This document shows, one piece after another, positions 1 to 64,000 of a stretch of 64,000 bases of DNA; positions within the stretch are counted from its first letter, which is position 1, and each line of letters opens with the position of its first letter. Location: assembly GCA_028641055.1 (NCBI GenBank), contig CM054061.1, positions 53,982,081-54,046,080 of the forward strand, written 5' to 3'. Source of the DNA: Alopecurus myosuroides. Lineage: Eukaryota; Streptophyta; Magnoliopsida; Poales; Poaceae. The notes below the pieces were generated by a model. It had not been told where the DNA came from. It ran no database searches and saw only the letters and a program-made list of their open reading frames with translations. A program made the position numbers and the translations under genes.

Positions 1-58
1 TCCTGATTATACGACAATTACTTACGCCGACCAACTTGACATAGATATTTTTATATAG

Positions 59-385
59 GAGGTAGTGGAACCGGAAATGCCAATCGACCCTATTGTTGAG
101 AAGTTATACTTAGTTGAACAAGAAAATATTGGCTTGAAAGAAAGATTGAAAAAAACTGAAGAAAGGTTGGAAAAAACTGAAAGAGAGAAGATGACCTTGG
201 AAAAGGTTCTTGCCGGTGTCGTCGATAGTCACAAGAGCGAGATGGACGCAATGCGCCTGAAGATTAGAAAGATTAGGAAATATGCAATTAGTAAAGAGGC
301 TTGGTATCATTATGTCGTCGGGTCAATTGTTACCTTTGTTGCGATTTTGATCGCATTTGTTGTTGTTTTTAAATGCATTAATTAG
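59..385 (+). CDS. Last exon of coiled-coil protein with C-terminal membrane segment (partial)
   Basis: An open frame runs from a likely splice acceptor (TATATAG at 52-58) to a TAG at 383-385. There is no ATG until position 77, so I read it as the 3' exon of a gene that begins left of the window. The protein is a heptad-rich, highly charged helix (repeats of LKKTEERLEKTE type, roughly residues 20-75) followed by a basic stretch and a hydrophobic segment (about 20 residues rich in V, I, A and F) near the C-terminus, which would anchor it in a membrane. It lies about 160 bp upstream of the transposase, in the same orientation, inside CACTA element 1. I do not recognise a catalytic domain. Element 2 has no counterpart. 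It could also be a truncated capture of a host gene. Confidence 0.5.
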   Translation, partial: EVVEPEMPIDPIVEKLYLVEQENIGLKERLKKTEERLEKTEREKMTLEKVLAGVVDSHKSEMDAMRLKIRKIRKYAISKEAWYHYVVGSIVTFVAILIAFVVVFKCIN

Positions 386-545
386 AGAGAGTTTTTATGG
401 ATGGTTTCAGTGTGTATTTTTCTGAGAACTATATATGTATGGTCACTATACGCTAGTTTGGTATTAACGTGTGATGAACTTTTTGTATTAATTAATTAAT
501 TTAGTCATGATGATTTAGCATAATGGTTGTTGATAAATTTATATA

Positions 546-3500
546 ATGCAGATAAACCGGCAATGGATGTACAGTGATCAACGTCGTCCCGAATTCCTTA
601 ATGGCATGCATAGTTTTCTCAATGTGGTTGAGAAAAACAGGCAGAATGGATTTATTTTTTGTCCATGTAAAAAATGCCAGAATAAGAGGAATTTCCCTAG
701 CTCAAGAACCATACACACCCACCTGTTGCAAGAAGGCTTCATGCCTAGTTATTTTTGTTGGACCAAGCACGGAGAAAGAGGGGTTATAATGGAAGACAAT
801 GAAGAAGAAGAGGATAATGATAATTATCCTATGTTCGATGAACACGGTGATACTGAAATGGGGGAAGACGAGCCTGAACTTGAGGACATTGTTGATGAGT
901 CTGATGATGATCTTCGTCAGGTCATTCGTGAAGAACAGATAAACTGCGCAAGTGAAAACGAGAGGTTGAAGTTGGAGCGCATGTTAGAAGACCACAAAAA
1001 ATTGTTGTACCCAACTTGCGAAGATGGCCAGAAAAAACTGGGCACCACACTTGAATTGCTGCAATGGAAGGCAGAGAATGGATTATCTGACAAGGGATTT
1101 GAAAACCTGCTGAAAATAATGAAGAAGATGCTTCCAAGAAATAACGTGCTGCCCTGCAGTACATACGAAGCAAAGAAGGTTGTCTGCCCTCTAGGATTGG
1201 AAGTGCATAAGATACATGCATGCATCAATGACTGCATCCTCTACCGCGGCCAGCACGAGAATTTAAATGCCTGCTCGGTATGCGGTGCATTTTGGTATAA
1301 GATCAGGCGAGATGACCCTGGTGATGTTGAGGGCGACGATCGCCCCAGGAAGAGGGTTCCTGCCAAGGTGATGTGGCATGCTCCTATAATACCACGGTTG
1401 AAACGTTTGTTCCGAAACAAAGAGCATGCCAAGTTGTTGCGATGGCACAAAGAAGACCGTAAGGAGGACGATATGCTGAGACACCCCGCTGATGGGTCGC
1501 AGTGGAGAAACATCGACGATAAGTACGAGGACTTTGCACATGACGCAAGAAACTTAAGGTTTGGTCTGAGTACAGATGGCCTGAATCCATTTGGGGAGCA
1601 GAGTAGCAGTCATAGCACCTGGCTCGTGACTCTATGTATCTATAACCTTCCTCCTTGGTTATGCATGAAGCGTAAGTTCATTATGATGCCAGTGCTTATC
1701 CCAGGCCCGTCGCAACCCGGCAACAACATTGATGTGTACCTGAGGCCACTGGTTGATGAACTTTTAGAGTTGTGGGCTGACGAAGGTGTACGTGTGTGGG
1801 ACGAGTACAAACAAGAGGAATTTGACCTACGAGGGTTGCTGTTTGTTACCATCAATGATTGGCCCGCTCTTAGTAACATCTCAGGACAGTCAAACAAGGG
1901 ATACAGCGCATGCACACACTGTTTAGGCGAGACAAAAAGTATACATATAGGCAAGAATGTGTACCCGGGGCATCGTCGATTTCTTCCAGACAGGCATCCC
2001 GTAAGAAAGAAAGGAAAGCATTTCAAAGGCGAGGCAGATCCACGGAGGAAGCCAACCCTCCCTAAAGGTACTGATATATATGACATGGTCAAAGATATAA
2101 AAGTAATCTTTGGAAAGGGTCCTGGCGCACAATCTGTTCCAAATGACGCCGACAACCACGTAGCCATGTGGAAGAAGAAATCTATATTCTGGGAACTACC
2201 CTATTGGAAATTCCTAGAGGTTCGCTCTGCGATCGACGTGATGCACGTGACGAAAAATATTTGCGTGAACCTGCTAAACTTATTGGGCGTGCATGGGAAG
2301 AAGTCGAGAGATACACCAAAAGCACGGCTGCACCACCAACGTATGCACGAACGAGACGACCTGATGAATCCAGAGAATTTCAAAGGTCCTGCCAGCTACG
2401 CTCTTACCAAGGAAGAGAAGGAGATCTTTTTCCAAGTCCTGAGTAGTATCAAGGTCCCGTCTGGCTAATCGTCGAACATAAAAGGAATACTAAACCTGGA
2501 AGAGAAAAAGTTCCAAAACCTTAAGTCTCATGACTGCCACGTGATCATGAACCAGTTACTTCCGATTGCATTGAGGGGGCTTCTGCCAGAAAACGTGCGA
2601 GTACCCATTGTGAAGCTATGTGCATTCCTCAACGCAATTTCTCAGAAGGCAATCGATCCAGCAACTCTACCAAGTTTACAGAAGGACGTGGTCCAATGTC
2701 TTGTCAGCTTCGAGTTGGTGTTCCCACCAACCTTTTTCAATATTATGACGCACCTCATAGTTCACCTAGTCCAAGAGATTTCCGTTCTCGGTCCTGTATT
2801 CTTACACAATATGTTCCCCTTTGAGAGGTTCATGGGAGTCTTGAAGAATTATGTTAGAAACCGTGCTAGACCAGAAGGAAGCATGGTCAAGGGCTATGGA
2901 ACAGAGGAGGTCATTGAGTTTTGTGTTGACTTTATTCCTGACCTGAACCCGATCGGGGTTACTCAGTCGCGCCATGAGGGGAGACTGCGTGGAAAAGGCA
3001 CGCTAGGAAAGAAATCAACAACATGTATGGACGAGCAATCTTTCAGTCAAGCACACTACACAGTTCTAGTTAATTCCAGCTTGGCGGCTCCATATATCCA
3101 GGAACACACGGATATTTTACGCTCGGAATATCCGGAGCAACCTGAAGATTTCATTGCTAAAGAACACGCGAAGACTTTCGGAGGTTGGTTGCAAAGACGT
3201 CTGATTAATGACAACATTGTTGAAGATGAGCTATACTTGTTGGCCAAGCAACCATCTTCGACTGTATTGACCTTTAAAGGGTACGAGATAAATGGTAACA
3301 TATTTTACACGGCAGAACAAGATAAAAAGAGCACCAACCAAAACAGTGGCGTCCGGTTTGATGCAAAAGACGACAACGGGCAAAGGGTCACATACTATGG
3401 TTACATAGAGCAGATATGGGAACTTGACTATGGACCTTCCTTTAAGGTCCCTTTGTTCTGGTGCAAATGGTTCAACCTGTCAGGCGTGAAGGTAGACCCG

Positions 3501-3869
3501 AAGTACGGAATGACAACAGTGGATCAGAAGAATCTTGGGTACGGCAATGATCAATTCGTCCTAGCCAATGATGTGGCTCAAGTTTTCTATGTGAAGGACA
3601 TGTCTAGCAGACCGAGAAAAACAAAAGATAAGGAAACGAATACATCAGACGATGAGCCAAGGCGCCACATAGTTCTTTCAGGGAAAAGAAACATCGTGGG
3701 AGTCGAGGACAAGACAGACATGTCAGAAGATTACATTAAATTTGATGAAATTCCTCCCTTCAAAGTAAAAGATGATCCTAGCATTCAGTTAAATGATGAA
3801 GATGTTCCATGGTTACGGCGCAATCAGAAGAAAGGCAAGAAGAAAAATAGAAACGGATCGTCCCTTTAG
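546..3869 (+). pseudogene. tnp2-type CACTA transposase, one internal stop
   Basis: The frame is open except for a TAA at 2466-2468, where element 2 has a phenylalanine codon (TTC) at the matching point (SGFSSN context). Without that stop it would be about 1,107 codons, close to the intact 1,114-aa copy in element 2. Domain order from sequence reading: N-terminal transposase-associated domain (starting NRQWMYS, with Cys pairs CPCKKC), acidic linker (residues about 80-130), Transposase_21/tnp2 core (motifs GLSTDGLNPFG, DVMHVTKNICVNLL), a DUF4218-like block (HLVQEISVLGPVFLHNMFPF) and a DUF4216-like block (TYYGYIEQIWELDY). The family cuts CACTA ends. The start is uncertain: an acceptor-like TATAATGCAG immediately precedes codon 3, suggesting a 5' intron; element 2 reads ATG where this copy has ATA. 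Confidence 0.85.
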
Positions 3870-3899
3870 TACCGGTTGGGGACACCAACCGGGACTAAA
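3865..3899. repeat. TTTAGTACCGG foldback repeat
   Basis: Perfect or near-perfect inverted repeat with arms TTTAGT(A/C)CCGGTTGG and CCAACCGGGACTAAA around a short GGACA spacer. It sits immediately after the transposase stop codon and matches the unit at 21710-21745 that precedes the promoter-AP2 module in element 2. Motifs of this type are the usual subterminal repeats (likely transposase-protein binding sites) of this CACTA group. Confidence 0.7.
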
Positions 3900-3902
3900 T
3901 GG

Positions 3903-4115
3903 GTTAGGGTTTCGTTTGGACCAATCAGATAGAATCACAAGGATCGTGTGTTTGTTTCCAGCTGTTGTGAGCCGTTCGATCAGGGCTACGGTGTGTTTCT
4001 TTCGAGCTGTTGTGAGCCGTTGGATGAGATGTTTCTTAACCGTTGGATCAAAACCCTAGCTCAACACTTTGTGAGCCAGAGGACCCTATATATAGCCCAG
4101 CTTCATACACCGTTC
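3903..4115 (+). promoter_or_regulatory. Pol II promoter of hairpin/AP2 module (copy P1)
   Basis: The stretch holds a CCAAT motif (GGACCAATCAGATA), two copies of a roughly 43-bp tandem repeat (core GAGCTGTTGTGAGCCGTT) and a strong TATA box, CCTATATATAGCCC, at 4085-4096. The expected start site is near 4115-4125, just before the first hairpin repeat. The same arrangement recurs at 5500-5735 and at 21750-21990, always followed by hairpin sequence and, in two cases, by an AP2 gene. In element 1 it points the same way as the transposase; in element 2 it points toward the transposase 3' end. Confidence 0.55.
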
Positions 4116-4735
4116 AGTTCATCTCCCAAATACAAAACATCCGGATTCGCCAGCATACGCCCCGCTGTGCATTTGGTATGCATATATGCACTCAGTAGCC
4201 ACTGCGGGGTTGTATACTGGCGATACCGTTTGTTTTGTTCTACACCCTCCTTTAAGGTTTGATACATCATATACTCAGTTCATCGAGCAAATACAAAACA
4301 TCCGGATTCGCCATCATACGTCCGGCCGTGCATTTGGTATGCATATATGCACCCAGTAGCCACGGTCGGGCTGTATGATGGCGATACCGTCTGTTTTGTT
4401 CCACACCCCCCTTAAGGTTTGATACATCATATATTCAGTTCATCGAGCAAATACAAAACATCCGGATTCGCCATCATACGTCCGGCCGTGCATTTGGTAT
4501 GCATATATGCACCCAGTAGCCACGGTCGGGCTGTATGATGGCGATACCGTCTGTTTTGTTCCACACCCCCCTTAAGGTTTGATACATCATATACTCAGTT
4601 CATCGAGCAAATACAAAACATCCGGATTCGCCGTCATACGTCCAGCCGTGCATTTGGTATGCATATATGCACCCAGTAGCTAGCCACGGTTGGGCTGTAT
4701 GACGGCGATACCGTTTGTTTTGTTCTACACCCCCC
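4112..4735 (+). repeat. Array of four ~160-bp repeats, each with a long hairpin
   Basis: Four tandem units with the shared block TCCGGATTCGCC at 4140, 4301, 4461 and 4621 (periods 161, 160, 160). Each unit contains a stem of about 20 bp: unit 1 at 4150-4220, unit 2 at 4311-4381, unit 3 at 4471-4541, unit 4 at 4631-4705. The left arm has the form CCATCATAC..CCGTG and the right arm CACGG..GTATGATGG, closing a loop that holds a second small palindrome, TGCATATATGCA. Between units the arms vary in complementary fashion (for example CCAT/ATGG, CCGT/ACGG, CCAG/CTGG). A fifth, half unit with only the right arm occurs at 5728-5830, and two complete units are at 22036-22265 in element 2. The array lies immediately downstream of a TATA box. 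Confidence 0.85.
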
Positions 4736-4739
4736 TTTG

Positions 4740-5060
4740 GAAACAGAAAGAAGAAGAAAAAGAAATGTGCGCCCCCCTGTACAGGCCTTTAGGACCGGTT
4801 GCCGTTAACAACCGGTGCTAAAGACCCTTTAGCACCGGTTGTTAACCGCAACCGGTACCAAGAAAGGCAAGAGTAAGATTGTGACGACCGGTTGTCACAG
4901 AGGCAGACAGAAGAAGTCACGGTATGGCAGTCACGTATTCAACATCAACCAAGAAAGGCAAGCGTAAGATTGTGACGAAAAGTTGACAGAGGGAAATACT
5001 CGCGATATATGTATGTACTTTTTAAAAGTGAGAAACAAAGTACCAGCGGGCTAGTATACC
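4740..5060. repeat. Foldbacks and short direct repeat between duplicated blocks
   Basis: No gene. Two TTTAGCACCGG-type foldbacks lie head to tail at about 4787-4856. A 27-bp phrase (AAGAAAGGCAAG..AAGATTGTGACGA) occurs twice, near 4859 and 4951, and resembles the extreme 3' end of the transposase coding sequence, so this may be a third, decayed transposase tail. The stretch occupies the place that an AP2 gene would hold if the preceding block were a full copy of the block at 5320-6935. Confidence 0.45.
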
Positions 5061-5319
5061 AATCGCTAAATCAATCTACATGTATGGTATCTCGCTAAAT
5101 TAATCTATATATATGTATCCACGATATATATGCTCGATGTATCACTTGCGCTCTCACTTCTCGTTGCCTTACTCATTATCCACCCTAACTTACCACAGGC
5201 GCATAGACCGGAATATGCGCCTGGGGTAACATTACCGCAGGCGCACAGACAAAATATGCGCCTGGGCTAAGATCTATACCACAGGCGCATACTTTGTAAT
5301 ATGCGCCTGGGGTAAGTTA
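5061..5319. repeat. Direct repeat X1 with three GCGCC mini-foldbacks
   Basis: About 260 bp nearly identical to 6675-6935. It starts with CAATCGCTAAATCAATC and an ATATATAT-rich section. It ends with three successive inverted repeats of about 40 bp with arms of the form TTACC(A/G)CAGGCGCA and TGCGCCTGGGGTAA (near 5193-5231, 5232-5270, 5276-5315). These arms are unlike the TTTAGTCCCGG foldbacks elsewhere in the element and may be subterminal repeats from another CACTA lineage. Confidence 0.7.
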
Positions 5320-5463
5320 TCAGATTACATTAAATTTGATGAAATTCCTCCCTTCAAAGTCAAAGATGATCCTAGCATTCAGTTAAATGATGAAGATGTT
5401 CCATGGTTACGGCGCAATCAGAAGAAAGGCAAGAAGAAAAATAGAAACGGATCGTCCCTTTAG
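5320..5463 (+). pseudogene. Duplicated 3' tail of the tnp2 transposase
   Basis: This repeats the last 140 bp or so of the transposase (3729-3869) with very few differences, including its final codons and stop, and continues into the same foldback and promoter sequence. There is no upstream coding region: it abuts direct repeat X1 at a junction with short microhomology (CAGATTACAT versus GAAGATTACAT). It is therefore the start of a segmental duplication rather than an independent gene. Confidence 0.85.
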
Positions 5464-5830
5464 TACCGGTTGGGGACACCAACAGGGACTAAATGGGTTA
5501 GGGTTTCGTTTGGACCAATCAGATAGAATCACACGGATCGTGTGTTTGTTTCAACCGCTTGTGAGTCGTTGGATCCGGGGTGTGTTTCTTTCCAGCTGTT
5601 GTGAGCCGTTCGATCAGGGCTACGGTGTGTTTCTTTCGAACTGTTGTGAGCCGTTGGATGAGATGTTTCTTAACCGTTGGATCAAAACTCTAGCTCAACA
5701 CTTTGTGAGCCAGAGGACCCTATATATGCACCCCGTAGCCACGGTCGGGCTGTATGATGGCGATACCGTCTGTTTTGTTCCACACCCCCCTTAAGGTTTG
5801 ATACATCATATACTCAGTGCATTTGTTCTA
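5464..5830 (+). promoter_or_regulatory. Promoter of AP2 gene (copy P2) with half hairpin unit
   Basis: Second copy of the promoter block: foldback, CCAAT motif, three GAGCCGTT-type repeats and TATA sequence CCCTATATATGCACCCC at 5718-5733. Just after the TATA box the sequence jumps into the right half of a hairpin unit (GTAGCCACGGTCGGG), so the left hairpin arms have been deleted here. The AP2 start codon follows at 5970, leaving a leader of roughly 200 bases. This is the promoter most likely to drive the AP2 gene of element 1. Confidence 0.5.
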
Positions 5831-5969
5831 CACCCCCCCTTTAACACATCCATCCATGTTATGGTGGCTCGTGGCACGGGAGTTGTGACGCGTGGCCTGG
5901 AGGGCGCGGTATAAACTGTCGCGCCTCGAGCGCTTCTTCTTCATCCCTCTGCACCGTCGCGCTTCCACC

Positions 5970-6620
5970 ATGCCTCCGAGGAGGAACAGCACCACCGGTT
6001 TCCGCGGCGTCCGAGCACGGCAGAACGGAATGTTCAGCGCAGATATCCGCTGGGGGGATGACCGCATCCCCCTCGGCACCTTTGCGACGGCGGCAGAGGC
6101 AGCCCGCGCCTGGGACGCGGCGGCCTGGCGCCTCAACCGCCCGCGGTCGCTGATGAACTTCAACGACTGCCACACAGTCTGGGAAGCGGAGGCCAGGGCG
6201 ACGAAGCCACAGATCATCACTGCCGCCGACCACCTCCACCTCCGCCACCGCGCGTTTCAGGGCCTAGTCGACGCCAGGGAAGACCGCGTCGTCCGCGAGT
6301 ATTACCGGAACAACCCGGGGGAGGAGAGCGCCGACGAGGAGCTCTGGCAGACCCGCGCGGCTCAGCGGGCGGAGCGCCGCCTCGAACGCCACCTCGCGTT
6401 AGATGCGGCTCGGGAGGCGAGGACGAAGGCGCTGCAAGAGCTTCGTCGGGCCGACCACGCCGGCGAAGTCTGGGCCTCCGACGATCCGAGGTGGGGGCCT
6501 ATCTCGGACATACCATCATGCACCTCCGATGATGACGAGGAGGTCACCGACGAGTTCGGCGACGATGATGACCCGGAGGAGGTCACCGACGAGTTCCCCG
6601 ACGACGACGGCGAGGAGTAG
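5970..6620 (+). CDS. AP2/ERF-domain protein carried by CACTA element 1
   Basis: Intact 216-aa single-exon ORF. Residues about 10-64 form one AP2/ERF DNA-binding domain: GFRGVRARQNG, then SADIRW, LGTFATAAEAARAWDAAAWR and LMNF, matching the three beta strands and the amphipathic helix of the family. The rest is a charged helical region rich in Arg/Glu (residues 90-165) and an acidic tail with two EEVTDEF repeats that could act as an activation segment. I start at ATG 5970, which has a CACCATG context; an upstream in-frame ATG at 5892 lies in the probable leader. A polyadenylation-like AATAAA follows the stop by about 25 bp. The copy in element 2 (22514-23164) has the same length and about 94% identity. 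A nuclear regulatory role is inferred from the domain only. Confidence 0.8.
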   Translation: MPPRRNSTTGFRGVRARQNGMFSADIRWGDDRIPLGTFATAAEAARAWDAAAWRLNRPRSLMNFNDCHTVWEAEARATKPQIITAADHLHLRHRAFQGLVDAREDRVVREYYRNNPGEESADEELWQTRAAQRAERRLERHLALDAAREARTKALQELRRADHAGEVWASDDPRWGPISDIPSCTSDDDEEVTDEFGDDDDPEEVTDEFPDDDGEE

Positions 6621-6674
6621 TGTTCGTCTGTTTTCTCTTTTTAATAAAATAATTTGTATTCCCGCGACACTGCG

Positions 6675-6935
6675 GCAATCGCTAAATCAATCTACATGTA
6701 TGGTATCTCGCTAAATCAATCTATATATATGTATCCACGATATATATGCTCGATGTATCACTTGCGCTCTCACTTTTCCTTGCCTTACTCATAACCCACT
6801 CTAACTTACCACAGGCGCATAAACAGCAAAATGCGCCTAGGGTAACTTTACCGCAGGCGCACAGTCAAGAAATGCGCCTGGGATAAGGGCTTTACCGCAG
6901 GCGCATGTTGTGTACGGTGCGCCTGGGGTAAGTGA
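6675..6935. repeat. Direct repeat X2 with three GCGCC mini-foldbacks
   Basis: Second copy of the 260-bp block at 5061-5319, directly after the AP2 gene. Its three inverted repeats (near 6806-6845, 6846-6885, 6890-6930) keep the CAGGCGCA/TGCGCCTG arms although the short loops differ from those of X1. The two copies bracket the transposase tail, promoter and AP2 gene, which is best explained by tandem duplication of a block ending in X. Confidence 0.7.
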
Positions 6936-7165
6936 TCACATATACAGAAACAGTAGTTTTTCTGTTTTGTTTTCTTGATGTGTTTTTGTTTGTTTGTTTT
7001 GAAATGTGTGTTTGACATAATATAGAAATAGTATAGCTAGGAATTAATATAGAAATAATATCCATTACATAATAATATATACATTACATGATAATATATA
7101 CATTACATACTAATATATCCATTACATGCATATATCGAACACAAGATGCGGTACACAAACAACAT
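6936..7165. other. AT-rich spacer, no gene seen
   Basis: Low-complexity AT-rich DNA with a run of TTTTGTTT and four spaced repeats of the form CATTACATAATAATATA. It would be the 3' flank of both the AP2 gene and the exonuclease gene, which converge on it. Confidence 0.4.
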
Positions 7166-7879
7166 CTATGGATCCGTCGAGTAGAAGCGGAACAACTCGT
7201 AGGAGACGTATGCATCTATGGCTGCATACTTGATGTTGGTCCAGTCCAGTGGGTTCTTCTCCCACAACCAGTGATTCTTCGAGGGGAAATCAGTCTTCAT
7301 GGTTTCGTAGCCCTCGTGGATGAAGGCAGTTGCCATGAGAGCCATCCCGGTCTTCGGCCTGTTCAAATCAGCAAAATAGATAAGATCCTGAAGATCAATG
7401 TAGTGATCTTCAGGTATCACAATACCCAAGCGCATCAACTTCGGACGGTATTGCGTGTTGTCAACGCTGCAAAAGTCATACCCCTTGTTGACAAGAAAAT
7501 CAACAAGTGCCGGAGAATGCTTTGAACTATTGCAACAACAAAAATTTGATACGTGTACGTGTTAGATATATTGCAACACATGTATTCTTCACATGCAACA
7601 AACAAATCGAAGATGCAAGATTGTACGTGTGCGTTACCTTGACCATTGGAAGACCAAAACGGCCTCCTTGAATGCAATCTGGATGACTGCAACATTCCGT
7701 TTATCCGCCGTATACTCTAAATCAAGCCCGAAAAACCGGTGTTCTTCGGGAGAGGAGAAATACAGATCGGTCAAATACCCAAGAGCACCGGGGAGCTCCT
7801 CGCAATTGTTGGTGTAGAACACGTCGAGACTTTTGCCGCATGGTGTGGCCACATCATATCTCTTAGAAACTTCAGCCAT
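7166..7879 (-). CDS. Werner-like DEDDy 3'-5' exonuclease, two exons, captured by CACTA
   Basis: Two exons, complement(7638-7879) and complement(7166-7526), separated by a 111-bp intron with a GTAACG donor and a TTGCAATAG acceptor, give an uninterrupted 200-aa protein. It is a DnaQ-like exonuclease domain of the Werner-protein type: motif Exo I GLDLEYT (Asp53, Glu55), a probable Exo II Asp103 in CSVDN, and Exo III YAAIDAY (Tyr181, Asp185), the YxxxD pattern of the DEDDy class. Such enzymes remove nucleotides from DNA or RNA 3' ends. The protein is only the exonuclease domain, with no helicase part. It is antisense to the transposon genes, and retains an intron, so it looks like a genomic gene capture. 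ATG 7879 has a good context (CACCATGG). Substrate is unknown. Confidence 0.8.
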
Positions 7880-8008
7880 GGTGCTTAGTGGAGGAAGATC
7901 AAGAGAGGAAGAAGAAAAGACAGAGGAAGAAGAGAAGAAACAGAGACTCGCGATCGGGCCGGTGCGCACTGTAGCAATAAAACTGCCGCGCGCGGGAGGC
8001 GGGCAGTT

Positions 8009-8187
8009 TGTACTAAGACCTTTAGCACCGGTTGCTAACACAAACCGGTGCTAAAGACCTATAGTGGGCGCGCAGTTTGGGTGTGGCCCCAACTACAGGC
8101 CTTTAGCACCGGTTTGTGTTAGCAACCGGTGCTAAAGACCCTTTAGCACCGGTTGTTAACACAAACCGGTGCTAAAGGCCTGTAGTG
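8009..8187. repeat. Cluster of TTTAGCACCGG foldbacks including a 97-bp palindrome
   Basis: A foldback with arms TTTAGCACCGGTTGC / AACCGGTGCTAAAG lies at 8010-8060. It is followed at 8091-8187 by two more foldbacks back to back. The latter begins AACTACAGGC and ends GCCTGTAGTG, so read inward from both sides it has CACTA-like termini (one base off on the left), and even the flanking CCCC and GGGG are complementary. It may be a pair of CACTA ends joined after loss of everything between them. Confidence 0.55.
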
Positions 8188-8263
8188 GGGATATATCTCT
8201 AGGACTTCTGAAAATTTGGCTCATTTCCCTTCGCGCGTCTTCTCCTATACCACGTACGGCGAA

Positions 8264-9012
8264 GCCCTGCTCCGGCGCCGCGCCTCCGTCCGCCTCGTCG
8301 CCGTCCGCCTCGCCTCCGTCCGCCGCGCCTCCGTCCGCTCTCTGTCTCCGTCGCCGTCGATCCCCCGCGCGGCCCCGCGTCCGTCGCGCCTCCGCGGTCG
8401 CCGTCCGCCTCCGTCGCGCCGTCGCCGTCCGCCTCCGTCGCGCCTCCGTCTCGCCTCCGCCTCCGCCGCCCCGCCTCTCGCCCCTCGATCGCCGTCGCCG
8501 GCCTAGCTAGGTAAGTTTTATTTCGGTTTTTTTCAATTTTGTTTTAGTGTTAGAATTTTTAGAGTTAGTGTTAGTGTTTAGTGTTAGAAATTTGTAGAGT
8601 TAGTGTTAGATTGTTTTTAGAGTTAGTGTTAGTGTTAGAAATTTTTAGATTTAGTGTTAGATTTTTTTAGAGTTATTAGTGTTAGTGTTAGAATTTAGTG
8701 TTAGAAATTTTTAGAGTTAGTGTTAGATTTTTTTAGTGCTTTATTTTGTTTTTACAATTTTGTTTAGTGTTAGAATTTTTGTGTTAGAATGTTGTGTTAG
8801 AAAATTTCACTAAGTTAGTGTTAGAAAATTTCAGAAAGTTAGAATATATAATTTCAGTAAGTTAAAAATTTTCACTAAGTTACCATATTGTTCCTGTTTA
8901 ACTTTCATCTTATTTCTGTTATATTTCTCAATTTACTATTTTTTACTAAGTTAGAAACACTAAGGTATTTTACTTAATTATGGAATATTTACTTAGTTCG
9001 GGCAGGTTTTTA
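8264..9012 (+). other. GC-rich leader exon and repetitive intron upstream of 9017 ORF
   Basis: 8264-8510 is very GC-rich, with tandem variants of CGCCTCCGTCCGC; it reads as proline/arginine in every frame and is unlikely to be coding. It ends in a good splice donor, GCTAGGTAAGTTTT near 8511. The following 500 bp are T-rich with many GTTAGTGTTAG repeats, ending at GCAGGTTTTTAG just before the ATG at 9017. This fits a 5'-untranslated exon and an intron of the next gene, although no start site is apparent. Confidence 0.4.
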
Positions 9013-9016
9013 GTTC

Positions 9017-9400
9017 ATGTCTTTGTTGGACCCGCCGGGGGATGTCCGGGACTGGGCCCCGCCAGGCTGGCATTGGGAGCTCCTTAGTACCGGGGCACGC
9101 GGCTTGGTGAGAAATCCGGGTGACGTGGTCGACCCGGATATTCTTTGGTGGCCATCGCGTGGGCCACGCTCGGTGCGGAGAGAGTCGGCCCCTGAGGAGG
9201 TGGTACAACAGCGTATCAGGGAGGAGGACGAGCACGTCCGTCGCTACATGTACTTGCTCGATAGCCAGTATAGCAGCAGTTGGTCGATTATTCGGAGGGT
9301 TCCTTACCACGTGAGCTATGACCCTATGAGGGTTCCTTATCTATGGATGCGTAGCACCCGTGACTCAGCACCCCGCGGCTTAGGACCCGGTCGGAGTTAA
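9017..9400 (+). CDS. Small unknown protein (127 aa) in CACTA element 1
   Basis: The ORF starts MSLLDPPGDVRDW and is rich in Trp, Arg and Tyr, with a mid-protein acidic helix (APEEVVQQRIREEDEHVRR) and a Tyr/Ser-rich C-terminal half. It has no signal peptide, membrane segment or motif I recognise. A plausible acceptor (TTTTTAG) lies four bases upstream of the ATG and a spliced leader precedes it. It sits between the exonuclease gene and the second transposon gene, in the orientation of the latter. Element 2 carries a different unknown ORF (21083-21628) at the comparable place, so each element has its own passenger there. I infer a real gene from codon composition and splice context only. Confidence 0.45.
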   Translation: MSLLDPPGDVRDWAPPGWHWELLSTGARGLVRNPGDVVDPDILWWPSRGPRSVRRESAPEEVVQQRIREEDEHVRRYMYLLDSQYSSSWSIIRRVPYHVSYDPMRVPYLWMRSTRDSAPRGLGPGRS

Positions 9401-9641
9401 TTATTTTGAGAGATGTCACGATCGAGACTATGTATAAGTGATATTATTCGATCGTGATGTATTAGGGTTTAAAAAATCAACCCGAGCTATGTAACTCTTG
9501 GTGTGTCCAGAACTATTATTTCATTAATATGTCCAGAACTATTATTTTATTACTGTCCGATGAAATAATTTCGCCAAGTGCCCGATGAAAATTTCGCTAA
9601 GTGTTCTTCATTTTATAAATTTTACTAGCAGGTGTTGAGCT

Positions 9642-12600
9642 ATGGATCCCCAAGAACCTGCACATGATCCGCACGCCGATAAACTCGCGGGAATGGGTGA
9701 GGCGGAGAAGGAAAGATTAATGTGCGAGATGATTTTTAATAATGCAACGGCCATATATCGTGATGACGACGGTGGACAAGCGTTTAGCAATCAATTTTTG
9801 AACGACTCCGGCGACGGAGATCAGAATATAGAAGATGTAGTAGATGATGACGACGACAACGTCGAGGATGAAGAAGTGCCCTCCAGAACAAACTCTGCCA
9901 ATGTATATCTCAAGTCACTGTTCACGCAACAATTAATTTGTATTGCACTTACTAACGAATCATTATTTTCCCGTTTAGGCGCCCTCTGGAACAGCTAGCG
10001 CAAGTACTGAGACAAAGTCCAAACGAGGCCCGGCCGCAAGGTTGAAAGATACCGCAAGGTTCTCGATCGATACAGTTGCTGCTGATGGCAAACCACTGCA
10101 GCCCCCAGAAACTTATCGCAAATTCGTAAATCAGTGCGGAGTTGTTGTAAGAGACCTGGTCCCGATCAACTTAATAGAATGGAATAAGCCGAAGACCGGG
10201 GCCAACGTTGGAGCTAGTTATGTCGATGAAAGATTGAAAAAAATTCTTTGCGAAACGCTATGGCTAAATTTCAGCGTAGCGAGCGATAAGAAGAAGAAAG
10301 TCGAGCAGTGGGCTTTGAAGAAGATGGCCACACAATTCCAGAGGTGGAAGAAAGAACTGTGGAAGAAATATAAGGACGAAGATCCAGTTTTCACTGGGAA
10401 CCTAGTGAAGATAAGAGACGCTTGGGATGATTTTAAGGCGTACAAGAAATCGGGTGTCTTTGCATCCCGATTGGCCACAAATTCGGAGAATGCGAAGAAG
10501 AAGAAATATCACCATATTTTGGGGTCAGGTGGCTACATGACTGCCCTGCCTAGGTGGCGAAGCTATGAAGCTGCGCTTGTGAAAAGAGGTATCATTCCAC
10601 AGACACATGACTGGCCCGATAGGTCCAAGTTCTGGTTGTTCGCGCATGGGGCAACGTTGGACGCTGAGACTGGGATGATTGTTGCTCAGGGACCATGGTC
10701 GGAAAAAATAACAAAAGTCGTAGCAGACCTAGAGAAGGCAATAGAAGCTGTTCGAAAAGAAACTTTTGTTCCTGATAGAGAGAACGACGAGCTGACGAGG
10801 GCACTCGGGAACCCCGAAAAGTGGGGACGAACACGAGGCTTTGGAGCGGATACCCCGTGGAGCCAAGGGTTTGCAGCGGACATTGCCACTTACAGAAGCC
10901 GTGATAGAAGCAAGAAAAAGACGAGTGGACGGATATCGACATTAGAACAAAAGGTGGATTTTCTCTTGAAGAAAGGGGGACACCCTCTACCTGACACTGA
11001 AGAGGAGGTAGAACATCGTCCTGCACCTGATCAGCTGCAAATAGAAGACAATCATGTAGCAGATGCCGTCCCATCTCAGCATAGAAGCAGCGTTGGTTCC
11101 ACGCACATGCAGCTAGAAGACGGTCGTGCAGTCGAACCGTCGGCGCCTCACTACCCCGTGGATGATATCACGGAGAAGACAAACTGTGAGATACATATGC
11201 CAATGGGGAACATATCCTTCAGGGTGGCGTCAGGCTATGCTTTACCGAATCAACCTGGAGCAACCTACCATGGTGGTCAGATTCCAGCATCCCATGCTCG
11301 TGTCGGGTTGTCAACAATTACGCTGGGATGCCATTCAATTGAGCTCCATATTCCTAGAGGTGAAGGCGAGAAGACACTGGGAGAAATGGAGCTTGGTATC
11401 ATATTGTGGAATAAGAAACACATCGTGTTTCCTAACTCGGCGCCAAGGCCACCGACTCCTCCAGGTGCAAATGCACCATATATACCTCCATCAATTACTG
11501 AATGTTGCACCACATGTAAGCTTATTTTTAATAGTTTTTTCACTTTCGTACAGAGAATGCACGACCTCCAAGTCCACCCCCCAACGAACCTCCAAGTCCA
11601 CCCCCCAACGAACCTCCAAGTCCACCCACAACGAAGATTGGGAGCCCGAGGCCGAGGGTCCATCGCCCGTGCACTCCCGTGAGCCGACGGATGCGCCCAC
11701 TACGGGTACGGCAAAGCGGAAGCTGAAGTTCAGAAGAAACAGAACTCCTCCCAAGAAGAGACCAAGGAAATCTAAGAAAGTCGAGACTCCGCCGAAGTTA
11801 CCAGGCCTGATGACTCCGGAGGAACTAAGCGATGTCGTGAAAGCCAAAACCAGCGCATGGTTCACACAGTTTCCCCGGAAGCCCCCTCCAGACACCTGGA
11901 AGGAAACTCTGAAGGACATCCCAAAGTGGAAAATTGAGCGGACCATCGACAACTTATATTATCCTGCACCGCCGCCACCGCCGCCCCTTTCAGACTATGA
12001 ACGGTACATTGAGAAGACGCACACCGCACAGAAGAAGCATACGGAGGAGATGAAGCAGGCGGAGCAGACGAAATGCGGGAAACAAGTTTCCCAGCTCGGA
12101 CAACAAGAAGCACGGTCAATTGCCCCGCTCAAGGTCTTATCTGACCAGGCTTCAGTGTCCGGTCCACGCATGGGCGACGTGGGTTACGCTATTGCTGATG
12201 TGGTATATACATACAAGCCCGGGCACCCTCTGGTCGAAAATCCTATTGATCTAACAACCCAACTACGGAGTTTACATGATTGGTACTTGGAGGCCGCAAG
12301 GCAGGAGAGAGACTGTATCATGGCTCAAGTTCAGGATCAACACTACTTCGGAGATTACGGTGTCGAGCTTGGGTTCGATGATTTCTTCCAGATGTACAAT
12401 CAACGTGCCCTCGACAAGTCTATCCTCAGCTGCTACTGTTTGTAAGTGATTTATTTGTGTAATTTAATTATTTAGTTAAGCTCGCGTTCGTTGCCCGTAT
12501 AATTATCACTCACGACATTCTTTTTGTACGCTACTATGCAGAATGAAGATTCGTGAATGCAGACTGGCAGGAATCTGGGACTTTGGGTTCATTGACCCGT

Positions 12601-13517
12601 ATTCGTATCATCAAAACACAGTAGAAAGGTTCAACAAGGATACACCGGATGATTTGCTAAGGTTTTTGAAGCGACAAAGTACCAAAAAAGAAATACTTTG
12701 GCCCTACGGATTCAACTGAGCGTTACTGTCTTGTAGACATTCCATTTTGCTTACCTGATGTTAAGTGTAATTGATGAGTATGCATGACTGCGTGTGTACA
12801 CGTGCGCAGCGGCCACTTCATATTGTTCATCATTAGAATCGATAAAGGACAAGTTGAAGTCTGGGACTCGTTAACCTGGGGCGCTGACACATGGAAGACC
12901 GCGCGTCAGATGCTTCAAAAGTATATATATATCGGCCTCTTTCGTTCATCGGCCTCTTTTTCGTTCATTCCCTGATATCAAGTAAGTAATAATTAACTCT
13001 TCTATTCATTTTTCTTTTGTCGCCCAGGGTTTGGCAAATGTTCATCAAGGAAGAACCCGGTACATGGGCAGACATTCTCCACTTTCAGATTAACAAAGTA
13101 AGTAGTACTACGTACCCTGATTTAAATACCATTACCATTCTCTTGATTATTATTAATTTGACTGAATTATGTTTCTCGTATATAGAAAGTCCCGTAACAA
13201 CCACAGGGAACTGATTATTGTGGATACTACGTTTGCGAGTTTATTCACAGGACGATCAATGAGAAATCCCGTACTAGGAGAAATCTAGAGGTACGTAACC
13301 GGATCTTCACAACTTTATTTATGTTGCCATTAATTATGTTTAGTTTTGTTCATAACTTAATTGTTTTCATCTACTTCTTTTCAAGATGGCACGAAAGCGG
13401 GCGCAGCTCAAACCAATCGACCGTTGCAAGGCTATTGCAGAGGAATTGGCAGGATTTCTTCTCACGCAAGTCATAGCAGAAGACGGAGAATTTTTCCATC
13501 CTATGAACCAATTATAG
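9642..13517 (+). pseudogene. Second CACTA gene: Transposase_24-like protein with Ulp1 protease domain, broken
   Basis: Exons by splice sites and frame: 9642-9902, 9979-11464, 11554-12441, 12542-12715, 12810-12920, 13028-13097, 13186-13290, 13386-13517. The N-terminus is acidic. Exon 2 holds a plant CACTA second-protein domain (NQCGVVVRDLVPI to ALGNPEKWGRTRGF), then a proline-rich linker. Exons 4-8 form a Ulp1-type cysteine protease (C48): His in GHFILF, Asp in VWDS, Cys in DYCGYYVCEF. Damage: a frameshift in the proline-rich repeats near 11620-11630; a donor of exon 4 changed from GT to CT at 12716; and a TAA at 13195-13197 just before the catalytic Cys. The equivalent gene in element 2 is complement(15532-19546). 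The intact protein would bind element ends and may cleave SUMO-like conjugates; both roles are inferred from family. Confidence 0.75.
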
Positions 13518-13619
13518 CCAGCTCCATTCTCTATGCAAGTATACAGCTATTCAAAACGAACTTCAGATTATGTAATTCTCGGTCGATTACTTCGTGTTAC
13601 ATGTATATATATATGTACT

Positions 13620-13860
13620 TTTATTTGGTGCATCAACATTTAACCGCAAACACGGAATCGGAAACACTTAACCGCAAACACGGAATCGGTGTTTCCGGAT
13701 ACGTATTTCCGATTACGTGTTTTCTGAAAATACGTATTGCCTTCTTTAGAAACGGAAACACGTAAACGAAAACCCTGAAAATACGGAACACGCCCTAAAC
13801 CCTAAACCCTAAACCCTAAATACGGAATTGGAAACCCTGAAAAGAAAAGAAAAAAAAAGA
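13620..13860. repeat. Subterminal motif cluster and telomere-like repeats
   Basis: Short motifs AACACGGAATCGGAAACAC and their complements (GTGTTTCCG, TACGTATTTCCG) recur in both orientations at 13640-13790, followed by about four units of CCCTAAA at 13792-13822 and purine-rich sequence. It lies between the last exon of the second gene and the terminal foldbacks. Subterminal arrays of this kind are usually binding sites for CACTA proteins; the telomere-like run is most likely local coincidence or slippage. Confidence 0.5.
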
Positions 13861-13871
13861 GAAAAAAAAAG

Positions 13872-14078
13872 CTTTAGGACCGGTTGGTGTTACCAACCGG
13901 TTCTAAAGGTCCTCCGCCTGCGCGCGCTCTTCGGCGCCCACGTGGAGGCCTTTAGAACCGGTTGGTGACTGACCGGTTCTAAAGGGGGGGCCTTTAGTCC
14001 CGGATATGTAGCACCGGTTTTGTATCCGAGTCCAAAGGCCCTTACAAACCGGTGCTACTGGCCTGTTCTCCACCAGTG
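13872..14078. repeat. Right terminal foldbacks and terminus of CACTA element 1
   Basis: Foldbacks with arms TTTAGGACCGGTTGGTG and TTTAGAACCGGTTGG, then a last imperfect foldback (TTTAGTCCCGG to ACCGGTGCTACTGG), and the terminus ending CTCCACCAGTG at 14078. The inward reading CACTGGTGGAGAACAGGCC aligns with the 19-bp terminus of element 2 with a few differences, which places both elements in one family. Confidence 0.8.
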
Positions 14079-15004
14079 AACCCAGGTGTCCCCTCACCCA
14101 CTCTCTATATAATGGTAGGTGGGATGTCGGCCACGGTTGACCAACTTTGAGAGCAAGTGAGGCGGGCCACCCCTTTCCCTTGTCATGCAGCGCTGGCACG
14201 CGGCTAACTCCTCGCCGTGCACGCTCTGCCTTGTTTACACATCTGCGCATACACCGTGATTGTGGTTCTCGACTGTACATTGGAGAGCTTGTTGGTACTA
14301 TGATGCTAGGAGCCAAACCTGAGACGCCAACACTTCACTAGCCCGAACGAGACGTGCCATCGATAATTCCGCAACCGCGAGTCTTGTGGTAAGAACCGTG
14401 ATCTTTCTCCTGAGCAGGATTTTGGGTGCACCGTATTTTCAAAACATTTTTCTTGCAACATGCTATCTTAGCTTGATCCGACGTGCCCCAACAATACCTA
14501 ATCATACACTCGAATCAAATAGTCATACTCTAGTAACCACCATCAAGATATTTTTTAAATTGACTATTCAGATATGTCTACCAATATATTTAAGATTACT
14601 CAAATATATTAAAACACACACAACTATATATGTATAATCACCATAAAATATTTTTTTAAATTCACTATTCAGATATGTCCAACAATATATTTAAGAGTAC
14701 TCAAATATACTAAACACACACAAATATATATATATTTATATATGTATACCAATATTTACGCAACTGTCACGAATTATTCCATGGAGACATGTAGTTTAAA
14801 AAAGGATAAAACTTTCTAACATTCCATGGAGACCTGTAGTATTACTCTTGTGATGCAAATATATCATCAAGTATAAAATTATAAAATTTTAGTATAAATT
14901 GTAATCATCCAGTTGATGTCTGTTGCTCTCCAAGAAATCAAGGGGCCTCCTCTTGTATCGATATGCAAATTGACCTGGTATGCTTCAATTGGCACGGGCA
15001 CTCG
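14079..15004. other. Spacer between the two CACTA elements
   Basis: No gene supported. 14079-14400 is of mixed composition. 14520-14760 contains a degenerate direct repeat of about 125 bp (blocks TTCAGATATGTC..CAATATATTTAAGA..ACTCAAATATA). The phrase ATTCCATGGAGAC occurs twice at 14777 and 14821. This is the host flank into which element 2 inserted at TCG (15002-15004). Confidence 0.4.
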
Positions 15005-15240
15005 CACTGGTAGAAAATAGGCCTATAGTCCCGGTTCGCAAGGGCCAGTAGTCCCGGCCGCGCAACCGGGACTAGCTATGCGCGACTAAAGACCCCCCCC
15101 CCCCCTATAGTCCCGCCATTTACGGACCGGGACTAAAGGCCCGTCCACGTGGGCGCCAGGGATCCGTCGCGGCGGAGGCCCTTTAGTCCCGGTTCTTGTG
15201 GTCAACCGGGACTGAAAACCTGCGCAGGTTTAGGGTTTTA
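15005..15240. repeat. Left terminal foldbacks of CACTA element 2
   Basis: After the terminus come three foldbacks built from CCTATAGTCCCGGTT, CCCGGCCGCGCAACCGGGAC and CCCTTTAGTCCCGGTTC with their complements, including a C-run at 15098-15105. Such paired CCCGG motifs at both ends are the presumed docking sites for the element proteins. Confidence 0.75.
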
Positions 15241-15331
15241 GGCCCCCTAAACCTGGTTCCTTTTTAATTTGTTTTGTTTTATTTCTTTTATATTTTATTT
15301 TGTGTTTTATTTTAATTTTGATGAAGTTTCA

Positions 15332-15333
<2 letters not shown>

Positions 15334-15366
<33 letters not shown>
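15334..15366. repeat. (TA)n microsatellite
   Basis: About 33 bp of alternating TA in the 3' flank of the second gene, followed by a second shorter run near 15389. Another (TA)n run of about 50 bp is at 16388-16434, inside intron 3 of that gene. Confidence 0.8.
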
Positions 15367-15368
<2 letters not shown>

Positions 15369-15531
15369 ACGATACTATATACATGCATATATATATATAT
15401 GAAATTTCAAACAAGGAGAATTCAATAGGAATATATAATATATATTCAATATCGGGTGACCATATATACAACCTCGAACAAGTTTTCATATTACACAATT
15501 AAGATGGATGACCATACATAAATTCGAACAA

Positions 15532-16385
15532 TTAAGATGGCTTATGCGGATAATAGTCATCGTCGGTGGACGCATGGTACTCTCCTTCCTTATCGATGAC
15601 ATGCCTAAGGAAAAATCCTGCTATTTCCTCTTGAATTGGTCGGAAGCGAGCTTCTGGAGTAAGCGCCCTCCGCAAGTTATTGAGACCCCTCCGCGTGGTC
15701 TCGTCCTTCTTCCTCTCAGAGATTTCTTTCCGTATGTTCTCACAGACATAGTATCCACATAGACCGGTCCCCGGTGGCTGCTTATCCACACCTTTGACCA
15801 CATTTTTAAATTTTAGCTCATGTTTGAATCCACCGACATGTCCAAGTGAGAACTGTCTCCAAACTCTATATTGCAAATAAAATTAAATGAACAAGGGAGT
15901 TATTAGCTTAGGAAATGAACAAAAGAGACTGATCGATATAGAGCGCAAATGATTGAAAAATAATTACCTTTGCATCATTTTTCTCATGTTGATCCAAAGA
16001 TCTGTATTTGAATTCATAGAGTCAAAGATCAAAACTATGGAGTTCTGAAGATCAATTTTTAGCAGAATCCAGTGGAACCTGCGGACACGTTAGATGCAGA
16101 GTCATGCATAACTTATCGATTAGACATACCATGCATGGAGTAAACAAAAGAGAATGGGAACATGAGAGAAACACTCACCCAAAAAGGTAAGGAAATAGAA
16201 TATATCTTTTGGATTCATGCTTTTTTAAAAATTTGTACAAGTCTTTCTCCATGTCTTTGGGGTGACGTTCTAACATAGTTCCATTAATGATTTGTGGGTC
16301 AATGAACCCAACATCATGGATGAGTCTTATTTTGCATTCCCAAATCTTCAATCTGCATAATAGCGTACGCAACAATATAGTTAGG

Positions 16386-16437
<52 letters not shown>

Positions 16438-19400
16438 TAGGCAATGAAGAACGAGATGAGGTAGAAATAAATCACTTACAGAACGTAGCAACTCAGGATA
16501 GATTTGTCGAGCTCACGCAGATTGAACAGCTGGAACAATTCACTCATCTCAACTGTTACAGAGTAATTTTTAGTGTGATGCTCCTCTGTATAATCCACAT
16601 ACACAAATTCTTTGTCGGTCCATGTTATGAAATGTTTGTACCAACGTAGCAGAGCTTGCATTAGTGGTGGTAGATCCTTTTCCTTCGCAGGCTCGACGAG
16701 AGGCCCTTTCTTCTCATATTGTAATCCTACCTCAGCCACTGGCGCATCGTCTAGGCCTAAAAAGAGACGAAGAGATATACCGGCCTCGGACGCATTTTGC
16801 ATGGCAGTAGGTACAGTCAATCCCATTTCTGCCACAGCATTTATGACCTCGGGGTCCTGTTCCGGAGCGGCTTTCACTATGAGCGGGGGGGTCGATTGTT
16901 TACTCTGCATCCCGAGCTGGGCAACTTGTTTCCCGCTTTTTTTCATTTTTCCTTTTCCTTTCTCCTCCTCCACTACTTTTGCTTTCTCTTTCTCCTCCTC
17001 CATTATTCCTGCTTGCTTACGAAGTTCAATATCATAGTCTTTAGGCAAATTCTTCACGGCTTGGGACACTGTCGACAAAAAACCCGTAGCCCACTTGTCT
17101 ACAGTCGGAGGGAATACTTCCTTGGGCTCAGGCTCCTTTAGCGCCTTCAGTCGGCCCTTCCATTTGTCAACGTCAGCCTTCGTGGCCAATTTGGTTTCAG
17201 CATCACTAAGTTCCCAAGGCCTTGGGGGGAGAGGCTTCAGTGATGGCTCCGGTACCCGTGTGGTCTTAGCTACATAAGGCTCCGGGTTAATAGACCAAGA
17301 GCAGGTTCCCTTGCTGTCCGCCTGCCTCTGTTTCTTCGCTGGAGGAGGAATGGAGGGCGACGTCTGCTTATCCTTCGGAGGAGGAATGGGGGGCGACGAC
17401 TGATTATCCTCCGGAGGAGGAATGGGGGGAGACGGCTGCTTTTCCTCCGGAGGAGGAATGGGGGAGACGGCTGCTTTTCCTCCGGAGGAGGAATCGTGGG
17501 CGACGGCTGCTTAACCGCCGGAGGAGGAATCGTGGGCGACGGCATCTTACCCGCCGGAGATTGTGGATCGGGGGACGGCGTCGAATGGCGTGAAGGAGGC
17601 GTAGGTGAACCAGCACCACCACCACCACCACCACCAGCACCTGCACCATCGGAGGGGGGGTGGACTTGTTAGCCTTGGCGTCTCTCCTGGAAACACTATG
17701 TACTTCTTTTTCCATAGAATGAACTGGCGCTTGACATCTCCAAGTCTTCTCTCCCCTTCGGGTGTAGTTATGTCAATCTCCAGGTCCTCAAACGCTTGGA
17801 CTATGTCTTCCACCGTGACACGAGCATAGCCATATGGAATGGGGTTGTTGTGATGGAGTGCTCCAGGTGTAGATGGTAAAGCACTGCCGGTAGCTACCTT
17901 CATGGAAATGTTCCCCACGGGATAATGCAGATCACATTCTTTCATCTCCTTTACATCATCCACGGGGTAGTGAGGCTCCGGTGCACGACTCTCGATCATC
18001 GGTGCATTAGCACCTGCAGTCGGGGCCTCCGTGGAAGCCACGCTGCTTCTCCGCTGATGCTGGCTTCCGAGATCCGCTGCATGTTCTTCATGCGGCCCTG
18101 CAGCCGCCGCTTTTTATTTCTCAAGTATTCCCGCCACGATCTTCTTCAACTCATTAAATTCCGCTGCAAGATTCGACAGTTGATCTGCAGCCCGGTCCGT
18201 ACCTCTCTTACGGCTTCTGTAACAGTACGGGTCACCCTCCTGGGAAAACCCTACTTTCCACGGCAATCTGCCTTTGCCTCGTACATGTCCTCCGTGTTCA
18301 GGATTCCCGAGGGCATGGGTCAGTTGGTCTCTCTCTCTGTTGAACGTGATCACGCCCTGTTGAGCTAAGGTCATTGCGTCAACAAGGTCTTTTGTGGGAG
18401 CAAACTTTTTCTGCCGGTGAACACACTCCCCTGTCTCCGGGTCTAGCGATCCCCCATGCCCGTACCACCACATTTTGGCTCTTTCGCCCCATCCCTCTGT
18501 ACCTAGACGGATTCCTCTTGCCCTCAGGCCGTCCTCCATTGCCTGCCACTTAGGCGCCGAAACGCGGTATCCTCCTGGCCCCATAACATGATGGTACTGT
18601 TTCTTTTCCGCATTAGCCTTATTTTTTGCCGACATTTCCTTGAAATGCTCCGATTTATGTTGCGTCACAAATTCTGTCCAATCATCTCTCAGTTTCTCAT
18701 GTTGTCCAGTGAAAATCGGAGTCTTGCCCTTGCTGACATATTCACGGAACAATTTTTTCTTGAAGTTCCGGAATGCTTCGGCCATCTTCTGAAAAGCGAA
18801 CTCTTTGACTATCCTCCTCCTCTCACGTCCACCCGGAACGTCCTCACCGAATTCATCTTTTTTGTTGTATTCCGGAGGTAGAATGAAATGTGCAATAAGC
18901 TTTCTAAACATAATCTTTTTCGTTCTCTTGTCGACATAAGTGAAACCAACACGTGCTTTCTTTGGCTCCTTCCATTCCTGGACGGTGATCGGGACGGTGT
19001 CTCTAACAATGACTCCGCATTGGTTGATAAACTTTGTGGTGTGCTGTAGGGGCTTGCCGATTTCACTGACTGATTCGATGGTATATGTTTCTCCATCTTT
19101 CATCGACTTGGATTTGCCACGCTTTGTCATACTAGATCCGGCCGAGGGCTAAAATAAGAAAGAGAGTCGCGCGCGTTAGTGCATATGTATTCACATTTCA
19201 GTAAGTTTGTATCACGAGAGTCCCAATGTATATATATATATACCTCGCCGGAGGTGGTTGTTCTTTGCAATTGGAGATCGTCGTTTGTCGACGGTTGACC
19301 TCCGTCATCAATGTCCATTCCTTCAGCTCCTTGATCATCGACAATGTCCGTTCCTTCACCTGTTTCATCATCGACAATGTCCGTTCCTCCACGTTCTTGA

Positions 19401-19546
19401 TCATCAAGGTTCAGATAAGAAGAGACTACATCGTCTTGTTGCTCATCTTCTGGGCCCGGCACATAATGGGTCTGGTTGGCTATCATGTCGTATATAATAC
19501 CTTCAGCCTCCTGCTCAGTATACGGCAAGGCTCCATTGTCCGCCAT
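15532..19546 (-). pseudogene. Second CACTA gene with Ulp1 protease domain, element 2 copy, broken
   Basis: Exons on the minus strand: 19546-19244, 19148-16480, 16352-16179, 16078-15968, 15865-15532; all junctions are GT/AG and keep frame. Exon 1 is acidic with three repeats of a T-DIVDD phrase. Exon 2 carries the Transposase_24-like region (NQCGVIVRDTVPI to THALGNPEHGG), then a proline-rich linker and charged helix. The last exons hold the Ulp1 triad: His in FHWILL, Asp in IFDS, Cys in GLCGYYVCE. Damage: TAA at 18114-18116, a frameshift in the seven-G run 17654-17660, and a second one near 17460 (five G where the neighbouring repeat has six) that restores the frame. The protease triad itself is intact, unlike in element 1, where a stop precedes the Cys. 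Confidence 0.8.
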
Positions 19547-20190
19547 ATGTCACTCCTGCAGACATGCATATAGTAAAAATTAATTAAGTATATAGGAGAC
19601 TTAGCAAATATTACACCCTCTTTCTCAAATTGTCCGCCATATGTCACTCCGGTGGAAGAACGATGACCACCGGAGGGGGAAAACCATACTTTAGAGGTGT
19701 GTCCAAGATTAGTTTCTCAAATGACTTAGAGAACCCCATAGCTATGTTGCATTTGCTTTTCTGGTCATTTTGGTATATTACACTTAATATTCTGAATTTA
19801 TTGAATTAAAACTTATTTTCATTATTTTTTTGACTTAGGAATATTTAGGGTTAGTAGAATTAGCAAATATTAGTACAAATATATTTTTAGGGTTAGTAGA
19901 CTTAGGGTTAGCACTTTGCAAAAAAAGAGTGCAGCCCAACTTTTGACTTAGGAATTTTTTTGACCTAGGATTTATTTTAACTTAGTAGGAAATTTTTTGA
20001 CTTAGGAATTTTTTTGATTTAGGATTTCTTTTAACTTTGCAAAAAAAGAGTGCAGCCCAACTTTTTTTTTTTTTTGAGAATCCGAGTGCAGCCCAAGAGC
20101 GTTTTTTTTTCTCTCCCGCAGGCCGTGACGTCAGCGTCTCTGTTTCGTCCTCCTCCGGCGAGGGCCACGGCGCCACTCTCCTCTCTCCCC
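19547..20190. other. Upstream region of second gene, T/A-rich
   Basis: No gene. The phrase GTCCGCCATATGTCACTCC occurs at the start codon region (about 19538) and again near 19629. Several GACTTAGGAATTTTTTTGA repeats lie at 19850-20030, and an AAAAAAAGAGTGCAGCCCAACTT phrase occurs twice (19920, 20040). This is probably leader/intron sequence of the minus-strand gene ending at 15532. Confidence 0.35.
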
Positions 20191-20194
20191 CGCG

Positions 20195-20400
20195 AGCACG
20201 GCCACGGCCACGGCCACGCACCACGGCACGGCCACGGCCACGGGCACGGGCACGGCCACGGCCACGGCCACGCACCACGGCACGGCCACGTACGGCCACG
20301 GGCACAGCCACGGCCACGACCACGGCCACGACCACGGCACGGCCACGACCACGGCCACGGCACGGGCATGGACAAGCACGCACGCACGGGCACGGCCAAA
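20195..20400. repeat. CACGGC minisatellite
   Basis: About 200 bp made of the hexamer CACGGC and variants (CACGGG, CACGAC), interrupted by CACGCACCACGG. It reads as Arg-Pro or Gly-Arg repeats in all frames, so the long ORFs across it are composition artefacts. It occupies the position of the GC-rich leader at 8264-8510 in element 1. Confidence 0.75.
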
Positions 20401-20506
20401 CCCTAAACAGATCCTCCGGCGGGGGCCACGGCCGTCGTCGTCGTTTAATTCCGATCGTCGTGCACGGTCCTCCAGAGATCCTCAAGAACGCACGGGTGGG
20501 CACCTA

Positions 20507-20610
20507 CCGGAGACAGAATCGGCGAGGGCGGCGGGCAGCAACCGGAGACGGAATCGGTGGGGGCGACGGGCAGCAACCGGAGACGGAATCGGCGAGGGCG
20601 GCGCGGAGAA
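20507..20610. repeat. 35-bp tandem repeat, about three units
   Basis: Units of the form CCGGAGACGGAATCGG followed by GAGGGCGGCGGGCAGCAA, with a few differences between them. GC-rich leader-like sequence; no coding function seen. Confidence 0.7.
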
Positions 20611-20658
20611 GACGAGATGTGTTTGGGAATTTTTGGGGGCAGAGAATATATAGGGGCA

Positions 20659-20831
20659 GCCTTTAGTCCCGGTTGGGGACACCAACCGCGACTAAAGGCC
20701 CCCCCGCGGACCTTTAGTCCCGGTTGGTGTCCCCAACCGGGACTAAAGGGGTATTTTTTTTCGCGGCGTTTTCGTTCCCGCGCGGAAAGAGCCTTTAGTC
20801 CCGGTTCGTGACAGTAACCGCGACTAAAGGT
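20659..20831. repeat. Internal TTTAGTCCCGG foldbacks of element 2
   Basis: Three foldbacks: 20659-20698, 20710-20750 (both with GGTTGGGGACACCAACC-type centres) and 20790-20830. They match the foldbacks at element ends, yet lie about 5.6 kb from the left terminus, so they may mark a former element end or an acquired segment. Confidence 0.65.
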
Positions 20832-21082
20832 GGTTTTTCAAATACTTTTCCTTTTTCCAATCTTAAAGTACAAATAATATATCCGAAATTTTTGAAAAAT
20901 AAAACTAATTCTTTTTAAAATCTTAAAAATACAAATAATATATCAGAAAATTCAGAAAAATAAAACTAATCATAAAGATTCACACACATCTTGAATATAT
21001 ATATAGATAAAAAAGGCAGTACATAATGGCTAGAGTGGATCTAAACCTAAACGGAGAGCATAGATGCATGATCTGATATCTG
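20832..21082. other. 3' flank of 21083-21628 gene
   Basis: AT-rich; the phrase TCTTAAA(G/A)TACAAATAATATATC occurs twice (near 20861 and 20921). No gene seen. Confidence 0.3.
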
Positions 21083-21628
21083 CTAGTCATACTCCTGCCT
21101 AGGCCTATAGTACATGTACTCGTAGTCGTCGTAGTCGCCGCCGCCGTCGTCGTCACTATCGTCTGACGGTGCTCTGCACTCCCTCGGAGGATCACGACTC
21201 CAGGACTGGGCCTGAGGGTAGCGCAGGCGGGGGATATCGCCGGCCCTGATGTAGTCCATGACGCTCTGTAGAGTCCGGCCGGACCACCATAGCCGACGAC
21301 CGGCCTCGTGAAAGTTCCCAGGAGGCAGGCCGTCCTCCTCATACCTGGCGAGCGCCCTCTCACGCCGATTGATGAAGAAGGCATCCCAAGTATGATGGTT
21401 ATCGGGATGCCAACTGGGATTCCTCCGCTGCTCCGGCGTGAGCTCGTGATAGTAGTGGTTCGTGATGGCCGCCCGACGCGCCACACCTTCAGGAAGAGGA
21501 GGGACCGGCACTCCTCCGGCGCTCAGCATCCAACCGGCGGGAACGTTGTAGCCGCACGGGCAGGGGTAGTTCGTGGCGGAAAGTGCCTCCGCATGGATGA
21601 ATGTTAGAGTGGGTACGGTAGAAGCCAT
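21083..21628 (-). CDS. Unknown 181-aa protein with its own promoter, in CACTA element 2
   Basis: Intact single-exon ORF starting MASTVPTLTFIHAEAL. It contains a Cys pair (YPCPCGYNVPAGW), a conserved-looking central block (ITNHYYHELTPEQRRNPSWH, then TWDAFFINRRER), a GRRLWWSGRTLQSVMDYI segment and an acidic Asp/Tyr-rich tail. There is no signal peptide or membrane segment. I do not recognise its family beyond a general memory of similar repeat-associated grass ORFs. A TATA box and a short CT-rich leader lie directly upstream on the minus strand, so transcription looks well supported. It diverges from the AP2 promoter across about 100 bp of shared DNA. Confidence 0.6.
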   Translation of the reverse strand: MASTVPTLTFIHAEALSATNYPCPCGYNVPAGWMLSAGGVPVPPLPEGVARRAAITNHYYHELTPEQRRNPSWHPDNHHTWDAFFINRRERALARYEEDGLPPGNFHEAGRRLWWSGRTLQSVMDYIRAGDIPRLRYPQAQSWSRDPPRECRAPSDDSDDDGGGDYDDYEYMYYRPRQEYD

Positions 21629-21659
21629 GAGAGAGAGTTGTGAGTTTGTATGTGTTTAT

Positions 21660-21700
21660 GCCAATGGTGTGGAAATGCATACATATATATAGCGAGAAGA
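21660..21700 (-). promoter_or_regulatory. TATA promoter of the 181-aa gene
   Basis: On the minus strand CGCTATATATATGTATGC (21676-21693) precedes the start codon by about 50 bp, followed by ACACATACAAACTCAC and a CTCTCTCTC leader ending at the ATG. This is a conventional plant TATA-plus-CT-rich leader. Confidence 0.6.
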
Positions 21701-21705
21701 AAACA

Positions 21706-21995
21706 TCCCTTTAGTCCCGGTTGGGGACACCAACCGGGACTAAATGGGTTAGGGTTTCGTTTGGACCAATCAGATAGAATCACACGGATCGTGTGTTTCT
21801 GTAAAGCGCTTGTGAGTCGTTGGATCCGGGGTGTGTTTCTTTCGAGCTGTTGTGAGCCGTTCGATCAGGGCTACGGTGTGTTTCTTTCGAGCTGTTGTGA
21901 GCCGTTGGATGAGGTGGTTTCTTAACCGTTGGATCAAAACCCTAGCACAACACTTTGTGAGCCAGAGGACCCTATATATAGCCCACCTTCATACA
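21706..21995 (+). promoter_or_regulatory. Promoter of hairpin leader and AP2 gene, element 2
   Basis: Foldback at 21710-21745, CCAAT motif at 21765-21772, three GAGCCGTT-type repeats between 21800 and 21915, and TATA box CCCTATATATAGCCC at 21970-21984, nearly identical to the blocks at 3865-4100 and 5460-5735. Two hairpin units and then the AP2 gene follow downstream. Confidence 0.6.
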
Positions 21996-22004
21996 CCGGT
22001 CAGT

Positions 22005-22310
22005 TCATCGAGCAAATACAAAACATCCGGATTCGCCATCATACGTCCTGCCGTGCATTTGGTATGCATATTGCACCCAGTAGCCACGGTGGGGCTGTAT
22101 GATGGCGATACCGATTGTTTTGTTCTACATCCCCCTTTAAGGTTTGATACATCATATATTCAGTTTATCGAGCAAGTACAAAACATCCGGTTTCGCCATC
22201 ATACGTCCTACCGTGCATTTGGTATGCATATTGCACCGAGTAGCCACGGTAGGGCTGTATGATGGTGATACCGATTGTTTTGTTCTACACCCCCCCCCCC
22301 CCCTTTAACA
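22005..22310 (+). repeat. Two hairpin repeat units in AP2 leader, element 2
   Basis: Two units about 160 bp apart with hairpins at 22036-22105 and 22196-22265, homologous to the four-unit array at 4112-4735. The arms read CCATCATAC..CCTGCCGTG / CACGGTGGGG.. and ..CCTACCGTG / CACGGTAGGG... The second unit has replaced G by A on the left and T-G by T-A pairing on the right, so it is paired without the mismatches that independent drift would give. A C-run of about 14 ends the array. Both units lie between the TATA box and the AP2 start codon, so they would be part of the transcript leader. Confidence 0.85.
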
Positions 22311-22513
22311 CATCCATCCATGCTATGTGTCAGTGTTCACTTTGAGCTCGGTTAGTAATGTGCAACTATTTGCTTGGTTCCGTTAGGGTGGCGCGTGGCG
22401 CGGGAGTTGCGACGCCTGGCGCGGGAGTTGTGACGCGTGGCCAGGAGGGCGCGGTATAAACTGTCGCGCCTCGAGCGCGTCTTCTCCTCTCCACGCACCG
22501 TCGCGCTTCCACC

Positions 22514-23164
22514 ATGCCTCCGAGGAGGAACAGCACCACCGGCTTTCGCGGCGTCCGAGCACGGCAGAACGGAATGTTCAGCGCAGATATCCGCTGGGGG
22601 GACGACCGCATCCCCCTCGGCTCCTTTGCGACGGCGGCGGAGGCCGCCCGCGCCTGGGACGCGGCGGCATGGCGCCTCAACCGCCCGCGTTCGCTGATGA
22701 ACTTCAACGACTGCCACACCGTCTGGGAAGCGGAGGCAAGGGCGCCGAAGCCACAGATCGTCACTGCCGCCGACCACCTCCACCTCCGTCACCGCGCGTT
22801 TCAGGGCCTAGTCGACGCCAGGGAAGAACGCGTCGTCCGCGAGTATTACCGGAACAACCCGGGGGAGGAGAGCGCCGACGAGGAGCTCTGGCAGACCCGC
22901 GCGGCTGAGCGGGCGGAGCGCCGCCTCGAACGCCACCTCGCATTAGATGCCGCTCGGGAGGCGAGGACGAGGGCGCTGCAAGAGCTTCGTCGGGCCGACC
23001 GCGCCGGCGAAGTCTGGGCCTCCGACGATCCGAGGTGGGGGCCTATCTCGGACATACCATCATGCACCTCCGACGACGGCGAGGAGGTCACCGACGAGTT
23101 CGCCGACGTCGATGACCCGGAGGAGGTCACCGACGAGTTCCCCGACGACAACGACGAGGAGTAG
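22514..23164 (+). CDS. AP2/ERF-domain protein carried by CACTA element 2
   Basis: Intact 216-aa ORF starting at a CACCATG context, same domain plan as 5970-6620: AP2 domain at residues 10-64 (GFRGVRARQNG, LGSFATAAEAARAWDAAAWR), Arg/Glu-rich helical region, acidic tail with EEVTDEF repeats. By hand alignment the two copies differ at about 12 amino acids; inside the AP2 domain I count about seven silent differences and one replacement (Thr/Ser at residue 37). Two AATAAA-type signals follow within 100 bp, with a duplicated GTTCGTATGTT phrase. Here the gene converges tail to tail with the transposase, whereas in element 1 both run the same way, so the promoter-hairpin-AP2 block has moved or inverted as a unit. 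Confidence 0.85.
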   Translation: MPPRRNSTTGFRGVRARQNGMFSADIRWGDDRIPLGSFATAAEAARAWDAAAWRLNRPRSLMNFNDCHTVWEAEARAPKPQIVTAADHLHLRHRAFQGLVDAREERVVREYYRNNPGEESADEELWQTRAAERAERRLERHLALDAAREARTRALQELRRADRAGEVWASDDPRWGPISDIPSCTSDDGEEVTDEFADVDDPEEVTDEFPDDNDEE

Positions 23165-23428
23165 TGTTCGTATGTTCTCTCTTTTCAATAAAAGAATTTG
23201 TATTCCGCAAGGTTCGTATGTTCGTATGTTTTCTGTTTTTAATAAAAGGTATGAAATCAGATATTTTATCTCACAAAGTTTTGAGACATTTAAGTAACTT
23301 TCTGTTTTCCATGCTTTCCACTCGTTTTCTCAAATATTTTGCAAAGGAGTTAGTCTTAAACACATCAGAGATAATATAATTCACATGATCCATTCAAAAA
23401 AGTTTGATACACAATAAATTATTACACA

Positions 23429-26400
23429 TCAATTCTTCCCTTGTGTCCCTGCTTTCTTACGATCTGGCCGTATCCATGGAGCATCGTCATCATTTAACTT
23501 AATGCTTGGGTCAGTGTTGACTTTGAAGGGCGGAATTTCACCAAACATATTATAATCTTCTGACATGTCTGTCTTGTCCTCCACTCCCACGATGTTTCTT
23601 TTCCCTGAAAGAACAATGTGGCGCTTTGGATCATCACATGATGTACTGATCGTTTTATTATCTTTCCGTTTCCTCGGTTTGCTACTCATGTCCTTCAAAT
23701 AGAAAACCTGAGCGACATCTTTGGCTAGGACGAATGGTTCGTCAAGGTAACCAAGATTGTCGAAATCCACCATTGTCATTCCGTATTGCTCGTCCACCTT
23801 TACCCCACCTCCTGTTAGCTTGAACCATTTGCACCGGAACAAAGGGACCTTAAAGGAGGGTCCATAGTCAAGTTCCCATATCTCCTCTATGTAACCATAA
23901 TATGTGACCTTTTGCCCAATCGCGGTTGCTGCATCAAAGCGGACACCACTGTTTTGGTTGGTGCTCTTTTTATCTTGGGAGATCGTGTAAAATGTATTCC
24001 CATTAATCTCGTACCCTTGGAAAGTCGTTATAGTCGAAGATGGTGTCTTGGCCAACATGTACAGCTGATCTCCAACATCATTGTCATTCATTAAATGTTT
24101 TCGCAACCAACTGCCGAAAGTCTCCATGTGGGCCTTTCTAATCCATGATTCAGGCTTCCCCGGGTTATTCGAGCGTAAAATATTCTTGTGTTGCTCGAAG
24201 TACGGAGCCACCAAGCTCGAATTTTGCAGAACTGTGTAGTGTGCTTCAGTCATAGAATGACCGTCCATACATATCGTTGATTTCCTTCCGATCGTGCCTC
24301 TTCCACTTAGTCTCCCCTCGTGCCGCGATTGAGGAATACCAATCGGCTTAAGGTCAGGAACATAGTCAATACAGAACTCAATTACCTCCTCATTTCCATA
24401 GCCCTTTACGATGCTTCCTTCTGGCCTAGCACGGTTACGAACATATTTCTTTAATACTCCCATAAACCTCTCGAAGGGGAACATATTGTGTAGAAATACA
24501 GGACCGAGAATGGAAATCTCTTCGACTAGGTGGACCAGGAGGTGCGTCATAATATTGAAGAAGGATGGTGGAAACAACAACTCGAAACTGACAAGAAATT
24601 GGACCACATTGTTCTGTAACCGTGGTAGATCTTCTGGACTGATTACCTTCTGAGAGATTGCATTGAGGAATGCACACAGCTTCACAATGGCTACTCGAAC
24701 ATTTTCCTGTAGGAGGCCCCTCAAAGCAACCGGAAGCAATTGCGTCATAATCACGTGGCAGTCGTGAGACTTCAGGTTTTGGAACTTTTTGTCCGCCATG
24801 TTTATTATTCCCTTTATATTCGACGAGAAGCCAGACGGGACCTTCATACTGCTCAGGCATTCAAAAAAAATGACCTTCTCTTCTTTCGTAAGAGCGTAGC
24901 TGGCACGACCTTGAAACCATTCCGGATGTCGGTCATCTGGGTCTTTCAAAAGTTGCTGATCCCGCCGTGCTTCCTTTGTATCCTTTGTCTTCCCATACAC
25001 GCCCAAGAAGCTTAGAAGGTTCACGCAAACATTCTTCGTAACATGCATCACGTCGATTGCAGAGCGGACATCTAGGACTTTCCAATACTGTAGCTCCCAA
25101 AATATCGATTTCTTTTTCCACATGGGTACGTGCCCGTCAACTCCCTGCGGAACTGATTGTCCGCCAGGTCGACCCTTTCCAAAGATGACATTCAAATCCT
25201 TGACCATATCAAATATCTCAGCTCCAGTACGTTCCGCAGGCTTCGGCCGGTGATCTGCCTTGCCATTGAAATGCTTGCCTTTCTTTCTTACGTTATGATT
25301 TCGGGGAAGAAATCGACGATGACCCAGGTACACGTTCTTCCTACAATTATCCAAAAATACACTTTCAGTCTCATGTAAGCAGTGCGTGCATGCTTTGTAT
25401 CCCTTATTTGACTGTCCCGAAAGGTTACTGAGAGCAGGCCAATCGTTGATGGTTACAAAAAGCAACGCTCGTAGGTTAAATTCCTCTTCTTTGTGCTCAT
25501 CCCACACAGGTACACCAGGTCTGCCCCACAATTGTAAAAGTTCATCAACTAATGGCCTTAGGTACACATCGATGTCGTTGCCGGGTTGCTTCGGACCTTG
25601 GATGAGCATTGGCATCATAATGAACTTCCGCTTCATGCACAACCAAGGAGGAAGGTTGTAGATGCATAGAGTCACGGGCCAGGTGCTATGGCTGGAGCTC
25701 TGCTCGCCAAAAGGATTCATGCCATCAGTACTTAGACCAAATCTTATGTTCCTTGCGTCAGCTGCAAAATCTTTGAACTCTCTGTCGATCTTTCTCCATT
25801 GCGTTCCATCAGCGGGGTGTCTCAACTCCCCGTCGGACTTACGGTCCTCTTTGTGCCATCGCAACAACTTGGCATGCTCTTTGTTCATGAACAGGCGTTT
25901 CAGCCGAGGTATTATAGGAGCATACCACATCACCTTGGCGGGAACCCTCTTCCTGGGTTTCTCGCCCTCAACATCGTCACCAGGGTCATCGCCTCTGATC
26001 TTATAACGCAATGCAGTGCATACAGGGCATTCATTCAAATCCTCGTATGCACCGCGGTAGAGGACGTAGTCGTTAATGCATGCATGTATCTTCAGAATCT
26101 CTAAACCTAGAGGGCACACAACCTTCTTTGCTTCGTACGTACTGGCGGGCAACTCGTTATTCTTCGGAAACATATTCTTCAACATTTTCAGCAAATTTTC
26201 AAATGATGAGTCAGCTACACCTTCCCGTGCCTTCCATTTCAGCAAATCCAGTGTGCAGCCCAGCTTTTTCAGACTATTGTCGCATCCTGGGTACAGCGAC
26301 TTCGTGTGATCCTCTAACATGCGATCCAAATTCTCCCTCTCCTTGTCAGTTTCGCAGCGTCTCCGTGCATCAGCAATGGTCCGACCAAGATCATCATCGG

Positions 26401-26773
26401 GCTCATCATGTGCCTCTTCTTCACCTTCACCAAACCCTTCCCCACCTTCAGCATCATCCTCCATGAAGGTATCACCGAAAGCGTCATGATAGTTGAAATC
26501 GATATCATCCTCTTCTTCATCTTCTTCCATTCCAACCCCTCTTTCTCCATGCTTGGTCCAACAATTATAGCTTGGCATGAAACCGTGCCGAAGCAGGTGC
26601 ATGTGAACGACTCTTGAGGAGGAGTGACCCTTCTCATTCTTACATTCAGCACATGGACAGATAATAAAACCTCGCTGCTTGTTCGCATTTGCCACTACGA
26701 GGAAATCTTTCAAACCCGTAGTGAACTCGCCGGAGAGTCGGTTACCGTACATCCATTGCCGATTCATCTGCAT
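23429..26773 (-). CDS. tnp2-type CACTA transposase, intact
   Basis: Uninterrupted frame of 1,114 codons from ATG 26773; an alternative start two codons on (26767, MNRQWMYG) follows an acceptor-like AATGCAG, so a 5' intron is likely and the exact start is open. Domains in order: transposase-associated N-terminus with CPCAEC (residues 1-75), acidic linker with many Glu/Asp, Transposase_21/tnp2 core about 280-490 (GLSTDGMNPFGEQSSSHSTW, GHRRFLP), the DVMHVTKNVCVNLL segment, DUF4218-like block (ILGPVFLHNMFPFERFM) and DUF4216-like block (TYYGYIEEIWELDYG) near residue 930. Family members recognise and cut CACTA ends. It is about 70-80% similar by eye to the broken copy at 546-3869. Confidence 0.93.
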   Translation of the reverse strand: MQMNRQWMYGNRLSGEFTTGLKDFLVVANANKQRGFIICPCAECKNEKGHSSSRVVHMHLLRHGFMPSYNCWTKHGERGVGMEEDEEEDDIDFNYHDAFGDTFMEDDAEGGEGFGEGEEEAHDEPDDDLGRTIADARRRCETDKERENLDRMLEDHTKSLYPGCDNSLKKLGCTLDLLKWKAREGVADSSFENLLKMLKNMFPKNNELPASTYEAKKVVCPLGLEILKIHACINDYVLYRGAYEDLNECPVCTALRYKIRGDDPGDDVEGEKPRKRVPAKVMWYAPIIPRLKRLFMNKEHAKLLRWHKEDRKSDGELRHPADGTQWRKIDREFKDFAADARNIRFGLSTDGMNPFGEQSSSHSTWPVTLCIYNLPPWLCMKRKFIMMPMLIQGPKQPGNDIDVYLRPLVDELLQLWGRPGVPVWDEHKEEEFNLRALLFVTINDWPALSNLSGQSNKGYKACTHCLHETESVFLDNCRKNVYLGHRRFLPRNHNVRKKGKHFNGKADHRPKPAERTGAEIFDMVKDLNVIFGKGRPGGQSVPQGVDGHVPMWKKKSIFWELQYWKVLDVRSAIDVMHVTKNVCVNLLSFLGVYGKTKDTKEARRDQQLLKDPDDRHPEWFQGRASYALTKEEKVIFFECLSSMKVPSGFSSNIKGIINMADKKFQNLKSHDCHVIMTQLLPVALRGLLQENVRVAIVKLCAFLNAISQKVISPEDLPRLQNNVVQFLVSFELLFPPSFFNIMTHLLVHLVEEISILGPVFLHNMFPFERFMGVLKKYVRNRARPEGSIVKGYGNEEVIEFCIDYVPDLKPIGIPQSRHEGRLSGRGTIGRKSTICMDGHSMTEAHYTVLQNSSLVAPYFEQHKNILRSNNPGKPESWIRKAHMETFGSWLRKHLMNDNDVGDQLYMLAKTPSSTITTFQGYEINGNTFYTISQDKKSTNQNSGVRFDAATAIGQKVTYYGYIEEIWELDYGPSFKVPLFRCKWFKLTGGGVKVDEQYGMTMVDFDNLGYLDEPFVLAKDVAQVFYLKDMSSKPRKRKDNKTISTSCDDPKRHIVLSGKRNIVGVEDKTDMSEDYNMFGEIPPFKVNTDPSIKLNDDDAPWIRPDRKKAGTQGKN

Positions 26774-27330
26774 TATTATTATATAAAGTATATAATTAAG
26801 CATCATGCATTTGTTAAACTAACTAGCTGGAAATAATACAAATCATGAAAGGGTTCAAGTTGCTAACCGCGACCGCGGAGGTAAAATAAATGAAAACGCT
26901 CAAGTGCGGCTCGGACACTTAATATCACGTGTGTTTCATGCTATCGGGCATTTCATCGAACACCTAGTGTGCATAGTAGGAACCAAAAGCATACCCACCA
27001 CCCCTTGTGAATGTTGTGAGCAGAAGTGACACCAAATGTGGCTAAGTGCAGCGAGCTGAGTTCTATATATAGGGATGGGCCTTTAGTCCCGGTTCACCTG
27101 GACAACCGCGGCTAAAGGCCGTGGGGCCAGACCGATGACCTATTAGCCCCGGTTGGTCTGGACAACCGGGACTAAAGCCCCTCCCCTCCGACAGCTGTGG
27201 ACCGAGCGCGCTGGGCCCAGATTATTGGTCGTGGGTCTCGTCCCGAACCACGACTAACGACCCCTATGGTCGCGGGCCGATTATTTTGGGGACTAATGGG
27301 GGCGTACCGAAGGCCTTTTTTCTACCAGTG
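26774..27330. repeat. Transposase leader and right terminal foldbacks of element 2
   Basis: 26774-27070 is the minus-strand upstream region of the transposase: a TATA-like TATATATAG lies at 27064-27072, pointing into the gene on neither strand clearly. 27078-27300 holds three foldbacks (CCTTTAGTCCCGGTTCACC, TTAGCCCCGGTTGGTC, TTGGTCGTGGGTCTCG with complements) and the terminus CTACCAGTG at 27330. Confidence 0.6.
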
Positions 27331-27486
27331 TCGGGGGTCAAATGCAAATACCAGGCCAATTTGAATGATGTCACCATCATTGACAAATTGCCTCAAGTCC
27401 ATGTACCATGTCTCCAAGCAAAAGGGAAACCTAATGATATATGTGATGGCGCTGACAGCATACTCGAGATCCAGCGCGACGTATAG

Positions 27487-27846
27487 CTAAAATGCCCTCT
27501 TCTCGAGGAATCGTTTGATCTTGCTGAAGAGTGCGTATGAGTTGTCCCTCGTCACTGTCTCGGCCTAGACATCGGAGAGCACCAATGCGGACATCATGTG
27601 CGCGCACGCGCTGCTGCTGCCGTCGACATGCACATCAAAGAGACCCAATGCGGTGTGGTAGCGGAAGGGTCCACCCAATAAGATTGTTCTATCGAGGAAA
27701 TGAGTGCCGCATGTAGCATCAGAGGCGCCGCAAGGGTTGGATGTTAGCGAGAGTGGAGAAGTCGCGGACATGTCGCCCGCATGCGCTCCGATGAGTGGCT
27801 TGGCCCTATGGATCGAAACACTGGGTACTCCCGTAGCCTGGTTCAT
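27487..27846 (-). pseudogene. Unidentified coding relic
   Basis: Minus-strand frame starting MNQATGVPSVSIHRAK, open for 93 codons to a TAG, then still protein-like in the same frame (DNSYALFSKIKRFLEKRAF). GC-rich and codon-like, in contrast to the surrounding AT-rich DNA. I could not assign a family. The in-frame stop and lack of flanking exons suggest a fragment of a gene or element. Confidence 0.3.
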
Positions 27847-27849
27847 TGA

Positions 27850-30500
27850 AGGCAGTTAATTGAACTTTTGTCAAATTCAATGTTTCAACCATTATTATTT
27901 TACATGTGCTGACAGGATGAGGAATTTCTTATATGATCATAATGATAAATCATTTTATCATACTCACCATTTTTTTACAACTTTGGCTCTTCCACTCGAA
28001 ATCTCAATTCCCTTCAGAACCTAGTTCTCCAGAGTCTCGCATTGTCATTCGAAACTTTATGCATTAATCTTTGATAGTATTATATCAATTCACACTTAGG
28101 ATTTAATCCTTTGTGAATAAATAACATTTCTATCACATGTATCATAGAAAACAACTTTTTAAATGATACATCTTTTCCGTCAAATAAATCTTTCAATGAT
28201 TTCTAATTACTTAGACACCATTGAATAGCTCCCACTTATTTTAAAGAAACAAGACTTCTGTAATTCATGAAGTCAAAACACTTCTTGTTTTTACTTCATA
28301 AATTACATTTTCACTCCAAACTTTTATACATACTGGTTTTTATTTGTATAAAAGAATTAGTCCTTAATAATTAGCACTATATCTAACAAAACCCTCAAGC
28401 TGTACATAGTACACAATCTCGATAAATTTTTCTTCAAAGGAATCTATTTTGTTAATCTCCCATATAGACTTATTATATGGATCGATAAAGGTTTTCTACA
28501 CATCATAAGACCTTTCAGTAGTCAGCTCTTGATTTTTTTCATAAAACATTAATTTAAGACAAAACAATATTTATGATCACCTTATTCTAATAGGAATTTC
28601 CTTCAAGGTTTTCAACTTGAACTTGATGGTATAAAGATAGTTCTGACCGTAAGTCATTTGGATATTTACGCTTTTTATTGTCTTTAATAATTACATCCAC
28701 ATTCTTTAATCAAGTTACCTTGAATCTTTATGTGTATTCTTGGTTAAGTGTTTTCTTGATAAGTAGCCACGCCTTAATCCGTAATGCCTCTCGGTATTAG
28801 TCTATTTGGAATTGCTTCCGTTTACACAACATTGATAACTGTTTCCATAGATTCAATAATCCCTTCAAGATTCACTATCCTCCCACTGAATTCCACAAGC
28901 AAAGAATTTCTTAAGAATCACATATGTCCTAGTAACAAAACATTATTACTTATGTGGTGGTTTTACACCAGGATTTCCAATGTGAAATTGGAACAACCAA
29001 CAAGTATTACTTTGTTTCTCCATCTTAGGATCAAGTTCTAATCTTTGATAAACTTTTAGATTCTAATACAAATGTGTCCCTTATAGTTTATCTTTAAAAA
29101 ACAATGACACCGAGTAAATACAATAATTTTATGCTAACAGCTTTACTTAAGTTTCTATACTATATCACGGGTAATATCAAGAACTTTTTGCAAAAGAATC
29201 CTTCTTAGTGATGACTTTGTCTCACTAGTCAGATCATGTCTACAAAACTTTCAAGACATCACTAAGACACAAATTGTAAAATTTACTGTGAAGTTTTGGT
29301 TACCATCAATAATCCAAGAACCCTTATCTTGTTGACTTCAATGTGTGCTTGAGTACATTAATGAATTCACCCTTCAAAGAAGTGTGAAATTCATCAAGTC
29401 ATTCACTTGATATCTCAAACTCCCTCCATCATGTAAATATTGTGTTTGAGATGATAGTGCCACTCAAAGGTGGTGTCAATCACAATCACAAAATATTTTA
29501 AAACAAGTAATATTTTGTAACTTGGATCATCCACGAAGGAAGTAATCCATAATATTCTCATAAGATAATCAGGACTTCGTCCTATGAATCCACAAGAGAT
29601 TTATATCACCAAACATGCGACCTTATTACAATAACTTGAGCTGAATATCAGAAATTTTTGAATTTATAAAAAGAAAAGTGTAGTTGTCTTCATCCTAGAA
29701 TGATCCTTTATGCGCCAAACTTGACGTTCATCAACCTTTTATTTTTCTGTTCCCTTACTTTTCGTAGCTGCTATATCAAATGCATAAAATACTTTAGCAA
29801 TCGATACAACAGAGATATCAGTAAGAATGAGATATATCATGTAGGCATAACTCTTATATCTTTATCACTCTTGGTGAATTTCTTATTTGGTCGAGGAACT
29901 TTTTACAATTCCTCTTACAATGCCCTTTCCTTTTACAGAAAAACATTCACACTTATTCTAAGCAGAAAACTGATTATCCTGTGCTTTCACACCTTTGCCC
30001 TTCATGTTTCTTAAAAAAAGTCGTGACAAGTATAGCACTAGGATTGAAATAGTGCTACAGGTAGCTAGGCACTAGTACTGTATTACGCTAGTTTGTCACT
30101 GTTCATATAGTAGTACTAGTATATATGCTAATCTTCTTGCCAAGATTTCGAACTTGTGATGTCGTTTCGATAAATATATTAGCTACCAGATTTTGTTCAT
30201 ACTATTATTATCCAGTTGTTTACAAAAGGCTACTATGTTTTTAAAAGCCTAATCGTGAATACATCTTTGACAATTTTATTTGATATAACTAATAAGTTCC
30301 TTGATGAGGCTATTGATTTTTTTTTGTCAAAACAATAACATGCCATGTAGAAAACAAATACAGGATTTTTATAAATAATTATCATTTTTGGGACACAATT
30401 TGCATATTTTTTAGAAGCAACCAGTGAGTTCTTCAATATATATACCTAGCTAGTCTTCTCTTATGAGTTTACCAAAATATTTGTAAGTAATTAACAGGTT
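27850..30500. other. AT-rich relic DNA, no gene supported
   Basis: About 2.6 kb of T/A-rich sequence with no convincing ORF on either strand and many stops. Its texture (evenly spaced TTCAT/TTGAA words, no simple repeats) suggests an old, heavily mutated retroelement, but I find no conserved protein motif to place it. Confidence 0.35.
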
Positions 30501-30519
30501 TTCCAGTGCAGCTGTCAGA

Positions 30520-30870
30520 TTGTTTATATATAGTTATCGGATTTTTCTGCCACAGTTACCAGATTGTTGCCATTAAAAAAAAATCAATCAATAGCTTCTT
30601 TGATATAGTTGCCAAATTACTCTTATATGACTATCAAATATTTTTATAGTAATTATGAGATTCTCTGGTGTAGCTACTATATTGTTGCCATTTAAAAAAA
30701 AAATCAACATATATCTTCTTTTATATAACTACCGGATTACTCGTATAAGACTATCAGATAGTTTTTGAGTAACTACCATATTCTGTTGTGCAGCTACGAG
30801 ATTGTTGCGATTTTTTTTTAATGAACATATATCTTGTTTGATATAGCTACCAGATTACTCTTGAGATAAT
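30520..30870. repeat. Degenerate ~115-bp tandem repeat, about three units
   Basis: Units share GATATAGCTACCAGATTACTC, CTATCAGATA, a GTGCAGCTAC(G/T)AGATTGTTGCCAT phrase, an A- or T-run of 8-10 and CAACATATATCTTCTT. Starts are near 30598, 30723 and 30839, with a partial unit at 30520. Looser matches (AGCTACCAGATTTTGT) reach back to 30181. Confidence 0.6.
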
Positions 30871-31784
30871 GATTACTACTAAGTAATAAACACCCTTTAT
30901 CAAAAAGATTACTCTTGAGATTGTTGCCGATCCATGTACTTTGTACCCGGGTACATGTAGCAGCACTATAATAAAATAGTGTAGCAGAAAATACTGCAGC
31001 AAACAGTGAAGGAAATCAGAATATGCCGACGACATGGACCAATGGTGGCGGCGTTGCGGAACGAAGGGGCGGCACAATGGTAGCCCGTAGCTCGATCGAT
31101 GATAGGCGCGTACTCGGGGACGTGTTTGGCGAAGACGAAGGCGTGATCGGTTGATCAGACCAACGAGGCGTTGTGCCCTGGCGTGTGGACGACGAAGCGC
31201 AGATGAGAGTCGATGGCGACGTTGTCGGTGGAGTCCTGGTCGATAATGGCGAAGACGAACCAGCGATGGATGCCGCGCGTACACGGGTTATGTTAGAGTA
31301 TAAGATAAGTTAGGCAATAGATGGAAATAACCGTAGATGCCATGCTCTAACAAATTGTGTGCCTAGCAGCGTAGTTGTCGTTCGTGCACAAATTCTAGGA
31401 AACGGAGTGATCGTTGGTCAAGCAACAAATGCGTGGCCGCAATGGTGTCCAAACCTTGATGAACTAGATCACGATCAGCTGAGGCTGCTCCTAGTCACCT
31501 GCCGTACCAGCCCATTTCAACATCTCCTAGTTCTCACTGGTCTCCATCACTCTTGTCAGAATATCATATAACCACTGCATTAGTTGCATGTCTCTGCGAC
31601 AAAGAAAAGCACAATCGACTGGTCCACTTCTTTCGTGCAATTTTACCGACCATTGGTAGGACTAGGCATGATCTGGAGAAAGAAAAAGGAGCAGAACCCA
31701 ACAACAGTTCATAGGTAGGAATAGGCATGATCTGAACAAAAATCCACCATAGTCCACCATTTCACAATGGTCAGCAGGTGGATC
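30871..31784. other. Flank downstream of carboxylesterase gene
   Basis: 31020-31270 is GC-richer and gives a short minus-strand frame without recognisable motif. The remainder holds no supported gene; it includes the 3' flank of the carboxylesterase gene. Confidence 0.3.
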
Positions 31785-32780
31785 CTACGATGCAACCTGG
31801 CTGGGGCTTCCCTTGATGAAGGACACGACGGCGTCCATCTCCTTCTCCGCCTTGTCGCCCCAGCCGGACTTTTCGAGGAAGTACACGTGCCCCTCGCCGC
31901 CGGTCTCGTACAGCAGCGCCTCCTCTCCTCCCCACGCGGTTCCCCTCAGCGTCTCCACGTACCTCCGTCCCCTGTCCCGCATCGTGTCCAGCTCCCCCAC
32001 GGTGACCAGAGCCCGCCGGCAGCCGAGCGTCGCCCACTCCTCCACCGGCATCGCCAGCGGGTTGATGAACGGGTGGTCGGTCCCGTACCTCCCCGCGCAC
32101 ACAAACCCCCACGTCCTCTCCACCCTCTGAGAGAAGAGCCTGGGATCTATGCCGCCCTCCGACGGCAGAGGATCCCGGCCACGGAAGTACGGGTGCAGAA
32201 GCACCATCCCTTCGATCCGCGCGCCACCGGGCAGCAGCCCGTCATCACCGCCGGCCTTCATCACCACGTTGTGCGCGATGTTGCCGCCGGCGCTGTCGCC
32301 CGCAACGAAGAGGCGCGCGGCGTCGCCGTGCTCGGCCAGCCACGGCTCCTGCCCGGCGCCGGGCACGCAGCTCGCCAGGGTCCACCCGAGCGCGGCCCAC
32401 GCGTCGTCGTAGGCGGCGGGGAGCGGGTGCTCGGGCGCGAGGCGGTAGTCGACGGACACGGCGACGACGCCGGCCGCGGCCACGAGCGCGTTCAGGAAGC
32501 GGTGGTGCACGGCGGAGAAGGCCGAGTGGACGGCGAAGGCGCCGCCGTGGAAGTAGACGAGGACGGGGAGCTTCTTGGAGCTCGGGACGCCCCTCGGCAG
32601 GTAGAGCCGCGCGGCGAGGCCGGTGGCGGCGTCGATGGCGACGTCCTTGCAGGTGACGCCGGTGGCGGCGTCCACGCCGGCGTCGACTCTCGACAGGCCC
32701 ATGAGACGTTGGACGCGCCCGCTCTTGTACCGGACGAGGAATGGCGAGAAGTCGAAATCGACCTCGGTGTCCAGATCCAT
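31785..32780 (-). CDS. Plant carboxylesterase (CXE / HSL-type alpha/beta hydrolase)
   Basis: Single-exon 331-aa protein. The oxyanion-hole motif HGG is at residues 78-80 (VYFHGGAF), the nucleophile elbow GDSAGG at 161-166 (Ser163), and the other triad members are Asp265 (VGELDTMRD) and His298 (GEGHVYF). DYRLAPEHPLP at 111-121 is the usual block of plant CXE and GID1-like proteins. Triad Ser and His are both present, so this is an esterase type rather than the GID1 receptor, which lacks the His. Likely cytosolic, hydrolysing small esters. I choose ATG 32780 (GCCACCATGG context) over the in-frame ATG 32795 five codons upstream. Length is normal for the family. No repeats or stops; this is the only clear host gene in the window, set between transposon-rich blocks. 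Confidence 0.95.
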   Translation of the reverse strand: MDLDTEVDFDFSPFLVRYKSGRVQRLMGLSRVDAGVDAATGVTCKDVAIDAATGLAARLYLPRGVPSSKKLPVLVYFHGGAFAVHSAFSAVHHRFLNALVAAAGVVAVSVDYRLAPEHPLPAAYDDAWAALGWTLASCVPGAGQEPWLAEHGDAARLFVAGDSAGGNIAHNVVMKAGGDDGLLPGGARIEGMVLLHPYFRGRDPLPSEGGIDPRLFSQRVERTWGFVCAGRYGTDHPFINPLAMPVEEWATLGCRRALVTVGELDTMRDRGRRYVETLRGTAWGGEEALLYETGGEGHVYFLEKSGWGDKAEKEMDAVVSFIKGSPSQVAS

Positions 32781-33052
32781 GGTGGCCAGAATCAAGTTCG
32801 AGCTTCAAACAAAGGGGAAGAAGCGAATCGTGAAAGATTGCAGTTTTGCAGCACTCCTCGACCTTCGGGGCCCCTGAGTAAGTAACTGATCCAGTGGGCA
32901 ATCATGGTCCTACTAATTAATTATTCGACGATCCACTTTCGAATGAGATGGGAGCACCGACGGAAAATTGCTACTACTGGCTCGCACAATGATCTTAAAA
33001 AGTGCAGTAGTTATCAGTCCCACACTCAACATGTTTTTCTTTTTCTTTTAAC
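32781..33052. promoter_or_regulatory. 5' region of carboxylesterase gene
   Basis: Likely promoter and leader on the minus strand. An AT-rich TAATTAATTA stretch at about 32915-32926 lies 140 bp upstream of the ATG and is the best TATA-like sequence, but it is not a canonical box. Confidence 0.3.
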
Positions 33053-33366
33053 GGACACTCCACATGGTTTGTCTAGCCACTTTTTGGATAATTGAAAACC
33101 CTTATGAATTGTATCAGTCGTGATGCTAACTTTTAACGTTTAATAAAAATATGTAGTGTATGTGCATTTCCTGAATTCCTCTGTACTGTTAAATAGGGTA
33201 TCATGCTCACATGAAACAAATATTCTAAAACCAAGAACAAGCAGAAAGCTAGGCCTTGATTGAGCAGTATCTTCTCTAGGGAATAATGATGCAGACTGCA
33301 ATTTTACAAGCCTTTTGATGTGCCTCCAGTCAACCATAAAAAAATAAACCAATTTTCAATCTTGGA
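33053..33366. repeat. Duplicated block A (copy 1)
   Basis: About 90% similar to 36403-36724, starting GGACACTCCACATGG and ending TTTTCAATCTTGG. Non-coding. Together with block B it shows a tandem duplication of roughly 3.35 kb. Confidence 0.8.
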
Positions 33367-33380
33367 TGCTACATATATAC

Positions 33381-34029
33381 TTTTTTTTCTGCGGGAAAAA
33401 CTTCAATCTATTCATCAACTGTCAAGACAGTACAAAGACACTAGAAATAATATAAATTACATCTAACTCCGTAGACCACCTAGCGACGACTACCATCATT
33501 GGAGCGAGTCGAAGGCGCGCCGCTGTCATTGCCCCTCTGTTGCCAGAGCCGGGCAAACCTTGTTGAAGTAGACACTCGGGAAGTCGTCGTGCTACGACCA
33601 CGTAGGACCGCGCACCAGACCAGCAACCATCGCTGATGAAGAGAAGCGTAGATAAAAAGGATCCAAACTGTCGACACACGAAAATAAACGAACGAAGACT
33701 AGACCCAAGTGGATCCAGCAAAGACAAACGTCGACCGAATCCCATGAGATCCGCCGGAGACACACCTCCACACCCCTCCGATGACGCTAGACGCACCATC
33801 GAAACGGGGGCTAGGCCGGGAGATCCTTCTCCCAACTCCAGGGAGCCGCCGCTTCTATCCTAAGTAGAAGCCAAACCCTAAGAGAACACAAGAAAACACA
33901 TGAAAATGGAGCCATCCCGCCGGCAAGTACCGAGATCCACCGAGTCTCCGTGGCCCTGAGGCCACGGGAGACTAGGCAGATCGGTGTGGCCGCCGGCATG
34001 AAACGAAAAGCCCTAGTCGCCTTTTTTTT
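33381..34029 (-). mobile_element. LINE/SINE-like non-LTR fragment
   Basis: A poly-T at 33381-33388 (a poly-A tail on the minus strand) begins a stretch with CTAGACGCACC, GCCGGAGACACACCTCC and CCTAGTCGCC words that I associate with a common Triticeae non-LTR 3' region. A second T-run closes it at 34021-34030. There is no reverse transcriptase ORF, so it is a 5'-truncated copy. Assignment is from memory of repeat texture, not a search. Confidence 0.4.
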
Positions 34030-34229
34030 TCTTGGAGCATGCAAAGGGGTACGCGTAGTTTCCTTTTGGTACGTTGATCAACTATATATACTTATAAACT
34101 TAAGGACAAATGTCCTTTCTTATATGGGCAACTACCCTAAATAATAACAAGCTAAACAAACTAATATACACTTCAGCTTGAGTCTCCATGCTCTCCAGAT
34201 CAGATTGTTTTCGTTTATTCAATATTTTT

Positions 34230-35672
34230 GATGGCTTTGGACATGGAGTGTTACCTGTCGAACGGATATGTTCCTACGTGCGTACGCACAGGAGACCTCG
34301 TTGTAGAATCTGACGGCGATATATCTAAGGCGGATTTGGCATTGATTTCGGAAGAATCTGCACCGGGATCGTCACCTTCTCTTCTAGCGGTATTCTCCCC
34401 ATCAGAATGATCATTTGATGTGTTGATTTACATTTTCTTCAGAATTTTCACTGGAATTTGCGTCTGAATTCGTAGGAGGCTCATTACCAACATCATGTGT
34501 GGGAGTAACATCAGGAACAATTTTCAACATATGATCGTTTGTATGCACACCCTTGTCATGTGGTTCTGAATATGCCATATAAGGTGGGAGAAGAAGAATT
34601 TCTTCGCGAAGATGACGAACGGTGTTAGGATTAAGAGAGGCAAAAGGAAAATTGTTCTCATAAAAGAAACATCGCGAGAGATGTAAACACGACCACACCT
34701 TAAGACATTGTACTCCTTTGTGAAGGGGGCTAAACCCAATGAAAACGCGGTGCTTGGAGCGAAAGGAAAGTTTGTGTTTACTATACGTTTGGCCAACATG
34801 CACATTAAAAAATTTGTAGGGAATCATAGTTTTGTGTCATGCCAATAATTTTTTTGGTGGGGGTACCTTGGAAGGTAAAGGATTAATCACAAAGGTGGAT
34901 GTGAAGAAGGCATCATTCCAATATTTCAAAGGCATGGAGGATGCAATCAATAAAATACCAACTTGAACAATATGACGCTCAACACATCCATTTTGTTGAT
35001 GAGCATACGGACATGATACATGATGTGTAATACCTAGTTTTTGAAAGGAAGCATTGAGTTTTTCAAATTCTTCATCCCAATCAGTTTGCATGGTGTAATT
35101 TGCGCCCAAACTTGTGTTTAATAAATTGTTAAAAATTAAGAAAATACTTGGTAAACATCAGAATGTTTCTTATGCAAATAAATCCATATGAACTTGCTGT
35201 AATCATCAACAAAACTTACATAGTATGTATGTTTGCATAAAGACAGAGGAGAGGGCCCCATACATTAGAAAAATTGCTCCAAACGAATAGCGAAAACACT
35301 AGTAGAGACATGATACGCCAACTGATGACTCTTGGTTTGCTGGCAAGGATCACATATGTCAGGATTTATTTCTGGTGAATATGAAAGTTTAATTTCCTAA
35401 GTTTTTTTAAAGGATTGATGGTGATAAAAGCATGTGGATGATGAAGGCTTCATGGTGATAAAAGAACGTTTGGAATTCTTCTTACTCACCAATATATGTA
35501 CTAATGTACTATTTAGTTTAATATTTGATTGAATCCTAATTAGCTAGAATAATGCAATTGATTTTCTCCCTCTGGAACATGATACTAAATCGGTAGAATC
35601 CGGTTCATCCGCACTCACACGAGCCGGCTAAAAAAACCCGACTCTAGTCAACACGTAAAACCAAATTTGTCA
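34230..35672 (-). pseudogene. Degraded Ty1-copia pol fragment (integrase region)
   Basis: Minus-strand frames show copia integrase features in order: a CDPCQQTKSH zinc-binding block near 35335-35370, VHMDLFA-like strand, then TMQTDWDEEFEKLNASFQKLG, HHVSCPYAHQQNGCVERH and KYWNDAFFTSTFVIN (34837-35109), and after a stop the RSKHRVFIGFSPLHKG block (34411-34827) and part of the linker toward reverse transcriptase. Several stops and frameshifts; no LTRs recognised next to it. The portion 35105-35672 is also block B of the local duplication. Confidence 0.75.
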
Positions 35673-36402
35673 TATCCAAAATATTTCGCAATCCCCGAAT
35701 AACAATGACCGGTTGCAAATCACATCCGCTGCTGCTGTTTTCTTGAGCCTTTTTGTATTGAAACTAACTCGTGATTATTCGGACCATCTAATGGAAATTC
35801 GAAGGACCCGTATAAGCTAGAGGCATGAAGTAAACTGGGTCGCCTCTGACGTGCATGTCGGACATTTTATAACCCCGCCTCTAATGAACGGACCATCGAA
35901 GGCACACATGTTGAAAAACGTCCGACGGGTGCATTGTCTAGCCGGCCACAAAACCGGTTCTGACTAGGTGGATTATCGACAACTCAAGCTCCGAGCCAGA
36001 TGAGAAAACTGGCTGACGCCTAAGGACGGAAATCGCTGAGATTGTAGGTTCTGTACTAGCGTGAGTTGTGTGTTTGGCGGATATTTTAGGATCCTATCGG
36101 TTTTCATATTTGTTGGGTTAGTTGCAGGTTATACTCTTCTGATCTAGGGTTTGGATCATCAAGTACGTGGTTACTCTGGTGCGTTGGTCCTTTTGGGTCA
36201 TAGCACGACAATTTTCCGAATGTCTAATACCACAAGGTCTACTACGACAAATATTTCCCGACTTCTACAATGGAAGGGATAGCACAGAGGCATGCCTTCA
36301 TCTCACTCCAGTGCTTGTGGTCGTTGCTAGTTAATCCAAGAATCTATTTTTAATTTTTGTTACTTCTAAGAATATTTTTGCTATTGATCGCTGAACCTTT
36401 TG
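35673..36402. other. Unassigned sequence with LINE-like texture
   Basis: No ORF of interest. Words such as GATCTAGGGTTTGGATC and CATAGCACGACAATTTTCCG with ACTTCTACAATGGAAGGG resemble 3' non-coding parts of grass LINEs. The identity is uncertain. Confidence 0.3.
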
Positions 36403-37305
36403 GGACACTCCACATGGTTTGTCTAGTTATTTTTTGGATAATTGAAAACCCTTATGAATTGTATCAGTCGTGATGCTAACTTTTATTTTTAATAAAATAT
36501 CCTTTATCAAAAAATATATATGTGCATTTACTGAATTCCTCTCAACAGTTAACTATGGTACCATGCTCACATGAAACAGATATTCTAAAACCAAGAACAA
36601 GCAGAAAGCGAGGCCTTGATTGAGCAGTATGTTCGCTAAGGAATAATGATGTAGACTGCAATTATACAAGCCTTTTGATGTGCCTCCAATCAACCATAAG
36701 AAATAAACCAATTTTCAATCTTGGAACATCAGAAATTGGACCCAAACTTGTGTTTAACGAATTGTTAAAAATTAAGAAAATACTTGGTAAACATCGGAAC
36801 ATTTCTTAATCAAATAAATCCATATGAACTTGCTGTAATCATCGATGAAGCTTACGTAGTATGTATGTTTGCCTAAAGACAAAGGAGAGGGCCCCATATA
36901 TCAGAAAAAAAATTGCTCCAAACGAACAGTAAAACACTAGTAGAGATAGGATAGGGCAACATGACTCTTGGTTTGCTGGCAAGGATCACATATGCCAGGA
37001 TTTATTTCTAGTGAATATGAAAGTTTAATTTCTAAGTTTTTTTAAGGATTGATGGTGATAAAAGCATGTGAATGATGAAGGCTTCATGGTGATAAAAGCA
37101 TGTTTGGAATTTTTCTTACTCACCAATATATGTACTAATGTACTATTTAGTTTAATATTTGATTGAATCCTAATCAGCTAGAATATTGCAATTGATTTGC
37201 CCCCTCTCGAACATGATACTGAATCCGTAGAATCCGATTCATCCGCACTCACACGAGCCGGCTAAAAAACCCGACTCTAGTCAACACGTAAAATCAAATT
37301 TGTCA
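36403..37305. repeat. Duplicated blocks A' and B' joined (copy 2)
   Basis: 36403-36724 matches block A (33053-33366) and 36741-37305 matches block B (35105-35672). In copy 2 the two blocks are contiguous, while in copy 1 about 1.7 kb (non-LTR fragment plus copia sequence) lie between them, so copy 2 has an internal deletion or copy 1 gained insertions. B' is a second, decayed copia integrase fragment. Copy 2 is cut off at 37306 by the G0 LTR. Confidence 0.75.
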
Positions 37306-38399
37306 CAAGTTTTCCCTCCCAAATAAACCGAGGTTTAATCGACCAGTAGGAGAAAGAAATCACTTCTAAAGGTTGAAGACAGCTGATGTTGGCAGGACGC
37401 ACTACCAGGCTCAGCAGCAACATGAAATCTACACAACACAATCAAAGTACTTTGCCCCAACGAAACAATGAGGTTATTCAATCTCACTGTTTTTGATAAC
37501 ACAAATGATTAGATGTATAGTGTGGAAAATAACACTTGTTTGCAGTAAATGAAAAGAGAACATCGATGGCAGTGAATGAGAGGAAAACAATGATTGAAGT
37601 AAAGAAAACATTGTTTGCAGTGGTTGTATTATCAACGTAAAAGAATGGACCGGGGTCCACAGTTCACTAGTGGTGTCTCTCCAAAACAGATAGATAACAT
37701 GCTGGGTAAACAAATTACACATGGGCAACTAACAGATATAAAGGCTGCACCGTAGTGCATATGCATGACATGATGATTAATATGTGATTAATGCGGGCAT
37801 TACAACATAATTCATAGACCGTTATCCAACTACATCTATGACTAATAATCTACCCTCGGAGCGTCATCCAATCAAACCTCGGGTATGAAATTGCAAGCAA
37901 GAGATTATTGCCTTAAGTAAAGTGTGTAATGTAAACAATGAAAACATTGTTGTCTTCTCCTTTATGGCAACAACAGATCCCCCACCCATTACGTTTCTGT
38001 TACTCGAGTGTAGGTGAAAGGGAGGCATGAACCCACTATCGAGCATAAATACTCCCTCTTGGAGTTAAAAGTATCAACTTGGCCAGAGCATCTACTAGTA
38101 ACGGAGAGCATGCAAGTTCATAAATAACATAAACATGATAGATTGATAACCAGTGGACATAGCATTCAATATTCATGGGATCCCAGCAAACACAACATGT
38201 AGCATTACAATAAGATGATCTTGATCATGTTAGGCATCTCACAATATCTAAACATGAGGCCTAAAGAGGAGAAGACAACCATCTAGCTACTGATATAGAC
38301 CCGTAGTCCAAGGATGAACTACTCACGCATCACTCTAGAGGCAGAGATGGTGCTGAAGAGCCCTCCGGTGATGATTCCCCCTTCCGACAGGGTGCCGGG
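37306..38399 (-). mobile_element. Gypsy LTR G0, first part (split by G1)
   Basis: Minus-strand LTR of the same Sabrina-like type as G1 and G2: reversed, it reads CCGGCACCCTGTCGGA, ATGCGTGAGTAGTTCATCC, the GGACCCCGGTCC block and GGTTGTATT. Its last 60-70 bp are missing at the junction 37305/37306 with block B'. It resumes at 63123 after element G1, whose CCGGG target duplication is at 38395-38399 and 63123-63127. No coding remnants of G0 are seen. Confidence 0.8.
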
Positions 38400-39908
38400 T
38401 GATACGTCATAAACGTATCCTTAATTTCTGATGTTCCATGTTGTTTTCATGTTGTTTCACACATGTTTGATATACACTTTATGTCAGACTAACCTATTGA
38501 CAAGATGCCACAGAGCTAGTTCCATGTTTTCTGCTGTTTTTACTTTTAGAAAAGTTGTTCTCGAAATAGTCTCGGAATTGGAAAATGCGAAGTCCGGAGG
38601 TCCTAGAATTCCCGAAGGTTCCACGGAGTCCCGAAGAGACTCGGAGGGGGGCCACAGGGGGGCCACACCATAGGGCGCCCCCCCAGGCCTCCACCGCCTT
38701 TGCCCTTTCGCCTATTTATACCCCCCGAGGAGTAAATCCTACAGATATACCACTTAGTCCCGAAAAACACTCGAGGCCACCGTCATCGTCATCCCGAGAT
38801 CGGGAGGGTTCTGGATCTCTCCCCGGCACCCTACTGAGAGGGGAATTCATCACCGGAGGGGTCTACACCACCATGCCCTCCTTCGAAGTGATGTGTGAGT
38901 AGTTCATCTCTGGACTACGGGTCCATAGCAGTAGCTAGATGGTTGTTCTCTCCACTTTGTACCTCATGTTTAGATCTCGTGAGCTGCCTCACATGATCAA
39001 GATCATCTTTATGTAATGCTACATATTGTGTTTGCTGGGATCTGATGAATGTTGAATGCTATGTCTTCTGATTATCAATCTATCATGTTATCTTCATGCA
39101 TATGTTATTTATGATCTTGCATGCTCTCCGTTATTAGTAGATGCTCTCGCCAAGTAGATGCTAGTAACTCCAAGAGGGAGGATTTGTGCTCGATAGTGGG
39201 TTCATGCCTCCTTTGCATCTGTGCTCGAGTGAGAGAAATGTGATGGATGGAGGATGTGTTGTTGCCTCCTTTGCATCTTACTGCGATAATCTGGTGCTAG
39301 CAACTTAATACCCAACGCTTGTTCGGATGATATTCGAAGGGTGGATTATTAGTCATAGATGCAGTTGGATGACGGTATATGTATTTTTTGTAATACCCAC
39401 ATGAATCACATAGTAATCTTTATGTCTTGCATATGCACTACGGGGCAGCCTTCATTTCTGCAAATTGCCCAGCTGTAATTTTTTCACCACACATGTTATT
39501 TATCTTTCACGGAGAGACACCACTAGTGAACTATGGACCCCGGTCCTTTTTCTTCATACTGATAAAACACCTACTGCTTTCACACTGCTTTCATACTGTT
39601 ACTACTGCTTTCATACCGTTTTCCTACTGTTTTCCACACCATATGTTTAACCTCTTTGTGTTCAGCAAAACCGGTGAGATTGACAACCTCACTGCTTCGT
39701 TGGGGCAAAGTGAATTGTTTGTGTTGTGTAGGTTCCACGTTTCTGCTGAACCGGTAGTGTGCACTGCCATCTCAGCTGCATCAACCTTCTGAAGTTACCC
39801 CTTCCTCCTAATGGTCGATTAAACCTTGGGTTTCTGAGGGAAACTGTTGTTGTGCTCATCATACCTTCCTCTTGGGGTTTCCCAACGAGTGCAAAACCTG
39901 CACCATCA
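38400..39908 (+). repeat. 5' LTR of G1
   Basis: TG...CA LTR of about 1.5 kb with a CTATTTATACCCCCC TATA-like box near 38711-38725. An internal deletion relative to the 3' LTR joins GTTGCCTCCTTTGCATC to TTACTGCGATAATCTG. Confidence 0.85.
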
Positions 39909-40043
39909 AGCTATTTTCTGGTGCCGTTGCCGGGTAGGAAGAGAATTTCTGTAAGGGGAGTCTCTCACTTCCAATCTCTTTACTTTGTTTTTGTTTTGCT
40001 TAGTTTTATTTTATTTTGTCTTGTTTGCTTCTCTTTATCAAAA

Positions 40044-40592
40044 ACACACAAAAAAATTAGAGTTTCCCCTGAAAGATCTTCCACTAGGAAGTGGTTCTAT
40101 ACTTGGAGAGGATACCATTAAAGAATTATTTGATCATGTTAGTAAGCATGATATTTTTGAGGAAAAATCCATAGTAGAACTTGTTCCAAATTATGAGACT
40201 GCTGCAACTTCTTTAGTTCACATGTTAAAAGCTAGGTTTGTTAACCTTCATCCCATATTACAACATATGTTCCTTAACTTAAATACTATTTAAGATGTTG
40301 AGAAAAGAACTTTATCTTAGAAACCATGCTTAAAGAATTTGGAGATGTTGCTATAGAAGCTAGAAAAGTCTTTGATCGTTTCAATATGATAGGCTCATGT
40401 GTAGATATTGTTGGTGCTCTTGAAAAAACTGAATCTAATAATGAAAAGGAGGATAAAATATCAATACCCTTTAAATTTATAGTGCTGCATGAAGCCCAAG
40501 AAAAGAATTTTGATTGGATTGTTCTGAGAATTTATTTGATGAGAACAGTAAGCCTAAAAGTTCTAAGAGATGAGCCTCCAAAACTTACTTAG
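40044..40592 (+). pseudogene. gag-like remnant of G1
   Basis: A frame containing LKDLPLGSGSILGEDTIKEL and LVPNYETAATSLVHML ends at TAA 40291-40293. A second frame (40326-40592, starting MLKEFGDVAIEARKVF) continues 30 bp later after a shift. The protein type is not certain; position just behind the primer site suggests a gag N-terminal part. The downstream 40593-43186 is non-coding and carries the phrase DASSLENT shared with G2 at 59096, showing that both descend from the same pol-less form. Confidence 0.45.
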
Positions 40593-43186
40593 ATAAAATA
40601 CAATGCATTATTAAGGAATTGCCAAATCTCAATTTGGATGCTTCTTCACTTGAAAACACTTGATTACACTTTTCTAGGCCTAGCTAAAAGGCGTTAAAGA
40701 AAAGTAATTCTTGGGAGATAACCCATGGTTTTATTTTTTTGCTTTGTTTTTCTCTGTTTTCTTTGAGTCAAGGGGTTGTATACTTCTGTAGAAACTCCTT
40801 TGTATCTTTATTTTCATGTTTTAGTAGTGCGAAGTAAAGTTTCTGACGAGAGTTGTAGTTGGTTTTCGGATTTCTGCGCAGGAAACAGATTTCTGCTGTC
40901 CACCGTAAAAAATCCTATAAATTATGGGAAAATAAGAATGAACTGACGTTTGTTGTGCTTATTCCTCGGCTAATTCCGCAACTTTTTGGTTCTTTAAGTT
41001 TTTCGGTCTGAGCAACATAAGTGCCCCGAAAAAATTCGTCTTTACAGACTGTTCTGGTTTTGACAGATTCTGCCATTTTTCTTGCATTTTCTCTTTTGAG
41101 ATGTCAAGTGGATTTTTTGCTTTACAAAATATCAGTAGCTGTAGCTAATGTTTAAAAGTATCAATAGAACTTGTGCCCTTACAGAATCCATGGATTTTTT
41201 TTATTGTTGCACTAACCCTCTAATGCGAAGTACTCTGTGATTGTGGTGTGAAGGAAGTTTTCAAGGGTCAAGAGAAGAGGGTGATATATGTGATCAAGAA
41301 GAGTGCAAGGTCAAAGCTTTGGGATGCCCCCGTGGTTCATCCAAGCATATTTTATGAATACTCAAGCATCTAAGCTTGGGGATTCCTAAGGCGTCCCTTT
41401 CTTCATCAACAGTCTATCGGGTCACTTCTAGTGAGACTATATTTTTATTCGGTCACATCATATGAAGTTTTCTTGGAGCGTCTGTTTGTTTTTATTTTCT
41501 TTTATTTTGTTTTCATTTGTTTTATTTTTTTCCTTGCTGAAATAATATAGTTGGACCCTAGTTTTTGTTAAAGAATGATTTGTATGCTGCTTGTTGGGAA
41601 AAGAAACTGCTGCTTGAGGTTGAATTTATAACGGTGCAAGTAGAAGCTTGTATAGACTGTGGCTAGACTTTTTCATATCATGCTAGATGTTATTTTAATT
41701 CTAAAGCCTTGTGGTTATTTAGTAGCATGATTAGCCTCAAATATCTGAGAGTGTTTAATGTTCCATTGAAAGAATCATGAGTTGTTCTTGTCATATTGAA
41801 GAATAAATTTGTGGTGTTCTCCTTTGAATGTTTTATTTGGTTGACTTGGAGCATGCTCCCATCATGTTTATGACTATGAATAGTCACTAATAGCCTCCAT
41901 GGTCATTTAGTTTTTGAACTTGTGGTGCCACTTATGCTTTTATTAATGATGTTTATGTCGCTATGCATGATTATGGCTCTTGTGCTCTCTTGATTTGTCG
42001 CTCGTCCTTTGCTAGCCTCCACCTGTACTGAGTATGATCTCTACTCGTGCATCCAACTCCCAAAAATCAAAGTATTCCCATTGTGTCCACGATACCTACC
42101 TACATGTGGTATTTAACCGCCACTCCAAAGTAAATTGCTCATGTGTTACCTTTAAAACTTTCAAAAATACTCCTGTTTTGTGCTCATGTTTTAGCTCATG
42201 AGGACGTAAATAGAGAATCTTTATCTCACTTGTTGATAGGACTTTTACACCCTGGACTAGTGGCTTCATCCTCTTATCCAATGATAGAAGAGCTGGCAGC
42301 GGGGTGCCCAACCCCAAATTAATAGCAAAAAATTATCTTCACTATTTTCCCCTAATTTATCAGTCAAAGCATAATTGTGTAAACAAAAGAGAAAGAGGGA
42401 TGACCTTCTACCCAGATGCGTCCTTCTATGGGAGCCGCTCTTGTGAAGTCTAGTTGGCTTGTGACGTACTGTATTTTATATTTACCATTCTTTGACATAA
42501 GCATACACCTCTCTCAAAAATATACACTCCTCCCCGATATGTGATTGTTGGCAGGCACCCGAGAATTCTGTTAGCCATGTTTTGTGTAAGATGGATGGGA
42601 GGAGTGTCAAGCTTTTTACACCTTTGTTTAATAAAATAAAAACTCTAGCACATGAGTGATCCATGATTACCTCTGCGATGGGCCTTTATTTTACTTTTAT
42701 GTTGAGTCCCCATCTTCTAATTTTATGCATAGTTGAGAGAGCATAGTTGCCATTCTGAGTTTTATGTGCATTTGTCCCAGAAACATTATTAATTTATTCA
42801 TGATGTGTTATTGCTTGTTCTCTAATTATTTTTTCTAATCTTCCTCATGAACTTTGAAGGTGTCGTAGCATTTATGTTTTGCCCCACTCTTAAGGACTAG
42901 CAAAATATCACTTTGCCATGTTTTCTTTATACTTGAAAAAACGTATATCTTTCGTTGCATTGTTATTATCTTTTATTTGTTTTACTTCTCATGATGCAAG
43001 GTGATTGCTATGCTTTATTATTAAAATTCTATTTATCATGCTTGTATTGAAGTTCTATGATCTCGGCCTACTTATGCTTTTACATTATTGATGATCAAGT
43101 TTATGTTGGTAGCATGTCACCTAAGAAATTATCTGTTTCTATCGTTTACCTACTCGAGGACGAGTAGGAACTAAGCTTGGGGATGT
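40593..43186. other. Non-coding 3' internal region of G1
   Basis: About 2.6 kb without a supported gene. From 41230 onward it parallels G2 59510-60826. It ends in a CTACTCGAGGACGAGTAG palindrome (43150-43167), then GGAACTAAGCTTGGGGATG, the polypurine-tract position. Confidence 0.6.
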
Positions 43187-44044
43187 TGATACGTCATAAA
43201 TGTATACTTAATTTCTGATGTTCCATGTTGTTTTGATCTTGTTTCCCACATGTTTGTTATACACTTTATGTCATTTTAATCGATTTTCCGGACTAACCTA
43301 TTGACAAGATGCCACGGAGCGAGTTCCCTGTTTTCTGTTGTTTTTAGTTTCAGAAAAGTTGTTCTGAAAATATTCTCGGAATTGGAAAATTTGAAGTCCG
43401 GAGGTTCTAGAATTCCCGAAGGTTCCACAGAGTCCCGAAGAGACCCGGAGGGGGGCCACAGGGGGCCCACACCATAGGGCGACGCGCACCCGGGCCGCGC
43501 CATAGGGTGGTGTGCGCCCCCCATACCTCCACCGCCTTTGCCCTTTGGTCTATTTATACCCCCCAAGGCGTAAACCCTAAAGATATACCCCTTCGTCCCA
43601 AAAAACACCCGAGGCCGCCGTCATCGTCATCCCGAGATCGGGAGGGTTCTGGAGCTCCCCCCGGCACCCTGCTGGGAGGGGAATTCATCACCGGAGGGGT
43701 CTACACCACCATGCCCTCCTCCGAAGTGATGTGTGAGTAGTTCATCCCTGGACTACGGGTCCATTGCAGTAGCTAGATGGTTGTTCTCTCCACTTTGTAC
43801 CTCATGTTTAGATCTCGTGATCTGCCTCACATGATCGGGATCATCTTTATGTAATGCTACATGTTGTGTTTGCTGGGATCTGATGAATGTTGAATTCTAT
43901 GTCTTATGATTATCAATCTATCATGTTATCTTCATGCATATGTTATTTATGATCTTGCATGCTCTCCGTTATTAGTAGATTCTCTGGCCAAGTAGATGCT
44001 AGTAACTCCAAGAGGGAGTATTTATGCTCGATAGTGGGTTCATG
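43187..44044 (+). repeat. 3' LTR of G1, first part
   Basis: Begins TGATACGTCATAAATG and is closely similar to the 5' LTR. It is interrupted after GGGTTCATG by G2, with TCATG (44040-44044) duplicated at 62396-62400. The remainder of the LTR is 62401-63122. Confidence 0.88.
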
Positions 44045-45996
44045 TCTTGATACGTCTCCAACGTATCTATAATTTCTGATGCTCCATGATGATAGTATGA
44101 CAATTGCTACTCCCTCCGTCCGGGTTTAAAAGTCCCTTAACACTATGCATTGCGACCAAGGCAGTAGCTGAGTGGGTTATTTCATCGAGGCCAATTCTAC
44201 CGTATCCACCAATGAAGTGAAGGTTTCGTTTAGTCTTAATGATAGCACAATAATTTTGGCCATGCAAATTGACGAGGCGCTATTTTTAAGTGGCATGCAT
44301 TGGGCAGTTTCACTAGGGAGGGGAGAAATAAAGAAAGGAGAGAGAAATGTGCGGCTGGGTGAGAATTTTTCCATAATTAGGCCACGCTAATTTATGCCAA
44401 TTAATGCTTACAGGCCCTGTGGAGGAGTATTTTCTGGACAATTTTTTTCACTAGAAGACTTTTAAACCCGGACGGAGGGAGTACATGTTTTCTCTCTTCT
44501 TTATGTAATTTTTACACGTTTTCCTGGACTAACCTATTAACAAGATTCCAAGTGCTAGTTCCCTGTTTTTTGTTGTTTTTTGTTTCAGAAAAGTTTTTCT
44601 GGAAATATTCTCGGAATTGGACCGCACAAAGCCCAAAGTGGCTATTTTCCCCGGTAGCATCCAGAAGACCGAAGAGGAGACGAAGAGGGGCATCAGGGGG
44701 CCTACACCATGGGGTGGCGCCCTCCCCCTTGGCCGCGCCAGGGGGTGGTGTGGGGCCCCCAGAGCTCCACCGCCTCTTGCATGTCGCCTATTTAACCCCC
44801 CCGGATGGAAAACCCTAAACACCTGATAAAATATTCCTGAAAAGTTCTGCAGCCGCCGTCACCGTCAACCCTAGATCAGGGGGGTTCTGAAGGTGTCTCT
44901 GGCACCCTGCCGGAGAGGAAATCATCACCGGAGGCCTCTACATCACCATGCCCGTATCCGGAGTGATGCGTGAGTAGTTCATCCTTGGACTACGGGTCCA
45001 TAGCGGTAGCTAGATGGTTGTCTTCTCCTCATATGCCTCCATATTTAGATCTCATGAGCCACCTAACATGATCGAGATTTATCTTATGTAACTCTATGTG
45101 TTGTGTTTGCTGGGATCCGATGAATATTAAACTTATGCCAAGTTGATTATAGTCTTTATTGCATATGTTATTTGTGATCTTGCATGCTTTCCGTTGCTAG
45201 TGGGTACTCTGTCCAATTAGTTGCTAGTGACTCCAAGAGGGAGTATTTATGCTCGATACTGTGTTCATGCCTCCTCACCACCTTGCCGGAGTGACAGAAA
45301 CGTGAAGGGGGAGGATGTGATGTTGCCATTAGGGAGAAAATAGCGGTGAGAGTACCCGCGTGCATAATCATTGCTTACGTTACACACTTTGTTTAATGCA
45401 GTTATCTGTTGCTTGCAACTTAATACCTAAGGGGGTTTGGATCATAACCCGAGGGTGGATTATTAGTCATAGATGTAGTTGGATTACGGTCTATGTATAT
45501 TGTTGTAATGCCCGTACTAAATATCATAGTAGTCATCATGTCATGAATGTGCACTATGGTGCAACCTTTATTTGTCAATTGTCCAGCTGTATTTTGTTCA
45601 CCAAGCATGCTATCTTTTATGGAGAGACACCACTAGTGAACCTATGAACCCCGGTCCATTTTCCTACACTGGTAAAACAAACCACAACAATTTCCTGCTT
45701 TCTTTACTTACTGCAAGGATACATTATTTTCCACACTATACATCTAATCTTTGTTTTCAGCAAGACCGGTGAGATGTACAACCTCACTATACCGTTGGGA
45801 CAAAGTATTTTGGTTGTGTTGTGTGCAGGTTCCACGTTGTTGCTGACACCGGTGATCCATCACCACCGTCAGTGGCATCAACCTTTCGAAGGTTCTCTTT
45901 CTCCTACTGGATTGATAACCTTGGTTCTTAACTAAGGGGAATTTCTTACCGTTGTGCTCATCACACCCTCCTCTTGGGGTATCCCAACACACAACA
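44045..45996 (+). repeat. 5' LTR of G2
   Basis: LTR of about 1,578 bp after removal of the MITE, against 1,569 bp for the 3' copy. The first G of the terminal TG is missing (TCTTGATACG versus TGCTTGATACG). Confidence 0.85.
44110..44481. mobile_element. Stowaway-type MITE in the G2 5' LTR
   Basis: 372 bp with perfect 25-bp terminal inverted repeats starting CTCCCTCCGTCC, flanked by TA on both sides (44108-44109, 44482-44483). The 3' LTR of G2 has an uninterrupted site here (CAATTGCCACATGTTT near 60887), so insertion occurred after G2 arrived. No coding capacity; such elements use mariner-like transposases. Confidence 0.95.
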
Positions 45997-46261
45997 TCAA
46001 AGAAATTTCTGGCGCTGTTGCCGGGGATCTCAAAGTAATCAAGAAGCAAGCACTCCCTCGTCAACTCTAGCAACAGGAAAATTTCTGGCGCCATTGCCGG
46101 GGAGAAAGAAGTCTTCTGGTAAGAGGAGTCTCTCACTCTCAACCTCTTTATTTTGTTTATTTTCTTGTTTTTGTTTTTTGTCTTGTTTTGCTTCTCTTTA
46201 CCAAAAACACACAAAAAAATAGTTTACTTTATAGCTGTTATTTATTTGCTTGCTTTTATTT

Positions 46262-46960
46262 TGCTAAAACGAGTATTCCAAAAGTAGAGGTTCGTTCCTT
46301 TAGGCAAAAAGAAGGAGAAAGTTTAAAAGATGCTTGGTATAGAATAAATGATGCTCATAATAGGTGCATAAAAAAATATTCTACCTTGATACTCCTGAGA
46401 AATTTTTATTTGGTATTTCTGTCTGGTATAGGCATGTGTTAGATAATCTTACAGGTGGAAATTTTCTAGGAACTCCTGCCTTGGAAGCATGCAATTCGAT
46501 TGAAAGTTTAGTAGGAGCACCCTCCCCCGTTACAACTGTTAAAACTGAGACCACTTTGGAGGATGTTATTAATAAATTAAACTCTTTGGAAGTGAACTTA
46601 CCAATTTTCCTTGATAATGCTAGCAAAGTTAATGAATCAATAAGTACTATTGATAAAGGAATCACCGCTCTAGAAGCTAGCAACACTCATTATGATCAAA
46701 ATTTTAGGATTGGTAAACTAGAGGAGGCTATGGGAACTTTAAGCTCAACTTTTTCATCTCTTAAATTCAAAAAGGAGAAATCCTTTGTGGGAAAGGAGAA
46801 AAGATTCATGTATGTTCCCAAGATAACTAAACCTAAATCTCATTATGTGCTGAAAATTGCTAAAACAATTAATGAAACTAAGAGTGGCCTTCATGTTGAA
46901 TCTTCAGAAACACCTAGAGTGCCTAATGCTGAAAATAATTATTTAGAGGAAGTTATTGAT
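46262..46960 (+). pseudogene. gag fragment of G2, cut by element N
   Basis: Starts in one frame with SFRQKEGESLKDAWYRINDA, the conserved start of the retrotransposon gag domain, and shifts frame in an A-run near 46371-46377. It continues as WYRHVLDNLTGGNFLGTP and a coiled-coil-like region to EEVID at the N insertion. After N the frame continues (59096 on) for a few codons to a stop in the DASSLENT phrase. No protease or polymerase part exists in G2. Confidence 0.65.
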
Positions 46961-47516
46961 TGTCGAGACATCGTAGTAGTTTTCATAGACGGGGGTGCCA
47001 TGAGACTACGGTAGAGACGTGGGGTAACGGGATCGCGTAGTTAAGGTTGAACACAGGATTTACCCAGGTTCGGTACGTCGCGACAGTACGACGTGCCTAC
47101 TCCTGCACTTCTCACTAATCAGGACTAAAGCCTGTAAACATGGTTACAATGTGAGGGTTTAGATCTAAGCTACTCGACGAGGATGAGCTTCTCGGCGAGT
47201 TGGCGTAGAGCTTCTCTGTTATTCGTCTCCTTGTTTAATCTATCTCCCGTACAGCTTTATATAATAGCCGGATTAGGGCTTAAAGAATAGGAAACCTAGA
47301 GGACTACGGTAACTTGTAACTTGGAAAGCAAGGAATCCGTCTTCTCCTCCAAGCCAGATCACCTGGGCCGTGATCCGGGTTCTTCTAGAATCCAGCTTCT
47401 GTGCGTCGGGTTACTAGGCCGCCTAATGGACCTGAGCCCACTACCACTTAGGCCACCCTGGTAATCCGGCACTTTATCTACCATCTTCTATACCCCTATT
47501 TGGTATATATCCGACA
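46961..47516 (-). repeat. 3' LTR of N (by minus-strand orientation)
   Basis: 556 bp. Contains CTTTATATAATAGCC at 47252-47266, a TATA-like sequence usable on either strand. It differs from the other LTR at about ten sites, three of them clustered in that region (CCCGTACAGC versus CCCGTCCGGC, and TATATAA versus TGTATAA). Confidence 0.93.
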
Positions 47517-48054
47517 GTAGCCCCCAAGAAGGATTAAAACTCTGATTCTCCGTCTTTCGCCAAATATACTTTGTCCGAGAGATATTGATTCAGCAGTCTT
47601 GATTCTTCTTATTCTTCTTTTGAAAGAGATGGTAACATGAAACTCGGAATCCTGAAAATCCGGCTTTTCTCTCACGATCCTTCGCAGAAAAGGAACTTCT
47701 TACGTCAGCGCCTGAGTCATGCTGACGCAAGGGACGTTTGGGTTTCACGCGGGAAACCCTGCAACGTATCTCTGACAGATTCTCACGGGAAACGAGGAGA
47801 TAGTCATTATTTCCCTGTCGTTTCATTTCCCGGATTTTCCGGCGAGTGACACGCGTTAAACATCCAACGGTCAAATAGCCGTTGGCACGTATCTTGACGG
47901 ATTTCTAGCTACAAATAGCCGTCCTCGTCCTCATCGAAAATCTTCCGCTCTCTTCACTGCCCACGCCATTGACGCACGCAAGCTCTCGAGCGAGGTACTG
48001 TCCCGAGCGCACTTCACCTCCAAAGCACACCGGAACACACCGCGCCGCCAGGAA
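47517..48054 (+). promoter_or_regulatory. Leader/promoter region of the antisense gene in N
   Basis: Non-coding on either strand. A TATA-like GCTACAAATAGCCG at 47910-47923 lies 130 bp before the ATG at 48055, followed by a CT-rich stretch (CTTCCGCTCTCTTCACTG), a reasonable plant promoter-leader layout. The CCCGTCGTTT-type GC words here are not repeated elsewhere. Confidence 0.35.
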
Positions 48055-50996
48055 ATGGCAGCCTCACCGTCCTCGCCCACTCGCGCCGCCATCGACGACC
48101 TTATCGGTGACCTAGATCCACAGCTAGGGTCACCCAAGCACGCCGGCGACGAGCCGGAGAAAACCGCGGCCTTCGCGGCGGGCGGAGAGAACCTTTCCGC
48201 CGCCGCGGACGTTGCGGGCGCGAGCTCCGCAGCTTCCCCGCCGTTTGCCCCTGAAACGGCGGAGGAGAAGATCCCGCTTCAAGTCAACGAACACGCTGCG
48301 ACCGAAGAAGCAGAATTTGTCGGCAACTGGAATCCGAGTAATTCTTCCCTCGTCCTCGTTCGACAAATGTCAAAGGAGGGATTAATAGTTAAAGGCAAAT
48401 GGCGAAACTCAGATGGTGAACTCGAGCCCAGACCGAAAGACGGAGAACGTGTCCTCCTTACCTCTCACATTACGCGAGGTATGGGTTTACCTCCTTCTGC
48501 CTTCTTCATGGACATCCTTAACTATTACGGCGTCCAACCACATAACCTCTCTCCAAACTCCATCCTCTATCTAGCTAGTTTCCAAGCTCTTTTTGAAGGA
48601 TATCTCGGAATAGCTCCTAGTCTAGATTTTTTGCAATATTGTTTTGAAGTAAAACATAACATCACAAAAGGCATTTCCCCTATCTGTGGAACTATATCTT
48701 TCACTCTTCGGAAATATAGAGAGGATTGGTTCCCGAGGATACAAATGCCAGAACCCGCCAAATCCTGGCTTGGTTCTTTCTTTTATCATCAGGACATCCC
48801 GTTCCCTGGCAAGGAAATCGAGGTTCCTCCATTTGTTCATTCCGCTGCCATTCCTCGAGAGAGTTGGACAGTTGAAGCAGTTGAGACATTGCCGGAAAAT
48901 CTAATGAAGATAAAGCGCCGTATCGCCAAGCTTACTTCTTCCAAACCTTCTTTAACTGGGAAGGACACTGTTTTATGCTGGTTCGGACGTCGTATTCAGC
49001 CCCTTTCATTTCGTTCCCGGCTTCTTTGCGAATACAAAGGGCCAGAAGATAGCATGAGGGGAACAGATAAAGCCTATACCAAGAATGATTTTATAAAGCG
49101 GCTTCATCAACTGGTCGCCACCAGCACTCAAATTGAAGAAAATCTAGCCATTTATCACGTGGAAAATCTGGTTCCTAAGGTATTTATACTTTCCTTGTTT
49201 CCGAGTTTTTCTCAGATTAACTTCTTTCTCCGCCTTTTAATATGTTGTTAATTCTTTCCTAGTTCAACGAACTCGGAGGAAATGATCTTGCTTCCGACGC
49301 CGAACTCAGCAAATTACATGCTAGGTTTTACAACAACCGGAAGCGCAAAAGGCAGGTGACTTTCGAGAAAATGGTAACTATTGACGGAATTCCTATCGCC
49401 ACGTCCAGGTACTTTACTGGAGTTTTTCTAGTTATCATTCTCCTTCGATTCTTCGAGATTTTTTACTTCTCGGATATCCTCCTTTCAGACTTTCCCCGAC
49501 TCCTCTAAAGGCGAAGAAGTTGAAGAAACATAAAGCTGCTATTAAAGAAGAATCTTCTTCTGCGACCATGGGCATGAGGGAAAAAACAAAAACACAGACG
49601 GGCGGAAATCCTCGATCATCTGTTGGAAACGAACCCATTCCCAATCTGGACAACGATGTCCAGATAAAAGAAGAGCCATTCGACGACCTCGGATATATTC
49701 GTCCGGAGGCTAAAAAATTCTTTGCTCCTGCCCCTCTGATTCGCCCTTGGCCACAAGGCGGATTAGTTATTCGCAATGATATCGTATTTTCACCTCGTCA
49801 GGTCATACAGGATGGCCTTCATCACGTTGGAATTCTTTTCTCAGATTACGCACAAGAATTCAACGAGACATTGGCCAGCTTGCGAGAGATGAGTCAGGTA
49901 TTATCTCTAGCCCCCAAGAATTAAGTTGAAAACCTGATCTCTTCTTAATGTTTCTTACTATGCTTGTTCATACTTAAGCATTTGGTTTTCATTTCCGAGT
50001 TTCAGCATTCTGCCGATGCTATAAACTTAGAAGATTTTAACAAACTTAATATCAAGAATGAAGAAGTGAGAACTCTTCAATCTATTATTGAGTTAAAAAG
50101 CAACGAGCTGGCATCATCTCAGCTACAGCTATCGGAAGCAACAGGTATTTACTCTGTGCAGTTGTTTCTCTGCAAAAGTTTTGCCGAATTTTTGTAAACT
50201 CGGAATATTTTCTCGCCCTCCAGCCGCTTTAGCTAAAGCCAAAGAATTAGCGGAAGACGCCATCAATGCCTCTCGGCTCCGTGAGGAAAACTCGAACCTT
50301 CGAAAGGAGCTTTTGAAAGTTCAAGAAGACCTGGAAGCCAGCAATATGGCCCTTGGGATTGCTCGATCCAAGGCTTCGTTGCAGGCAGCGGAAGATAAAT
50401 CTGTCATCAATGATTTGGAAAGTATGCTATTCCCGCGCATGAAAGAAGGCACCGAGATTGACAAGGTTCTTGGTAAGTTAACTCCTTTTACCAATATCTT
50501 CAAGTCTTATTTCCTGTATCTTTTCACTTAACCTTTTCCTTTTTTCGAAAAAACAGGAAATTTTCCAGGAATTTCTCGGATTGAAAAGATCCGAGCTTTT
50601 GGGGAGGTGTGGAACGCAATCAGAAATGCAGGAATGCAGCTGATTAACAAATTCCTTCCCACAAGCACTATAGAATTCTCGGAAGTTTACAAACTTCCGG
50701 GTGCCATCACAGAGGTTGCGGAGTCGAAAGAATCCATTCTACGCTCAGCTGCACGAGGTGGTGCGCGCATGGCACTCGGCCTTATGCGTCTACATTATCC
50801 TGATGCCAAATCCTGGCGCATAGCATCAGGTGTCCCTCAAGGATACACGGAAGCCCAACGGAATACAATCTTTGATGAAATCCAAGGGCACGCTACCAAG
50901 ATTGCCTCTATGGTTAATATTTCCATCACCTATCCAGAAGAAGAAGTGCCTGCAGCCCCCGAGAATGATAGCAGCGATGAAGACTCGGATGTTTGA
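48055..50996 (+). CDS. Antisense gene of N: PF04195-like 'putative gypsy type transposon' protein, six exons
   Basis: Exons 48055-49179, 49263-49408, 49489-49897, 50006-50144, 50224-50472, 50557-50996; all five introns are GT/AG, 77-108 bp long, and join into one open frame of 835 aa. The N-terminus is Ala/Glu-rich. Residues about 120-230 (GMGLPPSAFFMDILNYYG, LSPNSILYLASFQALFEGYL) match my recollection of the PF04195 family found in plant Gypsy elements. The C-terminal half is a long coiled coil (about 500-700) with an acidic end. It runs opposite to gag-pol, between integrase and the LTR. Function is unknown. It has no stop or frameshift, in contrast to gag-pol of the same element. Confidence 0.75.
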
Positions 50997-51610
50997 AGAA
51001 GTGCACTTGACCTGGATGATGGATATAGGAGCATTTATTTTTACAATGTAATTCATATTGTAATGCTTCTATTCCTTTTGTCGAAACAAGAACTCCGCCT
51101 TTTGCAGTTTTGAATTATGAAATTCCTTGCAAGTTTTTTCGGGTTTGACTGTTCCTTTATCTTCTAAGTCTTCTGGCATGTGCATTTTAACTGCCCTTTA
51201 GTCTGTGAAAAAATGACTTAAATGAAACATCATGTTGAGTAACTGGCTATAACCCATCAGTTTTAACTCAAAAACATGGATCATACTAAAGACATTTTTA
51301 CGAACTAGCTTTAGTGACCCAACGCACGACCAATCAGATGATGCTTAGAGAAAGGTAAGGAATTTTTTGAAACTTGGGCACGCAGGCACAATCCGAGTTT
51401 CCTTTAGCCGTTGGCAGGCTGAATCATTCAGCTTTTAAACACCAAGCACGCAGGCACAATTCGGGTTAACATTGAGTATTTTGTAAGATCATTGGGAAAT
51501 AGATAAAATGGAATCATGTTTTGTACTATAATGAACTTGTAAAAACATGGATATCAAAATTCCGACTTCCTTATTTCATGATCTCAAAAGATGTTTACAT
51601 AGAGATTGAA
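50997..51610. other. Spacer between converging genes of N
   Basis: No gene. The phrase GGCACGCAGGCACAATCCGAGTT and variant occur twice (51377 and 51446). Confidence 0.4.
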
Positions 51611-52644
51611 CTAAGTATAGAAGGGACGTAACTGCTGGATGCTCCAAGGCCTTTTTGTCTCTCCTAGCTCATCATCTATTTTTCTCTTTCTTTTGCGATT
51701 CGGCTTCTCTGGATCATCTTCTGTATCTCGAATATAGACAAGATAATATGATCCATTCTTCATGGCTTTACTTATGACGAATGGTCCTTCCCAAACTGGG
51801 GCTAACTTGTGCTTCCTTTGCTGTACCAGCCTCAGCACTAAGTCACCTTCTTTAAAAGAACGATGCCTGATTTTGCGACTATGGTAACGTCGTAAACCTT
51901 GCTGGTAAATGGCGGATCTTTGAAGCACAAGCTCTCACTCCTCTTCTAAGAGATCGACGGCGTCCTGTCGTGCTTCTTCGGCATCTGAGTCATCGAAATC
52001 CTGCACTCTAGGGCTGTAATGGATCATATCCGTTGGAAGAATAGCTTCCGCACCGTAAACTAGGAAAAACGGGGTTTGCCCAGTTGACCTATTTGGCGCC
52101 GTTCGAATACTCCAAAGCACAGAAGGTAATTCCTCTACCCATGCTCCAGCTGCTCTATGAAGAGGAGATTCGAGTCTTGGGCGTATTCCTTGCAGGATTG
52201 AGCTATTCATTCTTTCAACCTGCCCATTGGATTGCGGGTGCGCTACAGATGCAAGATCTAGGCGTATTCCCGTTTGTTGGCAATATTTTGCCAATTCTCC
52301 AATGGAGAAATTTGTCCCGTTGTCAGTTATTATGCTGTGTGGGACGCCATACCTCATTACTAAATCAATGATGAAATTTCTGGCAGTTGCACCATCCAGC
52401 TTTTTGATGGGTTTGGCCTCCACCCATTTGGTATACTTATCTACTGCTACGAGTAGATGTGTAAGTCCGCCTCTTGCAGTTTTGAACGGTCCCATCATAT
52501 CTAGCCCCCAGACCGCAAACGGCCATGTAATGGGAATAGTTTTAAGTGCTTGGGCCGGCAAATTGGTCTGCTTAGCGTAATATTGACACCCTGCACACGT
52601 ATTAACTATATGCTCGGCATCTGTCTTGGCTGTTAGCCAGAAAA
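51611..52644 (-). pseudogene. Integrase part of N pol, one internal stop
   Basis: Continues the pol polyprotein after a frameshift. Zinc-binding Cys pair (NTCAGCQ), then the catalytic core with Asp in WGLDMMGPF, Asp in ITDNGTNF and Glu in GQVERMN, the D,D,E triad. A C-terminal block follows (KEGDLVLRLVQQRKHKLAPVWEGPF) with the usual Gypsy GPF-type module. A TGA at 51935-51937 separates core and C-terminal block. The ORF ends with the last pol codon at 51611. Confidence 0.85.
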
Positions 52645-54845
52645 AACCCAGCGCGGAATGCTTTTTTGACTATGCTTTTTGATTGAGCATGGTGTCCGCA
52701 ATCTCCGGCATGGATTTCTTCCAGTATTTCTCTTCCTTCTTCTGGTGAGATGCACCGCTGAAAAATTCCAGAAGTACTGCGTTTATATAAGCAGCCGTCA
52801 ATTACCGCGTATCCTTTGCATCGACGCTGTATTTGTCTTTGCAAGACTTCGTCTGCTCCTTCCGGGTACTTCTGATTGACTAAGAATTTTAAGTACGGAA
52901 TTGTCCAGTCCGGCTTAACGAGCATGACTTCGATTGATTCAGACGCCAGAGGGTAATCAACGTCTCCACCTTTTATGGACGGCTCATGCAAGTGCTGGAC
53001 GAATACCCCTGGTGGTAAGGTTTTTACCCTTTCTGATCCCATGCGGGCTAGTGCATCCGCGTTCCAATTTTCCTCCCTTTTGATGTGAAGGACCTCGAAT
53101 CCAAAGAAACAGATGGCGAACTCGTCTACCGTTCTCCGATATTCGGCCATTATAGGGCTTTTTGCGTCCCAGGTTTGGTTGAGCTGATGCTGCACAAAAT
53201 CCGAGTCGCCATAGCACAAGATACGCTTTACTCCTATTTCTTTTGCAATATGCAAGCCATGAAGAAGAGCTTCGTATTCTGGCACGTTATTACTGGCGTT
53301 GAAGTGTATTTGCAATACGTACTCCATTGTGTCTCCCTTAGGAGATTTTAAGACTACGCCAGCCCCAGCTCCTTCCTTCATCTTGGATCCGTCAAAGTGC
53401 ATGATCCAGTACTCGGACTCCGGCATCGGTGTTTTTTCCATTGCTTCCGTCCAGTCGGCAACAAAGTCTGCCAAAACTTGGGATTTTATGGCCTTCCTTG
53501 GCTGGTACTTAATGTCGAAGGCTGCCAGCTCAATGCCCCATTTGGCTACTCGGCCGGTTGCCTCCGCATTGTTTATAATATCTCCTAGTGGTGCTTTACT
53601 AACCACTGTTATGGAATGCCCTTGGAAGTAATGGCGCAATTTTCTAGATGCGAAAAATACACCATATGCCAGTTTCTGGTAGTGTGGGTACCTTTGTTTT
53701 GACTCGGAAAAAACTTCGCTTATGTAATATACCGGATGTTGATCTGGTATGCTTTGTTCTTCCTTTATCCGCTCCACAATGATTACCGCACTAATAACCC
53801 GATTTGTAGCCGTAAGGTATAATAACATGGGTTCTTCGTCTTTTGGCGATGCCAAAATCGGAGCTTTTATCAAAGTTTCCTTCAACTGGGTCAGCGCCGC
53901 ATCGGCCTCTTCTGTCCATTCGAACTTGTCGGATTTTTGCAGCAGCTTGTAGAGTGGTAAGGCTTTATCCCCTAGCCGACTAATAAATCTGCTGACGGCT
54001 GCGGCAGAACCCGTCAGTCTTTGGACATCTTTGACGCACGTAGGTTTCGTGATGTTCAAGATTGCCTTGATCTTTTCCGGGTTAACTTCTATTCCTCTGT
54101 GAGAAACGATGAAACCCAGAAGTTTTCCTGAGGGAACCCCGAATACGCACTTAGATGGATTCAACTTCATCTTGTAAGTGCGCAAGTTTTCGAAAGTTTC
54201 TCGCAAATCCTCAAGGAGTGTATCTTTTTCCTTGGTTACGACAGCAATATCGTCCATGTAAACATGGACGTTTTTGCCAATCTGACTATGCAAACAACGT
54301 TGCATGCAGCGCTGGTAGGTTGCACCTGCGTTCTTCAGGCCGAACGGCATGGTTACATAATAGTACGTCCCGTACGGGGTTATGAAAGAAGTCTTGATTT
54401 GATCTTCCTTTTTCATGCGTATTTGGTGGTACCCGGAGTATGCATCCAAAAAGCATAAAAGTTCGGAGCCTGCAGTGGCGTCTATTATTTGATCGATTCG
54501 CGGTAGCGCGAACCTATCTTTTGGACACAACTTGTTCAAACCTGTGTAATCTATACACATTCTAAGAGCAGTAGTGTCTTTCTTCGGTACTAATACCGGA
54601 TTTGCGGACCAGTCAGTATGGATTACTTCCTTGATGAAATCCGCTGCTAAAAGCCAGATAATTTCCTTGCCAATAGTCTTCCGTCTCCTTCCGTCAAATC
54701 GACGGAGACCTTGTTTGACGGGTTTTGATCCAGGAATAACCTTGAGTTGGTGCTCAGCAAGTTCCCTGGGTACGCCTGGCATGTCCGCTGGACACCAGGC
54801 AAAAATATCCCAGTTCTCACGGAGGAACTTGATGAGCTCGCCTTC
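52645..54845 (-). pseudogene. Reverse transcriptase / RNase H part of N pol
   Basis: Open over 726 codons. Reverse transcriptase motifs LRMCIDYTGLNKLCPKDRF, FLDAYSGYHQI, MPFGLKNAGATYQR and the catalytic YMDD (VHVYMDDIAV). RNase H with Asp in MHFDGSK, Glu in YEALLHGL, Asp in YGDSDFV and Asp in NADALA. The integrase zinc motif begins with HAGDCGHHAQ. An A-run at 52641-52646 carries one base too many or too few and shifts the frame into the integrase. An in-frame TAG (54846-54848) lies just upstream, so the polyprotein is cut between protease and reverse transcriptase. Confidence 0.92.
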
Positions 54846-56008
54846 CTATTTGTCAGTCATCCCAGTCCCTACGACGACAAATTTTGTCGGATCTTTGGGA
54901 TCTAGGATTACCTGTCTTGTATTCTCGGACGCCTTGAAGCTGTCTGTTGGCTTCCGGGTTTCTTTTCCTGCCGGCATTTCTGTCGGCGATACCTCTTTGG
55001 CTAATTCCTTCAGTTCTTCCTTTGCTATGACTCTCTGAGCGCAAAGGGCGTTTTCTTTCTCCAACTCATTCGCCAGCTTGAAATCACCGACAATAGTGAT
55101 TACTCCTCCTTTGGGTCCTGGCATCTTCAGCTTGTTATAGATATAACAAGATCTTGCCATGAATTTGGCGAAAGCTGGACGTCCGAGTATTGCGTGATAC
55201 ACGCTTTCGAACGGCACTACTTCGAAGGATACTTTTTCCTGCCGGAAGTGATCTTTATCTCCGAAGGTGACATCTAGGGAAATTTCTCCTAGGGATCGTG
55301 TTTGCCTGCCAGGAACAATGCCATGGAAGCGTATGTTGTTGTAGTTGAGCTGAGACTCGGAAATCTTCAGATGCTTCAGTGTATCCAGGTACATTATATT
55401 AATGCTGGATCCTCCATCCATCAGCACTCTTCTTAGCCTAGTGTTTTGAACAATAGGGCTTACAACAAGAGCTTGTGTGCCGGGTTCAGGGATATTTCCG
55501 GGATGATCAGACTGATCCCAGATTATCGGTGTGTTGGAGTACTTCAAGAATTTCGGGGTTGCCGGAACAACCGCGTTTATTTCTCGAAGTGTTCTTTTGG
55601 CCACCTTTGCTGACGGAGTTGCTAAGAAAGTTAGCATTGCTTCTCCATCAACTCTCGGAAATTTGGGTTCGCCCTTTCGCTGTTGTTCCTGGATTTTTTC
55701 GTCAGTGTCCGATTCACTATCTTCTTTGTCAGCTTCTGGCTTTTGTTTGGCGGGTTTCCTTTTGGAACCCTTCCCCTTACTTCCGGATCCTGCACTACCT
55801 TTCATGTTCTTATTCAGCCGGCACTGCGCGTTTGTATGGGTGGGTTTCCCAAATTGTGAGTGGTGGACACAAGGTTCCGACTTAATCCTTTCCCACTCCT
55901 CTGGAGTGTAGTTGATTGGATCTGGGTTGCGTCCTTTCCACTTGTTCCCCTTTTCTCCTCCAAAGGCTATGTTGACCTCTTGGGTTTCGTCATTGTTTCT
56001 GGAGTTCC
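54846..56008 (-). pseudogene. Gag tail and aspartic protease of N
   Basis: The frame begins within the gag C-terminus, with an unusual Cys/His block (EPCVHHSQFGKPTHTNAQC) in place of a standard CCHC knuckle, then a basic Lys/Gly linker. The protease core has the active-site DGGS (VLMDGGSSINIMYL) and the ILGRPAF flap-end motif. It ends at the TAG 54846-54848 that breaks the fusion to reverse transcriptase. It joins the gag frame only through a frameshift in the T-run at 56009-56014. Confidence 0.8.
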
Positions 56009-56014
56009 TTTTTT

Positions 56015-58311
56015 GTCAGAATGAGGGGTCTTCTTGGCAAGTATCAGTGATTCGATATTGCCTCCTCTTGCTCTGATGTCGTCTTCGGCTGCGGCGTGCT
56101 CATTGGCGGTTGTAAGCATAGATCCGAGATCTTTGTGCTTTTTGGAACCAACCATGAACGGTACGAGTCCAGGTTTTAGGCCATTGACGAAAGCATGCAT
56201 TGCTTGTACGTCAGTTACTCCAGAGCAACTATTCTTCATTGCAGTCCATCTGGAGATGAAATCCACGTATGGTTCATCCTCGAATTGGGTGCAACGGTTT
56301 AGCTGGTTGATGCTGTTTGGGCGTTTGTACGTTCCCCGGAAATGCTGAGTGAATACTCTAGCCATATCATCCCAGCTGTCGACAGTTCTTGATGGTAATC
56401 CATTGATCCAATCTCTGGCTCCGTCCAGCAACATTAGGGGAAGAAACTTGACAGCTTCCATGTCTGTCCCATTGTTGATCTGGACGGCTGTATAGTAGTC
56501 TGAGAGCCAGGTATCCGGGTTTGTGCTGCCGGTGTACTTCTGGTACGTTGGACCGACCTTGGCAAAGCCAGAATGCAGGGTTATTCTTCGGATCCTGTCA
56601 GTAAAACACTTAGGACCAAAGTATAGATCATCCTTTTCTGCTCTATCAATGTGTGCAGAATATCTTTCGGCTGAATGGACAGAAGGGGATCTGCTCCTTT
56701 CTCTTCCATCGTTGCGCGGACGCGTTTTTCCGGGATTATATCTATCTCTTCCATGGTCACGCCCTTTTGGATTAGGCGGAGTTCTGCTCCTGTGCCTTTC
56801 TTTGTCCTTAGGAGGTGTCCGGGATCTCTCACGCCTGTGAGGTATATCATATCTCCCAGCTTTCTCAGCTGGGTTTCTCGGAGGTGGCATTATTTTGCCG
56901 TCGTTCCGGTGTTTGTCTTCCCGATCATGGGGTTTATGTCCATCTTTCGGGAGATGGGATCCGTTCCTAGACGCTGCATCCCGGTTGTCGGGGTTTTTCT
57001 TGTCTTTTCTCGGATCCTCTTTTTTATCCTTTGAATTGTCTGAATCCCCGGGTTCTTCCGGTCCAGGTGCTCCAGCAGCGCAAGTAGCTGTTTTGCATAG
57101 GGCGGAGTTATCGTGTAGCCTCCCTGATCGCTCTTGGGCGCGCTGTTGTTGTTGCAATGCTTTTCCTAAGAAAGCATACACCCCTTGGAGTTCCCGTTGG
57201 AGTACAGATCGTTGTTGAGGATGGCGAACGCTGCTTCCGCGTTTTCTGCTGCGGTCTTGTATATTGGTTCGCCCCTAGCATCTTTGCCGTTTACATGCTT
57301 TTGCCAAGATGGGTTATGGAACCTTTCTTTTGGCGGCAGTTCTTCCGGTCTTACGATTCCGGGTAACCTAGTAGGTTTTAACGCGGATCTATTCTTTCTC
57401 TCGTACTCCTCTATTTCTTCCTTCATGACCTTGATGTCATTATGGGTTTGTTGGAGATGTTGCCGAGATCTGAGTAGATGTTGTTGTTGCCGTTTGAAAG
57501 CTTGTCTCCTGGCTTTCAGCATCTCAGGGGGTTCATCTGGTCCCACTGGTGTTTGCAATAGCTCTTGCTCTTCCTGTTCCGTCATTGGCGGAGCAGTGAT
57601 TTCTTTGGATTTCTTCTCCGCAGGCTTCGTTCTGCTAGCATCTCCTACTTCCAGGTTTTCATCAGCGAGATCAGCTGATTTTTTCTTCCGGATTTTGTAT
57701 TGGAGTTTCTTAGCAGCACGGTGCTTTTTCTTGGAAGAGGGAGGTTTTTTGACAGGTTCATCTTCTGTCATCTCCTTGACATTGGGGAATACCGGAGAAG
57801 TTTCTCCGTCTTCTCTCTCTTCCTCTGGCGGAGGGGTTTTAGGGCTTTCCTGGCTGCCGGCGTCCGTGGTATCAGCCGGTTTCTCCATTAGAACTTCATG
57901 GAATCCCTCTTGAAAGGACTTAACTTTTCTTTCGAAGTCGTCCTCATCTTCGGAATCGAAGTCGTCCGATCCGGTTTCCGACTCTAATCTTGCCTCGATA
58001 GCGGCTAATACTGAGTCGGCTTCCGAGTTCGTCGTCTTGTTGACGGATGTCGGATCTTCCACCTCCATGGGTGTGGGGTCTTCCGTCCCTGTGACGGGTA
58101 TCGGATCTTAAGTCTCTGCGACGGGTGTATTGTTGTCTGCCTCTTGCACGGGATTTCCGTCATCCGTGTTTTCGGCGACTGCGGACTGCACCATGCCGAT
58201 GAAGTGTAAGTCACTTTTTTGTCGGCGATCTGAGCAGAATCCGGTATCATAGTCATCTTCGACTGGGAATAGGGCGTGTGGGATAAATTTGCTTCCACCG
58301 CAAAACCCCAT
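56015..58311 (-). pseudogene. Gag of N, interrupted
   Basis: From ATG 58311 (MGFCGGSKF). Acidic N-terminal part, stop TAA at 58108-58110, then open to a frameshift in the G-run 57181-57184, then a long Arg/Asp-rich low-complexity segment (RSRTPP repeats) and the retrotransposon gag domain (CFTDRIRRITLHSGFAKVGP to VDFISRWTAMKNSC, about 56200-56620). Gag would form the virus-like particle. Three interruptions including the T-run at 56009-56014 make this copy unable to produce it. Confidence 0.8.
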
Positions 58312-58534
58312 TGCTTCTGCAGTTAGTCCGATAAAGATGTTAGCAGATCCTATCGGTAACACGCAGGCACTTACCAGGTGGTTTTGCGCCGGTATGTAGG
58401 ATCTGTTGTCGAGGAAGCGTCCGACGTCGTCGTCGAACTCCAGGCTTCCGACAGTGATTGATCTTCCGATTCCGCCAAGTATCCCAGATCGAAACTTCAC
58501 GCCTGACGTCGTTTGCCCCACGGTGGGCGCCAAC

Positions 58535-59090
58535 TGTAGAGACATCGTAGTAGTTTTCATAGACGGGGGTGTCATGAGACTACGGTAGAGACGTGAGGTA
58601 ACGGGATCGCGTAGTTAAGGTTGAACACAGGATTTACCCAGGTTCGGTACGTCGCGACAGTACGACGTGCCTACTCCTGCACTTCTCACTAATCAGGACT
58701 AAAGCCTGTAAACAGGGTTACAATGTGAGGGTTTAGATCTAAGCTACTCGACGAGGATGAGCTTCTCGGCGAGTTGGCGTAGAGCTTCTCTGTTATTCGT
58801 CTCCTTGTTTAATCTATCTCCCGTCCGGCTTTGTATAATAGCCGGATTAGGGCTTACAGAATAGGAAACCTAGAGGACTACGGTAACTTGTAACTTGGAA
58901 AGCAAGGAATCCGTCTTCTCCTCCAAGCCAGATCACCTGGGCCGTGATCCGGGTTCTTCTAGAATCCAGCTTCTGTGCGTCGGGTTACTGGGCCGCCTAA
59001 TGGACCTGAGCCCACTACCACTTAGGCCACCCTGGTAATCCGGCACTTTATCTACCATCTTCTATACCCCTATTTGGTATATATCCGGCA
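58535..59090 (-). repeat. 5' LTR of N (by minus-strand orientation)
   Basis: 556 bp, adjacent on its inner side to the primer site (58511-58533). Outer flank TTGAT at 59091-59095 pairs with 46956-46960. Confidence 0.93.
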
Positions 59091-59095
59091 TTGAT

Positions 59096-60826
59096 GTTGA
59101 TGCTTCTTCACTTGAAAATACTTGAGTCGCCCTTTCTGCGCAGGAAACAGATATCTGCTGTCCACTATTTATTCCGTATAAAATCACAGAAAATTCAAAA
59201 TGACATGAGGTGTTTTGTGCGTAATCCTGAGCTCTATACACAACTTTTCTTAGTTGACCACTTTTTAATTAGAGCAACAGAAGATTTTCAAAAAAAATCA
59301 TCTTTACCTGATGTCCCGTTTTGACAGATTTCTGCCAATAATTGCATTTGCATCTTAGTCGCTTTCTTTTGGTGTTGTTTTGAGAAAAAGACTTTTTTTA
59401 AAAGAAGTTGTGACTGTAGCTAATGTGTTTTTGAGTGTTATACATGCGTTTAAACTGAACCATGTGAATTTATTATTTCGATTACACTAACGTTGCTAAT
59501 GAAGATTGTGAGAAGTTTGATGTGAAGGAAGTTTTCAAGGGTCGAGCGAAGAGGATGATATGATGTGATCAAGAAGAGTAAAAATCCTAAGGTTGGGGAT
59601 GCCCCGGTGGTACATCCCAGCAAATTCCAAGAAGACTCAAGCGTCTAAGTTTAGGGATGCCCAAGGCATCCCTTCTTCATCAACAAATTATCAGGTCACT
59701 CCTAGTGAAACTATATTTTTATTCGGTCACATTTATGTGCTTTACTTGGAGCGTCTTTTATTTTTGGTTTTAGTTTGTTTTTGTTTTTTCTTTTAGTTTG
59801 TATTCTATTTTTTAATAAACTTGGTTGGACCCCAGCATTATTTTATTGGAGAGTGACACACTCCGCTTTTTCATGAGAATACTTCGTATTCTTATTCTCT
59901 GTCTAGCTGCTACATTTATTTAGCTCCTGTTTTGCATGCATCTCTTATTAGAGCTATTAGTTTTAGTAGTATCATGTGAGTACTCTCATATTTGCTTGCT
60001 GTAGCATTTAGAGAGTTTTTGTTAAAACATATTATGTATGGTGCTTGTTGGGAGAAAGAAACTGATGTTTAAAGTAGAATTTATACTCGTCAAGTAGAAG
60101 TTTGTATAGACTGTTGCTAGAACTTTTTCATGCCATGCTAAATGTTATTTTAGTTCTAAAGCCTTGTGATGTTTAGTAGCATGAAGAGCCTCAAATAGCG
60201 GAGAGTGTTTAATATTTTATTGAAAGATTCATGAGTTGTTCTTGTCATAAGGAAGCATAAATTTTGGGCATTCTCTTTCGAATGTTTTATTTGGTTGACT
60301 TGGCCCATGCTCACACCATGTTTATGACTATGAACCAGTCATGAATAGCCTCCATGACCACTTAGTTTTTGAACTATGATACTGCTTATTCTTTAATTAA
60401 TGATGTTTATGTCTCTATGTATGATTATGGCTCTTATGCTCTCTTGATTTGTCGCTCCCAGTCTTTTGCTAGCCTCCACCTGTACTGAGTATGAGCTCTA
60501 CTCGTGCATCCAACTCCCTTAAACCAAAGTTTTTTCCATTGTGTCCACCATACCTACCTACATGTGGTATTTAACTGCCACTCCAAGTAAATTGCTCATG
60601 TGTTACCTTTAAAATCTTCAAAATTACTCCTGCTTTATGTTCCTGTTTTTGCTCATGAGGACGTCAATAGAGAATCTTTATCATGTTTGTGTTTGAAGTT
60701 CTATGATCTCAGCTTGCATATCCCTTTACATTTTTATGATCAAGATTATGTTAGTAGCATGTCACCTCAGAAATTATTGTTTTATCATTTACCTACTCGA
60801 GGACGAGTAGGAACTAAGCTTGGGGA
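59096..60826. other. Remaining 3' internal region of G2
   Basis: Finishes the gag-like frame within about 30 bp and is otherwise non-coding, similar to G1 41230-43186. It ends with the same CTACTCGAGGACGAGTAG palindrome (60793-60810) and AAGCTTGGGGA. Confidence 0.65.
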
Positions 60827-62395
60827 TGCTTGATACGTCTCCAACGTATCTATAATTTATGATGCTCCATGATGATATTATGCCAATTGCCACATGTTTT
60901 ATCCTTATTTATGTCATTTTTACATGTTTTCCGGGACTAACCTATTAACAAGATGCCAAGTGCCAGTTCCCTGTTTTCTGTTGTTTTTTGTTTCATAAAA
61001 GTTGTTCTGGAAATATTCTCGGAATTGGACCCCACAAAGCTCGAAGTGCCTATTTTCCTCGGAAGCATCCAGAAGACCGAAGAGGAGACGAAGAGGGGCA
61101 TCAGGGGACCCGCACCATGGGGTGGCGCGCCCCCCTTGGCCGCGTCAGGGGGTGGTGTGGGGCCCCAGAGCTCCACCGCCTCTGCCCTTTCGCCTATTTA
61201 ATCCCCCCGGATGGAAAACCCTAAACACCTGATCAAATATCCACGGAAAGTTCCGCAGCCACTGTCACCGTCAACCCTAGATCAGGGGGTTCTGAAGCTG
61301 TCTCCGACACCCTGCCGGAGAGGAAATCATCACCGGAGGCCTCTACATCACCATGCCCGCCTCCGGAGTGATGTGTGAGTAGTTCATCCTTGGACTACGG
61401 GTCCATAGCAGTCGCTATATGGTTGTCTTCTCCTCATATGCCTCCATGTTTAAATCTCGTGAGCTGCCTGAAATGATCGAGATTGATCTTATGTAACTCT
61501 ATGTGCTGTGTTTGCTGGGATCTGATGAATATTGAACTTATGCCAAGTTGATTATAGTCTTTATTGCATATGTTACTTGTGATCTTGCATGCTTTCCGTT
61601 GCTAGTGGTTGCTCTGGCCAAGTAAATGTTAGTGACTTGAAGAGTGAGTATTTATGCTCGATAGTGGGTTCATGCCTCCTCACCACCTTGCTCGAGTGAC
61701 AGAAACGTGAAGGGGAGGATGTGCTGTTGCCATTAGGGAGAAAACGACGGTGAGTGTGTGCTCGCGTGCATAATCATTGCGTACATTACACACTTTGTTT
61801 AATGCAATTATCTGTTGCTTGCAACTTAATACCTAAGGAGGTTCAGATGATAACCTGAGGGTGGATTATTAGTCATAGATGCGATTACAGTCTATGTATA
61901 TTGTTGTAATGCCCCCACTAAATATCATAGTAGTCATCATGTCATATATGTGCATTACGGTGCAACCTTTATTTGTCAATTGCCCAGCTAGAATTTGTTC
62001 ACCCAACATGCTATCTTTTATGGAGAGACACCACTAGTGAACCTATGAACCAAGGTATTTTCTTATACTGCTAAAGCAAACCACCACAATTTCCTGCTTT
62101 CTTTACTTACTGCAAGCATACATTATTTTCCACACTATACGTCTAATCTTTGTTTTCAGCAAGATCGGTGAGATTGACAACCTCACTGTACCGTTGGGGA
62201 AAAGTATTTTGGTTGTGTTGTGTGAAGGTTCCATGTTGTTGCTGACACCGGTGAGCCATCACCACCGTCAGTGGCATCAACCTTCCGAAGGTCCTCTTTC
62301 TCCTACTGGATTGATAACCTTGGTTCTTAACTAAGGGTAATTTCCTACCGCTGTGCTCATCACACCCTCCTCTTGGGGTATCCCAACACACAACA
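60827..62395 (+). repeat. 3' LTR of G2
   Basis: 1,569 bp, TGCTTGATACGTC to CACACAACA; no MITE at the position corresponding to 44108. Confidence 0.9.
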
Positions 62396-62400
62396 TCATG

Positions 62401-63122
62401 CCTCCTTTGCATCTGTGCTCGAGTGACAGAAACGTGACGGATGGAGGATGTGATGTTTCCATTAGGGAGAAAACAGCGGTGTTTACCTAGTTTACATTGT
62501 TTACATTACACACTTTTCTTACTGCGATAATCTGTTGCTAGCAACTTAATACCCAACGTTTGTTCGGATGATATTCGAAGGGTGGATTATTAGTCATAGA
62601 TGCAGTTGGATGACAGTCTATGTATTTTGTTGTAATGCCTGCATGAATCACATAGTAATCTTTATGTCTTGCATATGCACTACGGTGCAGCCTTCATATC
62701 TGTCAGTTGCCCAGCTGTAATTTGTTCACCACACATGTTATTTATCTTTCACGGAGAGACACCACTAGTGAACTGTGGACTCCGGTCCTTTTTCCTCATA
62801 CTGATAAAACACCTACTGCTTTCATACTGTTTTCCTACTGTTTCCACACCATATGTTTAACCTCTTTGTATTCACCAAAACCGGTGAGATTGACAACCTC
62901 ACTGCTTTGTTGGGGAAAAGTGAATTATGTGTGTTGTGTAGGTTCCATATTGCTGCTGAACCGGTAGTGCGCCCTGCCATTTCAGCTGCATCAACCTTCT
63001 GAAGTTAATTCTTCCTCCTACTGGTCGATTAAACCTTGGTTTCTTTCTGAGGGAAAACTGCTGTTGTGCTCATCACACCTTCCTCTTGGGGTTTCCCAAC
63101 AAGTGCAAGACCTGCACCATCA
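62401..63122 (+). repeat. 3' LTR of G1, second part
   Basis: Continues the LTR broken at 44044, from CCTCCTTTGCATCTGTGC to CCTGCACCATCA, followed by the CCGGG duplication (63123-63127). Confidence 0.88.
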
Positions 63123-63595
63123 CCGGGGAGATCTTCAGAACCCTCCCAAACTAGGGTTGACGATGACGAAGGCTACAGGAATTTTTTTGGATGGAGGTTA
63201 GGGTATTTAGGGTTAACCCGAGAAGGAGCCCAAATAGGCGAGAGGGAAACATTGGTGGACGGCCAGGGGACACACCACCTGGTGGCGCCGCCAGGGGGGC
63301 GCCACCCTATGGTGTGGTGGCTCCAGGGCCCCCTCCGGGTCCCCTCCGAACTCCGTGTACGTGACAGATTTCTAAGACCCTGGGATTTTGTTTCGTCCAA
63401 TTCCAAGAATATTTCCAGAAAAACTTTTCTAAAATCTTAAACAACAGAAAACAGGGACTGGCTCTGTGTCATCTTGTTAATAGGTTAGTCCCAGGAAATC
63501 TATAGAAATGACATAAAGTATATAGAAAACATGTACCATATGGCATAAAAACAACATGGAACATCAGAAATTATAGATACGTTTGAGACATATCA
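63123..63595 (-). mobile_element. Gypsy LTR G0, second part (its 5' end)
   Basis: Reversed, it starts TGATATGTCTCAAACG at 63595 and continues with the family phrases CCTGGGACTAACCTATTAAC and GGAAATATTCTTGGAATTGG to the G1 junction. It completes the LTR at 37306-38399. The flank TCAGT at 63596-63600 could be one copy of its target duplication; the partner is lost with the truncated end. Confidence 0.8.
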
Positions 63596-64000
63596 TCAGT
63601 TCCCAAACATGTATGTGTTTTATCGAGTCTTTACAGGTCATACCCTTAAGCTATTGCAAACTTTAATTTAGAGAATAAAGATGTTGTTATTGGTATTATG
63701 AATGTTCGATGTCGATACAATGTCACAGAAACAAGTCCGGTGCCAATCAAAGTGGTTTCGGAGAAGTTACTATAAGGGATAAATTATGTCGGTGTATGGC
63801 AGAATTTATATGAGAAATAATAGATGACATGAGATGTCCCGGGATGTTATCTATTGGGTTCATAATGTTCCGTAAGAGTTTCGGGCAAAAACTAGGAAGG
63901 GGGAGTGCCGGAAGGGGCAATTTCACCCTTAGGCCGCACTAATAGATGGGGCTGACAAGTGGGACCCAGGGTCTCAAATCATGGCACTAGTGATATAGGA
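63596..64000. other. Right flank, unassigned
   Basis: No gene. Phrases such as GAGATGTCCCGGGATG, GTTCCGTAAGAGTTTCGGGC and AAGGGGCAATTTCACCC have the texture of another retroelement LTR, but I cannot place it. Confidence 0.3.

Follow-up and report, generated by a model that had tools for sequence, protein, structure and literature searches.

Two tandem arrays of hairpins lie in the 64,000-nucleotide stretch of Alopecurus myosuroides DNA analysed here (C5:53982081-54046080; called the window below, with coordinates counted from its first letter). They raise the question of what such arrays produce, and why the two arms of their stems change together. The window was analysed together with searches of the 3.57-Gb genome assembly. 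The reading we favour, to which we give a probability of about 0.75, is that CACTA transposons transport the array as cargo and that it serves as a polycistronic MIR9666 gene, the products of which would cut the RPB1 mRNA of RNA polymerase II (Pol II) at its CTD heptads. What we report from published work refers to the accessible passages of the papers cited.

Hairpin units and the MIR9666 family

The earlier note on this DNA had counted six complete hairpin units, four in one array and two in another, and all six were found on the plus strand. Array 1 holds unit 1 (4132-4238; star 4149-4169, guide 4202-4223), which is of a diverged class termed V and scores 67.8 bits with the Rfam model considered below, followed by unit 2 (4293-4399; star 4310-4330, guide 4363-4384, CGGTCGGGCTGTATGATGGCGA; 76.7 bits), unit 3 (4453-4559; star 4470-4490, guide 4523-4544; 76.7 bits) and unit 4 (4613-4723; star 4630-4650, guide 4687-4708; 76.4 bits). 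Array 2 holds unit 5 (22018-22123; star 22035-22055, guide 22087-22108; 72 bits) and unit 6 (22178-22283; star 22195-22215, guide 22247-22268; 70.6 bits). Because units 2 and 3 have the same sequence over the hairpin, the six units comprise five distinct sequences. A truncated seventh hairpin, retaining the guide arm only (5742-5763), occurs on the same strand with a second copy of the promoter region at 5455-5822. At 5722-5730 of this truncated array, a TATATA microhomology marks the junction of the TATA region with a hairpin loop.

The five distinct plus-strand sequences fold with energies of -52.7 to -64.3 kcal/mol (z of -6.5 to -10.5), and none of 200 shuffles folded as well. The minus strand also folds well (z of -6.9 to -8.6), with unit 1 folding better as minus than as plus. 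In the best fold of a transcript carrying all four units of array 1, unit 2 pairs with unit 3. Both observations count against the favoured reading. A stem of about 20 bp had been described; the stem is real but longer, comprising 34 pairs interrupted by two internal loops and one 1-nt bulge, with eight more pairs on the loop side. None of the five distinct sequences has lost the bulge or the outer internal loop, and each contains G-U pairs. The inner internal loop is 2x2 in four of the sequences and 1x1 in unit 6. Likewise, the statement that only two mismatches occur, both in unit 1, holds for the main stem, but there is an additional G-G mismatch near the loop of unit 6.

All six units match the Rfam model of the MIR9666 precursor (RF03465) over its full length, with E-values from 4.4e-13 to 1.3e-15. 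The scores of 67.8-76.7 bits lie under the Rfam gathering cut-off of 88 bits, and they are obtained on the plus strand, compared with 38.4-44.6 bits on the minus strand. The suggestion that the array could be a small-RNA source of the transposon is thus supported, since the match is to a microRNA (miRNA) family and is far better on the plus strand. Nothing came to light in favour of a packaging RNA, another possibility raised in the earlier note. A single letter separates each guide of units 2-6 from tae-miR9666a or tae-miR9666b (that of unit 6 from tae-miR9666a), and the guide of unit 1 is six letters off. The name miR2003, under which the family also appears, is said to go back to Wei et al. 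2009. The wheat sequences are printed in PMC4029127 as tae-miR9666a CGGUAGGGCUGUAUGAUGGCGA, b CGGUUGGGCUGUAUGAUGGCGA and c GCCAUCAUACGUCCAACCGUG, and the available part of PMC3398953 gives the tae-miR9666b sequence as tae-miR2003. In 41 sources, namely 40 genome loci and the window, exact tae-miR9666b occurred 28 times, and there was no exact occurrence of tae-miR9666a or c in the same 41 sources. Exact 22-mer scans of viral contigs and GTDB genomes gave no match, as expected from collections that hold no plants.

Plant miRNAs are recognized by a miRNA/star duplex with 2-nt 3' overhangs, released from a hairpin of less than 300 nt with few unpaired bases. The guide and star of unit 2 form such a duplex: the 3' overhang measures 2 nt at either end, and the guide has a single unpaired base where the star has none. 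The hairpins of the window measure 106-111 nt. The single unpaired guide base accounts for a guide of 22 nt and a star of 21 nt. Judged by their sequence, the co-varying hairpins appear to be precursors of the described grass microRNA family miR9666/miR2003.

In the literature, miR9666/miR2003 is reported from wheat and barley and is developmentally regulated in grain. It has been detected by Northern analysis in developing wheat grain and embryo as a 22-nt miRNA (PMC4048363), and wheat small-RNA reads have been reported for it (PMC4029127). The accessible text of PMC4591353 calls miR9666 wheat-specific. In the window, a carboxylesterase-like gene at 31788-32780 matches Alopecurus aequalis at 94%, Avena at 89%, Lolium at 84% and Triticum at 83%. 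Since the source thus lies near Alopecurus, in the Poeae, the MIR9666 family would extend beyond wheat and barley.

CACTA elements, promoter motif and cassette

Both arrays reside in transposed CACTA elements. Element 1, on the plus strand, spans 14,970 bp; it covers window positions 1-14078 and has its left end at C5:53981189, 892 bp to the left of the window. It is flanked by the target site duplication (TSD) AAC/AAC, and its terminal inverted repeats (TIRs) are alike at 15 of 19 positions. Element 2, on the minus strand, is complete within the window (15005-27330; 12,326 bp), with TIRs at 15005-15023 and 27312-27330 that are alike at 18 of 19 positions and the TSD TCG on both sides. Two more array-bearing copies, on contig C1, have the TSDs GGT and GGC. 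All four elements checked, whose ends were located by reading the sequence, therefore have CACTN TIRs and matching 3-bp TSDs, each different (TCG, AAC, GGT, GGC).

The elements encode tnp2-type transposases. That of element 1 (537-3869, plus strand) consists of two open frames with one in-frame stop between them and contains the domains Transposase_21, Transpos_assoc, DUF4218 and DUF4216. In element 2 (23429-26818, minus strand) it is a single open frame of 1129 aa. Transposase_21 was detected with E-values of 9.9e-84 and 8.4e-92 in the two elements, together with DUF4218 and DUF4216. Inverted repeats of CCTTTAGCACCGGTT at 8020-8190 and 4780-4861 match MIR5387 below the cut-off, and 8021-8136 also matches MIR1319 below the cut-off; these resemble repeats of CACTA type more than miRNA genes. 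Elsewhere in the window, frames on the minus strand at 51935-57274 resemble, by eye, a Gypsy-type LTR retrotransposon with its gag, protease and reverse transcriptase-integrase.

Each array is preceded on the plus strand by a presumed promoter region, at 3861-4113 for array 1, with the TATA motif CTATATATAG at 4086, and at 21706-21999 for array 2, with a TATA motif at 21972. A first look at the genome turned up 989 candidates. Forty of these were scored, and the matches listed were all on contig C1. Before counting, we excluded one locus (L003) that overlaps another (L002), model hits that did not span from position 5 or less to position 103 or more, and the lower-scoring strand at each place; loci L042-L046 were excluded from the counts of exact guides and guide variants in the 41 sources. 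The 40 loci hold 145 hairpin units that span the model, or 151 including the six of the window. In 39 of the 40, TATATATA starts 45 nt upstream of the first hairpin.

The order of units follows a common plan. With the classes written V, C, T and T', the 40 C1 arrays read V C T (10 arrays), V C T' T (9), V C T' (7), V C C T (5) or V C C T' T (4), or have one of five other orders, and a V unit comes first in 38. In all eight loci retrieved with 1.5-kb flanks (seven separate sites, as L002 and L003 overlap), the 3' end of tnp2 lies directly before the promoter and array, and it is about 98% identical to that of element 1. The 40 sampled loci are one young, near-identical copy family.

The arrays travel with an AP2/ERF-like open reading frame (ORF), located at 5970-6620 in element 1 and 22514-23164 in element 2, both on the plus strand. 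The Pfam AP2 model misses both ORFs even at an E-value of 10, and several homologues of the element 2 ORF carry PF00847. The earlier note had placed the array of element 2 in the leader of an AP2 gene, a reading that we dropped: each ORF has its own TATAAA motif, at about 5908-5910 and 22453-22455, so that a TATAAA box stands between array and ATG in both cases, and the four-unit array is also not adjacent to the AP2 gene. Read-through from the array into the AP2-like gene may occur.

The array, its promoter region and the AP2-like gene make up a cassette whose orientation relative to the transposase is inverted between element 1 and element 2. The transposases are 80.9% identical (893-3834 against 26408-23452), and the pieces of the cassette are about 90 to 96% identical (21706-23206 against 3861-6662), with 95.1% identity over 795 bases around the AP2-like gene. 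Both AP2-like ORFs are open, with a synonymous divergence of 0.106 and a dN/dS of 0.23; the transposase has a synonymous divergence of 0.43 to 0.55 and a dN/dS of about 0.37. Because the cassettes are closer to each other than the transposases are, the cassette appears to have passed between CACTA lineages after these had diverged.

CACTA elements capture genes, and MIR9666 might on that account be a host grass gene captured by the transposon, with the CACTA copies as mere passengers. The reports of a developmentally regulated miR9666 in wheat and barley grain would agree with such an origin, as would the AP2-like gene, with its dN/dS of 0.23, travelling alongside. The 145 units in 40 loci, with the TATA motif at a fixed distance in 39 of the 40, speak against it, within the limits of one family sampled on one contig. 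We consider this origin rather unlikely as the whole account; it overlaps with the reading of a CACTA-borne MIR9666 gene. Wheat data bear on residence in both directions. In the accessible part of PMC3398953, the miR2003 loci on wheat 1AL were judged not to be repeat-related, which counts against transposon residence. PMC5258749 reports miR9666 on all seven chromosomes of the wheat A genome and in the unplaced set, whereas it lists none for the B and D chromosomes; a spread of this kind would fit transposition in one lineage.

RNA polymerase II heptads as the putative target

For units 2, 3 and 5, the guide's complement read as codons is TCG CCA TCA TAC AGC CCN ACC, which spells SPSYSPT. Units 4 and 6 give the same peptide with one synonymous change, so that five of the six units read SPSYSPT; unit 1 reads SPVYNPA, which is not the consensus heptad and counts against the favoured reading. 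SPSYSPT is the C-terminal repeat of RPB1 (Pfam PF05001), found also in RPB1 of solved structures, and it occurs 13 times in Arabidopsis RPB1 and 11 times in that of the monocot Colocasia. Of 2051 matches, 120 were listed, and none of these could be recognized from its name as a grass RPB1. The chance that a random 22-mer would give this reading is 1.8e-7. At the level of codon reading, the guides of these five units are complementary to the RPB1 CTD heptad.

The differences among guides bear on the same point. In the set made up of units 2-6 and wheat miR9666a and b, three guide positions vary (5, 17 and 20), and each of them faces a third-codon position of the target (p = 0.023). All four letters occur at position 5 within the window, which would be permitted opposite a CCN proline codon. 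With unit 1 added, the share falls to four of eight variable sites (p = 0.18), and it is four of six (p = 0.054) for the SPSYSPT-class variants found in the wider sample. A preference for third-codon positions is weak and suggestive only. In 38 of the 40 scored arrays (L001-L041 without L003), the first unit belongs to the conserved, diverged V class with the guide CTGCGGGGTTGTATACTGGCGA, which reads SPVYNPA and may aim at a different target.

Wheat work has already connected this miRNA with Pol II. According to PMC4591353, transcript TC389301, which it calls a Pol II gene, has eight or more sites for miR9666, arranged in tandem or singly, and degradome data showed cleavage at four of them. 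Its authors suppose an insertion or duplication of repeats behind the multiple sites, and the CTD goes unnamed in the passages accessible to us. PMC7045451 and PMC11039868 also give as target either subunit 1 of RNA polymerase II or a subunit of RNA polymerase. Quite different wheat targets have been reported or predicted for miR9666 or miR2003 in other papers, namely PLATZ, endoglucanase, NPR5-like, glutenin and V-ATPase, and these speak against the favoured reading. When the whole window was searched for target sites of tae-miR9666a, b and c with up to five mismatches and no gaps, none was found outside the hairpins and the truncated hairpin, and self-targeting of the transposon was dropped for this reason.

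These observations can be joined in one proposed pathway. A TATA promoter within the CACTA element would drive a single transcript containing two to five hairpins about 160 nt apart. Each hairpin would yield a duplex with 2-nt 3' overhangs, in which the star has 21 nt and the guide 22 nt, the additional guide base being the conserved bulge. The guide would pair with the SPSYSPT codons of the RPB1 CTD and direct cleavage of the mRNA, and because the heptads repeat at 21-nt steps, one guide could bind many sites of one mRNA. In the window, the SPSYSPT-class guides differ from one another solely at synonymous codon positions of this target. The array thus appears to be part of a mobile element carrying a small RNA aimed at the transcription machinery of its host. 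That transcription, processing and cleavage take place in A. myosuroides, and that the transposon benefits from them, we infer.

A bolder version of this pathway makes the ordered cassette, passed between element lineages, a trans-acting agent that tunes host Pol II through its CTD codons, with guide versions for the synonymous heptads, 21-nt-phased siRNAs triggered by the 22-nt guide, and an arms race with synonymous sites of RPB1, of which the covariation in the stems would be the trace. The 21-nt phase of such secondary siRNAs would equal the 21-nt heptad repeat. We regard this version as doubtful.

The arrays could instead be an inverted-repeat by-product, a source of hairpin siRNAs that silence the element itself and have no host target, the name MIR9666 then reflecting such siRNAs in wheat. 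The apparently high copy number (989 first-look candidates, 40 scored) and the good folding of both strands would suit a source of this kind, and the wheat miRNAs miR1117 and miR1131 do match CACTA elements (PMC3398953). However, the exact 2-nt overhangs, the 22-nt guide with its 21-nt star, and a guide letter-for-letter equal to a wheat miRNA that Northern analysis shows as a 22-nt species in developing grain and embryo (PMC4048363) all point away from it, as do the single ground plan of unit order and TATA spacing and the pairing kept through two-sided changes. We find an origin as siRNA source improbable.

Stem covariation and comparison with known systems

Under the reading of a CACTA-borne MIR9666 gene, covariation of the stems would follow from the need of the star to remain paired with a guide that changes. 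The earlier note had reported that substitutions in the left arm are matched in the right arm, and the stems do co-vary. Across the five distinct sequences, 98.6% of cells pair, a value reached by none of 500 shuffles, and the covariation score is 0.138 against a shuffle mean of 0.080, again with no shuffle of 500 as high and with 0.054 for the best slid control. The series of five pair types at one stem position (C-G, G-C, A-T, T-G and T-A) was read again as described, as were G-C, G-T and A-T at its neighbour and AG/CT, AT/AT and GT/AC near the stem base. On weaker measures, three pairs have changes in both arms (15 of 500 shuffles do as well), and there are 12 further pair types (10 of 500). 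Among the 23 main-stem pairs, the left side varies in six, the right in eight and both in five (hypergeometric p = 0.009); without unit 1, the figures are three, three and two (p = 0.034). Since independent changes are few, the evidence for covariation from the window units alone is moderate.

When the window units are taken together with those of 27 genome loci, 105 units in all, some pairs occur in several states. Pair 21/87 is A-T in 82 units, G-C in 17 and G-T in six; pair 32/75 is A-T in 38, G-C in 37, C-G in 25, T-G in two, T-A in two and A-C in one. Other observations in this set run against covariation. By inspection, changes seen in a single copy are mostly one-sided. In the V class, pair 23/85 is broken in all 27 units (C-A), and pair 35/72 is broken in 17 (T-T) and G-T in 10. 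As the 40-locus sample represents one young copy family, it does not count as independent evidence of covariation.

Within the window, conservation of the guide is not clearly higher than that of the linker, a point against the favoured reading. Among units 2-6, variable columns number three of 22 in the guide, three of 21 in the star, one of 31 in the loop, three of 32 in the flanking stem and five of 31 in the linker; including unit 1, they number eight, six, two, three and nine, respectively.

It had been proposed that selection acts on RNA pairing rather than on a DNA palindrome, and the strand-biased Rfam score, the kept bulge and loop and the G-U pairs argue for this. That the arms match through gene conversion within a DNA palindrome is very unlikely: tandem units are prone to recombination, and truncated and variable arrays exist, but conversion would leave perfect Watson-Crick arms and so erase the bulge, the outer internal loop and the G-U pairs, all of which persist, and at pair 21/87 the G-T state (6 of 105 units) is an intermediate between A-T and G-C.

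The MIR9666 family is already known; we found no paper that reports its residence in CACTA elements or the CTD heptad reading. In the accessible passages of the open-licence literature there was no placement of miR9666/miR2003 in a CACTA element and no CTD heptad site for it. The available text of PMC5258749 mentions both miR9666 and CACTA, with no link between the two. Both terms also occur in PMC9723156, and PMC3398953, which calls miR2003 non-repetitive, contains miR2003 and CACTA. If true, our reading would account for the many sites that a wheat miRNA has on a single transcript, and it would be a warning that a miRNA common in wheat stress work may be the product of a transposon. The sole precedent we met for a transposon miRNA acting on a host silencing gene is rice miR820, and if a second CACTA lineage targets the Pol II tail in cool-season grasses, regulation of the host by a transposon becomes directly testable.

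Compared with MIR9666/tae-miR2003 (RF03465), the units described here share the hairpin architecture, the 22-nt 3p guide, the bulge and the position of the star. The exact tae-miR9666b occurs 28 times in the sampled genome loci, and Pol II is a reported target in wheat. They differ in forming tandem arrays of two to five inside CACTA elements, in a grass of Poeae type, and in an Rfam score below the gathering cut-off. The elements themselves are like other CACTA (En/Spm) transposons in their tnp2-type transposase, CACTN TIRs, 3-bp TSDs and CCGGTT-type repeats near the ends, and unlike them in their cargo, a cassette of miRNA array plus AP2-like gene that two lineages share in opposite orientation. 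The closest parallel we can offer is again rice miR820, described in PMC3459959 as a CACTA-borne miRNA against OsDRM2. In the accessible account, it too is a miRNA precursor inside a CACTA element, multiplied by transposition and giving a 22-nt species, and as in the proposal made here, it has a silencing gene of the host as target, with miRNA and target co-evolving. It differs in sequence and in its target, a DNA methyltransferase in place of the Pol II CTD heptads; the arrays described here are, moreover, tandem polycistrons with a TATA motif of their own and many possible sites per target mRNA.
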